A stretch of 64,000 bases of DNA from Posidonia oceanica (Eukaryota > Streptophyta > Magnoliopsida > Alismatales > Posidoniaceae). This document shows, in pieces, positions 1 through 64,000 of the stretch. Below the pieces are notes generated by a model that did not search any database, was not told where the DNA came from, and was given only the letters and a program-made list of their open reading frames with translations. How positions within the stretch are numbered: the first letter of the stretch is position 1; every line of letters begins with the position of its first letter. Location: positions 147,509,501 to 147,573,500 of the forward strand of contig JAZBRS010000026.1 in the NCBI GenBank assembly GCA_037176725.1, given 5' to 3'. Position numbers and translations under genes: made by a program.

Positions 1-2850
1 GAAGGCTTTTAATGCATAGAAGCTAGGGAAAGATTTCCATCAGAAGCTCCAAGAAAATTCACACTTGTTTCGATTTTTTGGATAAAAAACGATTCCCACC
101 AAAAGTTGGGGTTAGGAATCTCTATCAAACGCTACCTTAGCTTTTGGAGGGAATTCCAAGTAAATAATATTTGTGCATTATGTTGCATATAGGAAATGCC
201 ACCGGGGTTATTAAGTTTGAATCTATGGTTGAAGAAGAAATAGAAATTAACAATGCACAAAAGGAGTTTCCATAAGATAATGTAGTGCAGAAACTAAAGG
301 GAATAAAACCCATAACATACATGAGATTTGATTGTTTTGAAGCAATATATGAGTTTTATACTAAATTTGGTGACAAGAAGGGCTTTGGAGTAAAGATATT
401 GAACTCTCATTGGAGAGATAGTTTTGTGGTAAGAGTAGCATTATCTTACAGCAAGGCTCGTAAACCGCCACCCAAAATGAATCTTCTGAGATATGAAGTT
501 AGACTACTATCAAAGTCAAATTACAGTAGGACTTAATATTCCATTTTTGAATTTCATAGAGTTAATTGAGGTTAGAAATCTTTGAGACATTCAAGATCAC
601 ATTTCTAACAATATGAACATATTTTCTATAATTTCTTTTAAAATATTTCACAATTCGAGTTTTTTAGTTGTGCTACACTAATACTCTTGTTTAACTCAAA
701 TCAGTGGTAGATTTAAGTTTTTTAAGAATTTTTTTTTATAAAAAATTCTATGATTTTTTTTCTATTTTTTATTCATCTCTTGACAAATGTGCATAAATCA
801 AGACAATTGTCCAAAACTACAGCAATTGCCATCTCGACATGCAATTAGTGCAGTCGCCTATTGGAGAGGCACTCGATGCCTCTTACAGAAAAGTTATATT
901 GTTTGAAAATGTACTTTGTGAGACACGTTGGCAACAAAATTGTCATAAGGCGTAACAAAATTTATGTTATATCCGCCAACATACACAACTTAACAAATGA
1001 TGTAATGCATGATAGAAATAAATGGAGACAAAGAATTCATGTTGCCCACCCCATACAATGGGGGGTTAAAGCATGATATTGTTGTTTTTTGTTTGGCCTA
1101 GCCAAGAGGGAGCTCCTAGCTCTACCATTGTTGGTGATAATGATGGTGGTGAACAAGAAGACGATGGTGACTCATGATGTGGTGGTGGTAGACTTGTTGG
1201 TTGTAATCCTCTAAAATCTTGCAAAACACACGAAATACCCACACAAATCTGCTGGCAAAATGTGCTTGCAAAATGTGCCTACAAAACCCGCTTGAAAGCC
1301 GCGTTGGCAAAATGCTCTTTGAATTATGTGTTTTGTTTAAGCTTGCCAAATGTGGCTCAGTATGTATTTTAGGTCATGTAATGGTATTTTGGAAAAAGAA
1401 GAATATAATCTTGCATGTGGAAGTAATTTTGTTGAATTTGGAGTTTATTTAAATAGGTTTTGATGGGTGCAAAGTTGGATGAAAGTTGAGCTTGGACTAG
1501 TGACTTTGAGTAGAAAAAAGGCTAAGTTTTGATGTTGGCTTGGGTTTTATGAGCGATAATAGTTTGGAAAACATGAAAAAGAGTGTCTTGAGCTTTCTTG
1601 ATCTAGAGAAACATTCGTCATCATAGTTTCATGAAAATCAAGATGTCTACTTTAGTTAATATTGATTATGGTGGTAATGAAGATGAAGGTAAAGGTGATG
1701 GTGGAGATAAACCAATGGGCTAGTGGTGGTGGTGGTTAGTTGGTGGTGGTGATGTTTTGAAGAATGACTATTTAATATTTTACATCATATAAGTTGGTTT
1801 AATAGCACCTAGTTAGATACACATGCAGTATTGGAAAACTTCAAATACCTCATACATTTATGTTTCATTCTTATTATTGGTAAATCATAATACTTTCTAA
1901 TAAAAACATACTTTGATTCCAAAATAGATTTGGTTCAAAAGAATAAGAATATCACTTTCCTAAAGGTCATGTTCAAGCTTGGTTCATATTGTAAACGTTA
2001 TAACTAATCTTATATTAGAAAATTTATGTTGTTTATGAATTATATATTTGTTCAAAAAAAAAAAAGTATCTAGACTTGGAATGTAAGGTTGTTGGATAGG
2101 TATTTTAGGTACTTTATTAGTGTATGTTGACACACACTCTCTTCTTCTCTAAATATATAGTTTAATTAACAAGTAACTAAAGGCAACGACAAATCAAGCG
2201 AGCGTATTGGACGAGAGCAATGCTAGAATGGAGGATATGGAAGCAATTAACAACATATGATAGACATTAAGGTACTACTTGGTTCAACCTTTCTAGATCA
2301 GCTTCTGGTGGGAGCTCTTATTTTCAAAAGAAAAAAAAAATCACACCAACCAATCATTTGAAAGTTCTTCTACACAAAAGCAAAATTTGAAAAGCCACCA
2401 TCTTCAACACATAATCAAAAGCCGTGGGAACCAAATTTTTTTCATAGAGATTATTTTTTTCTTTTGCAAAAGCTATCTTCCCAAAAGTTGAACAAAATGC
2501 TACATGAGACAAGAAGTACCTTAAGGAGGGTATTAGTAGAGAAATGCCCTTTAAATTAAAAGCAATTAGTCCAAGGGTCTTACGTATATATTTGTCACAT
2601 CTCCTATTAGAAAGGACTCCACTAAACACCTTCGACTTTCTTGGTTGACAAAAACTCTTCTCATAAGTAATCGTAACAACAACTGTTATTACCACTCAAA
2701 GAAATCTGGGTAAGGAGCGAGCAACGATGGATGAATGAAAATGAATAATCTTTTATCAGTCCCCATCCAAATCGAAAACAAATACCGATTTTCTAATCAT
2801 TGAAAGGCAATCAACATGCCGACCAATTCTACCTAGACAAGCCTCGAAAT
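1..2850. other. Intergenic DNA without a supported gene
   Basis: No reading frame here shows a recognisable domain. The short open frames are AT-rich and lack conserved motifs. Two GGT/GAT-rich simple-sequence patches lie near 1120-1200 and 1660-1760. The first 150 bases contain agaagct-type words like those near the ends of the Harbinger element at 9980-13128, so a degraded related MITE is possible, but no boundaries can be drawn. Confidence 0.5.
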
Positions 2851-2962
2851 GAGACTAATTTTTCGAAATAATATTTTTTTAATAAATTTTTACAAAAGTA
2901 GGCATATTCTCAAAGTTTTTTCAAAAGTAGGCATCTGACAGTGTTCAAGTGGACTCCACGTG
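2851..2962 (+). repeat. Left terminal inverted repeat of the MULE
   Basis: This end begins GAGACTAATTTTTC and ends in the E-box palindrome CACGTG at 2957-2962. It matches the reverse complement of 9594-9716 over about 110 bases, including a T/A-rich stretch, a paired tag at AAAAGTAGGCAT and the TCTGACAG word. Confidence 0.85.
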
Positions 2963-3199
2963 CCCACCTGGCCTGTTAGCTATTTTTTTTAGCAGCCGAG
3001 TTCAGTTTAAAATAAATTTGGGCAGTTTAAATAGAACTCGGCTACAAAAACTGCGTAGTAGTAGTAGGACCGATTCCATTCCAGCAGATACCCATTCCAT
3101 TCCAGCAGATACCCATTTCCAGTGCACCCCAACCCTCCGGCCCTACTTCCGTTCTCTGGTAGTTCTCTCTTGAAATCAGATTTTTATTGTGGTATTTCC

Positions 3200-3478
3200 T
3201 CTTGAAATCAAATCTTTCTTTGCTCTGGACAATGTATATATTTATTCAATCAAACATGCATATAACCGCTTGAAATCAGATCTTTCTTTGTTGTGGACAA
3301 TGTATATATTTATTCAATCAAACATGCATATAGCTGCTTGAAATCAGATCTTTCTTTGTTGTGGAGAATGTACATATTTATTCAATCAAACATGCATATA
3401 GCTGCTTAAAATAAGATCTTTTTTTGCTCTGGACAGTGTATATATTTATTCAATCAAGAATGCAATCAAACATGCATA
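3200..3478 (+). repeat. 68-bp tandem repeat, about four copies
   Basis: The unit begins near CTTGAAATCAGATCTTTCTT and contains TATATATTTATTCAATCAAA. Starts fall at about 3201, 3269, 3337 and 3405, a constant spacing of 68. A partial unit precedes the first copy. The array lies between the left inverted repeat and the transposase gene, so it occupies the presumed promoter or leader region of the MULE. Confidence 0.85.
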
Positions 3479-3654
3479 TTTTTCCCTTTTTTTGCATTGT
3501 CTCTGATTTCTTCTGTTTTTTTGCATTGTCTATGGTAGTTCATGCATTCTCAGATTTTTTTTTTATTTTTTGAACATATTTTCAATGTGTTGATATATTT
3601 TAGTCTTACAATGATAATATTTGAATATATCTTTCTTTGCTTTGTAGTGATAAT

Positions 3655-6418
3655 ATGGCAAATAGTATGGTGCCAATATTAGTTCACTGAGATGGAAATG
3701 TTGTTATGAATGGAAAACTCCGGAATATGAGAATTGTACTTCTAAAGTAGTCGATTTACGTCGTAAAAGTAAATTAATAGACTTGAAGAATAATGTGTTT
3801 GAACTTACCGGATTTGATCGACGTTATTATGATATTAAGATTTCATGTAAATAGCCTTTGCATGGTTCGTCGACTTGTGTTGAAATCACAAATGATGATA
3901 CGATAGAGATTATGTTGAGCTTGACTGATAAAGTGCTTACTGTGGAAGTGTATGTGGAAAAATTAGATTTAGATTATAGAATTGTATCTCAATCACACTA
4001 TGCACATTTTACCACAACCTTCACTCGAATGTTGGACTCTGATGTTGATCCAAGTTTCGTTCAATGTACTCCGGGATTTGAAACTGTGACACCAACTAGA
4101 GGATCACAATTTCTTCATAGACAATGGTATATGTACTTTTTTATTGTAAATAAATAGATGATCATATATTTCTTTGAAGTTAATATATCTCAATAATTTT
4201 CGTAGAGTTCCAAATCAATGGAGTGCGTTCTCTCCATACCATCACAATATGCATTCGTCCACCTATGAAGTTGGTGAGTCCTCAAGTCGTGCCCCTCCTC
4301 AACCAAACTTAGACTTGTCATCATATCATCATGTTCTTTCTCAATCGAACTTGGACTTGCCATCATATCATATGCAAGACAACACAGAACAACATGATAT
4401 GGAAAATGATACAAGGGGTTTGAATGATGAATTATCAAGTGATGAATACCAATCTAGAGAAGAAGGAACAAATATTATTCACTCTATGTCACTAGTGTTG
4501 AGCAATGAAGCAGATGATTATGTTGATGAACATTGCATAATACCGTGAACCATTGGAAGAGCTTCCTGACATATTTGATAATGAGGATTGGATAAAAAAT
4601 TCAGTTATAGAAGAAGCAGTTAATCCTATATTTCTCAACACTGAAGAAGGTTATGTACATGAAAATGTTGATGGTGTACCAGCTAATGTAGGTCATGTTT
4701 TTTGGCCTGACAAAATTTTTCCCACTAAAGAAGACTTAGTATATGCATTGCAAGCATGGCACATGAATCATTTTGTGCAGTACACAATAGTTGCATCCTC
4801 AAAGAGTAAGTATACAGTGAAGTGTATACAAGATGGTTGTCCATGGAGATTACATGCATCTGTGCTTAAGGGAAAGACTTTCTTCAAAGTCAAGAATTAT
4901 ACTTCAAACCACACTTGTAGTAATCCAAACTTATTATCTACTCATAGACAATGCAGTTCAACATTTGTTTGCAGGCTAATACTTCCATCAGTGAAAATGA
5001 GAATAAATGTTACTCCAGCAGAAATTATGGAAAGGGTGAAGACTGAAAAAAGGATTGACATTACTTACCAGAAGACATGGCATGCAAGAGTGAAAGCATT
5101 GAAAATCATCTATGACGGAGATGAAGAATCGTTTGCTGATCTAAGACGATTCATGAGTGTTTTACAAGTATCTAATCCAGAAACAGTGGTGGATTTTGCA
5201 TCCGACCACCAGACACTTAGTGTTGAACGTTTTTGCCGTGTCTTTTGGACTTTCGGCGCTTCAATTGCTGGATTTCGTAGTTGTAAGCCCGTCATTTCCA
5301 TAGATGGCACACATTTATATAGAAAATATCAAGGATCACTACTTATTGCTACAAGTTGTGATGCAAACAATGGTCTATTTCCACTAACTTTTGTAATTGT
5401 GGAGAAGGAAAGAATAAATGCTTGGACTTGGTTTCTAGATCGAATTGTAAATCTTGTAACAAATCAAACGGGATTGTGTATCATCAGTGATCGGTTCACG
5501 AGTTTGGCTATAGTTGTGCGAGAACAATTTCCTCCAAAGTTGGGACACGTACATCGTCATTGTCTACGTCATATGAGAGCAAATTTGACTAGAGCACACA
5601 AAGAACCTAAGTTACTTGAGAAATTTTATGAGTTAGAAGTGAAAGGCAATATGACTAAGTTCTACAAAAAAATTGAGGAAATCAAGAAATCTTATCCTAA
5701 TGGCTATAGGTGGATAATAGAACAAGAACATCTAAGTTATTGGACACTTGCATTTGATAATGGAAGGAGATATGGCATTATGACAACAAACATGTCAGAA
5801 AGTTTCAATAATGTCTTGAGGGGTGCTCGCGGTCTTCCCGTCACTGCATTGATTCTTATGACATTTTTGCGTCTAAACAAGTTTTTTGTAAAAAGACGTA
5901 AAGATGGTCTCCAAATGCACACCTTCTTTGCACCAAAGGTGGAAGGGATGTTTCAAAAAGCTACTGAAAAGGCAAGATACCTACGGATTGAAGCGTATCA
6001 AGGTCATGTTTACCAAGTAACAACTGCACATAGTAACAATTATGAGATATACTTGAATGGGGAGAAAACAACATGTAGTTGTGCATATATGCAACTACGA
6101 AGAGTACCTTGTTCACATGTTCTTGTTGTTTGTTCTCAAAATTATGCAAACATTCATACTGCTTCCTTAGTGGATAGACATTTTCAGAGCTCAGCTTATA
6201 GGGAAGCTTATACTTCTGTTTTTCATCCAATCCCTGACAAAAGATATTGGCCAGAGCGAGTGTCTTCTTACATGTTACCTCCAACAGAAATACGTAAATA
6301 TGGTAGACCAAAGTCCACAAGAATCAGAAATGAAATAGATGAAAACAGTGGTAGAAGAGTGAGATGTGGTATATGTAAGGTACTTGAACACAATAGGTCA
6401 ACCTATCCAAGTAGATAG
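3655..6418 (+). pseudogene. MULE transposase (MuDR/FAR1-like), decayed
   Basis: This would encode the DDE transposase that cuts and moves the element. Downstream of an N-terminal region (from the ATG at 3655) there is a canonical intron at 4127-4205, then a long frame from about 4541 to 6418. Numbered from 4553, it has a MuDR DNA-binding domain near residues 45-130, acidic catalytic residues at D251 (IDGTHL), D313 (ISDR) and E416 (MSESFN), and a SWIM zinc finger with C508, C510, C520 and H522. A terminal CCHC knuckle is spoiled because its last Cys is Tyr. Breaks seen are a TGA near 3690 and a shift soon after it, a TAG at 3852-3854, and a frame change near 4540 where the upstream frame stops at 4546-4548. 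The catalytic core is therefore open, but the full protein could not be made from this copy. Confidence 0.88.
4127..4205 (+). other. Intron of the MULE transposase gene
   Basis: A 79-base segment starts with GTATATG and ends with TTTTCGTAG. Removing it joins a conserved HRQW segment to RVPNQW in an open frame. The segment itself contains in-frame stops, which supports its being an intron. Confidence 0.7.
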
Positions 6419-6569
6419 GTAAATTAAATGATAATGTAAATTTAAATGATTATGTTAACTCATGTAAATATTTTATTTAAATGATTATGTTAATTGATAT
6501 GTAAGTTGTTTCAATTTCTCTGGTTTATTTTGTTAAATGGTGCTAACTCATGAAAATTTTGAAATACAG

Positions 6570-8824
6570 ATGGCCTCGCAGGATTTACTCTCCGGTCCAG
6601 TTGATTCTTCAGTTCTTACACTTCAGGAGAGTCATAGGTCATCACTGTTTGAATCACATATGGTAAGTTATTTTAATGTAATTCATTTTTCTTATTATCT
6701 TACATAAGTATTGTGGCTGAAATTTATCTCATGTGTCTGAAATTGTGGCTGAAATTATACGTCAATAATAGGAGAACTATCATGTTAAATGAAATTGTCT
6801 CATTTTATTTTCCAGATTAGTCTGTTTTTATAAAGTATTGAACTTCTTATTTTTTTTATTATGCAGGATAATCCAGGATTAATAAAGTGTATAGAACATG
6901 GACAAGACGTAAATGGATGAACAGTGACACACGAAGGTGTTCGTCAACATCTAATAGATGTAGGTTTCGATACAGTGAGTCGTTTGGGTCGTGTACAGTT
7001 GGACCATTCACTCCTTACTGCACTTGTGGAGAGATGGCGACCCGAGACACATACTTTCCACCTACGCCATGGTGAGATGACTGTTACTATGATGGATGTC
7101 GCCATCATTTCTAGACTTCGAGTAGATGGACCGACAGTTTATACATATTTGGGCAGAGATTGGTGACAGGAGTGTTTTGATGCTTTTGGTGTGATTCCTA
7201 CTGATTTTGAAAATCAAGGTTATGTCAAGTTGAAATGGTTGAGAGAGACATTCTTTCATGTGCCTGAGTATGCTACTGAGTTCCAAATTGCAGCTACTGC
7301 TCGTGCTTGGATTTTATATCACTTAGGCTGTAGTGTTCTTGCTGACAAAACTAGAAACAAAGTCCACTTGTAGTATTTGTCCTTCATCCAGAACTTCCAC
7401 ACTTGTAGCCAGTATGCATGGGGGATTGCAGCTTTGGCTCGTCTATATGTTTCGCTAGATAATGCTGCTCAAACTCATTGTAATTAACTTTCTGGATTTT
7501 TGACACGTCTACAGGTATAAAGAGTTTAATTAGTTACTATGATTATGTTACTTATATTGATACAATTATTTATAATTTCAACAGATATGGGCATGAGAGC
7601 ATGTTCATGTTGGAAGGCCTACAAGGTTAATGGCATATGCTCCAGCAGATCCTTTGGCTCCTTTAGGGTGCAGATGGCTTGTGCCACTCACTTGGAAGAG
7701 GAATGTTAAGTCACATCAGCTTGATTTCTACAGAAATGAGTTCGACATGCAACAAGCTGATCAGGTACAAATTGATAAAGTATATTACCTTTAATTCATT
7801 TGTATTTGTGTTATTGATATTCAATTTGATACTAGATATTTTGTTTATAACAGGTGATATGGCAGCCAAACGACCGGGTGCTCGTGGATTCTTTGCCACA
7901 CATCTGTAGAGATGGGTTTGACATCTAGCTTGCTCAAACCTGGATTACATGCTTTGAGTGTGTGGCAAGATACGTTCTAGACAGGGTTATGCGACAGTTC
8001 GATCTCTTACAGCACATACCTAATAACATGCCGATTGTCCAAATTCGAACAGCACAAGGAAGATCAGATATTAATTGGTCCCACGAGCATAGACATTATA
8101 TCACCGACTGGGAAAATAGAAGAAATCATATACAGACTCAGATGGATGATCTGTCAAATGATCCAGATGAGACCACGAGAGCATACATGATTTGGTATTG
8201 GAACATTACACATCGGTGGATGATTAACAGACTTTTACCGCCAGATATTACCTACCGTCCTCATGGTCGTGTTGAGAGACGATTGATAAATTTTAGTTTT
8301 GTTAATATTCTTTGCACTTAGAGGAAAATTTAATTTTCTTATTTATATGAATAATTTTTCCAATGTAGGTCCATACTATGTATGATATTCGTCAAGACGT
8401 GGAGGATATAATGCAGACTTACAGTCATGATCCAGATGTGATGCAAAGATCCCCGGGCATGCATCAAAAAATATTTGACTGCTTTACTGATTTGCATATC
8501 TCCCAGCACTACGACTATACCTTCACACAAATAGGTTTAAGCCAAGGAGGGGTGTCGAGCAGCATCCCATATATTCTACCTGAGGCAGATGTGGAGGCAG
8601 AAGCAAAAGAGGAGTATGGAGATGATGAGCTGGAGGGAGAGGGTGCTATCACGCAGATTCCCCTCCAAGTTAACACACACATCTTCTTTGACGACGAAGG
8701 TAACTCCAACTCCGACAATGAGGAAGGTGGCGTAACTCAAGAAATAGATGTAAGACCAAGCCAAGGATGTAGATATGGTCGTGGTTGAGGAAAAGGTCGT
8801 GGTGGAAAGAAGAAAAGAAAGTAG
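6570..8824 (+). pseudogene. Plant mobile domain (MAIN-like / PMD) gene of the MULE, decayed
   Basis: The plant mobile domain is found in host silencing proteins such as MAIN and MAIL1 and inside plant transposons; its biochemical role is unsettled. The ATG at 6570 opens a 31-codon exon with the family's N-terminal SGPVDSSVL and HRSS words. Introns follow at 6663-6866, 7515-7584 and 7765-7853, with another ending at 8368; all have recognisable donors or acceptors. The spliced exons read through the LIDVGFDTVSRLG, MTVTMMDVAIISRLRVDG and YAWGIAALARLY regions, and end in an acidic tail plus GRG/KKKRK. In-frame stops occur near 6919, 7164, 7371, 7485, 7925 and 8786. Because the frame is otherwise kept across exons, decay was mostly by point substitution. 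It lies about 150 bases downstream of the transposase, in the same direction. Confidence 0.82.
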
Positions 8825-9300
8825 CCACCTGTATTTATTTGATGTTTTTATGTATTGAACATCTTTGATTTGAATATATATGTTTAAGTTGTTGGTTGTA
8901 CTAATTTGTGGTTTGATTTGAATATATATCTTTAAGTTGTTGGTTGTACTGATTTGAATATGTATTGAATATCTTTGATTTGAATATATATGTTTGTAAC
9001 AACAGTTTATATTGAATTCTGATCTCAGTTTAAGTTCTGATCTGTTTAAGTTGTATATGTCTGTTTAAGTTTACATATTCAGTTTGAGTTCTAATGTGTT
9101 CTTAGGCAGAGATTGGATAAACAAGTTTGAAGGTGGGAACTTTAATATTTGTATTGATTTGTTTAAATTATTCTGATCTGTTCTTTGATTTGAATGTATA
9201 TGTTCTTTGATTTGAATGTATATGTTTGTACTGATTTGAATATGTCTGTTTAAGTGTTTAAGTTTACAACAGCATGTTCTGATTTGTTTTTTTTTCTGTT
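8825..9300 (+). repeat. Degenerate AT-rich repeats downstream of the PMD gene
   Basis: The words TTTGATTTGAATATATATG and TTTAAGTTGTTGGTTGTACT recur irregularly through this stretch. There is no coding signal. It is the 3-prime untranslated and subterminal part of the MULE. Confidence 0.55.
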
Positions 9301-9575
9301 AGAATTCGACGATTATACTACCGAATTCTGTGTAGATTGAAATCGACCGTTAAACTACCGAATTCTAATTACACTGAATTCGACAATTTAATTGCTGAAT
9401 TATATTTACACTGAATTCGACCATTTAATTACTGAATTATATTTACACTAAATTCGGCAATAATACTACCAAATTCAAGCGATGACACTGTGGCACCAAC
9501 TTAAACTGAACTCAGCTGTTATAGAACCGAATTCATTTTAAACTGAACTCGGTAGTCTAACTGTCGAATTCAATA
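9300..9575 (+). repeat. Subterminal GAATTC-type repeats of the MULE
   Basis: A 40-50 base degenerate unit carrying CCGAATTC or TGAATTCGAC recurs about six to eight times just inside the right inverted repeat. The left end has a related inverted pair, GCCGAGTTC and GAACTCGGC, at about 2995-3045. Clustered subterminal motifs are often transposase binding sites in DNA transposons; that role here is inference. Confidence 0.6.
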
Positions 9576-9593
9576 ATAAAAAAAAACAGTTGA

Positions 9594-9716
9594 CACGTGA
9601 AACCCACCTGAATCCTGTCAGATGCCTAGTTTTGAAAATACTTTAGAAATATGTCTACTTTTGTAAAAATTTATTAAAAAAATATTATTTTGAAAAATTA
9701 ACTGACGATTGATCTC
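9594..9716 (-). repeat. Right terminal inverted repeat of the MULE
   Basis: The reverse complement of this stretch starts GAGATCAATC and runs through the same T/A-rich block, AAAAGTAG and TCTGACAG words to CACGTG as the left end. It carries an additional 11 or so bases near the tip. Confidence 0.83.
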
Positions 9717-10610
9717 ATAGAATATTTGAAATTTGAATTGCTTGGCGTACCAATGTCAAAGTATCTGGTTGGAGTGGAATTCTTCGACCAACAATAAAAC
9801 AAGAGAAATTGTTAACGATTGTCTCGATCTAAGGGGCAAGATGGAAGCTTTGCAGTCTGTCAGGAACTCATTGACACCAAAAATCTAGAATTCTATCGGA
9901 CACAATTAATTCAAAGAATAGGAATCCACGGAGTGAATCGAGTACAAGTCTGACAAATAATGTTGGCACATATGATTTAGGATGCGTTTAGGATTGCTTC
10001 TACAGAAGCCAAATTCTATAAAAACCGGCAGAAGCTAGCTTCTGGAAAGTTTTCAAAAGTTGGGGATGTTGGTTGTTTCTAGCTTTTAACATTAACAAAA
10101 GACCAAAATGGCCTCAATTCAAAGCTAGTAAAAGTTCAACACAAATTTCATATCATTCATCTCTTTTGCCTACCATATGCAACATACTTGTATCTATTTT
10201 GGAACTAATAATAAGAATTTTTGTATGGATAAAAAGTAAACAAATAATATTTATGTGCAACTTATGGTATAATTTTTCCTTAAAAGAACAAGAGAAATAT
10301 GTTGTATAAGAGGAAGGAATTGAACCAACCAAGCTACCAGTAGACACGGAGGAATTGAAATAAAAAAGTATGTGCACCATCAGATGGAGTACCATATCCA
10401 TTTACTGAAATAAAAAAGTATGTGCACATTTAAATAGACCATAGCCTATCAAAACAAGTTCAAAACATTTAAATAGACCATTGCTTTCAAAAAAAAGTAG
10501 CAAACTACATGTAGAATAGTCAATGGAGTTTCCTTGTAATCCAAAATGAAGGCAAGCAATCCATATCTCCAAAATGAAGGCAAGCAGTCCATATCAAACT
10601 CCATATCAAC

Positions 10611-11746
10611 TCAAACTTTCCATAAATTCAACCTATCAAACTCCCTTGTAATCCACCTTTTCCTATTCTCTCCATCAAGAAGGTCAACAAAAAGTTTCCT
10701 TGTTGATAACTTTGCAAATTGTTCATATGCAAAGTTCCACTGTTTAGAATCATACTCTATTGTTGTCTCATTTAACAACTGTACACACTTATTGATGGAA
10801 TAAGCCTCTAGTCTTGCATGCATATCTTCTCTATGGCTTTGGAGTATTTCATTCTCCTTCTCATATGCAATTGCCACTCTATTCAACCCTTTCTCAACTC
10901 TTGTTGCAGCAGTTAGCTTCTTTGTATTCTTCTCTTTGGTGGGAATAGAAGTAGCTGTATTTCTTATTGGTGTGTTGCCCATTAACGTTTCTTGGCCAAT
11001 TGAGCTAGAACCTTCACAATTCATGCTATTCCTTCCACCCTGCAATAAACTTGCAAACCTAATATTACTGTTCATCATATCTTCATTTGTATCACAAGAA
11101 GGAGAAGGCAGCATAGCACTTGGGATGTAGACAACTTCCCCAGTGGCAACAGATCTAGCAAACAACTGATCCAATTTATCTTGATATTTATCATTCAGTA
11201 GGGGACCTTCATTGAACTTTTCAATCTTTGGATAACACTAAAAAAATGGAAAATCACACAATAAATAACTATATTACATAAAATCAAGCAATAAATAACT
11301 GTATTAGATATGTAAAACTAACAAATTTAAGTACTCACTTTGGCAAACATTTCCCATGACTCATCTGTGAACGAATAAATTTTTTCCTCCTCAGACGAAC
11401 CCTTTCCGGTTTGTTTTCCCAATATATTCCAATTCTACCAATCTTTCTTCAATGCATCCCAATGATTCATCAATTGAGCACGAGTATATGAAAATCCATT
11501 CCTCTCTTTGAACTTTCTCTCCAAATTTTCATAATCGTTCTTGTTTAATACTGTAGATGGCTTGTTTCCTACAGTTGCCTCTTTCAAACATATATCTATG
11601 AAACATTTTTCCTTGTTATCATCCCATGAAGCTTTTGGTTTCTTCAATGCCGAGGTTTCATGAACTTACTTCCTTTTACCCTTTTCTTTACTACTTGCAG
11701 CATTTGTAAATGGAACTAACACATTGCAATGTTGTTCTTCTGCCAT
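10611..11746 (-). pseudogene. Myb/SANT-like accessory protein of Harbinger (ORF1), decayed
   Basis: In PIF/Harbinger elements a Myb/SANT-like protein binds DNA and helps the transposase enter the nucleus. From the ATG at 11746 the frame gives a short leader, then a Myb/SANT-like DNA-binding domain (ASWDDNKEKCFIDICLKE, and W residues at NHWDALKKDW). A canonical intron at 11338-11238 follows, then the LDQLF and ATGEV region typical of the family, and a basic, Gln/Glu-rich helical tail ending at 10611. Two in-frame stops, a TAA near 11668 and a TAG at 11432-11434, break the first exon. The second exon, from 11237, is open for about 208 codons. Confidence 0.72.
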
Positions 11747-12012
11747 TGACCTTTAAAACATAATGCAAAAAAAAAGGTATTCACACAAGATTAATGAAAG
11801 ACAATTCTAATTGATTAATATGAAAAAGAAATGAATAAAGAATGAAAAACAACCACAATCTAGTGAAGTATGCAAATAAACTACCGAAGTGCTAGAGAAG
11901 TAGAAAAGGAATATGTAATGAAAACAATCACAATCTAGTTCATTAATATGAAAAACAACCACGACAAAATGATCAAATTTTCAATGCCCCCATGTGCAAC
12001 ATGAATCTCATC

Positions 12013-12297
12013 TCATATATGATCACGAAGTAATCCCATTTTAATTTCATCAGCTGTATTGAGTCCCTCCTCATTGACTCTGTTGTCACCAACCCCATTG
12101 TCCACATGTAATTCCTCATCTTGAAAAACTACAAGTATTTCATCATCAATTCTTTGCTCAATGATGAAGTTGTGGATGGCCATTGATGCAACTACAATCT
12201 TCACTTGTGTCAAGTAAGGAAAGGGAGACATCAAATTTAAAATATTCCAACGCTTCTTAAGAACACCAAAGGAGCGTTCTATGCCTTGAAAATACAA
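12013..12297 (-). pseudogene. C-terminal fragment of Harbinger DDE transposase
   Basis: The peptide contains IERSFGVLKKRWNIL, then TQVKIVVASMAIHNFI, the well-known C-terminal blocks of the PIF/Harbinger transposase (DDE_4 class). An acidic tail follows. Upstream on the minus strand (12300-12650) I cannot find the catalytic DGTH and GYP blocks, so most of the transposase is deleted or unrecognisable. It lies 5-prime of the Myb gene on the same strand. Confidence 0.75.
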
Positions 12298-13128
12298 CTA
12301 ACAGTCTTCACTTTGGCATTCTCACAAACACCTTATGTGCACACTATTTTACAAAAGCTTTTATCACACAAAACATGAGCCATTCTGTCTCGATACAGGA
12401 AACCCAAATAATGTGGCAATCAATTCAATCACACAAATTCCTTAAAATCACAAATTAAATCTTAAGATTGTATGCGTCATTGAGGACATGCAGAAATCAC
12501 AAAAATCTTAGTTGGAGAAGAGGACATGCGTCATTGAGACAATCAAATAAAGCCACTTCATTGAACAACACACGTTCGACAAAGCATCCATCCTCATAAA
12601 AGGATACTTCGACTAGCATCATATCGAAGGAAAAAGCACTGTACATACATGAAAACGCCAACATTCAGAGAGGAACTAACTTTGCTGCACCCAAGTTCGC
12701 CGCACACCAGACATTGCAATGTTCCCACGCCGTTGCTGCACCGCCCTTTGTCGAAGGTGGAGAGTATGACAGGATTAGAGAGCGGGGTGGTATTGGGGAT
12801 TAGGGCTGTTGGAGGTGGAGAGGGTGACGAGATTGGGTTTTGTTTTGTTTTGGAGTGGCAGAGATGTTAATAGTAATGGTATTGTTTAGTAAATACTGTA
12901 AAAGGACAAGGGCAATAGTGGAAATATCATTATAACAATACCCAACTTCCGTAGAAACGGGCTTGACCCACCTTTTGCAGAAGCTGAAAAATGTACATGA
13001 ATGAGGGATGTGTAGCTTTTGCAGAAGCTATGTCCACTATATACTATTTGAAACAACTATTGGACATTTACAACTTTTACAGAATCTAGAGTCTCAGAAG
13101 TCACCTAAAATCTATCACAAACACACTC

Positions 13129-13631
13129 TCAGAGGCACAAAAATCTCAAACCAACATGCCAAATGAACAGGTGAATGAATCCTAACTACTCCATAATTCA
13201 ACTTCATGAAACCAAAGGATAGTGGGTCTGATAAACACCGTAATTCCTCTAACAGAGGCAAGCAAGCGAAGTCCTCTATTAGAAGCCACGCAAGTGAAGA
13301 CACGTCGAAGTAAATTTTATTCATTTTTTTTTTCTTCCATCAATAGCTTTAATTCTATGGTAACTTTCCCCTTGCAACTTATACCAGGGAAAATAATTCT
13401 TGCATGCACGAGAGTTCATCTTGCTGCTCAATGCTGAGGACGATAGAGTAAGCCTCAGGTTTTATTTTCCATTTATTAGTTTAGAACATCCTCCACACTG
13501 TTGATGTTGATATATGCCACTTCAAAGTTACATATTCAATATACATAAGATGCACCAGACCGAACAGCATGTAATCTATTCATTGTATATTTTCCTTTGG
13601 AGAAGCTATCTAGCCAGTAACAAGCTTTCTT
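13129..13631 (-). other. 3-prime flank of the fibrillin gene
   Basis: This lies between the Harbinger right end and the fibrillin stop codon. On the minus strand two AATAAA hexamers occur at 13461-13466 and 13472-13477, about 155-170 bases after the stop, and could serve for polyadenylation. No other feature is seen. Confidence 0.4.
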
Positions 13632-13943
13632 TCAATATAAGAGCGAGCAACCCTCCCTGACGAGCACAAACACACTGCTGCGATCCCCTCTGGAGATCCT
13701 CAGCTCATCATCGAGATAGGTTGTCAGCAACCAGGACTGAGCATTATTGCTGGTGATCGGGATCTTAAGTGGTGGCTGATCAGAAATGGTCTTGGCCACT
13801 GATGATGCTGCGTCCTGGACAGATGTGAATACACCTTTGAAGGACGAGAGGTCAATGTTTTGCCCAAACAATTCCATCTTCTCAGGGATGACGATCGAGT
13901 CTGTAAGTTGAGGGGTGCCTACAATGCCTTCTTCAAACATGAT
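13632..13943 (-). CDS. Fibrillin exon 3 (stop codon)
   Basis: The acceptor AAATGCAG ends at 13944. The exon then reads 103 codons from [16 protein letters not shown] to the TGA. It continues the conserved fibrillin sequence directly from the VQ of exon 2, in phase 0, which is the main evidence that exons 17 kb apart belong together. Confidence 0.9.
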
Positions 13944-16900
13944 CTGCATTTTTTTGTTAGATAGCATACCACATTTACATGCTTATATGTATGGAGACAT
14001 TGACAAAAAATTCTTCCAAACAAGTGGAACTAGGTCTAACAAATAGACATTGCCAATTTAACCTTGGAAGAGAGCATAACAAAAGTTTTTTTTTTTTCAA
14101 ATCATTGAGGAGATACTAATGATGATCCATAATTGTTTATTTTGTAGTACCACCCTTCTACTAAGCGCCTAGATGCACATATTTTCTCCGACAATTCTCT
14201 TACCAAAACTTCTAAAGGTTAGGATATATTTACTGTTCAAGATACTTGGCAGATAAAACCCATAAGAAGGTTTTAGTTAATTTTCTACATATCATGGCTG
14301 GGATTGTAAGCTTGCAACGGTAAGTCACACATGAATGAAAAGAAATAAGAAATGAAGTGGTTCACAGTACATGAGCATACAAATAAGTATCATGAAAATT
14401 TTAAAATAATATGAAGAAATATTAAGCACTGAGAAAATTCAATTCCGATGTTTTGGTTGAATTGAGATGCAGAGAGCAATTTCAAGGGGCCACTACTTTC
14501 ACGCATGGCAAAGGAATGAAAGTATGAAACTCATCCTCAAGCAGGTGCATATTGGAAAAGGAAGATCTTAACTTAGAGACAAGTGATACCTTGGTGTCAC
14601 TTCCCGTGGCAAAAGAGGGAAATTTAGAATCTCAGTTTTCAGGGAGGACAATGAGGAGTTTTATGGAACTTTCGCAATGATGTTCCCCAGACATGCAGTA
14701 CAAGTTCTACTATTTTTATTAATAGAACTCTCACCCAAAATTTGGAGAATGAAATGAATTCATAATACCAGAATATGACATTGTCTCATACTTGATCTGG
14801 TCTAGCCTAGAGATTGAATTAGTATTGAGAAAGATTATTGGAACTTCTAATTATCACATGGAACGAGTCTAATGGGTTGGGCATTGACATCGCACACGTT
14901 TATCATTTCAAACGTTCATTCAATTTGTACAGAAGCTAATCTTATAAAAAAATGTGCATAACACCATCAGACTTGATGCCACTGGGCATAGATTAATAAG
15001 ACTAATTATAATGTGTTGAGTAGAAAGGGAATTATGATTTAATGCTTAACAAAGAAATACAATCTCTTATATATAGGAGAATACACGCTTAACCAACAAA
15101 TAACCTAATAAATGGATAATAATTAGATCCATATAAGGATCCAATTATTTTAACACTCTCTTTCAAATTGGAGCATACAAATCAACCATGTTCAGCTTGT
15201 TACATATAAACTTGTAGTTACTAGAGGGCATAGCTTTGGTAAACACATCCGCAAGTTGACTAGAGGAACATGTATAAGGAGTTGTAATGTCCACTGAACT
15301 GTATTTTTTACAAAGTGACAATCTACCTCGATATGTTTGGTTCTCTCATGAAATACCGACTATATAAATAGTAGCTTGATTGCCATAGTGCGTAGGCACA
15401 GGTTCATCTCAAGGGAATCCAATCTCTGTCAAAAAAACATTAATCCACATCATTTCACAAGATGTATGAGCCATAGCTCTGTATTCAACTTTTACACTAG
15501 ACCGGGACACCATATTTTGTTCTTGCTTCTTCATGTGGTTAGATTTCCTCCTACAAAGGTATAATAGCCTGAGGAGAACTTCCTATCTGCAAAGGTGATA
15601 TCGGATCATGTCACAATGAGATATATCATCTTCCCAACCAATTGTCTGTACCTCCTCGTGTCTTTAAATAGTTCAGATAATTCATCGCAAAGGTCAATAC
15701 TAGGATTCTGGGAGCATTTACTAGTTTGCATCCAAGCAATCCTGTCTCTTGCAGCAAATCAAGTACATATTTTCTTTAAGATAATGCTATTTTATCTCTT
15801 ACATGGTCAATCTCAATTCCTAAGAAATACTAGAGACAACCCAAGTCTTTAGTGACAAAATGTTTCTTTAGAAATGTTCTGCTCTTTTCAATTCCTGCAC
15901 TATCACTTTCAGTCAGTAGGATATCATTTACATAAACAACTAGAACCACACAGCTCTTGCGTGCCTGTCTCACAAATATTGAGACATCAGCATTACACAT
16001 CCTGAATCCAACCTGCTCAATAACTTTGCTAAATTTTGTGAACCATGCATGTGGACTTTGCTTGAGACCATATATGGTCTTCGTCAATTTGCAAACTCGA
16101 GTCTCTCTGTGAGCAATATACCCTGGAGATTACTCCATATACACCTATTCTTGCAAGTCACCATATAAAAATGCATTTTTCACATATAGTTGATGCAAAG
16201 GCCATCTTTGATTTACTACCAGAGAAAATAGGATTCTGATGGAGTTCAGACAAGCAATTGGAGAGAAAGTTTCAAAGTATTCAACTCCATAAGTCTATGT
16301 GAACCTATGAGCAACAAGATAAACCTTGAACCAGTCAATAGTACCATCAGCAACTCATTATCTCGACATCATGTGGTGCAGCAACAAGGTCTCACATCCC
16401 ACGAGACTGTAAGGTTGACATCTCCCCATCCATTGCCTGTCTCCATTCAAGTACACGAATCACCTCTGGTGATTCCTGAGTATAGAAACAGAAGACAATG
16501 ATAAAGCAAATGTCCGGTACATAGGGTGAAGTTTATCATATGAAAAAAAATGAAACAAAGGATGAGCAGTAGAACGAGTATCCTTCCTATGGGTAATGAG
16601 AATATCAAGGTTAGGAGCAACAACAGAAGAAAGTGTAGAATTCAAACCTGCTTCTGAGGATGGTTGGTTGGTACCTTCAAGGGTAGCTTGCGTACATTGC
16701 CTCTACTTAGTGTAAACCTGTAGTCGCTTGTCGGGAGGAACATAAGACGTACCAACCAGTTCATCAAAAGAAGTAACTAGAGGTAAAGGAACTGACAGAT
16801 CAGTAGAGCGCAGGAGAAAAAGGAGTATCCTCAAAGAATATGACATCCGCAGAGACATAATATTTTCGACTCACTGGATCAAAGCAACGATACTCCTTTT

Positions 16901-19900
16901 GGGTGTGGATCAAAGCAGTAGAGCGAGTACCCTTCCTATGGGTAATGAGAATATCAAGGTAAAAAGGAGTAGCCTGCGTACATCGCCTCTGCCTAGTGTA
17001 AACCTGTAGTGGCTTGTCATGGCTTGTCGGAAGGAACATAGGACGTACCAACCAGTTCATTAAAAGAAGTAACTAGAGGTAAAGGAACTGACAGATCAGT
17101 AGTAGATGCAGGAGAAAAAGGAGTATCCTCAAAGAATGTGACATCTACAGAGACAACATTTTCGACTCACTGGATCAAAGCAACGATACCCCTTTTGAGT
17201 GTGGGAATACCCAACAAATATATTCCATACTCCGAATGGAGTGTGGCAGGAGTTTGTCGAGATTAAGATGAGTGCCTTGGACAAAACACAAACAGCAAAA
17301 AACTCAAGGAGGTAGAGGAAACAACAGTTTCTGAGAGAATAGTAGATAATAAGGAACCTAACCATGACTAAAGAAAGGCATTCTATTGAGAAAATGGCAG
17401 GCAGTGAGTACTGCATCAACCTACAGAGATTTTGGTACCTTCACCTGCGTCATAAGAGTCCGGGTGACAACCAGATAACGGAGTTTGCGTTCAGTGACAC
17501 CATTCTGCAAAGATGTCCGAAGACAAGTAGTCTGTTGGATGACTCCCTGATATTCACAAAGTAGAGAGATATCACGCTGTACATATTCAAGAGAATTATT
17601 AGTACAAAAAAAACGTAATGGCTGAGAAAATTGGGTTTTTATTTCATTGAATTTTTTTTATAACAACAAAAACTTGAGTCCTATCTTTGATGAGATAGAC
17701 CCAGGTCATCCAAGAGAAGTCATTAACAAAAATAACAAAATAACGAAACAAGACACGGACGTAACATGACACAGTCCCCATACATCTGAACAAGCTCCAG
17801 AGGAACATCACTTTGCTTTTGATGTCAAGATGGATAAGAGGATTGTATGTGTTTCCTAAGTTAACACGACTCATAATGACAAGGACTACAAGATGAAGAA
17901 ACATGTAAGACACTCTTCAACCTATCCAAGGAGGGATGTCTCAAGCGACAATGTCATAAGGAAAGCTGCTCAGTAGATATAGACATATAAGCAGAGTCAG
18001 TTGTATGGCCTTTGCTCTAGAGACAATACAGGCTACCCCATTTAGGCCGAACCAATCCACCTTCTAGTCTATAGGTCCTCAAAAAGAACATTAGAAGGAA
18101 AAAAAGTTACGACGCATTGAAGTTGTTTTGTAATCTCACTAACAAAGAGAAGGTTAACAGGAAAGTTTGGGACATAAAGAACATCACGAACTGTTGAATT
18201 ATCTGGGAGAGATACCACTCCATGACCAGAAACACTAGAACAGACTCCATTAGCAATAGTCACAGATGGTATAGAAACAAAAGGTGACAAGGAAGAGAAA
18301 AACTGTTTTGTACTAAACGTGTTTTGACGCACCAGAATCCATAATCCAGTCTCCATCAGAGGACGTAAACTGTACTAGCATACCCGACAAAGTAGCATGA
18401 GTGGCAATAGAAGCTGTAGAAGACTGAATCAATCGATCATATTCCTCTTAAGTAATGGTCACTGTCACCGTTGCAATTGCAGGGTCTGATGAAGGAGCAG
18501 AAGAAGCAGTGGTATGTTGAATCCACTCTGGTCTGTCGAATTTGTCCCAGCATTTTTTAGACTTGCGAATGCCACGATCCGCACCGCGTCCTCCCACTGA
18601 ATTATGTCCTCCGCCTCGACCACGACCACAGCCACGACCAACACTGAATAAGACATATTAATCCGTGTATGACGTCAAAGCACCAGTAGAGATACTTAGT
18701 ACTTAAGAGAGGGTCGTTAACAGCAAAGGGACAATGTCGCCACCAAGAACATGGCCACGGATCTCAAATGCGATTTCGAGTTTGAGAGCAGATAGGAATT
18801 TAGCCATTGCAAGTTCTTCACGGTATTCACACATCTTAGTAATGTCAAGAACAAGGGGTTGATAAACCTCCAACTTGTCCAACAGAGACCAGAGCGAGGT
18901 ACACAACTCCTGTACAGTGATCTCCTTGCTTGCAATGTAAATATCTGCTCATAAATCTCAATTACCAAGGAGATATTCTTCTCATGCCCATAGGTATTCT
19001 TCAATATGTCCCATATTTATGAAGAGAAGATATACGACAACCTAGGAATGCATTCCTAATCGACGGCAGAGACTGCAGGAGCCATCGGAGGGGAAAGGAA
19101 TGGCTAATGAGGTGGTTGGAGGCATCTGAAGTGAAGAAGAAGGCTGACGGACGACAAGACTGGCGGCTGTTGTAGGTGGCGACACTGACAGCTAGGGGTG
19201 AGAGGCTCGACTGCGGAAGGAAAGGAGGAAGAAGAGGTGGATTAGGGTTAGAGTTTTTGTTTTTGAACCTATGCTCTAGATACCATGTTGAGTAGAAAGG
19301 GAATTGTGATTCATTGCTTAACAAAAGAATACAATCTCCTCTATATAAGAAAATACATGCTTAACCTACAAGTAACCTAATAAATAGATAATAATTAGAT
19401 CCATATAAGGATCCAATTACTTTAACATAATGGAAACGCAAATAACATACAAAATAGGATTTACACAGAAATAAATTTTCCAGAGAATATGGAAAGACCT
19501 TACCTGTATATAATGAAAATCCTTTATGAAAAGACTATCTACGTGCTCCATTGGGTGTAATCAAACACTGACACTAAAAGCATTATTTGGCTCCTACAAT
19601 GTAGTGAGTTCTAGCCAACCACTCCTAAGTACTAGCGAATAAGAGTCGCAATGCATGCACTCACAACCGAATACAAAATAACCACCGTTGGAACACCTTC
19701 GTGCTCATTCCTCGTAGACAAACAACAAAGTTAAACTTCGATCCTCTTGAAGTACATGCTCAGTCTCCTTCGTGTCTTCCGAGTAGCCATACAATCTCCT
19801 CTTTCTTGTCCTCCGAGAATATGCAGATTTACGTAGTCACACACAAGAAACTTTCACGAAGATCTCTCTCTCATGTGATATCTCATATCATATGTATATA

Positions 19901-22900
19901 GAGAGATGAATTTATCCCTCATTATAAATGAGATATGAGTTTATCCCTCCTAATAAATAGGGAGATATGAGTTTATTTTACCTAATAAATAGGAAGATAA
20001 TATAATTATCTCTTTTAATTCAGATAGGAATAAATTTCGTGATTAGTATCTTGTAAAGGAAGTAACTATTGTGATTAAACCATACAATAATTTTTCCACA
20101 CTACATAGATGAGTTCATTGAAATTCCAGATTTCTTAGTATAAGATTCCAAACTTTCCTATGGTCTAACAACTGTAGTGCCAATACCACTTTGGCATGAA
20201 GTCCCAGACCTCCTGATGGTACTAACTCGATCATGACTTGTAGTCCCATACTACTATAATATAGAGCCATGATGCTGTAGTATAAGGTCCAAACCCCTTC
20301 CTACCATACTACCCACAATGTACCTCCTGCAAAAACACAAAACATCTCAAATGCATAAGGACTCATTAAGACATCTTGCCAACCTTAACAGGATATGTAC
20401 TATAAAGACTAAACTTATTGGAGTCAAACAAATAAATCATCTATTTCTTCTTTGAACCATTAAATAAAAGTTTAGTAGATTGCTCTTTGAACTAATAACA
20501 AATATTTAAATGGTAGAATACATAAATGTTTACAATGTAGACATTAGTCCCATTCTTTTTGAAGTCTTCTCCACAAATTCTCTCATAAGACCTTTAGTAA
20601 GATTCTCCCGACTTCTTATGTTAATCCTCGTGATCACACCCCTTTTGAGAAGATCAAAGACATATGCATGGTAGATCTGCAAAGTCTTCTTCTGTTTGTT
20701 GTACAAATCATTACCCATAGCTGTCGCAATCGCTTGATTGTCACAAAAGATAGCAATACTTGACATTCTTTTTCTAAATGGTGGAAGACCAAATAGTAAC
20801 TTCCTGAGATACTCTACCTCCTAGGCTACAGCTGCCAATGCATAAAACTCAGATTCCTTCAATCACAGCAGGGTAGCCAGTAAAGAGTAGAGTATAATGC
20901 ATGATTCCTTTAAGGTAAGCCATTACCCTCTTTCTAGCAATCCAATGCTCCTCACCTGGATTCTTAGTGAACGTGCTCAATATACTCACAACAAACATTA
21001 TGTCAAGCCTAGTACGATTCATTGTATACATGAGATTTCCAACAACTTTGGAATACTCTAGCTGTCATACAACTTTCCCACTATTTTCCTCTAACTTGTG
21101 CACAAAGTCATACAACATGTATACTATTGCCAAGTCAGAATACTTTTATTTTGTAAGTACATTCTTAATATAATGAAACTGTATCAAAATGCATCCCTCT
21201 GTAGCTCTCACTATCTTGATCTCCAGGATCACATTTGTAAGCCTTATGTCATTTATGTTGAAACTTGGATGAAAGAAATTTCTTTGTATCTTTCACAGCC
21301 TCTGTGTCAGTACCAAAGATAAGCATATCATTTACATAAAGACGTATGATGACTTCTCGTTCATCAGTAAATTTTATATAAACATACTTGTTAGCATCAC
21401 TAACTTTGTTATTTGACTTGATCACTTTATCGAAATTCTCATGCGACATCTTGAGAGCTTGCTTTATTCTTTATAGAGATCTGACTAATTTACATACCTT
21501 TCATTCTAGTCCATTGACTACAAACCTTTCAGGCTGAATAATGTAAATTTCTTCAGTCAAGTTTCCATTTAAGAATGTAGTTTTTACATGGATCTGACAT
21601 ATTACCATCTTTTGTATTGCAGCCACTGCAATCAATAAACGAATGATGAAAATACGAACTACTAGAGAAAGGTATCAAAATAATCAATGCCTTCCTTTGA
21701 CAACTAGTCTAACTTTGTACATGTCCACTAAACCATCAACCAACACCTTCTTCTAGAAGACCCATTTGCAGCCAATTGATTTTGAGTTATCAGGTAGATC
21801 CACCAACACCTACGTGTTGTTATCCATTATTGAGTCGTACTCGTCTTGGATTGCATCTCGCCAGAATACTGCATCTCTAGACTGCATTGCTTCCTTAAAG
21901 TTTTGTGGATTACCTTTGTTGAAATATGGACATCCAACTCAAAATCAATTGACAATGAATGGAGAGATCCATCCATATATAACCACAAGTCTTAGTCCTC
22001 ACTTTTTCAATGTAGAACTATTCCAACACTCCCCTACACTTGTAGCCTATTTTAGGTCCAACAAGTCTCTTTTAAACATAAGTGGATGTGTGTAGATTTG
22101 AGCCCCTTTAGGCCTCTTATGGCTCTGATACCATGTTGAAATATAGACATCTAACTCAAAACCAATTGGCAATAAGTGAAAGGGTTCATCTATATATAAC
22201 CACAAGTCCCAGTCCTCACTTTTTTAATGTGGGACCATTCCAACAACCTTCTATGCTATAAGTGATAAAAACAGGTCTAAAGGTTTTCTCCATTCTTGCT
22301 CACTTGGTTGTTGGCTCCTCCACCTTAGGTATGACATTCTCAATTATTGATTTTGAATACTAGATTATCGTTCTTTCTTGTAGAGAAATTTCCTAAAAGA
22401 TCATGCAACATAATGCTTTTATTTTAGATGAACTTCTCCTCGAAGTACTTTGCATCTCGAGCTTCTATAATGGAATTCGTTTCCAAATCTAGAAACCTTT
22501 GAGCAACACTGTTCTCAGTATATCCTAGAAATACTACCTTAGTTGTACAAGTTCCCAACTTATCAATCTTTATGTCTAGTAGTCTAGCATAGGCTAAGCA
22601 CCCCTACCCTCTAATAGATCACATTCTAGGCTACCTCTTGAACTAGAGCTCATGTGATATCGTCTTCATCTTGGAGAAAGTGCTCTATTCAGAGATATAG
22701 TTTACAGAAAGAACTACTTCACTCTAGTAATAGTTCAACAATCCGACTGTTTGCTGCATTGAATTGACCATCTCAGTTAAGGTCCTATTTTTCATTTCCA
22801 CTACTCTATTCAACTGTAGACAGTATGGAACTGTAGTTTCATTCTCGATTCTATACTCTGTGTGGAATGTCGTGTGAAAGATTAAGAGAAAGAGTGTGTA

Positions 22901-25900
22901 TATCTATTAGGTCAAAGAGATTACATATATATAGGGTAGGTTGGATAAATGGATATCCGTTTACCTTATTATATGACTCAACCCATGATACTCTAATGAA
23001 CTCAATACTCCATATCTATCATGTCCAGCTTGTTACAAAGAAACTCATAAGTTCTAACATTAAGTCCTTTAGTGAAGATATCTACAGCCTGATTAAATGA
23101 TTTTGTATATAGAGTAGCAATAATCCCATTCATAACCATCTCTCTAACATAATGACAATCCACCTCTATATGCTTGGTATGCTCATGGAATGTAGGATTA
23201 TTAGTAATGTAGATAGCCGTCTGATTATCACAATACATGAGCATAGATACAGCAATTGGAAAATCTAGATCTGTCAGAAGAGAGCGAAGCCACATCATCT
23301 TACAAGCAGTTTGAGCCAATATTCTACTTTTTACTACGCTACGTGACCAGATTTCCTCAACATAGGTGTAATATCCAGAAGTAGATTTCCAATCTCCTCT
23401 GTCGCCTACATAGTCAAAATCTAAATACGCTTCAACGAGCAGATGACCATTTTTCTTGTAAACCAGTCCTTTTTCAGGAGCCTTCTTAACATAAGTCAAT
23501 ACTTGTATGACTCCAAACCAATGTACTGTCCTTGGTTTCTACATAAACTGGCTAAGGACCCCAACATTATATGCAATAGCTGATCGTGTCACAGTCAGAT
23601 AAATCAACTTCCCAACAAGTCGCCTGTACCTGCCAGCATCTTCTAACAGAGGTGAAGAGTTATCTCAGAAGTCTAGACTTTGATCAAATGGAGTATTTTC
23701 TAACTTACACCCTAAAAGACATGTTTCCTGCAATAGATCCAGTATATATTTTCTCTGCGATAATGCCATTCTGTCTCTAGTATAAGTAAATTCAATGCAC
23801 AAAAAATACTTAGGTCTGCCAATGTCTTTGGTCACAAAATACTTCTATAAATGATCCTTCGTCCTCTGGATTCCTGTAAGATCACTACATACATAGCTAG
23901 TATCACACAGCCACTCTTTGTCCGTTTGTAGAACACCGAATGATCCACCGTACAACTTCGGAAACCATAAGTAGTAACAATACTCCTGAACTTCTCAAAC
24001 CAAGCTTGTGGACTCTGTTTAAGCCCATAGATAGCTTTCTTGAGTAAGCACACCTGATTCTCCTAAGCAACATACCCAGGAGGTTGCTCTATATGCACCT
24101 GTTCCATAAGATCACCATACAGAAACGCATTCTTGACATCGAGCTGAAACTTCCCAAGATTTGTTGATAGCAATGGAAAGGATAATTCTGATGGAATTCA
24201 ACTGAGCAACAGGAGAGAATGTCTCAGAGTAATCAATGCCATACTCCTGTGTGAAGCCTCGTGCTACTAGGCGAGCTTTGTACCTGTCTACCATACCATC
24301 AGATCTGTATTTAATGGCAAACACCCATCTGCAAGTAACAACATTTATTTCCTCTGGTCTGGGCACCAATGACCATGTCCCACAAGACACAAATGCATCC
24401 ATTTCATCATCTATTGCTACTTTCCACTGTGGTAGTAAGAGGACTTCTTGGTAGTTCCTGGGAATTGATTCAGAAGCAATAGACAAAGCAAATATACGAA
24501 AAGTAGAGTGAAGGCGATCATAACTAACAAAATGAGAAATAGGATGGACCATGGAGACACGTGTACCTTTCCGAATGGTAATGGACAAGTGAAGGTCTGT
24601 AGGTGGCAGATCTACAAATAGTGAAGAAGATGTGGTTGTAGGGAGCGTGACCGTCGCTGATATACCTACAAAGTCTTTAACATATCTTTGCCTGTAGTAG
24701 GAGCATCATTGACATTAATACCACCAGATTCAACAATGCAAGGTAAAGATACCTATCAAGTGATGATGGATCACTAGCAAAGAAACACTGATTTTCATGA
24801 AAGGTAACATTATCAGAGACTATGTATTTCCTGCTAGCAGGAATATAATAACGATAACCATGCTGAGTACGAGAATATCCCAAGAACACACATCGAATGG
24901 ACCTTAGAACAAGTTTATCCAGATTTGAGGTCAAATCCTGAACAAACGCAAAACAACCAAAAACCCGAATGAGTGAAAAAATATCTACATCAGGACGTAG
25001 CCTTTTAAGGGGAATTTCCCCCCTAAGTGGGGTGGAAGACATACGATTGATGAGATAAGAAGCTGCTAAAACAGTATCAGACCACAGATACTTGGAACCT
25101 GCATTTCAAACATAAGAGACCTGGCAACATCAAGGATATGACGATACTTGCGTTCAGCCACACCATTTTGTTGCGATGTATGAGGACAAGAGATCTGCTA
25201 GATAACACCAAGAGATTTACAATAATTGCGCAAACTTGCTTAAGTAAATTCCAATGTATTATCAGTACGAAGAATTTTTAGACACAGAATATTGATTTAT
25301 TATTTCCATGAAAAACTTTTTGATAGTATCAAGAACACTGACTCTATCTTTCAACAAATAAATCCAAGATACAGATAATATAATATCTATGACCAGACAC
25401 AGAAGGTGTTCTGGTTGGACCCCACACAACATAATGAACCAACTCAAAAGAACTCTGACTTCTAACTAAACTAAGACGACGAAAGGTAGCACGATGATGC
25501 TTACCTAACTCACACGACTCACACCGAAAAGAAGAAATAGACATCCATGGAAGAGCTTGCTGTAGTTTACGATGAGAAGAATGACCCAAGTGACGATGCC
25601 AAATAATAGACTGATCTGCAGTGGAAGTTAATGATGCAAGGCCTCGAGGTATCTCATCTTTGACTAGTAAGTAGACTCCTTGACCTTTGTTACGTCCCAA
25701 ACCAATCCTCTTCCCCGTCTACAGGTCCTGAAAGGTACAGTGAAAATAGAAGAATGTTACAAAGCAATTAAGATGTTTGGTAATGGAACTAATGGACAAA
25801 AGGTTAACTGGAAATTCAGGTACATAAAGAACTTTGTCTAATGTCAACTAAGACGTAGCACGAATTGTGCCTTGTCCAGCCACACGACAAGTCCTACCAT

Positions 25901-28900
25901 CTGCAATGGAAACTGATCTAAGGTCGGGTAACTGGGATAAGCGAGAATAAAGGTCACGACTACCTGTCATATGAGAGGATGCCCCTGAATCAATAATCCA
26001 AGAACTGTCCCTAGAAGCAAATAGACCAGAAGTATTTGACGTGGAAGCAGTAGCATGTGATGCCATAGCTGTAGAATACTGAGTCTCTCTAAACGGAAGA
26101 AACTGGACATATTCCTCCTGAGAGAGTGTTACTAGAGATGCACTAACGGTAGGAGTAGTTGAAGATGTATTCTATACCCCTGTAGACACTGTGCTTAATT
26201 GGATTTCCCACACTTCTCCCAGCAACAATCAGATCTGTGGTTAGTACGACCACAGTGCTCACATGGAGTATGACCTCTGCCATCGATCCGTCCTCGACCT
26301 CCTCCTCTGCTAAAACTACGACCACGACCACGAGTGGCTACCATAACGGAATGATCTGATGTAGACGTGGGTGTACCAGTAGAAATACGAAGGACCCGAG
26401 CAAAGGTACTCTCCAGGCTAGGAGTAGAATCTCTGAAGCTGACCCTCAGACCCTCAGACCAGACCAGATAGATATGCAGCAACTGTAAGCTCCTCACAAT
26501 ACCGACACATCGTAGTGATATCTAATGATACAAATCAAGCTCCTCAAGAAGGGATCGAAGTGAAGAGAAATGCTATTATACTAAACTGTCACCCATTTTC
26601 AATGTGAAGATCTGCTCATACACTTCAAAAACTTTAGAGATATTTTGCTCATAACCATACATCATCTTCGGAGTATCCCAGATTTTCTTCGCAGGACGTA
26701 GAAACATCACCCCATGAGCAACCGAAGATTCCATACTATTCACCATCCATGAGACTACTGCTGAATTCTCAGCATACCAATCTTTAAAAGTACTATCCTT
26801 TGCATCAAGTGGAAGCTGAGTGAGGTGTTTTAAGTTTTCAATGAGTAGCTAAAAAGATTTCAAAACTTTGTGCCCACATAAAGTAGTTCTTCCCATCAAG
26901 TTTTGCTGATTCCACTCAGATTCTTAACAAATCCATCTTTAGAGGGCATCATATTGGCACAAATCAGATCTGAATGCAGTTACTTGAAGAGTAAAAACAA
27001 TACAGAAAACACTTCAAAGAGATTACACAAACTAGTAGTCAAGTGGGAGACAATAACCACCCTCAGTAGTAGTAGATAATGATAGAAACAGTCTTCTTCA
27101 GGAACTGTGTAGCAGCATGAATCACGATACACGATCAAGAGTAGTTAGAAATACCTTTTGATGGCCCATTTACATACGTAATGGAGAGACGTGATAACAA
27201 AGGCCACCAAAGACAGAGAACGGGATAAAAAAAACCTTAGTAGCAGCCAGAAACAGGTGTGTCAACACAGATTCAGGCCAACCAGGGCCCACCGGCAGTG
27301 AAACAAGGCCGCCGAATGGCAGATCTGGGCCGCTGGAGGTCTGTCGCCAGCAGGGCAGGGCCTGGCGGCCCCTGCTGACGGCAGAGAGGGCAGAGGAAGG
27401 GGCTGACAGCGCCAGAAAGCGAAAAAAATAGGTCCAGGGACTGTGCTGGCGTCGAAGGTGGCCAGAAACGAGCTCGTCGGCGCTGGAGGTGGCCGGAAAC
27501 GGCAGAACAGTGGTGGCCGGCGGCTAGGGTTTCTCCCTGAGCTCTGGTACCATGAAAGATTAAGAGAAAGAGTGTGTATATCTATTAGGTCAAAGAGATT
27601 ACATATATATAGGATAGGTTGGATAAATGGATATCTGTTTACCCTATTACATGACTCAACCCATAATACTCTAATGAACTCAACATCGTGAATTCCTTAG
27701 ATTCATATTCCCCTCTTGTGTCACTTCTCGGTTTCTTCATGTTCCTTCCTGTTTGTCTTTCTGCTCAAGCCTTGAAGTCCATAAACTTTTCAAAAGTTCC
27801 ATTTTTTGACTTCAACAGATAAACGAAGACATATCTAGAGTAGTCATCTATGAAGGTAAGAAAGTACTTCATCTTGCCTCTACTTGTGAAGCTTCTAAAA
27901 TCACGTATGAGAATGGACCAATTCTAGAATTTCTGTACTCCTGTAAACTCTCTTAAAAGACTTTCTAACAATCTTTGTTTGTACACATATCTTACTCTTC
28001 TTGTGTGTATTACCCTTACATTTTGGAATACGCCAAAGTTCAGATATTTTCCAATTCTCTTATAGTGCACATGTTTTAGTCTATGGTGCCATAACTCAGT
28101 CGAGTAGTCGACATAGGCCTCTTGCCTTTAGTACCATGGTTTGGTCACTTATCTACCTTAAATTTGACCAAAGAAACAACATTAACCGTGGCTATCTGCT
28201 TGGCAATCATATTATACTTTGCCCTCTACTCCGCCTCATTCTCAATCCCGATGTTCACAATAGATCGTCCATATTAACTTCTATCTTCTTGCGATAAAAT
28301 ATCAGTGGCAAAGTGGATCAACCTGCTGGTAGTTTATTCAAGATACACCCAACCAGATATCTCTCTGGAAGTTTCATCTCGTCTTCAACCATCCTTTTGA
28401 CTGATCGACTTACAGAAGCGTGAGCTTGTCCTCCGAGAACTTATAGTCTTTGAATTTCTTGACGATATGAATTTTGACCATACTCTCATCATCCTTGTAT
28501 TGCTTCTCTAAGGAGATCTCCTTTACAATTTCCATCTTGGAGTAGGAATATGCAATTCTCTTTTCAAGATTGTGAAGGATCAAACCCTTGCACAGAGAAT
28601 TAACTTTCGTCCATCTTTTCTTTGAAGTCTCTGCAATATGAATCGCTCTAAGCGATTGTCCTTCATCCACGCCTATCAACTCCAACATGAACAACACGTC
28701 ATGTCTCCACGTGTTATAGTTAGAGTCATCAACCTTCTCAAGTTTTACAAGATTTTGTCCTAGTATCCTCATATTATTGCTATCTATAACCTAATCAATT
28801 AATGCAATAACGCAACAACACTTTAAGATTGATACCGTCTGACATAAATTAATACGACTAATTAAAATGGAAACGCAAATAACATGTAAAACATTATCTA

Positions 28901-31865
28901 TGCAGAAATAAATTTTCCAGAAAATATGGAAAGATCTTACTTGTGTATGATGAAAATCCCTCATAAGAAGACTATTTACATGCTTTACTAGTGTGTAATT
29001 AAACAGCGACGTTTAAAGCATCGGCCCCTACAATGCAATAAGTTTTAGTCGAACTGCACCAAGTACCAACAAGAAAGAGTTACGTACATGTACTCGCAAC
29101 CAACTTCAAAAAACCACTATTAGAATGAATGCCTTCAATGTCCACTTCTCGTAGACAAACAACAGAATCAAACTTCAATCCTTTCGAAGTACACGATCAG
29201 TCTCCTTCTTGTCCTCCAAGAATACATACAATCTCCTCTTTCTCATCCTTAGAGAATATATAGATCTACGTAATCACGCACAAAAAACTTTCACGAAGAT
29301 CTCTCTTATATGATATATCATATGTATATAGAGATGAATTTATCCCTCCTTATAAATAAGGAAATATGAATTTATCCATCCTAATAAATTAAGAGATATG
29401 AGTTTATCGCTCCTAATAAATAAGAAGATAATACAATTATTTCTCTTAATTCGGATAGGAATAAGTTTCATGGTTAGTATCTTGTGAAGAATTGAAGTTA
29501 TCAGGTAGATCCACCAACACCTACGTATTGTTATCCATTATTGAGTCATACTTATCTTGGATTGCATCTCGCCAAAATGCTGCATCTCTAAATTGCATTG
29601 CTTCCTTAAAGTTTTGTAGATCACCTTCTATGCTATAAGTGATAAAATGTTTTCTCCTTTCTTGCTCACTTGGTTGTTGTCTCCTCCACCTGGGGTATGA
29701 CCTCCTCGATTATTGATTCTAACTCCTTATCAAATACTAGATTCTTGTTCTTTCATGTAGAGAGATTTTCTGGAAGACATTGCAACATAATGCTCTTGTT
29801 TTAGATGAACTTCTACTCAAAGTACTCTGTATCTTGAGCTTCTATGATAGAATTCATTTCCAAATCTAGAAACCTATGAGTTCTCAGTATATTCCAAAAA
29901 TGCTGCCTTAGTTGTACAAGTTCCCAACTTGTCAATCTTTATGTCCGGTAGCCTAACATAGACTAAGCACCCCCACACTCTAATAGATCCCAGACTAGGT
30001 TACATTTTGAACCAGAGTTCATATGATATCGTTTCCGTCTTGGAGAATGGTACTCTATTGAGATATAGCTTGTTGAAAGAACTACTTTACCTTAGTAGCA
30101 GTTCTGCTACATAGAATTGACCATATTAGTCAAGATCCTATTTTTCCTTTCTACCACTCCATTCAACTGTAGATAGTATGAAGCTGTAGTTTCATTCTCG
30201 ATTCCATATTTCGTGTGGAATGCTGTAGGTTCCTTCCTGTTTGTCGTTCTGCTCAAGCCTTGAAGTCCATCAACTTTTCAAAAGTTTCATTTTTTGACTT
30301 CAACAGATAAACAAAGGCATATCTAGAGTAATCATCTATGAATGTAAGAAAGTACTTGATTTGCCTCTACTAGTGAAGTTTCTGAAATCACATGTGAGAA
30401 TGGACCTATAGCCAATTGGTTGAGTTATCAAGTAGATCCACCAACACAAACATGTTATTATCCATTATTGAATTGTACTAATCTTGAAATGCATCTCGCC
30501 AGAATGCTGCATCTCTAGACTACATCTCTCATATGATATCTCATATCATATGTATATAGAGATGAATTTATTCCTCCCTATAAATAGGGAAATATGAGTT
30601 TATCCCTACTAATAAATGGGGAGAAATGAGTTTATCTCTCCTAATAGGAAGATAATACAATTATCTCTCTTAATTCGGATAGAAATAAGTTTCATGATTA
30701 GTATCTCGTAAAGGAAGCAACTGTCGTGATTAAACCATACAATGATTTTAAATTATGTAAGGAGTGATTCTCCAACAAGAGTCAATATAAAGATCTATGT
30801 CTACTGTTTTGAGCAGATAGCTAAGTTTCCCAGCAGTACATCCGTAAGTTCAACCGACTACATTCTTAGTTTGTTGTGTGTTCCTTCCAAAAGTCAGGCA
30901 ATCATTTCCATTGTTTAATAGTGCTTGACATCAAATATTGGATGGATGTTGATCAGAAACAAGCAACAGCATCAAAGATAATGGTAAACCAACTACTTGA
31001 ATTCTCCGTAATAAGCCAAATTAAATACCAAGGTTTCCATACAAAAGACTACGTTCACAAATCGAAATCCACCAAAACATCACGAAACCAGGAGAACTGA
31101 AGGAAGCAATACCTGGACACGTTTGGGGCTGCGGACTTCGAACTTGGCATTGGTTGTGAGAGAAGTACTGGCAAGGGGGCCTTGAAATTTGACGGAGTTC
31201 TGCACGGTAAAACACACAGAGTCGATGGTCTGCGAGATTTCCTCCACCTTCACCAGCCGCGGCACATTCCGAATCGCCAGAAGCGGCAACAGACCGGAGA
31301 AGGAGGTGTACCTGCAGAAAAGACGAAACGAGAAGAAGAAAACCAAACAGAAATCAGTGATTTGGGTAAAAGAAACCAGCGGATTCTTGGTGTTGTGTTC
31401 TTACGCGAGGATCCACTTGCCGTCGAGGAGGGAGAGGGCTTCGGTGGGAGCAGGGTTGGGGTTGAGTGCCTCGAGCTGCGTGATGAGCTCCACGATCTCC
31501 GCTCTGGTCTCGCTGGAAGCGTTGAGGCCACGGTCTGTACCGTAGAGCTTGTCCTTGAGTCTCTTCTTCAGCTCGTCGGCACCACCACAGGCCCCCGCCT
31601 CTTCTTCTTGCGTTTTCTTCTTCTTGTCGACGGCGACGGAAGCATAGGAGTTGGGCTCGCCGCGCTCCACGCCCCACTCGTCGTCGTCGGTTGTTGCCTT
31701 GACGCAATGGCGGAGGCGGACGGGGCTGGCATGAAGGGTGGGTCGACGGGAGGAGGAGGGGGAGGAGGAGAGCGGGGGGAGGAGGAGGAGGCGATGGTTC
31801 TGTGACGACGATGACGAGAAGGAGAAGGTGGTGAGGAGAGGACGGAAGGTCGAGGCTCCTGCCAT
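13632..31865 (-). CDS. Plastid-lipid-associated protein (PAP/fibrillin), three exons
   Basis: Fibrillins coat plastoglobules and carotenoid fibrils in plastids and protect photosynthetic membranes under stress. The spliced frame is join(31865-31405, 31311-31113, 13943-13632): 461 + 199 + 312 = 972 bases, 323 residues plus stop, the usual length for the FBN1/PAP1 group. The first 55-60 residues are rich in Ser, Leu, Pro and Arg, as in a plastid transit peptide. The domain begins near residue 97; conserved words are [84 protein letters not shown] and VFVLVREG. The last residues (CSLLY) differ from the SPLLNP-like end of relatives. Both introns are GT-AG and phase-consistent; intron 2 is about 17.2 kb of retrotransposons. 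I see no stop or frameshift. Whether the giant intron is spliced needs transcripts. Confidence 0.9.
13945..14982. other. Left part of intron 2, nothing recognised
   Basis: AT-rich sequence without an open frame, inverted repeat or family match that I can see. It is bounded by the exon 3 acceptor and the first copia LTR. Confidence 0.5.
15014..15155 (-). repeat. 3-prime LTR of the 4.4-kb copia
   Basis: The repeat is 142 bases with TG and CA ends. On the minus strand it is preceded by the purine-rich GAAAGAGAG. Confidence 0.92.
15156..19272 (-). pseudogene. gag-pol of the 4.4-kb copia, heavily decayed
   Basis: Reading the minus strand from high to low coordinates: gag ([14 protein letters not shown] near 18750-18850); a GRG-rich linker and the protease to pre-integrase region (18069-18650); integrase core ([18 protein letters not shown], 17644-17800); RT ([12 protein letters not shown] and VVYVNDILL, 15830-16087); and RNase H to C-terminus near 15160-15560 ([25 protein letters not shown]). 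Every domain is broken by stops and frame changes. The RT catalytic YVDD reads YVND. A duplicated segment lies at about 16570-17200. This copy cannot encode an active polyprotein. Confidence 0.85.
16570..17200 (-). repeat. Tandem duplication of about 0.3 kb inside the 4.4-kb copia
   Basis: The block around 16591-16900 recurs at 16940-17200. Matching words are GGGTAATGAGAATATCAAGG (16591, 16940), GTACCAACCAGTTCAT (16750, 17045) and GGATCAAAGCAACGATAC. The offset falls from 349 to about 290-295 because the copies differ by a roughly 60-base indel. Confidence 0.8.
19273..19285 (-). promoter_or_regulatory. Primer-binding site (tRNA-Met type) of the 4.4-kb copia
   Basis: On the minus strand the sequence is TGGTATCTAGAGC, close to the usual TGGTATCAGAGC complementary to initiator tRNA-Met. 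It directly abuts the LTR. Confidence 0.8.
19286..19427 (-). repeat. 5-prime LTR of the 4.4-kb copia
   Basis: The repeat is 142 bases with TG and CA ends, directly followed on the minus strand by the primer-binding site at 19273-19285. Confidence 0.92.
20101..22869 (-). pseudogene. RT and RNase H part of the old TNT1/Tork-like copia
   Basis: Minus-strand fragments show the RNase H end ([15 protein letters not shown] and LTKGLMREF, 20530-20766), RT palm and connection ([15 protein letters not shown], 20849-21031) and the RT catalytic box [12 protein letters not shown] (21249-21449), where YVDD has become YVND. Stops and shifts separate all pieces. A TRIM at 21917-22245 interrupts the RT N-terminal part. 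The fragment ends at the 4.8-kb copia insertion. Confidence 0.75.
21917..22245 (-). mobile_element. TRIM / small LTR retroelement, 329 bp
   Basis: Two 112-bp LTRs (21917-22028 and 22134-22245), both TGTTGAAATAT to ATTCCAACA, flank a 105-base core with no coding capacity. A perfect target duplication ACCTT lies at 21912-21916 and 22246-22250. On the minus strand the core starts with a primer site TGGTATCAGAGCC (22133-22121) and ends with GTAGGGGAG, a purine tract, directly before the other LTR. The paralogous copy at about 29625 has the uninterrupted site GATCACCTTCTATGC. Confidence 0.93.
22875..23007 (-). repeat. 3-prime LTR of the 4.8-kb copia
   Basis: The repeat is 133 bases. The right-hand end reads TA where the partner LTR has CA. 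Confidence 0.92.
23008..27540 (-). pseudogene. gag-pol of the 4.8-kb copia, decayed
   Basis: The minus strand, from high to low coordinates, holds a GC-rich leader and gag (about 27400-26340) and a CCHC knuckle ([18 protein letters not shown], about 26195-26280). It continues with protease [13 protein letters not shown] (25848-26066), pre-integrase and integrase [10 protein letters not shown] and [10 protein letters not shown] (25344-25700), and the integrase C-terminus (24677-25042). RT follows with [16 protein letters not shown] and [12 protein letters not shown] blocks (23832-24588), then RNase H ending near 23002 ([23 protein letters not shown]). Stops separate these. In the RT catalytic box the two Asp residues are missing (MYVVILQ where MYVDDI is expected). 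The element is therefore dead, although individual domains are longer than in the neighbouring 4.4-kb element. Confidence 0.88.
27541..27552 (-). promoter_or_regulatory. Primer-binding site of the 4.8-kb copia
   Basis: The minus strand reads TGGTACCAGAGC, one base from the tRNA-Met type TGGTATCAGAGC, directly next to the LTR. Confidence 0.8.
27553..27685 (-). repeat. 5-prime LTR of the 4.8-kb copia
   Basis: The repeat is 133 bases with TG and CA ends. It abuts the primer-binding site at 27541-27552. Confidence 0.92.
27691..28839 (-). pseudogene. gag and integrase part of the old TNT1/Tork-like copia
   Basis: The minus-strand frame at 28772-28410 reads [15 protein letters not shown], then [12 protein letters not shown] and [19 protein letters not shown], matching TNT1-type gag blocks. 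Below it (27700-28300) lie integrase and pre-integrase remnants with many stops. On the minus strand GGTATCAATC follows the LTR and may be the old primer site. The segment continues 20101-22869 across the inserted 4.8-kb copia. Confidence 0.7.
28840..29488 (-). repeat. Right (5-prime) LTR of the old copia, truncated
   Basis: It starts TGACATAAATTAATACGACT and follows the left LTR for about 650 bases, then stops matching near CTTGTGAAG. The last 50 or so bases of the LTR are missing here. A copy of that end occurs at 30523-30756. Confidence 0.7.
29489..30522 (-). repeat. Two extra, partial copies of the old copia internal region
   Basis: Bases 29489-30408 match 21775-22869 joined to about 27730-27920, without the TRIM and without the 4.8-kb copia. 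Bases 30409-30522 match about 21767-21885 again. Shared words include TAGATCCACCAACACCTACG and TTCATTCTCGATTC. No intact frame is present. These pieces are a rearrangement or a second truncated copy of the same family. Confidence 0.7.
30523..30756 (-). repeat. LTR fragment of the old copia
   Basis: It matches the last third of the left LTR (about 19866-20095), from TCTCATATGATATCTC to ACCATACAATGATTTT. The remaining intron sequence follows without a visible target duplication. Confidence 0.7.
31113..31311 (-). CDS. Fibrillin exon 2
   Basis: The acceptor TTTCTGCAG ends at 31312 and the exon starts with the third base of a split Ala codon. It codes from YTSFSG to SPKRVQ and ends at a CCAG/GTATTG donor. 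Intron 1 is 93 bases (31404-31312). Confidence 0.9.
31405..31865 (-). CDS. Fibrillin exon 1 (start codon, transit peptide)
   Basis: The ATG at 31865-31863 opens 153 codons plus two bases, ending before a GTAAGA donor at 31404-31399. The exon is GC-rich, unlike the surrounding AT-rich DNA. Open frames on the plus strand over it (31182-31805) are shadows caused by the GC-rich codon use. Confidence 0.9.
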
Positions 31866-31975
31866 TTCTCTCTCTCTAGAATCTAATTACCTACCGCTAC
31901 TACCGTTACTTTTGTTTGCTGTTCTTACCGTTGTTTTGGTTGGAGAAGCAACCGTGAGATTTCAGCAACAATATT

Positions 31976-31983
31976 TATTTATA
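31976..31983 (-). promoter_or_regulatory. Candidate TATA box of the fibrillin gene
   Basis: On the minus strand this reads TATAAATA, about 111 bases before the ATG. A start about 30 bases downstream would leave a leader of about 80 bases ending in a GA-rich run just before the ATG. Confidence 0.55.
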
Positions 31984-32039
31984 GCGGTGGTAGCTTGCAC
32001 GGCAACGTGACATGATGATGGATTTCAACCTCTCGTTTT

Positions 32040-34130
32040 AAACACCTATGTAGCTCGTGGCTGCCTGCCTGCCGTGGGGGGAATGGAATCGATTAGACGG
32101 TTGGGTAGTGGTGGTCAAACACACTTCTTACGTTGTGTTTGATTAGATGTTGGCTTATGACTTTTTCATTTGTATCTAATCAGAAATTCACATGTCTTGA
32201 TTTATAATTTTTGTCAAATTGATACAGCGTAAGTTGAATAAGTTTTCTAGTTTAATTCGGATTATAAAATGATTCATGTTAGAATTTAAATCGAACATAA
32301 CTTAGTATACCAAGAATTTATCCTTGGCGACGATTTTATTATATTTTATATAGAATTTATGCCATTGTAAGTTTCTTTTCTACTTCAACATATTAAGCAT
32401 ACAAACAACAAATATCCCAAGCGAGATAAACTTAAATCCCTATATTGTAACTGACTTTCTTTCTCAAATGACGCTTGAAGGCAAAAAAAACTGTTGATAA
32501 AATACACGGAGCAGGAAGTATTAAGCATTTGCCAAAATTTGTTATTCGTTAGAACCACCAGTCTGGAAACCCCTTCATTAACAAAACAGTAGCAGAAAAT
32601 AATGTCACTACTCTCTACGACTGCTATTCGAGAACTAAGAACATGTCTATTGATGTGAATTTTAAAATTCAATAATAAATATTACTATGTAGCATGAAGA
32701 TAAATATTAATCAATCCATAGAGACTAGAGTAATCAAAATTATAATTCAATTGTGAATCAATGAAAAGTGGAGAAGATGAAACTAGATGACAGGGTTAGA
32801 TGAGAGATTTAATGATTGGATTGATTAATAAAAATCAGAATAAAGATATATAAATTAACATGATATATAATCAGATCTACTTCCTTTCTCCATTTATCAA
32901 TCTTAAAGATCAATCAAAACTATTCTATTTTAACAAACATAATCTATACGTGATACATTATAGACTATAAGCATGAGATAAAAATATAATAATCGAATCA
33001 AATTAGATGATACACAGTAAAACTAAGGTAACACCCACAATTTCTATATTACTCTTCCTTAAGCATTGACTAAAAAGATCCTATCAATATTAGTCTATCA
33101 AATTTTCTCGATATAATAGAAATTATTGGAGCATTAATCTAATCTATGTGATCATAGCATTAAGAACATGAAAGAGAGAAAAAGATCTAATTACAACATC
33201 ATGCAATTACATAAACTTTATCTCAACCCTACATCTAGAAAATTTAGATGCTCATAATCATAAAAGGAAACAAACATAATGAAAAAGAAATAGAATAAGA
33301 AGACATAATTGAAATAAAAGGAAATTTTATTAAACTAAAAGGGACCTGAGATTATAGAAACTCCAAGCTTCTCCTTTGCAGCTTAGCTTACAAGTCGTGG
33401 AAGAAGATAACTAGAGTAGAGAAAATACGATATTCAGTTTACAAACATAGGTGTCTTATTTATAGATTCAGATTGCCTTTTGATTTTCGAAAACAAATCC
33501 GAACTTAATTTTAAATTTCGAAAATAGATTTAGATATTTATGAAACCATAAGAGACATGGTAAACTTTTGAAATGAAAAATAGATTGTTGGGGTGTAGAT
33601 TTGCACTCTACGGTGCCTTTTGAGCGCAAATTTGCTTTGAGAGCTTCTCGAAATCACCTGATTTTTCTCCAATTTCCTTATCTTTGTATTTTATATTCCT
33701 TGAAATATTTAAAATCTGAATCCATGATAGATAACACCAATTGATCTTTGAGTCTTTAAAATTTAAATCCAGATATGCTTCTAATTTGAATTACTTAAAT
33801 CTTTGCTTGCAAAAGAAGTCTCTCCTTTTATTATCTTTTCCTTTCTTTCCCTTCTTTTATTTGGAATTAAATTTGAAACATCAAGTTCCTGCAAAACTAC
33901 ACAAAATACATTGAATAGCATTATTTATATACAAAATAGATAAATATGGGAAATAAAATATGCAAAATAATGTGTTCAATACCTATGTTCGAGTTCAATT
34001 CGAAAAATAAAATAACACGTTCATGTTAAAAAAAAGGATTGAGTTCGATTCAATTTCAAATTCAATGTTCAAGTTTTGTTTGTAAATAGTTCAAAAATAT
34101 TATTTATTTATATTTTAAACTGAATGTTGT
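32040..34130. other. Intergenic DNA upstream of the fibrillin gene
   Basis: AT-rich, with no frame that has a recognisable domain. The proximal few hundred bases are likely promoter of the fibrillin gene, which is transcribed leftwards. The stretch 33960-34130 contains GTTCGAGTTC and TTCGATTC words that recur at 39800-39930, on the other side of the solo LTR and TRIM. Both probably belong to one older repeat. Confidence 0.5.
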
Positions 34131-35199
34131 ATGTGTGTGACCGTTCGCCCGCTCGGGCCCACGGCGATCCTCGCAACGCTGCCATAGCTCGCAATGCGAT
34201 CATGCCGTGAGAGAGGGAGGGAAGTCGCGGTCAGCAGTGAATCTAAGGGGAAACTTGACTCGAAAACACCGGAAAAACGCGAATAAAAGTAAAGATAAGA
34301 CAAAAGGAAGTCGCCACCTAGTCTATTATCGGGAAGACGAGAAAAATCGAGGAAAACCAAGGAAAAGCATAGAAAACAAGCAAATGAATGCAATGCTATG
34401 CAAAAGGGATGACTCGTGTCAAGGACGAAGGCAAAAATGGTAATTGCGAGCCAAAGAAAGAGTAAGGACTTCTGTTACGTGCGAGGAAGGTGTGAGACAC
34501 CCTCGACATACCCGAGGAATCGGTCTTTCTTGGCTAAACGCTCGCATGTACAGGATATCGGCAATGCTTGCCTAACTGCACGTCCAAGGGACGAGGAATG
34601 CTAATGTCATGCTATGCTTGCTAAAATGCATGCCTGAATACTTAAATGCCATGTATGCTGTGATTACTTGCCTAAATGTATGTTCTAAGTGATGTGATGC
34701 ATAAGGAAAGTAAACGTGCAAACTATATGCTCAGCAGCGTTGTCAGTATTCCGAACCGGGCGAACCCTGGTTCGTGAGAACTCCAGACAGTAAGCAACAC
34801 TGTCTTAATGCAAATGCAGGCGATAAAACAGAACACCGGTAAAACCACGCAATGCAAGTGTACATGCAAAGGGGAAAAGGAGACAAGGGCAGAAAAGCCA
34901 AGTAAAATCATGCAATGCAAGTGTAAAACAAGCAAAGGGCAAAGAAAACAATGGCGGAAAACCCTAATCTACATGCATGAGAAAGCAGGGTGTGAAAACA
35001 ATGCATGCAGTACAAGTGGCAGGCAATAAGTGATATGCAGTGATTCAAATGGACTTATCTTGAGAATCTGAGGCCTGTTCTGAAATAGCTTTGGTTAGAA
35101 TGGAAGGTCATTCAACCAGGAAGACCTGGACAGTTAGATCGTGAAGATCCAACGGTCTGATCAAAAGTTATTCAGGTTTCAAGTCAAATGGCTCAAGGG

Positions 35200-36880
35200 C
35201 CAGAAAAAGTGATCTAAGTGGGAGCCAAAGTGCAAATTACCCTTAAGTGTGTACAATGCAGGGTGTCCTACATGTAATGAGGCTAAGGGTGCCTAAATGG
35301 GTGCAAGGGAACAATATGCAAAGGCATAAAGGTGCTATGCATGCAAGAATGCAAATGTAGGGACCTAAGTGCAAATAAAATAACTGCAGGGGTCTATATG
35401 CAAAAATATGACAAAAGGGCAATGCAAGAGAGCAAATGCATGCTAATAAGTAGATGCAATGATATGTGGATGCAAAGTATGCAAAGACAGGGACCTGAAT
35501 GTGATTTACGGAAAGTACAGGGACCTACATGTAAAATGTGGCAAAAATGCAATACAACATGGCAAATGTATGCAAAAATGAGGATGCAGCAGAGTAATAT
35601 GCAAATAATGGCTAAATGCAACATTAATGGCAAGATATGTATGCAATAATACAAGAAAGGACCTAAATACAATTTTCAAAAACATGTAGGGCCTAAATAC
35701 AATGCAAACGAAACATGTAAACATGCAAAAGTTGGAAAATATGGACTGACATGCAATTCAGAAAAACTATTGGACTTTTAAAACAATGCGATGTGGTTTA
35801 AAATGCAATTTAACATGGCATTTAAATGCATAAATGGCTAAAATACAAATAAAACATGTTACTAGACTAAACAGCAATGCAATATGGTTTAAAACATGAT
35901 TTATATGAATGATTGAATGCAGACTGAACTGATATGCAATTATAACATTTTTCTGGGTTTTTATGCAATACAATATAAGTTTAAACAGGATTTAAATGAG
36001 TGATTCAAAGTAAAATGGACTTAAATGCAATTATAACATTTTTCAGGGTTTTTATGTAATGTGAAAATGCAAAAACAAGCAACTAATTCACAGTAGATGG
36101 ATCTCAATGCAATTAAAACATTTTTCTGATTTTTTGATGCAATGCAATAAGGTAAAATGCAAAAATAAATAATTGATTTACAACTGATTGGACTAACATG
36201 CAATTAAAACATATTTTTGGATTTTTCTGCAATGCAATATAGTTAAAACAGAGATTTAAATGAAATCTAACAACTGATTGATCAGAGGACCTAGATGCAA
36301 TAATAGCAAACCACAGGATTTAAAATGCAATACAATATGGTAAAATGTAAAATTAAATGCTTGATAAACAATCTGATGGACTGAAATGTAATAAAAATAT
36401 AACACAGGATAAAAAATACAATGCAATATGGTAAAATGCAAAATTAAATGCTTTTATCAACTGATGTTGGACTGACGTGTAAATAAACTAAAACTAAGGA
36501 TTAAAATGCAATGCAACATGATAAATATGCAAATTAAATGATTTCTATCAACTGATTGTGGACCTAAGTGCAATTTAAGTTAAACAGGAGACTTAAATGC
36601 AATGCAGTAAGATAAAAATGTAAATTAAATGATTTTCCAACCAACAAAGGACTGCAATGCAAATAAAATAAATTCAGGGGCCTCATTGTAATGCAGTAAG
36701 ATAAAATGAGAATTAAATGACATTCATCAATTGAAACTGGACTCAGATGCAATAAAAATAAACCACAGAAGTTAACAGCAATGCAATATAGTTTTAATCA
36801 GACATTAAATCAAACTTGAATTGAACAGGACCTGAGAGCAATAAAAATAAACTACTGGAATTAATTTCAATGCATCGAAC
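35200..36880 (-). repeat. Dispersed GGACCTAAATGCAA-type repeats in the 4.6-kb solo LTR
   Basis: The words GGACCTAAATGCAA, GGACTTAAATGCAA and AATGCAATATGGT recur every 60-100 bases with much drift. In the plus-strand unit the complementary form TTGCATTTAGGTCC recurs at about 48100-48560. They mark a diagnostic zone of the family. Confidence 0.65.
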
Positions 36881-36899
36881 CAAACTAAAAATCAAAACC

Positions 36900-37990
36900 A
36901 TATTATGCTACAGTGCTACAATGGTTTCGAGCTTCTACCCCCTGCGCCAGAGAAGGAGGTTGGCCACAGCAGAGCGGAGGTGTCCGAAGGCTGGAGGGGA
37001 CCTCCCTGGAGCTCGGGGGACGGTCGGCGGCGCATGACGGCGGCTGAGACGGCTGGGCAGCGGCAGCGGAACTACTGCAAGCTTGCAGAGGGCGGTGCGG
37101 ACGCAGGAGGAGACGGCGGCACTAGTTGGAGGTTGGGGCGTGCTGTTGGAGTTCCAGCGGAGCTCGGGGAGTGGTCGGCAGTGGCGGAGCGGGCCGGGAG
37201 CACGGCGGCGCAGCTGGAGCTCGTCGGAGAAGACGACCACGAGGCGGCGACGACTCGGCGGACCAGGGGCCTAAACTAGGTTCTAAAGGCCTAGGAAGCT
37301 AAAGGGGAATCTAACTAAGCTAGATGTAAAGTTATTCACCTGTGTGCGTGGCTAGAACGGCCCCCCGACCTCTGTGGGTCGCGGTGCAACTGGCGGAGGC
37401 GGCAGTGGTGCTGCAGGCGCCCTCGGCGGCGTGCGGCGCTTAGGAGGAGTAGCTGGAGTTCCTCCGGAGCTCAGGAGCCAGTCAGAGGTGAATTCGATGG
37501 CTCGGGGGAGGAGTTGGGTTTTTTGGGTGCCGGACTGTGGAGCTTAGGTTGCTAGGGTGGCCTGTTGCTCTCCGGGCTGAAAGGGAGGCTCCGGTAGCTT
37601 CGTGGGGGTCCAGTGAGTGTGGTGGTGCGGTTCAATTGGAGTGGAGTCTGTTCTGTGGTGAGGTGGAGGCTTTTGAAGTTTTCGGGTCAGATGAGGGTGC
37701 AGGTGTTTGTGGTGAACTGTGGCTTCTACAGGGGGTGTCGGGCTGATGTGTGGGTAGGCTTGGGGAGGTGGAAGCTCAGGGAGTCTACTGGAGAGGTTTG
37801 GGTGGATGGTGAGAGCTGTGGTGCTAGTTTGGGGCTGGAGATGGCTGTTCTGGAGGAGTTGGGTTTGAGGGTGGTTTCTGGTGGATTCTTGGGTGAATTC
37901 TCTTGGGTGAATGGGTGTTGGCTTCTCTGGGTGTTTTCTCACTCTCTTCTCTAGCACTTTCCTCTAATTTTCCCCCAAAAACGTTTTTTA
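36900..37990 (-). other. GC-rich block in the 4.6-kb solo LTR
   Basis: A sharp switch from AT-rich repeats to about 1 kb of CpG-rich DNA. It holds long open frames in several phases on both strands, none with a domain. The same kind of block sits at the matching place in the 6.1-kb LTR (46550-47930). Confidence 0.55.
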
Positions 37991-38866
37991 CTTGGCTCCC
38001 ACTGGTTTTGGTCTTGGCTGGTCTTGGCTGTGGGCTGGCAGTGGTCAAGGGCATGTCTACTGGCAGGGTATGAGTGGGTTGGCCGGCAAGTCAAGGTGGT
38101 CGTGGTGGTGGCAGGAGCATGCGTGGTTATCAGGTGTGTTTGAAACTGGAGGGAAGGTGATGGAGGGGCTGGTGTTGTTAGTGGTCTGCGAGAGCTGAAA
38201 GAAAGGAAGAGGAGGAAGAAGAAGGAAAATGAGAGGGAAAGGAGGAGGAAGTTGGACTGGGCCGGCAGCACAGTAGAAAAAAAAAAGGAAAGAAAAAAAG
38301 GAGGGAAATGGGTTGGGCCGGATGTGGAGAAAAAAAAAAAAGAAAGAAAGAAAGAAGGGGAGAAAGAAAGAAAGAAGGAAAAGAGGAAGGGAGATGGGCT
38401 TGGGCTTGCTGTTGGGCTTGTGTGGAAAATAAAAAGGAAAAGGAAGAAAAGGAAGAAGGGGAGAAGAGTTGGGTTGGGCTTGGCCTTGGTGAGGGATTTT
38501 GGATTTAGGTTGGTTTTGGGATTTGGGGTTTGAATGGGCTTAAGGTTTGGTTTGAGTTGGGTTTTGGGATTTGGTTTTGGGAGGGTTTAGGGTTTAGGGT
38601 TTTGAATGGGTTTGGTTTGAGTTGGTTTTTCTAGGTTTTTTAATTTTCTGATTTTTTGTGGGGATTTTCTAGGATTTGTTTTAAAGCCACCAGAGAGAGA
38701 TCCATTAAGCACAAAAATCGAAAAAATAGGGTGTCAACAATGTGTTTTACATGTATATGTAAAGTTAGTTTTTTATATTTCTAATGTATGTATGCATGTA
38801 TATAATTTCTATATTGCACAAATATATTTTAAATTTGAACATAAACTACTTAGAAATAAGCATTGA

Positions 38867-39795
38867 TGTGATGACCGTACTGGTATTTTTAATCCCAAAT
38901 CGCTTAGTGAGAGGTGATAAGTGGGATCTATATAGACATAAGCTTACACTAGAGTACCATACGATTTAAGTGGTTTTTCCGGTGGTACAGAAATGAAAGG
39001 ACTCTAGTTTAAGTAGATTATGGATTGCCATCACGGATCGCAAGATAGGCCGAGTCGGCTTGGACTTGAGTCGTGATAGGATGATACTTGAGTAGGAAAA
39101 CCAACCAAAAGTTTAGGAGCTAAGTGTTGTGCGAGGCTAAGTACTAGACCAAAGTGTATCAATGGGAGCTACCTCTAGAGTTTTACATCACCTGATGGTC
39201 TTGATGTATTTCTTGACAAGGACGTCAAGAGGTTAAGTAGGAGAGAATATGATACCCATAGACTTGTTTGAGGTAAATTTGATAATTCCGTTGGTGTGTA
39301 TAGTCCCACATCGTTTATTGAGAAGTGATGAGTGGGAGTTATATAGCCATGAGCCTATATTAGAGTATCTTATGACTTGAGCATTTTTCGGGTGGTATAG
39401 AAATTGAAGGGCTCTGGTTTAAGTAGATCATGGACTATTTTCATGGATCATGGGTTGGGCCAAATGGACTTGGGCTTGGGTCGTGAAAGTGGTAATAGAG
39501 TAGGCAACAACCGGAAATGTAGGAAAATGAGAGTAGCTACACCGCCTGGTGATCCTGACTTCAATCATGATAAGGACGTCAAGAGTTTAAGTGGGAGAGA
39601 ATGTGACAACCCTACTGGTGTGTATAGTCCTACTTTGCTTAGTGAGAAGCGATGAGTGGGGGTTATATGACCATGAACCTATATTAGAATATCTTATGAT
39701 GGTACGAAAATGGAAGAACTTTGGTTTAAGTAAGTCATGGTCTATGTTCACAGATCGTGGACCGGACCAAGTAGACTTGGACTTGGGTCGTGACA
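38867..39795 (+). mobile_element. TRIM array with three LTR-like repeats
   Basis: Three related repeats lie at 38867-39078, about 39250-39488 and 39602-39795. They begin near TGTGACAACCCTACTGGTG and end CTTGGGTCGTGACA or close variants. Two short spacers end in purine tracts (GTGGGAGAGAA before the third copy). After the first two repeats, degenerate primer-site-like words appear (GTGGTAATAGAGTAGG). The whole 929 bp is flanked by a perfect ATTGA duplication (38862-38866, 39796-39800), so it inserted as one unit. It has no coding capacity. Confidence 0.85.
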
Positions 39796-39800
39796 ATTGA

Positions 39801-41480
39801 TCTATTCAAGTTTTGTTCAAAATTAATTTCAAACTTGAATTTAATGTTCAATTTTGATTTGTTTAAACTTCAAGTGAACTTTTTTTTCGAACTTTTGTGG
39901 AATAAAACTCGAACTAGTTAAGTTCAATTAGCACATGTATTCTTCCAGTTAACAGAAGAAAACTCTTATTAAGGATAGGAAAGTCAACGTGAACAAAAGT
40001 TTCCTCATGGGAGAAGAAACTCCCAGAATTGAAAGAAGAAAAAAAAAAGTTTGCCATGGAGAAAACAAAGTAATTTAAAAGAAAAAGACAATTACACACA
40101 TCTTCTCTCTCTGAATTTGCAATTATGATAATGAACGTACTTATAACTCCTTAGCTGTGGAATTTTTACTTGAAAAAAATCTTAGAGTTACGTTCAGTTA
40201 CTACCTTTTAATATGAATATATATTAAACATTCAGTCAAAAGAAATGCTTCCAAATCTTTTCTTGTTCTGTTTTCTAATCTTCTACTCAACTTTAAATCT
40301 AATCTCTTATTTTAAAGAATGTTCCTAAATAAATTGATATTTGTCCGATTCACACTTTAAGCTCACCTATAAATGCAATGAGGGACTTTAATCTAAACCT
40401 CTCAAACTACCATATCTCTCACATCATGATCGTTCCTATTACAATCAATCGAGAATAAATTTGCAATTAATAAAACTACAATGGCTTAGTTTTACACACA
40501 TATATACATAGATGTTTAATGTGGCACAACAATTGAGCAAAGGTTCTCCAAAAAATAAGGTTTCCAACATAGGCAAAGTAATCTTACTACTATCAAAAGA
40601 AAAACTCTATTTGGCTAAGCAACAATATCAAGGACTTCACATCAGTGTTCGAGCCTGATATTAATGAAAAGTCAATCCCCTCGTCATACCAAGCTCCAAG
40701 CCTTACTGAGCTAACCACTTAGAGGAGGTTTTTGCCATTGCCTTAGAGGACATAATCTTGCTATCTTCGAGATGTTCCGTATCATACAATTTCGATATTC
40801 AATCTATAAAAGAGACTCGACCCCAACTATCAAAAGATACACAATCAAAACCCTATTCTTGCCACCTCAATGCAAGCTTAGATTATCGATTTGACTTGAG
40901 CGTCGAAGGGCTTCCACACCAAGCCCTGATGCGTCTCCTGACTCTAATTCTCTCTTGATAGGTATCGAGCTAGGGATGTCACTAATCAAGAAAGGATCAA
41001 TTTTAGACCCTATTAGATTGACACTATCTATGTGAGCGACAATGCTATAGACAACACGAGCGGTCTAAGGGCAATGAAGATGGGGATCCTGCTTCACCAA
41101 GGACCAAGCCTTCTAAGGAAAATTCAAAATTGATAGTTCTTCCCTCTCGCTATGATTTGATGATCACCAAGGCCATGTTGCGACAGATGAAGGAGCTCAC
41201 CTTGAGGTTAGGCAAGATGGTTGGCTTAGAAACTGTCCCTTCAATATAAAAGGATATCTCGAGGCCCCTCAAGGAAAGGAGAGGCTAAGGATTACACTTC
41301 AAGAGGAGGAGAGGGAGGCTTGAACCCCTCTAGGTGATGGCTATCTTTGTTAGACGATCTTTGACAGAATGCCTTGAGCTCCCTAGTTAAGGACTTGCAT
41401 AAGGAGGAAGCAAGGAGCATCAAAATTAAGGGGGAAGCAAGAGGAAGAGAGGGAAAACTAGACAAAATGTCATTTATCGA
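39801..41480. other. Unassigned sequence
   Basis: No coding or structural feature can be supported. The first 130 bases are a TTCAAACTTGAA-rich repeat, and the rest is mixed-composition DNA with short meaningless frames. Confidence 0.45.
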
Positions 41481-42120
41481 TGTTGAACCACCCCAACGGG
41501 AGAAGAGGCGACTACCCTAAGGACCCCACCTGTCAAAAGCATTCTTTGCCCTACATGAGTGTTAATAAAAGTAATAAGGGGAGGTTGAGAGGGATGATAT
41601 AGGGTGAGAAATGGTATAGGTTTACAACCTTTGCAGGCGACGAGAAACCAGAATGGTAATCCAATCAAGCATAGGGGAAGCATGGAAGCGATTGTGTACA
41701 CCTTGATCAATTGCGTTGCTAGGTTGAAAGGAGGGCGAGTGGTGATAGGGCCCTTCCAGACGAAGAAGAACTTGCTTCTTCAATCCTTGTTGGACTAAGG
41801 GAACTTGATCAACATCTGCTCCCAATGGCGAGGTTGCAAGAATAAGAAGGTGCCATACTATTTCTTGATGGAGTTGGAGCACCAATAGATGCTGTAGGAA
41901 GCTTCAAGGTAGTCCACTTTCTTCCACTTTGCCATCTAGCTAGCCCAACATAAGAGCAAGTGCTAGATGTTGGGAGTTAGCTAAGCAGGCTGCATCCAAA
42001 GTGGATGGAACACGCCTTAGATAGGAGAAAGGATGGGCAATCAAAGGCCACTCTCCAACACATCAACGTAGAAGGCCAAGTAGCTCTTAGGCAAATAGAA
42101 GGCTCTCTCTTTAGGGTTGG
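41480..42120 (-). pseudogene. Possible gag/ORF1 fragment of a gypsy-like element
   Basis: On the minus strand, pieces in one or two frames read like the plant retroelement gag N-terminal region: an AFYLPKSYLAFYVD-like start, then a KFPLVQQGLKKQVLLRLEG region resembling the NKGWKDRFFFV block. Stops and shifts are frequent and the match is from memory only. The fragment would have continued beyond the SIRE insertion into 61238-61700. Confidence 0.3.
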
Positions 42121-42477
42121 TGTTGAAAATAATCAATGAGATATTTAATTTTGATGATAACAAATTACTTGAGTTATTACGTTTGAGTTTATTTTAAGAT
42201 AGGAAATATATCTGGAAAGATCAACATATGATACTCGTCAAATGAAGCATTAGAAGCAGAAAAGAATACCACATCGAAGCCTTCATGAAGACAAGAAGAA
42301 ATGTCAAAAAGACCATTTTTATTGTTGTAATATGTTGTATGATTTTTCTTCATTATTGTACTATGTGAAATGTAATAGATCTCCTAAGGTGTATGGTGTC
42401 CTAAAAAGATTTTAGGAAATATCCACACTCAAGGACCAGAAGAAATCATATGGGAAAATATAGAGTATAGAAGATAG

Positions 42478-42857
42478 GTCAAAATCGGCAAACCGTTTTT
42501 CTACCGGTATATCGATTTAGAGTTGATTAGAAAATCATTTACTTGTGACCGTTACACTAAGAAAAAAATAGGTTAGGTCAAAATCGGTAAAACCATTTTC
42601 TACCGGTATACCGATTTAGAGTTGATTAGAAAATCATTTACTTGTGACCGTTACACTAAGAAAAAAGAGTTAGGTCAAAATCGGCAAAACCATTTTCTAC
42701 CGGCATACCGATTTAGAGTTGATCAGAAAATTATTTACTTTTGGCCGTTACACTGAGAAAAAGGGATTAGGTCGAAATCGGTAAAACCATTTTGTACCGG
42801 TATACCGATTTAGGGTTCATCAGAAAATCATTTGTTTTTTACTGTTATAGGATTTTG
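42478..42857 (+). repeat. Four 97-99 bp tandem units in the SIRE 5-prime LTR
   Basis: Units start GTCAAAATCGG at 42478, 42577, 42674 and 42771. Each carries a CGGTATACCG-type palindrome and a GACCGTTACAC word. The same array is at about 57098-57460 in the other LTR. Confidence 0.88.
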
Positions 42858-43000
42858 GCACAACCATAATTCATCAGTCTACCGATACTATTGATCGTTA
42901 AGATTTTCGGTCGACCGATCATTTTCGACATACCGTTTTAGTTGTCTTGGTCTATCCATTGGGCTAGCTGTTAGACAAACTTTGTGACCTTGCTAAAATC

Positions 43001-43009
43001 TATAAATAG
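43001..43009 (+). promoter_or_regulatory. TATA box in the SIRE 5-prime LTR
   Basis: TATAAATAG is followed by a GACCCCAAGGA-type start region. The same motif sits at 57620-57628 in the 3-prime LTR. It is the likely pol II promoter of the element. Confidence 0.65.
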
Positions 43010-43535
43010 GACCCCAAGGACCTCACTAAGAAGCACCAATATAAGTGATATCATATACTCCATTTCTCAAGCTTCAAAATCCAATTACAAGTGAGATTTC
43101 TCCCTAGCAAGCTATCAAGTGCATCAACAAGAGTGTTCAAGTGCTAAGTGTATCGTGGGAGATCAAAAGAGCTACTTATTGTAAAGTAAATTGTAACAAG
43201 GGTGGTATTCTTCTCCAGCTTAGAGAAGGACTCTGCGGTGTTTGCCGAGGAGGTTGTAATCTTCATCAAGTAAGTGTAGTTTACTGTGATTTAATATTAA
43301 GGGAACTCCCGAGGGAATCTGGGAGTGGACTAGGCCGGTGGCTGAACTACTATACATAACTGAATTATACATTGCCTCTCTTCTCCTTCTTTGCATGTTT
43401 TAAAATAAAATTCAATACCATAGATTGTGCAAGTATATTTGTTTAATTAATTTTAAGCTAAATTCATCAAAGAATTCTGTAAACTTTTAATTACTCTATT
43501 TACCCTCCTCTAGAGTATCACTAGATCCTAACAAT

Positions 43536-43547
43536 TGGTATCAGAGC
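43536..43547 (+). promoter_or_regulatory. SIRE primer-binding site
   Basis: TGGTATCAGAGC lies two bases after the LTR. It is a perfect match to the usual copia site complementary to initiator tRNA-Met. Confidence 0.92.
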
Positions 43548-46500
43548 TAGATTGTCAAAAATGTAAGATTTAACAATCTATTTAGATGTGGCTTCTACCA
43601 GTAATAATGTAATTGAATGCCAAAGTATTAACAGACCACAATTCTTTGATGGAAATAACTATAGTTACTGGAAATGCAGAATGACCATATATTTAAAATC
43701 CACAAACTTTAAATTATGGGACATCATAATAAATGACTTTCCTAAAAATAACAAGCCATATAGAGATTGGAATGAAGAAGATGAAAGATTAGCTACCTTA
43801 GATGTAAAAGGTTTAAATATTTTATTCTGTGCTGTAAATCAGGAACAATTCAATAAAATATCCAACTGTACAACATCTCAAGAAGCTTGGCATAATCTTG
43901 AAGTAATTCATGAAGAAACAAATCAAGTTAAAGAAACTAAAATAAATATGTTGATTCACAAATATGAACTATTCAAAATGAAACTTAATGAGCCCATTGG
44001 AGAAATGTTCTCATGATTTTGTGACATAACAAATTCTCCACATGCTCTTGGTTAAAGCTACCCACAAAGTGATTTAGTAAAAAAAGTGTTAAGATCCTTA
44101 ACTCCCGAATGGGAAAAGAAAACAATAGCTATAGAAGAAGCTAAGGATTTATCAAACTATGCCTTAGAAAATTTAATTGGAAATTTGACTTCTTATGAAG
44201 TACAAATGTAAGAAAAAGAAAGTGAAAAACAATCTAATAAAAAAGTTATTGCTCTAAGAACCACAATTGACTCTGAATCAGAAAAAGATAACGATGAGGA
44301 AATTACTCTCCTCATCAAAAGATTTCAAAGATTCATAAGAAATAAGAAATTCCATAAGAAAGGAAAAATTCATGAACAAGATGAAACTCCTCTATGTTTT
44401 AAGTGTAACAAACCTGGACATATCAAAAGAGATTGTCCCTTACTTAAAATGAAAACCTTTAGGAAAGATACTAGAAAACCTAAGAAGAAGGCTCTCTAAG
44501 TCACTTGAGATGAAACTGATTATTCTTCTGATGAAGAATCATAATCGGATATTGAAAAAGTTAACATGTGCTTCATGGCACAAGATGAAAACTCTATATC
44601 CCCAAGTGACGACATGGAAGAATTGCTAGAGGCTTTCAATGACATATATGACAAATATAAAAGTCTGAAAATATTATACAAACTCAAAAATCAACAAAAC
44701 AAAGAATTGTCAAAAACAAATAAGCAACTCATAAATGAAGGAGAAAAACTACTTAATGAAAATGAAGAACTAAGCATTAAAAATATAGAGTTAAACATGG
44801 ATCTCAAGCATATGAGAATCAAAATCATCAACCTTGAAAAAGACATAAAAGATCTTAAAAAAAAGAGTAATAACTTATTTAATACTGTTGTAAAATTCAC
44901 AAAAGAAAAAGAAAATCTAGACTTAATACTATTGTTGACACCCCATCTTGGCAGGCTTGGACCATTTGGAGCCCTCCTAGTGACTGCTGGACTCAAATCC
45001 AAACCAAACCAAACCCTGACTCTCTTCTTTACCCTTCAAAACCAAGCCAACTTGACCTAAGCCTTTACCCCTCTTCCCAAGCTCAAAACCTGACCAAAAT
45101 CCAAAGGAAAACCCACCAACACCCACTTATCGAACCTACCCAAGAACTTAGAAACTCTCAAACCTAGGCCATTCCCAAAAATCCTAGAAAATCTAGGTAA
45201 AACTCTCCTTTTTTCTACACCTTAAAATTTCTCCAAAACCTCCTCGGAATCAAACCAAAACCTCAGAACCAGCTCTAGAAACCCTAGACCCCACACCCGC
45301 CAAGTTTCACCCCTTTCTAAGACCCCTAAGCCCCCCCTTTTGGCCAAATTATCGTTTTCTCTCTCCAGGATTATCGTTTTCTCTCTCCTCTCTCTCTCCT
45401 GATTATCATCTCTCTTTTCCCCCCCTTCTTGTCCTTTTCCTGGCTTGCTTGTAGGCCCCCTTTGTACTTCTATCCCTTCTCAATCTTATTCCTATTTTTA
45501 TTTTATTTTTAGCATTTTCTCTGAATTTTAAAAAATCATTTCCCTCAAACCCATCTCTTTTCCTTTTACTTCCCTCTTTTTTCCATTCATTTCCTCCTTC
45601 TCTTTCCCTTTTCTCTCTTTTGCAAAAATCCATAAAAATCCCTAAAAATATGTAAAACCCCAAAACATAAAAGAAACAAATCAGAGTTCTAAGAAAAACA
45701 ACTAAAAAACATTAAACAAGCGATTAAAAACTTAAACTTAACTAAATCAAGCTAAAAAGAAAATCAAGCATGCAAACTAAAAAATGCAAAACAAACCAAA
45801 AGAAAACACTGAAAAATCGAGAAAAAACTAAAATAAAATCAAAACCCACCAAAAGTAAAAACCCCATCAGAAGAATTAAAAAAAACAAACCCTAAAAAGG
45901 AGAATTAAAAAACAAACACTAAGATAAGTAATTAAAGAAGCAAGAGACTTAACCTAATAAACATAAGAAAAACAACATAAGGACTTAATTAAAAAGGAAA
46001 AGGAAAACACATTTAAAAGACTTAAAAACACCCCATCAAACCAGAGAAATCCAACTAAAATTTTCAAGAAAAATTAACAAATAAAAAAATCAAAACATAA
46101 TTCAAAAGACTTAAGAAAAGAAAACCCTAAAAGACTAAAACTAAAAGCCAAAAACCACGCTAATTAATATAAAAATAAATTTTAAAAATCCTAATTAACA
46201 TCCTAAAATACTTAACAAGAAAACACAATTTTAAAAAAACAATTTAAAAGATTTAACAAACATTTAATCAAGTGGAAAACAAATTAAAAACAAAAGAAAG
46301 CCCTAAAACCCTAATCAAGCCCAAAACACATTAATTAACCCCAAGACAGTCATTAAAAAATCTAATTAAAACCCTAACTCACAACACAACATTTCTAGTA
46401 TGTTTATTTATTTTTAATTTATTTTTTCTAATTTTTATTCCCTTTCTTTTCCCTCTCTTTCTTTCTCTCTTTCTTCTCATTTTCCTTTTCTCCCTTACTG

Positions 46501-46549
46501 GGCCCATCAGCCCGTTCCTTTTTTTTTCCTTCTTTTTTTTCAAAATCCC

Positions 46550-47930
46550 AGGCCCGGCCCACGATCCACAGTCTTCTTCCTCCTTCCCTCCCTCCGCACA
46601 GTGCCCACCTACAGTGTCTGCGACCTCTACTGCGAGCCGCCTGCCATTTTCAGCCCTTGCCACTGCCAGGCCTGCGCTCGCACGCCTTCTGCCCGGACCG
46701 GACCGGCGTGCGCCGCTTCGTGTCCGTGCTCCTGCCACCGCTTCCTCGGCAATTAATTGCCGCAGTCCCGTAGACCTGCAAGAAAAGAAAGGAGAGATCA
46801 GTAGAGCCATAACGGGAGGGGGAGGAGAAGAGAAACAACCCAGAAGCATCCCGGAGAGAGCCCCCACTCCCGTGCGATCCCCAGCAAGAGAGAACCCACA
46901 TTTCCCCCCGAAAACTCACCCAAAAAACCAGAACCTTAGCCTCATCACTCCACTGCGAATCAGAGGCCGAAATCGCTCCAGAATCCTTCAGAATTCCCCC
47001 CCCCAACCTCGCCGAAACCTCCTGCAACCTAACCCTCCTTTCAACGCACGAAACAACCCAGAATTCCCCCCAAACCTTCTGAAACCCGGACAGAACCCAA
47101 ACTCCGACCGACTTCAAAAATTCTCCGCACTACAGGCCGCCTCTCCTCCCCAAGCCCTGCCCCGTTACTCGCCGAGAAACCACCTCCCTAAGCCACCCGA
47201 CCTCCAGCCCTATCCCTCACCACAGGCCGAGAACCTCACTACAAACACCTGTCCCGAGCACTGACCAGAAATCGGGCCGTCTTCCAAACTCACTCCACGC
47301 CCTCCAGAACTGCAACCCGGCCATCCAGATCCACTCCTCGAACCTCCAGCTACCTCCCGGAGCCACCCATCCGGTCCGACGAGCAGCGAACAATCTCCCC
47401 CACCTCCGGTCTCTTGTCTGAACCCAAAGAGTTCCAAACCCCTCTCCAAGCCGCGAAGCTTCCGTCCAGCCATCAGGGAAGCACCGGACGACCGCTCTGA
47501 AGCAGCTCCCTCCCTCGCGAGCCGCCGACGACCGCCGCAGCGCCCAGACGACCTCCGCCGACGACTGCCGAGGCCACTGAGGTCGGGAGGCCGATTCAGA
47601 CGCGGAAAGAGGTAGATTCTTATATCCTTGGCTTCCTCTTCCTCCCCCGCTGCTTTTCCGCCAACCAGAAGTAGTTTCCAAGCCCTCCAGCTCCGCTTGC
47701 AAGTCGCCGGACAAACCTTCTTCTCCGGCGCCGGCCTCCGTTCTTTCGGACGTTCCAGTCAGTGGAACGATCCCCCGGCGGTCTTCGAAGCTCCGCACGA
47801 ACGCCGGTAGCGCCCTCCGCCGATCAGCATCTCCGCAGCTCCCTGTGTCAGCGGTGGTGAGCTCCGGTGGCATTCTGCTACAGTGCCAGCCACCGCCGGC
47901 GGGTCACTGTGGGTTTATTTTTCTGGTTAT
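46550..47930 (+). other. GC-rich block in the 6.1-kb solo LTR
   Basis: This is roughly 1.4 kb of C- and CpG-rich DNA between AT-rich flanks. It yields overlapping open frames of 155-218 codons on both strands, rich in Pro, Ser and Arg, without a recognisable domain. I read these as composition-driven. The corresponding block of the 4.6-kb LTR is 36900-37990. Confidence 0.55.
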
Positions 47931-49639
47931 ATAGTTTTTATGCAAATATTACACTTCTGCCTTAAGTTCTTACATTTTTGCGTTCTGATCCTCAGTTTAT
48001 TTAATCTGCTTAGTTTTTAATTTAATATCATGCTAAATTGCTGCTTTTATTCATGCTTTTCAGTATTTTCCTTTTAGTCCTTTTACTGTGCTGTGTAGTG
48101 GTAATCTTTTGCATTTTAGTCCTCCTGTTTTCAATTTTTGCATATAGGTCCTGCTTTAAATCAGTCAATTTATTTGCATGCATTTACCATATGAAATTGC
48201 ATTCTGCATCCCTTTATTTTACTGATTTTGCACTTAGGTCCATGCACTGTAGAAACTTACGTTCTGATTTTTATTTTTGGTTGATGCATTGCATATTTGC
48301 CCATCTGTTTTTGCATTTTTGCATTTAGGTCCATTTTAAGTGGACAGTAGCCTTTTGCATGCATTTTGCTTATTACATTGCATTTTGAACCCTGTTTTTC
48401 ACAAAAATTGCACATCAGTCCTGTCTTTTTGTTTTCAGAGCATGTTTTGCATATAAAATTGCATGTTTGGCCCTTGCATGTTTTAAAAATGACACGTAGG
48501 TCCTTGCATCCTTTTAAAAGCATGTAAAAAGACTGTTTTGCCCCTAAAGTTGCATCTTAGCTCCTATTCTTATAAAATTGCATGTAGACCCTCCACTTGC
48601 ATTCCCAGACTCCCCGGAACCTCATTTTCTGGAAAATTTGCACTCTAGACCCTAATTTTTCCAAAATTGCATTCTGACCTCCTTTTGTTTTCAAAACTTC
48701 TTCCAATGCATACCCTCTTTTCAAAATGGCTTTCTGAACCCAGTCTTTTGCAAAATAACCCTCTGCCCTCTCCTGTTATCAAAACTCTCCCCTGAGGGCC
48801 CCATCCTTTTTGAAAATTTGCTTTTAGCCTCCTTTTCTTTTTCAAAAATGCTTTTGAACTCCTGTTTTTTCCAAATTTCTGTTCCTTGTCTTTTCTTGCT
48901 TTTGCATGCATCCTGCATTCATTTAGCTTTGCATTTTAGCATCCTTTTGCACACACTAAGCACTTCTAGCTCTCCTTCACTTGGGAGGACCTTTCGCACA
49001 CTCCTAGGACCTCCCGAACACCTAGATCTGTTCCTCTCCCCTGTTCTGGCCCTTCTGCTCTGAAGCTGCGATATCTTCCAATCCGGCCGTTGGATCTTCT
49101 CAAGTAAGCTGCCCAGGCGACCGCAGCGAAGCACTCTTCAGCATGGACCAGACAGATCTCAGATCAGACTCCCGGATTTCCAGGTATGTCCTCCTGAATC
49201 CCTGCATTGCATTCATCTGCATGCCATTTGCATCGATTGCTTTGTTTTCGCCCTCTGTCTCCTTGAGCATATAGAATAGGCCCTCCCCTTCCTGTCTATC
49301 AACTCAGATCTCCGTTTCACGTACTCTTCGGTGTTTTGTGTTGCGTTTTCCCTGGATTTGCCGCTTAATGTGACTTTCTTCCCCCTTTTCTACGATCCGA
49401 TCGCATCGCGAGCTTTGGACAGCGTGCGAGACAGATCGTGGAGCGGTTTAGTGGGAAACGGTCGCAAAGAGGTGGTAATCCCTCCGTTTGCTCACTCTCC
49501 CCTTTGTAGGTCTTCACGCCTACTCTGTGTGGTCCTAAACAGCGTCTGCTCCCACACACGCACTGTTTTGCTTCTCTTTGGTTTCTTCCGATCTCTTCCT
49601 TGCATTTAGCATCCGCATAGCTTTCCCGAGGTTTTGCTT

Positions 49640-50370
49640 CGTTGTTTTTGACACCGTTTTGCGTGCCCTTTGGTTTTCTTGCTTCGTTTTGCATGCAGTC
49701 TTGTTTTCTCGCACCGTTTTGCGTGTCGCCTCTTTGTCTTGCACCGTTTTGCGTGTCCTTTGGTTTTCTTGCTCCGTTTTGCACATAATTCTGTTTTCTC
49801 GCACCGTTTTGCGTGCCCTTTGGTTTTCTTGCTTCGTTTTGCGTGCAGTCTTACTTTCTCGCACCGTTTTGCGTTCTGTCTCTTTGTCTTGCACCGTTTT
49901 GCGTGCCCTTTGGTTTTCTTACTTCGTTTAGCCCGCAGTTCTGTTTTCTCGCACCGTTTTGCGTGCCGCTTCTTTGTCTCGCGCCGTTTTGCGTGTCCTT
50001 TGGTTTTCTTGCTCCGTTTTGCGTGCCTGTTGGTTTTCTCGCTTCGTTTTGCGTGCCGCTTCTTTGTCTTGCACCGTTTTGCGTGTCCTTTGGTTTTCTC
50101 GCTCCGTTTTGTGTGCCGCTTATTTGTCTTGCACCGTTTTGTGTGCCCTTTGGTTTTCTTGCTCCGTTTTGCGTGCAGTTCTGTTTTCTCGCACCGTTTT
50201 GCGTGCCGCTTCTTCGTCTTGCACCGCTTTGCGTGCCCTTTGGTTTTCTTGCCCCGTTTCGCGTTCTTATTTTGTTTCTTGCATCGTTTTGCGTGTCAAC
50301 CTCGTTTCTTGCACCGTTTTGCGTTCTTGCTTCGTGTCTCGCACCGTTTCGCGTGTTTTACGTTGTTTCC
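49640..50370 (+). repeat. Tandem array of about 30-bp units in the 6.1-kb solo LTR
   Basis: Units of 30 bases built on CTTGCACCGTTTTGCGTG, alternating with CCTTTGGTTTT or CCGCTTCTTTGT tails, repeat about 24 times. Because the unit is a multiple of three and lacks stops, all three plus frames stay open (159-257 codons); this is an arithmetic effect, not genes. The array has no counterpart of this length in the 4.6-kb LTR. Confidence 0.85.
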
Positions 50371-51241
50371 CTCTGCATGTCGCTTGCATTGCCTGTTTTC
50401 CCCCGCTGTTTTGTTTTATCGCCCGCATTTGCATATAAGGTAGTGATGCTTACTGCCTGGAGTTCTCACGAGCCAGGTTTCGCCCGGTTCGGAACACAGA
50501 CAGCGTTGCTGAGCGCTTAGATTGCACGTTTACTTTCCTGCACTGCATTCCCTCACTTAGAGCACACCTTTGAGCATCTAGATAGGCATTCATTGGTACT
50601 TAGGCATTCAAATCTGCATTTCCTTGCGTATGCGAGCGTAAGCCTAGAAAGACCGATTCTCGGGCGTGTCGGGGGTGCCTAACACCTTCCCCGCACGTAA
50701 TAGGAGTCCTTACCCTCTCTTGGCCCGTAATGACCATATCTGCCCTTATCCTAGGCACGAGTCACATCATTTGCATTCATTTGCATCTTATTTCTTCTGC
50801 GTTGCCTTGCATTGCATCTTTTGCTTGGTTTTGCGTGATTATTCACGTATTTCCCCGATTTTCCTTGTCTTCCGATTTAATAGACTTGGTGGCGACTCTG
50901 ATTTGTCTTATCTTCTCTTTTCTCCTCGATTTTAAGTATTTTCGAGTTGAACCTCTTCCTCGGATCAATTGCCGCTAATAGTAAACCTGATTCCGATTGG
51001 GATTACTACAACTATCTAGTCAAAAACCGTTACTCTACAAGCATGGTATTGGTTTTTCCCCTTTCAAGGATAAACCATACAAAAATGGATTCATTAGAGC
51101 TATAACAAATGAAAGATATATTTTTGTGATAAAGAAACATAATGCACCTAGAAGGGTTCAAAGGGATAGATTTGGAAGAATTAAAACCTCTCCCATCAAG
51201 ATTTGGGTACTTAAAACCTTATTGTCCTCAAATGTAGGAAC

Positions 51242-54200
51242 ATGATGTACTCAAAGTGGATTTTGGATAGTGGCTGCTCCTGCTACATGACCGGAAATCC
51301 TAGTCTCCTAAGCACTCTTAAGTCTAAAGACGAAAGAACAGTTACTTTTGGAGATAATGCAAAAAGAATAATTGTCGGGATCGGATGTGTAAGTAATCTT
51401 AATGATCCTTCTATCGAAAATATTTTATTAGTAGATGAATTGAAACATAATCTAATTAGCATTAGTCAATTGTGTGATATTAGATATAAAGTCTTGTTTG
51501 ATAAGAAAGAATGCACAATCTTTGATTCAATTACAAATAAAATAATATTTACTGGAAATAGAAAATACAATGTGTATAAGATTAAAATATCCTATAAAAC
51601 TAATAAAATAATATCATGTGTAGTTTCTACAAGTGATGATGCTTGGCTATTGTAGAAAAGGCTTGGTCATGTCAATATGGGACAATTATCAAAATTATCC
51701 AAATGTGATTTTATAAATGGTTTGCCAAAATTTGATTTCAAAAAGGATAAACTTTGTGATGTATGTCAATTTGGAAAACAAATTAAATCTTCCTTCAAAT
51801 CAAAAGAAATGATTTCTACCACCAAACCATTAAAGTTGCTTCATATCGATTTATTTGGTCCAAGTAGAACTCTAAGTTTAGGTGGAAAAAGATATGCTTT
51901 TGTTTTAGTCGATGACTTTTCAAGATTTATTTGGGTATTGTTTTTAACCGATAAAAATGATGTATTTTCATACTTTCAAAAGTTCTGTAAAAAGGTTCAA
52001 AACAAAAAAGGATTAAATATTATTAAGATTAGAAGTGACCATGGAGGAGAGTTTGAAAATGATATTTTTGAAAATTTCTGTGAAGAAAATGGATTTCAAC
52101 ACAATTTCTCTTTTTCTAGAACTCCACAACAAAATGGAATTGTTGAAAGGAAAAATAGAACATTGCAAGAAATGGCTAGGACTATGCTTTGTGAAAATAC
52201 ATTACCTAAGTATTTCTGGGCTTAGGCTATCAATACAGCGTGTTATATTTTAAATAGAGTTTTACTTAAACCTGTTTTAAATAAAACTCCTTTTGAACTT
52301 TGGTTTTGCAAAACCCCGCAGATTTCTTATTTTAAGGTTTTTGGTTGCAAATGTTTTATTTTAAACACCAAGGATAATGTATATAAATTTGATCCCAAAT
52401 TTGATGAAGGAATTTCTCTTGGATATTCCTCTAGAAGCAAGGCATATAGAATATATAATAAAAGAACACTTACCATTGAGGAATCAATGCATGTAAAATT
52501 TGATGAAAATCACATCAATATTATAAATCTAGAAAATGAAGAAAATAATCAAGAAAATCAAGTAAGTAAACTTAAAAATAATGAAAACACATCCAAACTT
52601 GAAGAAGTTGAAAATGATACTTCAAACTAGCAATTAGTTCATAGTCATCTAAAAGAACAAATTCTTGGAGAAACCTCCAAAGGAATTTTGACCAGATCCA
52701 AATTGGATCACGAATGTGCTTCATATGCATTCATATCATCTATTAAGCCCAAAAATATAAATAAGGCTTGCAAGGATGAATATTGGATGATTGCTATTAA
52801 TGAAGAATTAAATCAATTTAAAAGAAATAATGTGTGGGAATTAGTCCAAAAACCAAAAGATAACCAAATTATTGGAACAAAATGGATATATAGAAATAAA
52901 TTAGATGAATTTGGAAATATAGTAAAAAATAAGGCTAGATTAATAGCACAATGTTACAATCAAGAAGAAGGAATTGACTTTGATGAAACCTATGCTCCAG
53001 TAGCTAGACTAGAGTCTATTAGAATGTTACTAGCTTATGCAAGTAGTTTGAACTTTAAGCTATATCAAATGGATGTTAAGAGTGCATTTTTGAATGGAAT
53101 AATTGAGGAAGAAGTATATGTAAAACAACCCCCTGGTTTTAAAAATGAAGTATTTACAGACCATGTATTCAAATTGAACAATGAACTCTATGGATTAAAG
53201 CAAGCTCCTAGAGCTTGGTATGATAGGTTAAAGAAATTTCTTATTGAAAAGGGGTTTATCATAGGAGTTGCTGATACTACTTTATTCATTCAGAAAAATG
53301 AAAAAGGACTATTATTAATACAAATCTATGTTGATGATATTATATTTGGATCAACAAATGAAGAAGTATGTGATGAATTCTCAAAGATCATGTAATAAGA
53401 ATTTGAAATGAGTATGATGGGAGAACTTAACTACTTTCTAGGTTTTCAAGTAAAAAAACTAAAAGATGGAATTTTTATCTACCAAGAAAAATATGTAAAA
53501 GAATTACTTAAGAGATTTGGAATGGAAAGTTCAAAGGAGGCAAAAACTCCAATGAGTACAAATACAAAACTTAATCATGATGAAAATGGAATTAGCATAG
53601 ATCAAAAGATGTATAGAGGAATGATTGGTTCTCTACTGTACTTAACTGCTAGTAGACCTGACATCATGTTCAGTGTCTGTCTATATGCTAGATATCAAAC
53701 TGCACCTAAGGAATCATACATAGTAGCAGTTAAAATGATATTTAGATATCTACAAGGAACCAAAGATTTAAGACTATTTTATCCTAGAGATTCAAAATTA
53801 GACCTAATAGGTTATAGTGATGCTGACTATGCTAGATGTAAAACGAATAGAAAAAGTACAAGTGGAACATGTCAATTTCTTGGACACTCTTTAGTCTCTT
53901 GGTTTAGCAAGAAGCAAAATAATGTTGCATTATCCACTACTGAGGCTGAATACATCGCAGCTGGATGTTGTTGTGCCAAAGTATTATGGATGAAACAAAC
54001 CTTAAAAGACTATGACTTAGTATTCAACACAACATCAATCTACTGTGATAATACAAGTGCCATAAACTTGTCTAAAAATCCAGTACATTATTCAAGAACC
54101 AAACACATAGAAGTAAGACATCACTTTCTAAGAGATCATGTGGCTAAAAATAATATAAAATTAGAATTTATACTCACCACTGATTAATTAGCAGACATTT

Positions 54201-54280
54201 TAACTAAACCTCTTGATGAGTCACAATTTGTAAAAATTAGAAGAGACCTAGGCATATGCAAAGCATGTGAAATAATATAA
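51242..54280 (+). pseudogene. SIRE pol (protease, integrase, RT, RNase H), five point stops
   Basis: A single frame runs about 1,012 codons and is interrupted only by stops at 51653, 52223, 52628, 53393 and 54185. Domains in order: protease WILDSGCSCYMTG (51257-51295); pre-integrase; the integrase zinc region RLGHVNMGQL and CDVCQFGKQ; integrase core (HIDLFGPSR, VLVDDFSRFIW, RSDHGGEFEN, TPQQNGIVERKNRT); RT from NNVWELVQKP with FDETYAPVARLESIRM and the catalytic IYVDDIIFGS; RNase H with SDADYARCKTNRKSTSG, STTEAEYIA and YCDNTSAI. It ends LADILTKPL. The catalytic RT Asp pair and protease DSG are intact. The stops fit single substitutions of Trp, Gln or Glu codons. The frame is remarkably colinear. 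Confidence 0.92.
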
Positions 54281-54329
54281 ACATTGGTTTTGAACAGAAA
54301 TCGAAATCGGCACACCGATTCCCATCGGT

Positions 54330-54745
54330 ATACCGTTCTCTGAAAAATCTGACAGATTTTTGTTGCACCGTTTTTGACTAGTTCATCGAAAACTCATATT
54401 TTTCGAAAAAACCTTTTATACCGGTCTGCTGAAAAATCCTGATTCGGGAACACCTTTTTCATCGGTCCACCGAAAATCCCTAATTCGGGAGAACCTTTTT
54501 TGTCGGTCTACCATTATTGAATCAAAGGTTCGTGTAGAAAGTCATACCGTTCATAATGTCGGTCTGCCGAAAATCTTTGTTTCGGGAGAACCTTTTATAC
54601 CGGTCTGCCGAAAATCCGTATTTCGGGAGAACTTTTTTGTATCGGTCTGCCGAAAATCCCTGTTTCGAGAGAACTTTCTGTACCAGTCCACCGAAAATCC
54701 CTGTTTCGGTCAAACTTTTTGTACCGGTCTGACAACTTTGCCAGC
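54330..54745 (+). repeat. Degenerate repeats between SIRE pol and env-like ORF
   Basis: Units of about 60 bases with CCGAAAATCCCTGTTTCGG and GAGAACCTTTT...CCGGTCTG occur about six times. The words ATCGGTATACCG and TACCGGTCTG echo the palindromic motif of the LTR tandem units. Confidence 0.75.
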
Positions 54746-54971
54746 TGTAACAAGTATATTGGCATACCGATTTCATATTGGGATACCGTTTTGTTCAAAA
54801 ATGCCTCCTCTGTATAAAAAGCCTAGGGTTTTACCGTTTTTATTTCTCCTTCCTCACTCACGGCCGACTCCTCCAAAACCTTAAACCTCCCCTTCTCCTA
54901 CTCTCCAAACCCTAGAAAACCACCAGATCTCTCACACTCTCTCGTCCTCCACTCCTCACTCGACCTTTCCA

Positions 54972-56054
54972 ATGGTCCCCAAGAAGAGTTGCGCGTCCAA
55001 GCCCAAGAGAAAAGTTCCGGCCAACTCCTCCGACGACGACGACCACACCTATAGAAACCAGAGTCTCCTCTTCATCAGTGAAGATGCAAGGAAGGCTCAT
55101 CAGCATTTCTTTGCAAACCGAGAAGTCCTCACGGGAAGGAAAGTAGTCTTCAACTCCTTAGGTCCAAATATTGGTCCTTTTTTTGAAGCTCAATCTTTAA
55201 TCCCGATGCTTGCATTCATAGGTGACACTAAGTATCCTCATTTAGTTTCCCAATTCTATGCAAACCTTCAAATTTCCCATGACACTTTTACATCATATCT
55301 TGTAAGAATAGAAATTCCTTTTGATGAAATCTTTATAGAACAACTCTTGAAAATACCATCTGTTGGAATTGACCTCACACTATCTATTAAGGAATTAGGA
55401 TGGTCATGCTTAGACATAAACAAAACAATTTCAATAAATAAGAAAAGTACATTTTTGCCAAATAAGATAAATCAATTAACCAAAGAATCTAGAATAATGG
55501 CTTATATTCTAGCAGCAAACATCATACAAAAGAAAGATCATTTTGATGAACTTAGAAGTATAACTTGCAAAGCTGTGTATGCCATAACTAAAAGGATTCA
55601 AGTTAATTGGTCTCACATTATTTGCCACCATCTGATACATATTAAAACAAAATTGTTTTATGACCCTCTACTTACATACTTATTCATTCACTATGACATA
55701 TCATTAACCCATGAGCCATCCCTTCCTGTAAGGTCCAAATCCTTAGATCTTGTCACTATAAATAACATGGAGCAAGCATCTGGAAGATCTAGAGCTTCCG
55801 GTCCTTCTTCTTCAAATACTCAAGCACAAGAAGTTGAAACTTCTGAAGAAGAACAAGACGATCATATTAAAGAGGGACTTGAAACCCTAAGGAAGCAAGT
55901 TGAAGAAGTAAAGATAGAACAATCACACCAATTCTCTGGCATTGTCCACGGACAATACCGAACTACTTAGTGGCAAGGGAAAATGGAAGAATTGTTCTAT
56001 AAGATAGAAAGGAAATTGGATGATTCAAATGAAGAGGATTCATCTTCTCACTGA
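54972..56054 (+). pseudogene. SIRE env-like ORF (third ORF), one premature stop
   Basis: SIRE/Maximus elements carry an extra ORF after pol, called env-like from its position; its function is unproven. The ATG at 54972 opens 360 codons to a TGA at 56052-56054, broken only by a TAG at 55968-55970. The N-terminus is basic and Ser-rich with an acidic SDDDD run. Residues of about 30-200 (SRKVVF-like start, VSQFYANLQISHDTFTSYLVR, EIPFDEIFIEQLLKIPS) resemble the widespread plant retroelement domain with an RFYANL core. The C-terminal third is polar, with EEEQDDHIKEGLETLRKQVE predicted to form a coiled coil. I see no convincing signal peptide or long membrane segment, so a true envelope role is doubtful. 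A TATA-like TATAAAAAG lies about 150 bases upstream. Confidence 0.82.
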
Positions 56055-56740
56055 TTATCAAAATTGTATTCCAAAACTGGTTGTAATAGTATGACAATTT
56101 TTTTTGCTTTATAAAATCTTCTATGTTTGGTGATTAGCATTTATGAATGGTATCTGAAATGAATGTTTGATATCGTCTATTTTATGCTTTCCAACATAAA
56201 TGATAGTGTTATTAAATGAGTTAAAGAAAATTTAAGTAATATATGCACTTAAATGTCTATATATGCATATCTTTTGATATATAAGTTAAGTTCAAATGAA
56301 CATATGATGTGTAAGTAGAAACTACCAATGTGAATACTTTGTAATCTATACTGTTTACTACTTCATGCTTAAGGAGGAAAATACATTCTGATTTTAAATA
56401 TATATATATTACATTATTTTTTTGTTAATGACAAAAAGGAAGAGAAAAATATAAACATCAATTTTTATATTACTTATGCCTATAGTAAGGGGGAGCATAA
56501 GAATTATACTATCTATGCTTAGAAAAATATAAACATCAATTTTTATTTTACTTATGCCTATAGTAAGGGGGAGCATAAGAATAATACTATCTATGCTTAT
56601 CTAGGCTAACAGTAAGGGAGAGCATAGATATAGAATTTACGTGAATTTGAAATGTATGTCAAATTTACAAAATTATATAATACCTAAAAATTTATGGAAT
56701 GTTAAATGTAAAATTTTGTCATCATCAAAAAGAGAGAGAT
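56055..56740 (+). other. SIRE 3-prime untranslated region with repeated purine tracts
   Basis: A roughly 80-base unit containing GCCTATAGTAAGGGGGAGCA occurs at about 56470-56520 and 56550-56600, with a third degenerate tract AAGGGAGAGCA near 56614. The final tract AAAAAGAGAGAGA (56728-56739) abuts the 3-prime LTR and is the likely polypurine primer for plus-strand synthesis. Confidence 0.65.
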
Positions 56741-58151
56741 TGTTGAAAATAATCAATGAGATATTTAATTTTAATGATAACAAATTACTTGAGTTATTAT
56801 GTTTGAGTTTATTCTAAGATAGGAAATATATCTAGAAAGATTAACATATGATATTCGTCAAGTGAAACATTAGACGTAGAAAAGAATACCACATCAAAGC
56901 CTTCATGAAGACAAGAAGAAATGTCAAGAAAACCATTTTTGTTGTTGTAATATGTTGTATGATTTTTCTTCATTATTGTACTATATGAAATGTAATAGAT
57001 CTTCTAAGGTGTATGGTGTCCTAAAAAGATATTAGTAAATATCCACACCCAAGGACCAGAAGAAATCATATAAAAAAAGATAAAGTATAGAAGATAGGTC
57101 AAAATCGGCAAACCATTTTTCTACCGGTATACCGATTTAGAGTTGATTAGAAAATCATTTACTTGTGACCGTTACACTAAGAAAAAAACAGGTTAGGTCA
57201 AAATTAGCAAAACCATTTTCTACCGGTATACCGATTTAGAGTTGATTAGAAAATCATTTATTTGTGATCGTTACACTAAGAAAAAAGAGTTAGGTCAAAA
57301 TCGGCAAAACCATTTTCTACCGGCATACCGATTTAGAGTTAATCAAAAAATCATTTATTTTTGGCCGTTACACTGAGAAAAAGGGATTAGGTCAAAATCG
57401 GCAAAACTATTTTGTACCGTATACCGATTTAGGGTTCATCAGAAGATCATTTGTTTTTGACCGTTATAGGGTTTCGACACAACCGTAATTCATCGGTCTA
57501 CCGATACTATTGATCATTAAGATTTTCGGTCGACCGGTCGTTTTCAACATACCGTTTCAGTTGTCTTGGTCTATCCATCGAGCTAGCCGTTAGACACACT
57601 TTGTGACCTTGCTAAAACCTATAAATAGGACCCCAAGGACTTCACTAAGAAGCACCAATACAAGTGATATCATATACTCTATCTCTCAAGCTTCAAAATC
57701 CAATTACAAGTAAGATTTCTCCCTAGTAAGCTATCAAGTGCATCAACAAGAGTGTTCAAGTGCTAAGTATATTGTTGGAGATCAAAAGAGCTACTTATTG
57801 TAAAGTAAATTGTAACAAGAGTGGTATTCTTCTCCAGCTTAGAGAAGGACTCTGCGTTGTTTGCCGAGGAGGTTGTAATCTTTAATCACAGTAAATTACA
57901 CTTACTTGATGAAGATTACGGGAACTCCAAAGGGAATCTGGGAGTAGACTAGGCCGGTGGCTGAACCACTATACATAACTGAAGTATACATTGCCTCTCT
58001 TCCCTTTTTTTGCATGTTTTAGAATAAAATTCAATACCATAGATTATGCAAGTATATTTGTTTAATTAATTTTAAGCTAAATGCATCAATAAATTTTGTA
58101 AACTTTTAATTACTCTATTCACCTCCTCTAGAGTATCACTAGATCCTAACA
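56741..58151 (+). repeat. 3-prime LTR of the SIRE element
   Basis: The repeat is 1411 bases and matches 42121-43533 with scattered substitutions. Within 57881-57919 the sequence is inverted relative to 43256-43294. The final CTAACA is part of the target site of the hAT element. Confidence 0.92.
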
Positions 58152-58153
58152 GT
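58146..58153. repeat. hAT target duplication, left copy
   Basis: CTAACAGT, perfectly repeated at 61230-61237. It spans the last six bases of the SIRE LTR and two flanking bases. Confidence 0.92.
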
Positions 58154-61100
58154 TAGACATGTAAACTGGGCCGCCGGGCCCAGCCTGAGATTTGGCTCGG
58201 CATAGCCTGGTCCAGTCCCGGTGTGGGCCCGGGCCAGGCCGGGCCCAGCACCTGGGCCCAGTGGCTGGCTGGAATAAAGGCCGGGTCGGGCCGGCCCGTA
58301 AAAAATAAAAAAAAATAAACGTTGGTAACGGGTGAATTTTCAGCTGTTGCCAACAGGTGGGGCAAACGGCCATTTTTTATTTTTATTTTTTATTTTTTTC
58401 CTTTTCTCTTCTCTTTTCTTCTCTTTATTTTCCTATAAATACCTTATGATACCTTCATATTTTTCATACAACTCACTCTTCTCTCTTATTACAACACTCA
58501 TAATCCTCCCACTCTCACAATTCTCCCACTCTCATAATTCTCCCAAGTGGCAAATTCTCCCACATTCTAGACTCCGGTTTCCTGTCTGCTGATCTGCTTA
58601 AATTTTCTCTGACTCTGCTACTACTTTTACTCTACTGATCTTCTGAGCTATAAAATTTCTCTACTTCTAATTCCTCCAATTTCTCTACTTCTACTCCCTC
58701 TATTTTTGGGTTTTGGGAATTTTGAGTTAAGAGTTTCATAATCATAATTCATACATTAGTTATTACATCTGTTTTTCTTTACTGTTAAATTCTCTAGTCA
58801 TAATTTTCATTTGTTTTTTCATACTTTAGATATTTATAATGGAAAACATAGGAAGCCATGATTATATCCTAACCTAGGTATCAGACCAGCCTCACATCAA
58901 GACACCCCTACACAATCCACTGGCACAAAAAAACCTATGAAACAGAGTTCATGGGTTTGGAAACATGTAACATTAGACCCTTTAGATGAAAATGGATGTT
59001 ATTGTAATTATTGTGGTCTAGGATACACTTGTCCTAGGGGTGGAGGTGTAGGTCACATTTCTAGGCATTTACAAAAATATTTAGCTAAACATAATAAAGA
59101 AGAAAACACAAACTTAAGACAATTTAAATTACAATTAGGTTTTAGTGGTTTAACAAATTGGAAATATAATGCAGAAGGAGTAAAAGAACGTATTACAAAA
59201 TATATAGTAAAAGATGAACCACCATTTTTCTTTATCAGAAAATAAAAAATTTGAATCTTGTGTATAAGATTGTCTTAATCCACAATTTCAAGGTCATTCT
59301 AGAAACACTACAAAAATTATAATTTATAAAACATTTAAAAAAGATAAACAAGATTTAATGAGAATATTTTTTAGTTTATTATATAGAGTATCATTAACTT
59401 GTAATGTTTGGACAGGCCCTAATAATTATCCATATCTATGTTTAACTGCACATTGGATAGACATAGAGTGGACCTTACAAAAAAGATTAATAGCTTTTAG
59501 AATATTTGATTATCCACATACTGGTAAGGCTATAACTAATATGTTAGAAGAAATAACTAAAGAATTTCACTTATATTTTAAAATTAATAAAATATCTTTT
59601 GATAATGCTTCTAATAATAATGTTGCCATAGATTTATTAAAAAGAAATCTAAAACCAATATTAAATGGTGAAATCTTTCATTGTAGGTGTTGTTGTCACA
59701 TAATAAACTTAATTGTACAAGATGGTATAGATTGCATTAGACCTTTTATAGAAAATATAAGATCAGCTCTTTTATTTATTCAAATATCAGCTAAAAGATA
59801 TCAAGAATTTAGGCATTTATGTTCAGAAAATGGTTTAAGACCTAAAAAATTTAAATTAGATGTTCAACATAAATGGAACTCAACTTATAATATGTTAAGT
59901 TCAAGTTTACCTTATAACCACATAATTACAGTATTTTATAATGCAAAATCTAATTATATGATAAATGATGAAGATTGGGAAAATACTCAAATAATTCATA
60001 AATTTTTAGAACCTTTTTATAATGCTACTAAACAATTATCTGGTCAATATTATCCTACTAGTAATCTAGTTTTAATTAATTTATTTAATATTACAAATAT
60101 TTTTCAGCAATATAGAGAAGTACCATGTTTTGTAAATATTATTTAAGTAATGCAACATAAATATAATAGTTATTGGAATGATCCTCAAATGTGGACATGT
60201 TTAGCAATAATTATGGATCCTAGGCATAGATTAGTTAATTGTATGGTACTTATAGATGATATTTTTAGTAACATGAATGAAAATAACTTAATAGAAGAAT
60301 TTAATGATAAAATTAAGACTACTTTATATAAATTGTTTGAAGAATATGTTAAAATATGTGGTGAAGGTAGTTCTAGTGCACCTAGATCTAGTACTATAGG
60401 ATCACATACTAGTAGTAGTACTGGTAGTTCATTTTGGAATAAATTAAATAAGAAAAAGGAAAAATATATAAAATCATCAACAAATAATGAATTAGAAAAT
60501 TATTTAGAATATGAATTTGCATTTAGTGAATTAGAAATGGATAACTTAGATATATTAAAATGGTGGTCTAATACCGCAATTAGGTTTCCTATAGTTTCTA
60601 GAATAGTTAAAGATTGACTAACGATTCCGACATCTACTGTAGCGTCGGAGTCTGCATTTTCTGCAGGAAAAAAGAGTTTTAAGTGATAGAAGATGTAGAT
60701 TATCAGAAAAGTCTGTAGAAACCTCCGTATGTCTAAAGGACTGGTACGATGTGGTTGATCGTCTTCAAGGACTCAACTTAAAGAGTGATACTGAAAACGA
60801 CGAGACGGCATCAACTTTAACGGACATGGAGACCGAAACGGACTCCACACATGATTAAATATTTAAGATGTAATTTTAAGATGTAACTGGCATCAACTTT
60901 AATATGTAATTTTTTAAATATTTATGTAAAAATTGTATAGATGTAAAATTTTAAATATTTTATGTAATTTTTAATTTTTTAATGTATATTAGATATCAAT
61001 ATTTAATAAAAAAAAGTTTAATTTTTTTTAAAAAAAATGGATCAAATGGACCGATCCGGCCCGGTCCAACCATGGGCCGTGAGCCGTACCGTACCAGTCC

Positions 61101-61229
61101 TGTGGTTGATTGGACTCGATTCGGCCGAGCCCAGGTACTATGGCGGCCCGATCTAGTCCGGACTAAGTCCGATCGGACTTAGAAAAAATCGAACTAGACT
61201 GACCCGACTCGACCTGATTTACATGTCTA
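58154..61229 (+). mobile_element. hAT element (Ac-like, RICESLEEPER-type transposase)
   Basis: Terminal inverted repeats TAGACATGTAAA lie at both tips (58154-58165 and reverse complement 61218-61229), and an 8-bp duplication CTAACAGT, the hAT hallmark, is perfect. Both subterminal zones are full of GGCCCGG or GGGCCG words (58165-58310 and 61040-61200). A decayed transposase gene of BED-finger hAT type occupies the middle on the plus strand. The element is 3,076 bases, close to full length for the group. Confidence 0.94.
58839..60858 (+). pseudogene. hAT transposase (BED finger, hAT dimerisation domain), decayed
   Basis: The family cuts and pastes hAT elements. The ATG at 58839 opens MENIGSHDY; a one-base shift near 58868 leads into the frame with a BED finger (CNYC at about 59005, HISRH at about 59058). 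After a frame change and a stop near 59220-59290 the core runs 59290-60600: RVSLTCNVWT, LTAHWIDIEWTLQKR, HTGKAI, the CCCHIINLIVQDG block, KWNSTYNML, a DUF4413-like region, and LDILKWWSN. The C-terminal dimerisation block TVASESAFSAG is followed by a one-base shift to VLSDRRCRLSEKSVE and VCLKDWYD, ending at the TAA 60856-60858. Further in-frame stops are a TAA at 60144 and a TGA at 60615. The domain order is complete but the gene is dead. Confidence 0.88.
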
Positions 61230-61237
61230 CTAACAGT
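61230..61237. repeat. hAT target duplication, right copy
   Basis: CTAACAGT, identical to 58146-58153. The DNA that originally followed the SIRE element resumes here with GTTGAGGC. Confidence 0.92.
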
Positions 61238-61720
61238 TGAGGCAATGTACATTGAGGGAGGGTTGTAGGGCATAGTATCGGTGATCGTTTACCAGTTCCC
61301 CCCTGGTGATGCTCGATGATAAACGACCCATTTCGAGCAAGACTCACCAAGCCAACAATTCGGAGAGGCACAAAGTTGGGATACCATGGCAACAAAACCT
61401 CAACAAAAAGTCAAAGAAGGCATGCATTCCATATACTACCACATACCCCTCCGGCTGAGGCATGAAGGCGCATCGGCTACACCTCAAGAGGTCAACCTCA
61501 GATGCCTCATAGTCAAACTCAATGCTTGGGAGCTGGCCTTGGTCATGGCCATGTGCAAGCAGTTCCACCGTTATCGGCTCGATGACCTCATGACTCGAGG
61601 CCATGGGGTAAATGATACAGGATGGTTTCTCCTAAACATCAACTACGCACCACGTGGGCCAACATGATGGAGCCCGAGCTTGACAAGGCATCGGCAAGTG
61701 GGCTTGGAATCATGATGAGC
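61238..61720 (-). other. Right continuation of the sequence into which SIRE inserted
   Basis: This stretch and 41480-42120 were adjacent before the SIRE insertion. Minus-strand frames (about 61604-61344) have no firm domain, but the composition matches the left flank, and a gypsy-like gag leader is possible. Confidence 0.3.
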
Positions 61721-63420
61721 CTCAGACGGTGGGAGAGGTGTAATGGTGACAGTTGGTCAAGACATTAATGGTGTGGGAGGTAGAAGGAACGTCAGGAAGG
61801 TGACAGGATGGTATATTAATGATAGGGCGATGGAGGAGGCACATTGAAGGCAGTACTGTAAGAGGAAGGTGTGATAATGGAGAGTCATGTCGTCCAAGGC
61901 AGGGGATGGGACGCACCAACCCTTGGGATAGGCATCCTATCCTCGTTTGTGGACATTAGGAGGTCATGATGTATGTTTATGAAGGAGAAGGTACGCAATC
62001 ATGACCTGTTTATTGCACTTTCTTGCTTTGAAGTACTGGCTTGAGCAAAATGGAGTATCTTCGACTGAAACCCTACATGTTGGGGTCTTTTGACTCTTTG
62101 CTCTCTATTAGTAGTGAATAATCTGGTGCAGCTATTCTCGATTATTGGATCCCTATCAAGCTCATTTGAGCGATATCACCGTGCATGACCATACCACAAG
62201 AGCGTCCAATTAATGGATGCACGTCAAAAACATGCTTCTCACTGCTTTGGTTGCCAACACCCATGGCCAGTGGACGTGGAGAGGGGAATGCCATTTAAGC
62301 TTGTGAGCAGCAAACCAAACATGAAAATCCCTACTACATATGGTCTCATCCTCAGAACAACACAAATATGAAACCAAATGCATGAGCACGATACACTAAC
62401 ACACAATAAAATGAGGATAAATGAACAAAGAACAAGAACGCAAGGACATGTCAAGAAAATGAAACTAGAACAGAGATGAACAAAGAGCAAGAACACAAGA
62501 ACATGTCAAGAAAACGAAACCAAAATGAAAACCAACAACAAACTGCAAAACCAATAAGTAAAGAAGTACAAAAACATTGAACATTTACTGCACCTTTAGA
62601 AACCAAATGCTTGCAACAACATCAGCACCAGCAAATCATGAAGACAATGGCAAATGGAACAATCAGCCACCAAATGAGAGCATAGATACATAATGAAACA
62701 AGTAATGATAGTCAAAATACTAACATTTGCAACCCAAACAAGAAGTATGCATGAAGCCATTTAACACAAACATGAGCAAATAGAAAGATTGATGACATAA
62801 CCATGCAATACTACATGAGAACTCGAATTACAAACTCAATTAACATATCATAGCATGAATCAAGCAAAATGGAGCAAAAACATGAAGAGAGGCGTGGCCT
62901 ACCTTGTTGGCTTGGGAGGGGTTTTTATTCCTCTTTGTGCATTGTAGTTGGATTTTGGTGATGAAGCTCCAAATAGGTGCTCCTAAATTTGAGATTTTCT
63001 TACTCCTTTGGTTTATTGTTGATGGATGTAGAAGTGATTGGATGGTTAGAACGGAGGAAGTGATGAGGATTTGAGGGATAAAGAAGAATTGTCTTACTCC
63101 ATCTCCTACTTCTTCTTCTTCTTGTTCTTCTTCTCTAAAGCTCCTCCTCCTCGAACAAATTTCCCAACCCCTCATAAAGGGAAGAGAAAGCCTGATTTTA
63201 TAGAAAAACAGAGAGACAATAGCCATTGGATTAGGATAAGATGGATGCCTAGGATTGCTTCTAGTGGATGTTGATGAAATAGGTAACAAAGTATGATGGA
63301 TGAAAAGGGCTAGCATCATGGTCTCGAAGGGATCAACCTTGGACTCAAATTCGTAAGGATCAATTAGGAGAGGTTATTTGATTCAAGGCCCAAGTTGGAC
63401 AAGTTTACCTTTGTGGTAGG
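61720..63420. other. Unassigned sequence
   Basis: Open frames are short and show no domain. A (CTT)n tract lies at 63107-63125, and the region 62370-62840 is an A-rich strand without structure. Confidence 0.45.
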
Positions 63421-63429
63421 TTCCTGGAT

Positions 63430-63660
63430 TAATATGCCCCACAAGTAGACTTGGAAAGAGGGTCAGGCCATGGGAAATGGTAATCGAGCTCGCCCAACCC
63501 GAATGAAAGGGCCAAGGGTCGGGGTTTTTTCCCATAGCCCATAGACTAGCACAGCTCGGTTTGGGCCCAAGCCCAAGCTCGAATCTGGCCCAAGCACGGT
63601 TCAACTTGAGATCATTTTTTTGACCCGATTTAGGCTCGAAATAGACCTTAAATAAGATTA
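63430..63660. repeat. Possible subterminal region of another hAT-like element
   Basis: The words GGCCAAGGGTCGGGG, GGTTTGGGCCCAAGCCC and GGCCCAAGC cluster here, as in the GGCCCGG-rich ends of the hAT at 58154-61229. No inverted repeat tip or transposase is visible before the window ends. Confidence 0.25.
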
Positions 63661-64000
63661 TGTGATTTTAAATATAAATATTAATTTTTAAGTTACAATA
63701 ATTATTTTCTAATGTATTTTATGTATATAAACATGTGATAATTAAAAAAATAGATGTCCATATTAAAGATACAGACATCCACTTTATAAAAGCGAACGTC
63801 CGTTTTTTTGGATAGTGCATTCTGTCTAAAAACCGAATGTCTACACCATAAAAGTGGATGTCTATTTTTATTAGTGGACAAGTGCTAGGAAATACACCTA
63901 CATAGCTCTCCCAAAAAATGTGCACATGAAACGTGCCTCTCTAGGGGCCTACTTGTAGACTTTGTTTTGGGGTGCTAAACATGGATTATGGTTCAAATTG

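Follow-up and report, generated by a model that had tools for sequence, protein, structure and literature searches.

Within the window, the whole 64-kb stretch of DNA that was analysed, the minus strand carries what is in all probability (about 0.8) a single FBN1-type fibrillin gene, with a second intron that has grown to 17 kb through nested elements and a coding sequence that is most likely still functional. The gene comprises three minus-strand exons with GT..AG borders: exon 1 (31405..31865, with the start codon at 31865), exon 2 (31113..31311) and exon 3 (13632..13943, including the stop codon), the first two delimited by frame and splice sites and the third beginning with ATC ATG (I221, M222). 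Intron 1 spans 93 bp (31312..31404), intron 2 spans 17,169 bp (13944..31112, GT..AG), and the joined coding sequence of 972 bp (323 codons and a stop) has no internal stop codon and no frameshift and retains all of its splice sites. A preliminary description had proposed both that these exons join in frame at GT-AG sites into a 323-residue fibrillin and that they form one gene around an intron of stacked retrotransposons; the first proposal is borne out by the coding sequence and its domain match (below), the second by the nesting of the elements and by three 5-bp target duplications.

Gene model, paralogue and phylogeny

The 323-residue product matches PF04755 (PAP_fibrillin) over residues 98-314 (E 2.1e-74, 250.3 bits against a curated cut-off of 22), and this domain is preceded by an N-terminal extension. 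Two distinct PDB sequences match the protein, both named fibrillin 5 homologue, with the best match over residues 99-234. Exon 3 is the top row of the PF04755 genome search (E 7e-23), though it lies 17 kb from exons 1 and 2. Because it also has the correct strand, order and frame relative to those exons, and its splice position and phase agree with those of a paralogue, chance is excluded as the source of the predicted three-exon gene model.

The PF04755 search of the 2.96-Gb genome returned 12 matches, listed exon by exon, while the full window protein as query returned six, three at the window and three on contig C19. The latter were modelled as a paralogue of the FBN2 type, with three exons encoding 334 residues and introns of 1,269 and 782 bp at the same positions and in the same phases as both introns of the window gene, the 782-bp intron being the counterpart of intron 2. 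The earlier generalization that fibrillin introns are normally short agrees here with this one paralogue; the parts of two fibrillin papers that were available (PMC7258936, PMC10298608) give intron numbers and no lengths.

A tree was built from 48 proteins, of which 46 were named homologues chosen from 240 fetched and two were the products of the genes of this genome; it has a midpoint root and a bootstrap that had not settled. In this tree the window protein adjoins Zostera in a PAP2/CHRC-like clade (100/98) and the C19 protein adjoins Zostera in a PAP3/plastoglobulin-1 clade (100/99), the two clades being separate and, with the midpoint drawing and the unsettled bootstrap, both at 100/100. 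The host plant is accordingly placed as a monocot whose closest relative among the sampled plants is Zostera, which argues against Chloranthus as the source; matK occurs in the genome only in the form of broken nuclear pieces. The separation of the clades suggests that the two genes are ancient paralogues rather than a gene and its spare, and since the sole other full match is this FBN2-type paralogue in a different ancient clade, the window gene is the only FBN1-type gene identified by sequence in the 2.96-Gb genome. With FBN1/PAP2/CHRC-type plastid fibrillins it shares the PF04755 domain, length and clade, and it differs from them in its 17-kb intron 2 and in M222, a position at which all 112 homologues examined carry lysine.

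Remnants resembling hAT transposases were noted by eye downstream of the C19 paralogue (L009:7465-8735) and in the window (58862-60617), where the one piece searched against Pfam (59268-60146) gave no match.

Retroelements nested in intron 2

Intron 2 contains four retroelements, whose layers were resolved by self-comparison and reading, with the ends placed by eye. The elements were named by structure and by short protein pieces, and lineage assignment stops at copia. The outermost is an old, rearranged copia (14974..30741, minus strand), its ends taken from comparison with seven other genome copies. Its LTR-like pieces lie at 14974-15008 together with 19428-20086, at 28830-29489 and at 30525-30741, with about 1 kb of internal sequence (29490-30524) between the latter two. 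A gag-like piece (28410-28790) reaches 26 bits with PF14223, just below the cut-off of 27, and reverse transcriptase remnants occur at 21288-21908. No matching pair of target duplications was seen for this element.

Three further elements interrupt the outer copia, each on the minus strand and each closed by a 5-bp target duplication. The copia El1 (15014..19427) has LTRs at 15014-15155 and 19286-19427 that are 90% identical, and is bounded by TAATG (15009-15013 and 19428-19432). A small non-coding LTR element of 329 bp, a TRIM (21917..22245), has 112-bp LTRs (21917-22028 and 22134-22245, 84% identical) and the duplication ACCTT (21912-21916 and 22246-22250). The copia El3 (22875..27685) has LTRs at 22875-23007 and 27553-27685 that are about 95% identical, an RVT_2 match at 24112-24705 and the duplication TCGTG (22870-22874 and 27686-27690). 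In El1 and El3 the tblastn pieces run in the Ty1/copia order, integrase before reverse transcriptase and RNase H, on the minus strand; in the outer copia they are also on the minus strand, fewer and broken. The TRIM, recognized by its short LTR pair, its duplication and its lack of coding capacity, carries on the minus strand, as judged by eye, a motif resembling a tRNA primer site. On the basis of these protein pieces and this motif, all four elements are oriented in the sense of the gene. The preliminary description was right in recognizing an old copia together with three other retroelements, each bounded by a clean target duplication; the identification of one as a TRIM, the common sense orientation and the internal rearrangement of the outer copia are additions.

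The outer copia with its nested elements fills about 15.8 kb of the intron and leaves 1,030 bp on the left (13944..14973, by subtraction) and 371 bp on the right (30742..31112), a remainder of 1,401 bp that is near the size of the paralogue introns. Part of the right-hand segment may itself belong to the outer copia, since the sequence at its start is similar to what borders that element on the inner side in other copies.

LTR-pair divergence is 0.21 ± 0.05 for the TRIM (115 sites, including a few beyond the LTRs), 0.108 ± 0.030 for El1 (142 sites) and 0.047 ± 0.020 for El3 (133 sites), the youngest element, the large errors reflecting the shortness of these LTRs. The three pairs together hold 36 transitions and 4 transversions, an excess that fits past methylation without showing it. 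Dating the outer copia from its own LTR pieces was attempted and dropped, as the pieces are no more alike than copies in different parts of the genome: 19428-20086 and 28830-29489 are 79% alike, against 75-82% for copies elsewhere (best 40 of 789 candidates), and for 30525-30741 the similarity over the shared end is 86.5%, within the 80-87% obtained with seven other copies. The latter piece also has a flank like the inner side of other outer-copia copies. The lower age bound is thus set by the nested TRIM (K about 0.2) and El1 (K 0.108), than which the outer copia must be older because both sit inside it. Judged by divergence, the order of insertion is the old copia, then the TRIM, then El1, then the recent El3 inside. 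Intron 2 probably began at about 1 kb and would have received a copia that was subsequently rearranged, and the nesting and target duplications indicate that this rearranged copia later became host to El1, El3 and the TRIM.

The abundance of the outer LTR family (789 candidates, 40 scored) could in principle mislead an assembly, so that misassembled repeats joined exons from two loci. We regard such an artefact as barely conceivable, given that the window has no N, that three nested insertions are each closed by a matching target duplication and that exon 3 and exons 1 and 2 match solely here and at the distant paralogue.

Elsewhere in the window, a large composite (42121-58151) is bounded by direct repeats (42121-43533 and 56741-58151, 93% over 1,416 bp) that look LTR-like and enclose copia gag (43567-44016) and reverse transcriptase (52631-53395) pieces as well as several kb of other sequence. 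Inside it lies a tandem array (49644-50355) of about 24 copies of a unit of about 30 bp (60, 90 and 150 bp fit as longer periods), which accounts for the long chance open frames there. A 361-codon open frame (54885-55970) reaches 44.9 bits with PF20167 (Transposase_32), just below the cut-off of 45. An open 625-codon MULE transposase occurs at 4541-6418 (PF10551, E 7.5e-15), with SWIM and DBD_Tnp_Mut domains.

Selective constraint on the coding sequence

Unselected decay was simulated in 4000 runs, with the gap rate and transition share taken from the outer LTR comparison, at K 0.047 (the value of El3), K 0.106 (close to the 0.108 of El1) and K 0.20 (close to the 0.21 of the TRIM). The whole coding sequence acquired neither a stop nor a frameshift in 7%, 0.3% and 0/4000 of the runs, respectively, and exon 3 alone remained intact in 43%, 15% and 2.5%. 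Conservation was assessed with 112 homologues (of 120, eight being dropped by length), positions being counted as conserved at 95% or more. From residue 93 on, exons 1 and 2 differ at one of 73 conserved positions, and the probability of one change or fewer at these sites under neutrality is 0.004 at K 0.106 and 3e-6 at K 0.20. Exon 3 differs at three of 51, as many such changes or more being present in 11 of the 112 homologues, with neutral probabilities of three changes or fewer of 0.23 and 0.007 at the same two values; taken alone, exon 3 is therefore compatible with neutrality at K 0.106 and only disfavoured as neutral at K 0.20. The lysine-to-methionine change noted above falls in codon 222 (13938-13940), two codons past the acceptor. 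On a fixed topology, the terminal branch of the window gene ranks third of 27 for exon 3 and sixth of 27 for exons 1 and 2.

The simulated decay and the conserved-site counts argue that constraint has acted on the gene as a whole since the insertions began; the high rank of the exon 3 branch counts against this. If the silenced elements mutate faster than exons, as they may, the simulations are too strict and the tests weaker. The proposal that the gene still works, originally made on the ground that no exon is broken, is well supported for the gene as a whole and moderately for exon 3 alone, whose chance of surviving unselected ranges from 2.5% to 43%.

Constraint on exon 3 may have relaxed slightly, or function may have been lost recently, as an intact coding sequence is unsurprising (7%) at the K of the youngest element. 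In the case of such a loss the gene would have been split by the last insertions or by early polyadenylation, with exons 1 and 2 giving a product of at most 230 residues and exon 3 decaying. Consistent with such a course are the methionine at codon 222, unique against the 112 homologues, the three changed sites in exon 3 and the chance survival of this exon in 15-43% of runs (K 0.106-0.047). The sense LTRs carry possible poly(A) words (intron 2 holds 11 sense AATAAA words), and a retained intron 2 would bring a stop 10 codons in and a product of 230 residues. Recent loss is nevertheless unlikely in view of the 972 bp without a stop, frameshift or lost splice site, the single change at the conserved sites of exons 1 and 2 and a branch for exon 3 that lies inside the range of other plants' genes. 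In addition, no second FBN1-type copy able to replace the window gene was found in the search of the 2.96-Gb genome.

Long introns in this genome and in other plants

Intron lengths elsewhere in the genome were sampled with prokaryote-type models of SecA, ValRS and PPDK, used solely to read exon spacing (5 of 54 candidates scored for ValRS). Single-exon rows on C54 and C6 and two rows on C23 were left out, as were seven gaps with unmatched model stretches (the largest 8,443 and 11,495 bp). The 28 gaps with model-adjoining flanks have a median of 621 bp and a maximum of 7,374 bp, three exceeding 5 kb; since none of this small sample reaches 17 kb, the FBN1 intron belongs to the upper tail. In the SecA gene, two introns measure 6.3 and 7.4 kb and a further gap 8.4 kb, and the ValRS gene has one intron of 6.3 kb. 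Two of these four long stretches contain copias, one has hAT-like open stretches (by eye) and one has inverted repeats. One SecA intron (L031, C15:20305049-20311396) holds an El3-family copia, 85% identical over 3.2 kb and antisense to SecA, with an LTR pair of its own (positions 903-1044 and 5686-5819 of L031). The 17-kb intron thus exceeds the small sample yet is the same in nature as other long introns of this genome.

Long introns filled with transposable elements (TEs) are already known in large plant genomes and are ordinary there. According to the available part of one study (PMC2773423), nested LTR elements have extended the fourth intron of a maize gene to more than 12 kb with a conserved exon-intron structure, as in the window gene; the same intron measures 647 and 264 bp in sorghum and rice, and transcripts support the activity of such maize genes. 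That case concerns another gene and plant and draws on orthologues and cDNAs, whereas a deep paralogue and the sequence alone serve here. In Chloranthus spicatus, with a genome of about 3 Gb, LTR elements are reported (in part of PMC8626473) to lengthen introns genome-wide to a mean of about 3.4-3.7 kb, to be the main source of long introns and to be accompanied by a drop in expression only above 40 kb. Those are genome-wide statistics with RNA support from another lineage, the window plant grouping with Zostera. A seagrass genome study, in the portion available (PMC7615686), annotates introns of 20 kb and more as a class. Against this background the window gene, which has no close duplicate to stand in for it, preserves clear successive layers of intron growth, and it could be a useful case for testing how splicing proceeds across LTRs in sense orientation; it changes no concept.

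For a functional FBN1-type gene, the unbroken reading frame, together with the GT-AG borders and the conserved-site counts, suggests that RNA polymerase would read through the 17 kb and that the intron would be removed between its original splice sites. By analogy with Arabidopsis, silencing marks on the elements and factors of the IBM2/EDM2 type, which suppress early poly(A) sites in heterochromatic introns, would be the customary means by which a plant tolerates such an intron. In the parts of the Arabidopsis work that were available, heterochromatin over TEs in introns favours splicing or keeps polyadenylation from occurring early (PMC4417168), the use of an intronic copia LTR as a polyadenylation site is suppressed by EDM2 (PMC7529245), and silencing of TEs influences both elongation and the choice of poly(A) site (PMC10241880). 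Genes with intronic TEs there also show lower expression (PMC4417168), which disfavours the assumption that the intron is free of cost.

Two regulatory extensions follow the same line. It would be a long shot that the chromatin state of the four sense retroelements gates the full-length output of the only FBN1-type gene found, with exon 3 drifting slightly faster (K222M); if true, TE silencing would directly determine how much of a plastid lipid-body protein is made. Very improbable indeed is a switch in which the full-length gene works and lost silencing favours early polyadenylation in an LTR, yielding the truncated 230-residue form. An intronic copia in the sense of the gene is the same arrangement as in the measured switch at Arabidopsis RPP7/COPIA-R7 (as described in part of PMC7529245), but AATAAA words are common in AT-rich sequence anyway.

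The window gene with its expanded intron resembles RPP7/COPIA-R7 and the introns regulated through EDM2/IBM2 (parts of PMC7529245 and PMC4417168) in having an intronic copia with an LTR that is a possible early poly(A) site. It differs from them in that regulation was measured in Arabidopsis, whereas the window gene presents four nested elements known from their sequence.
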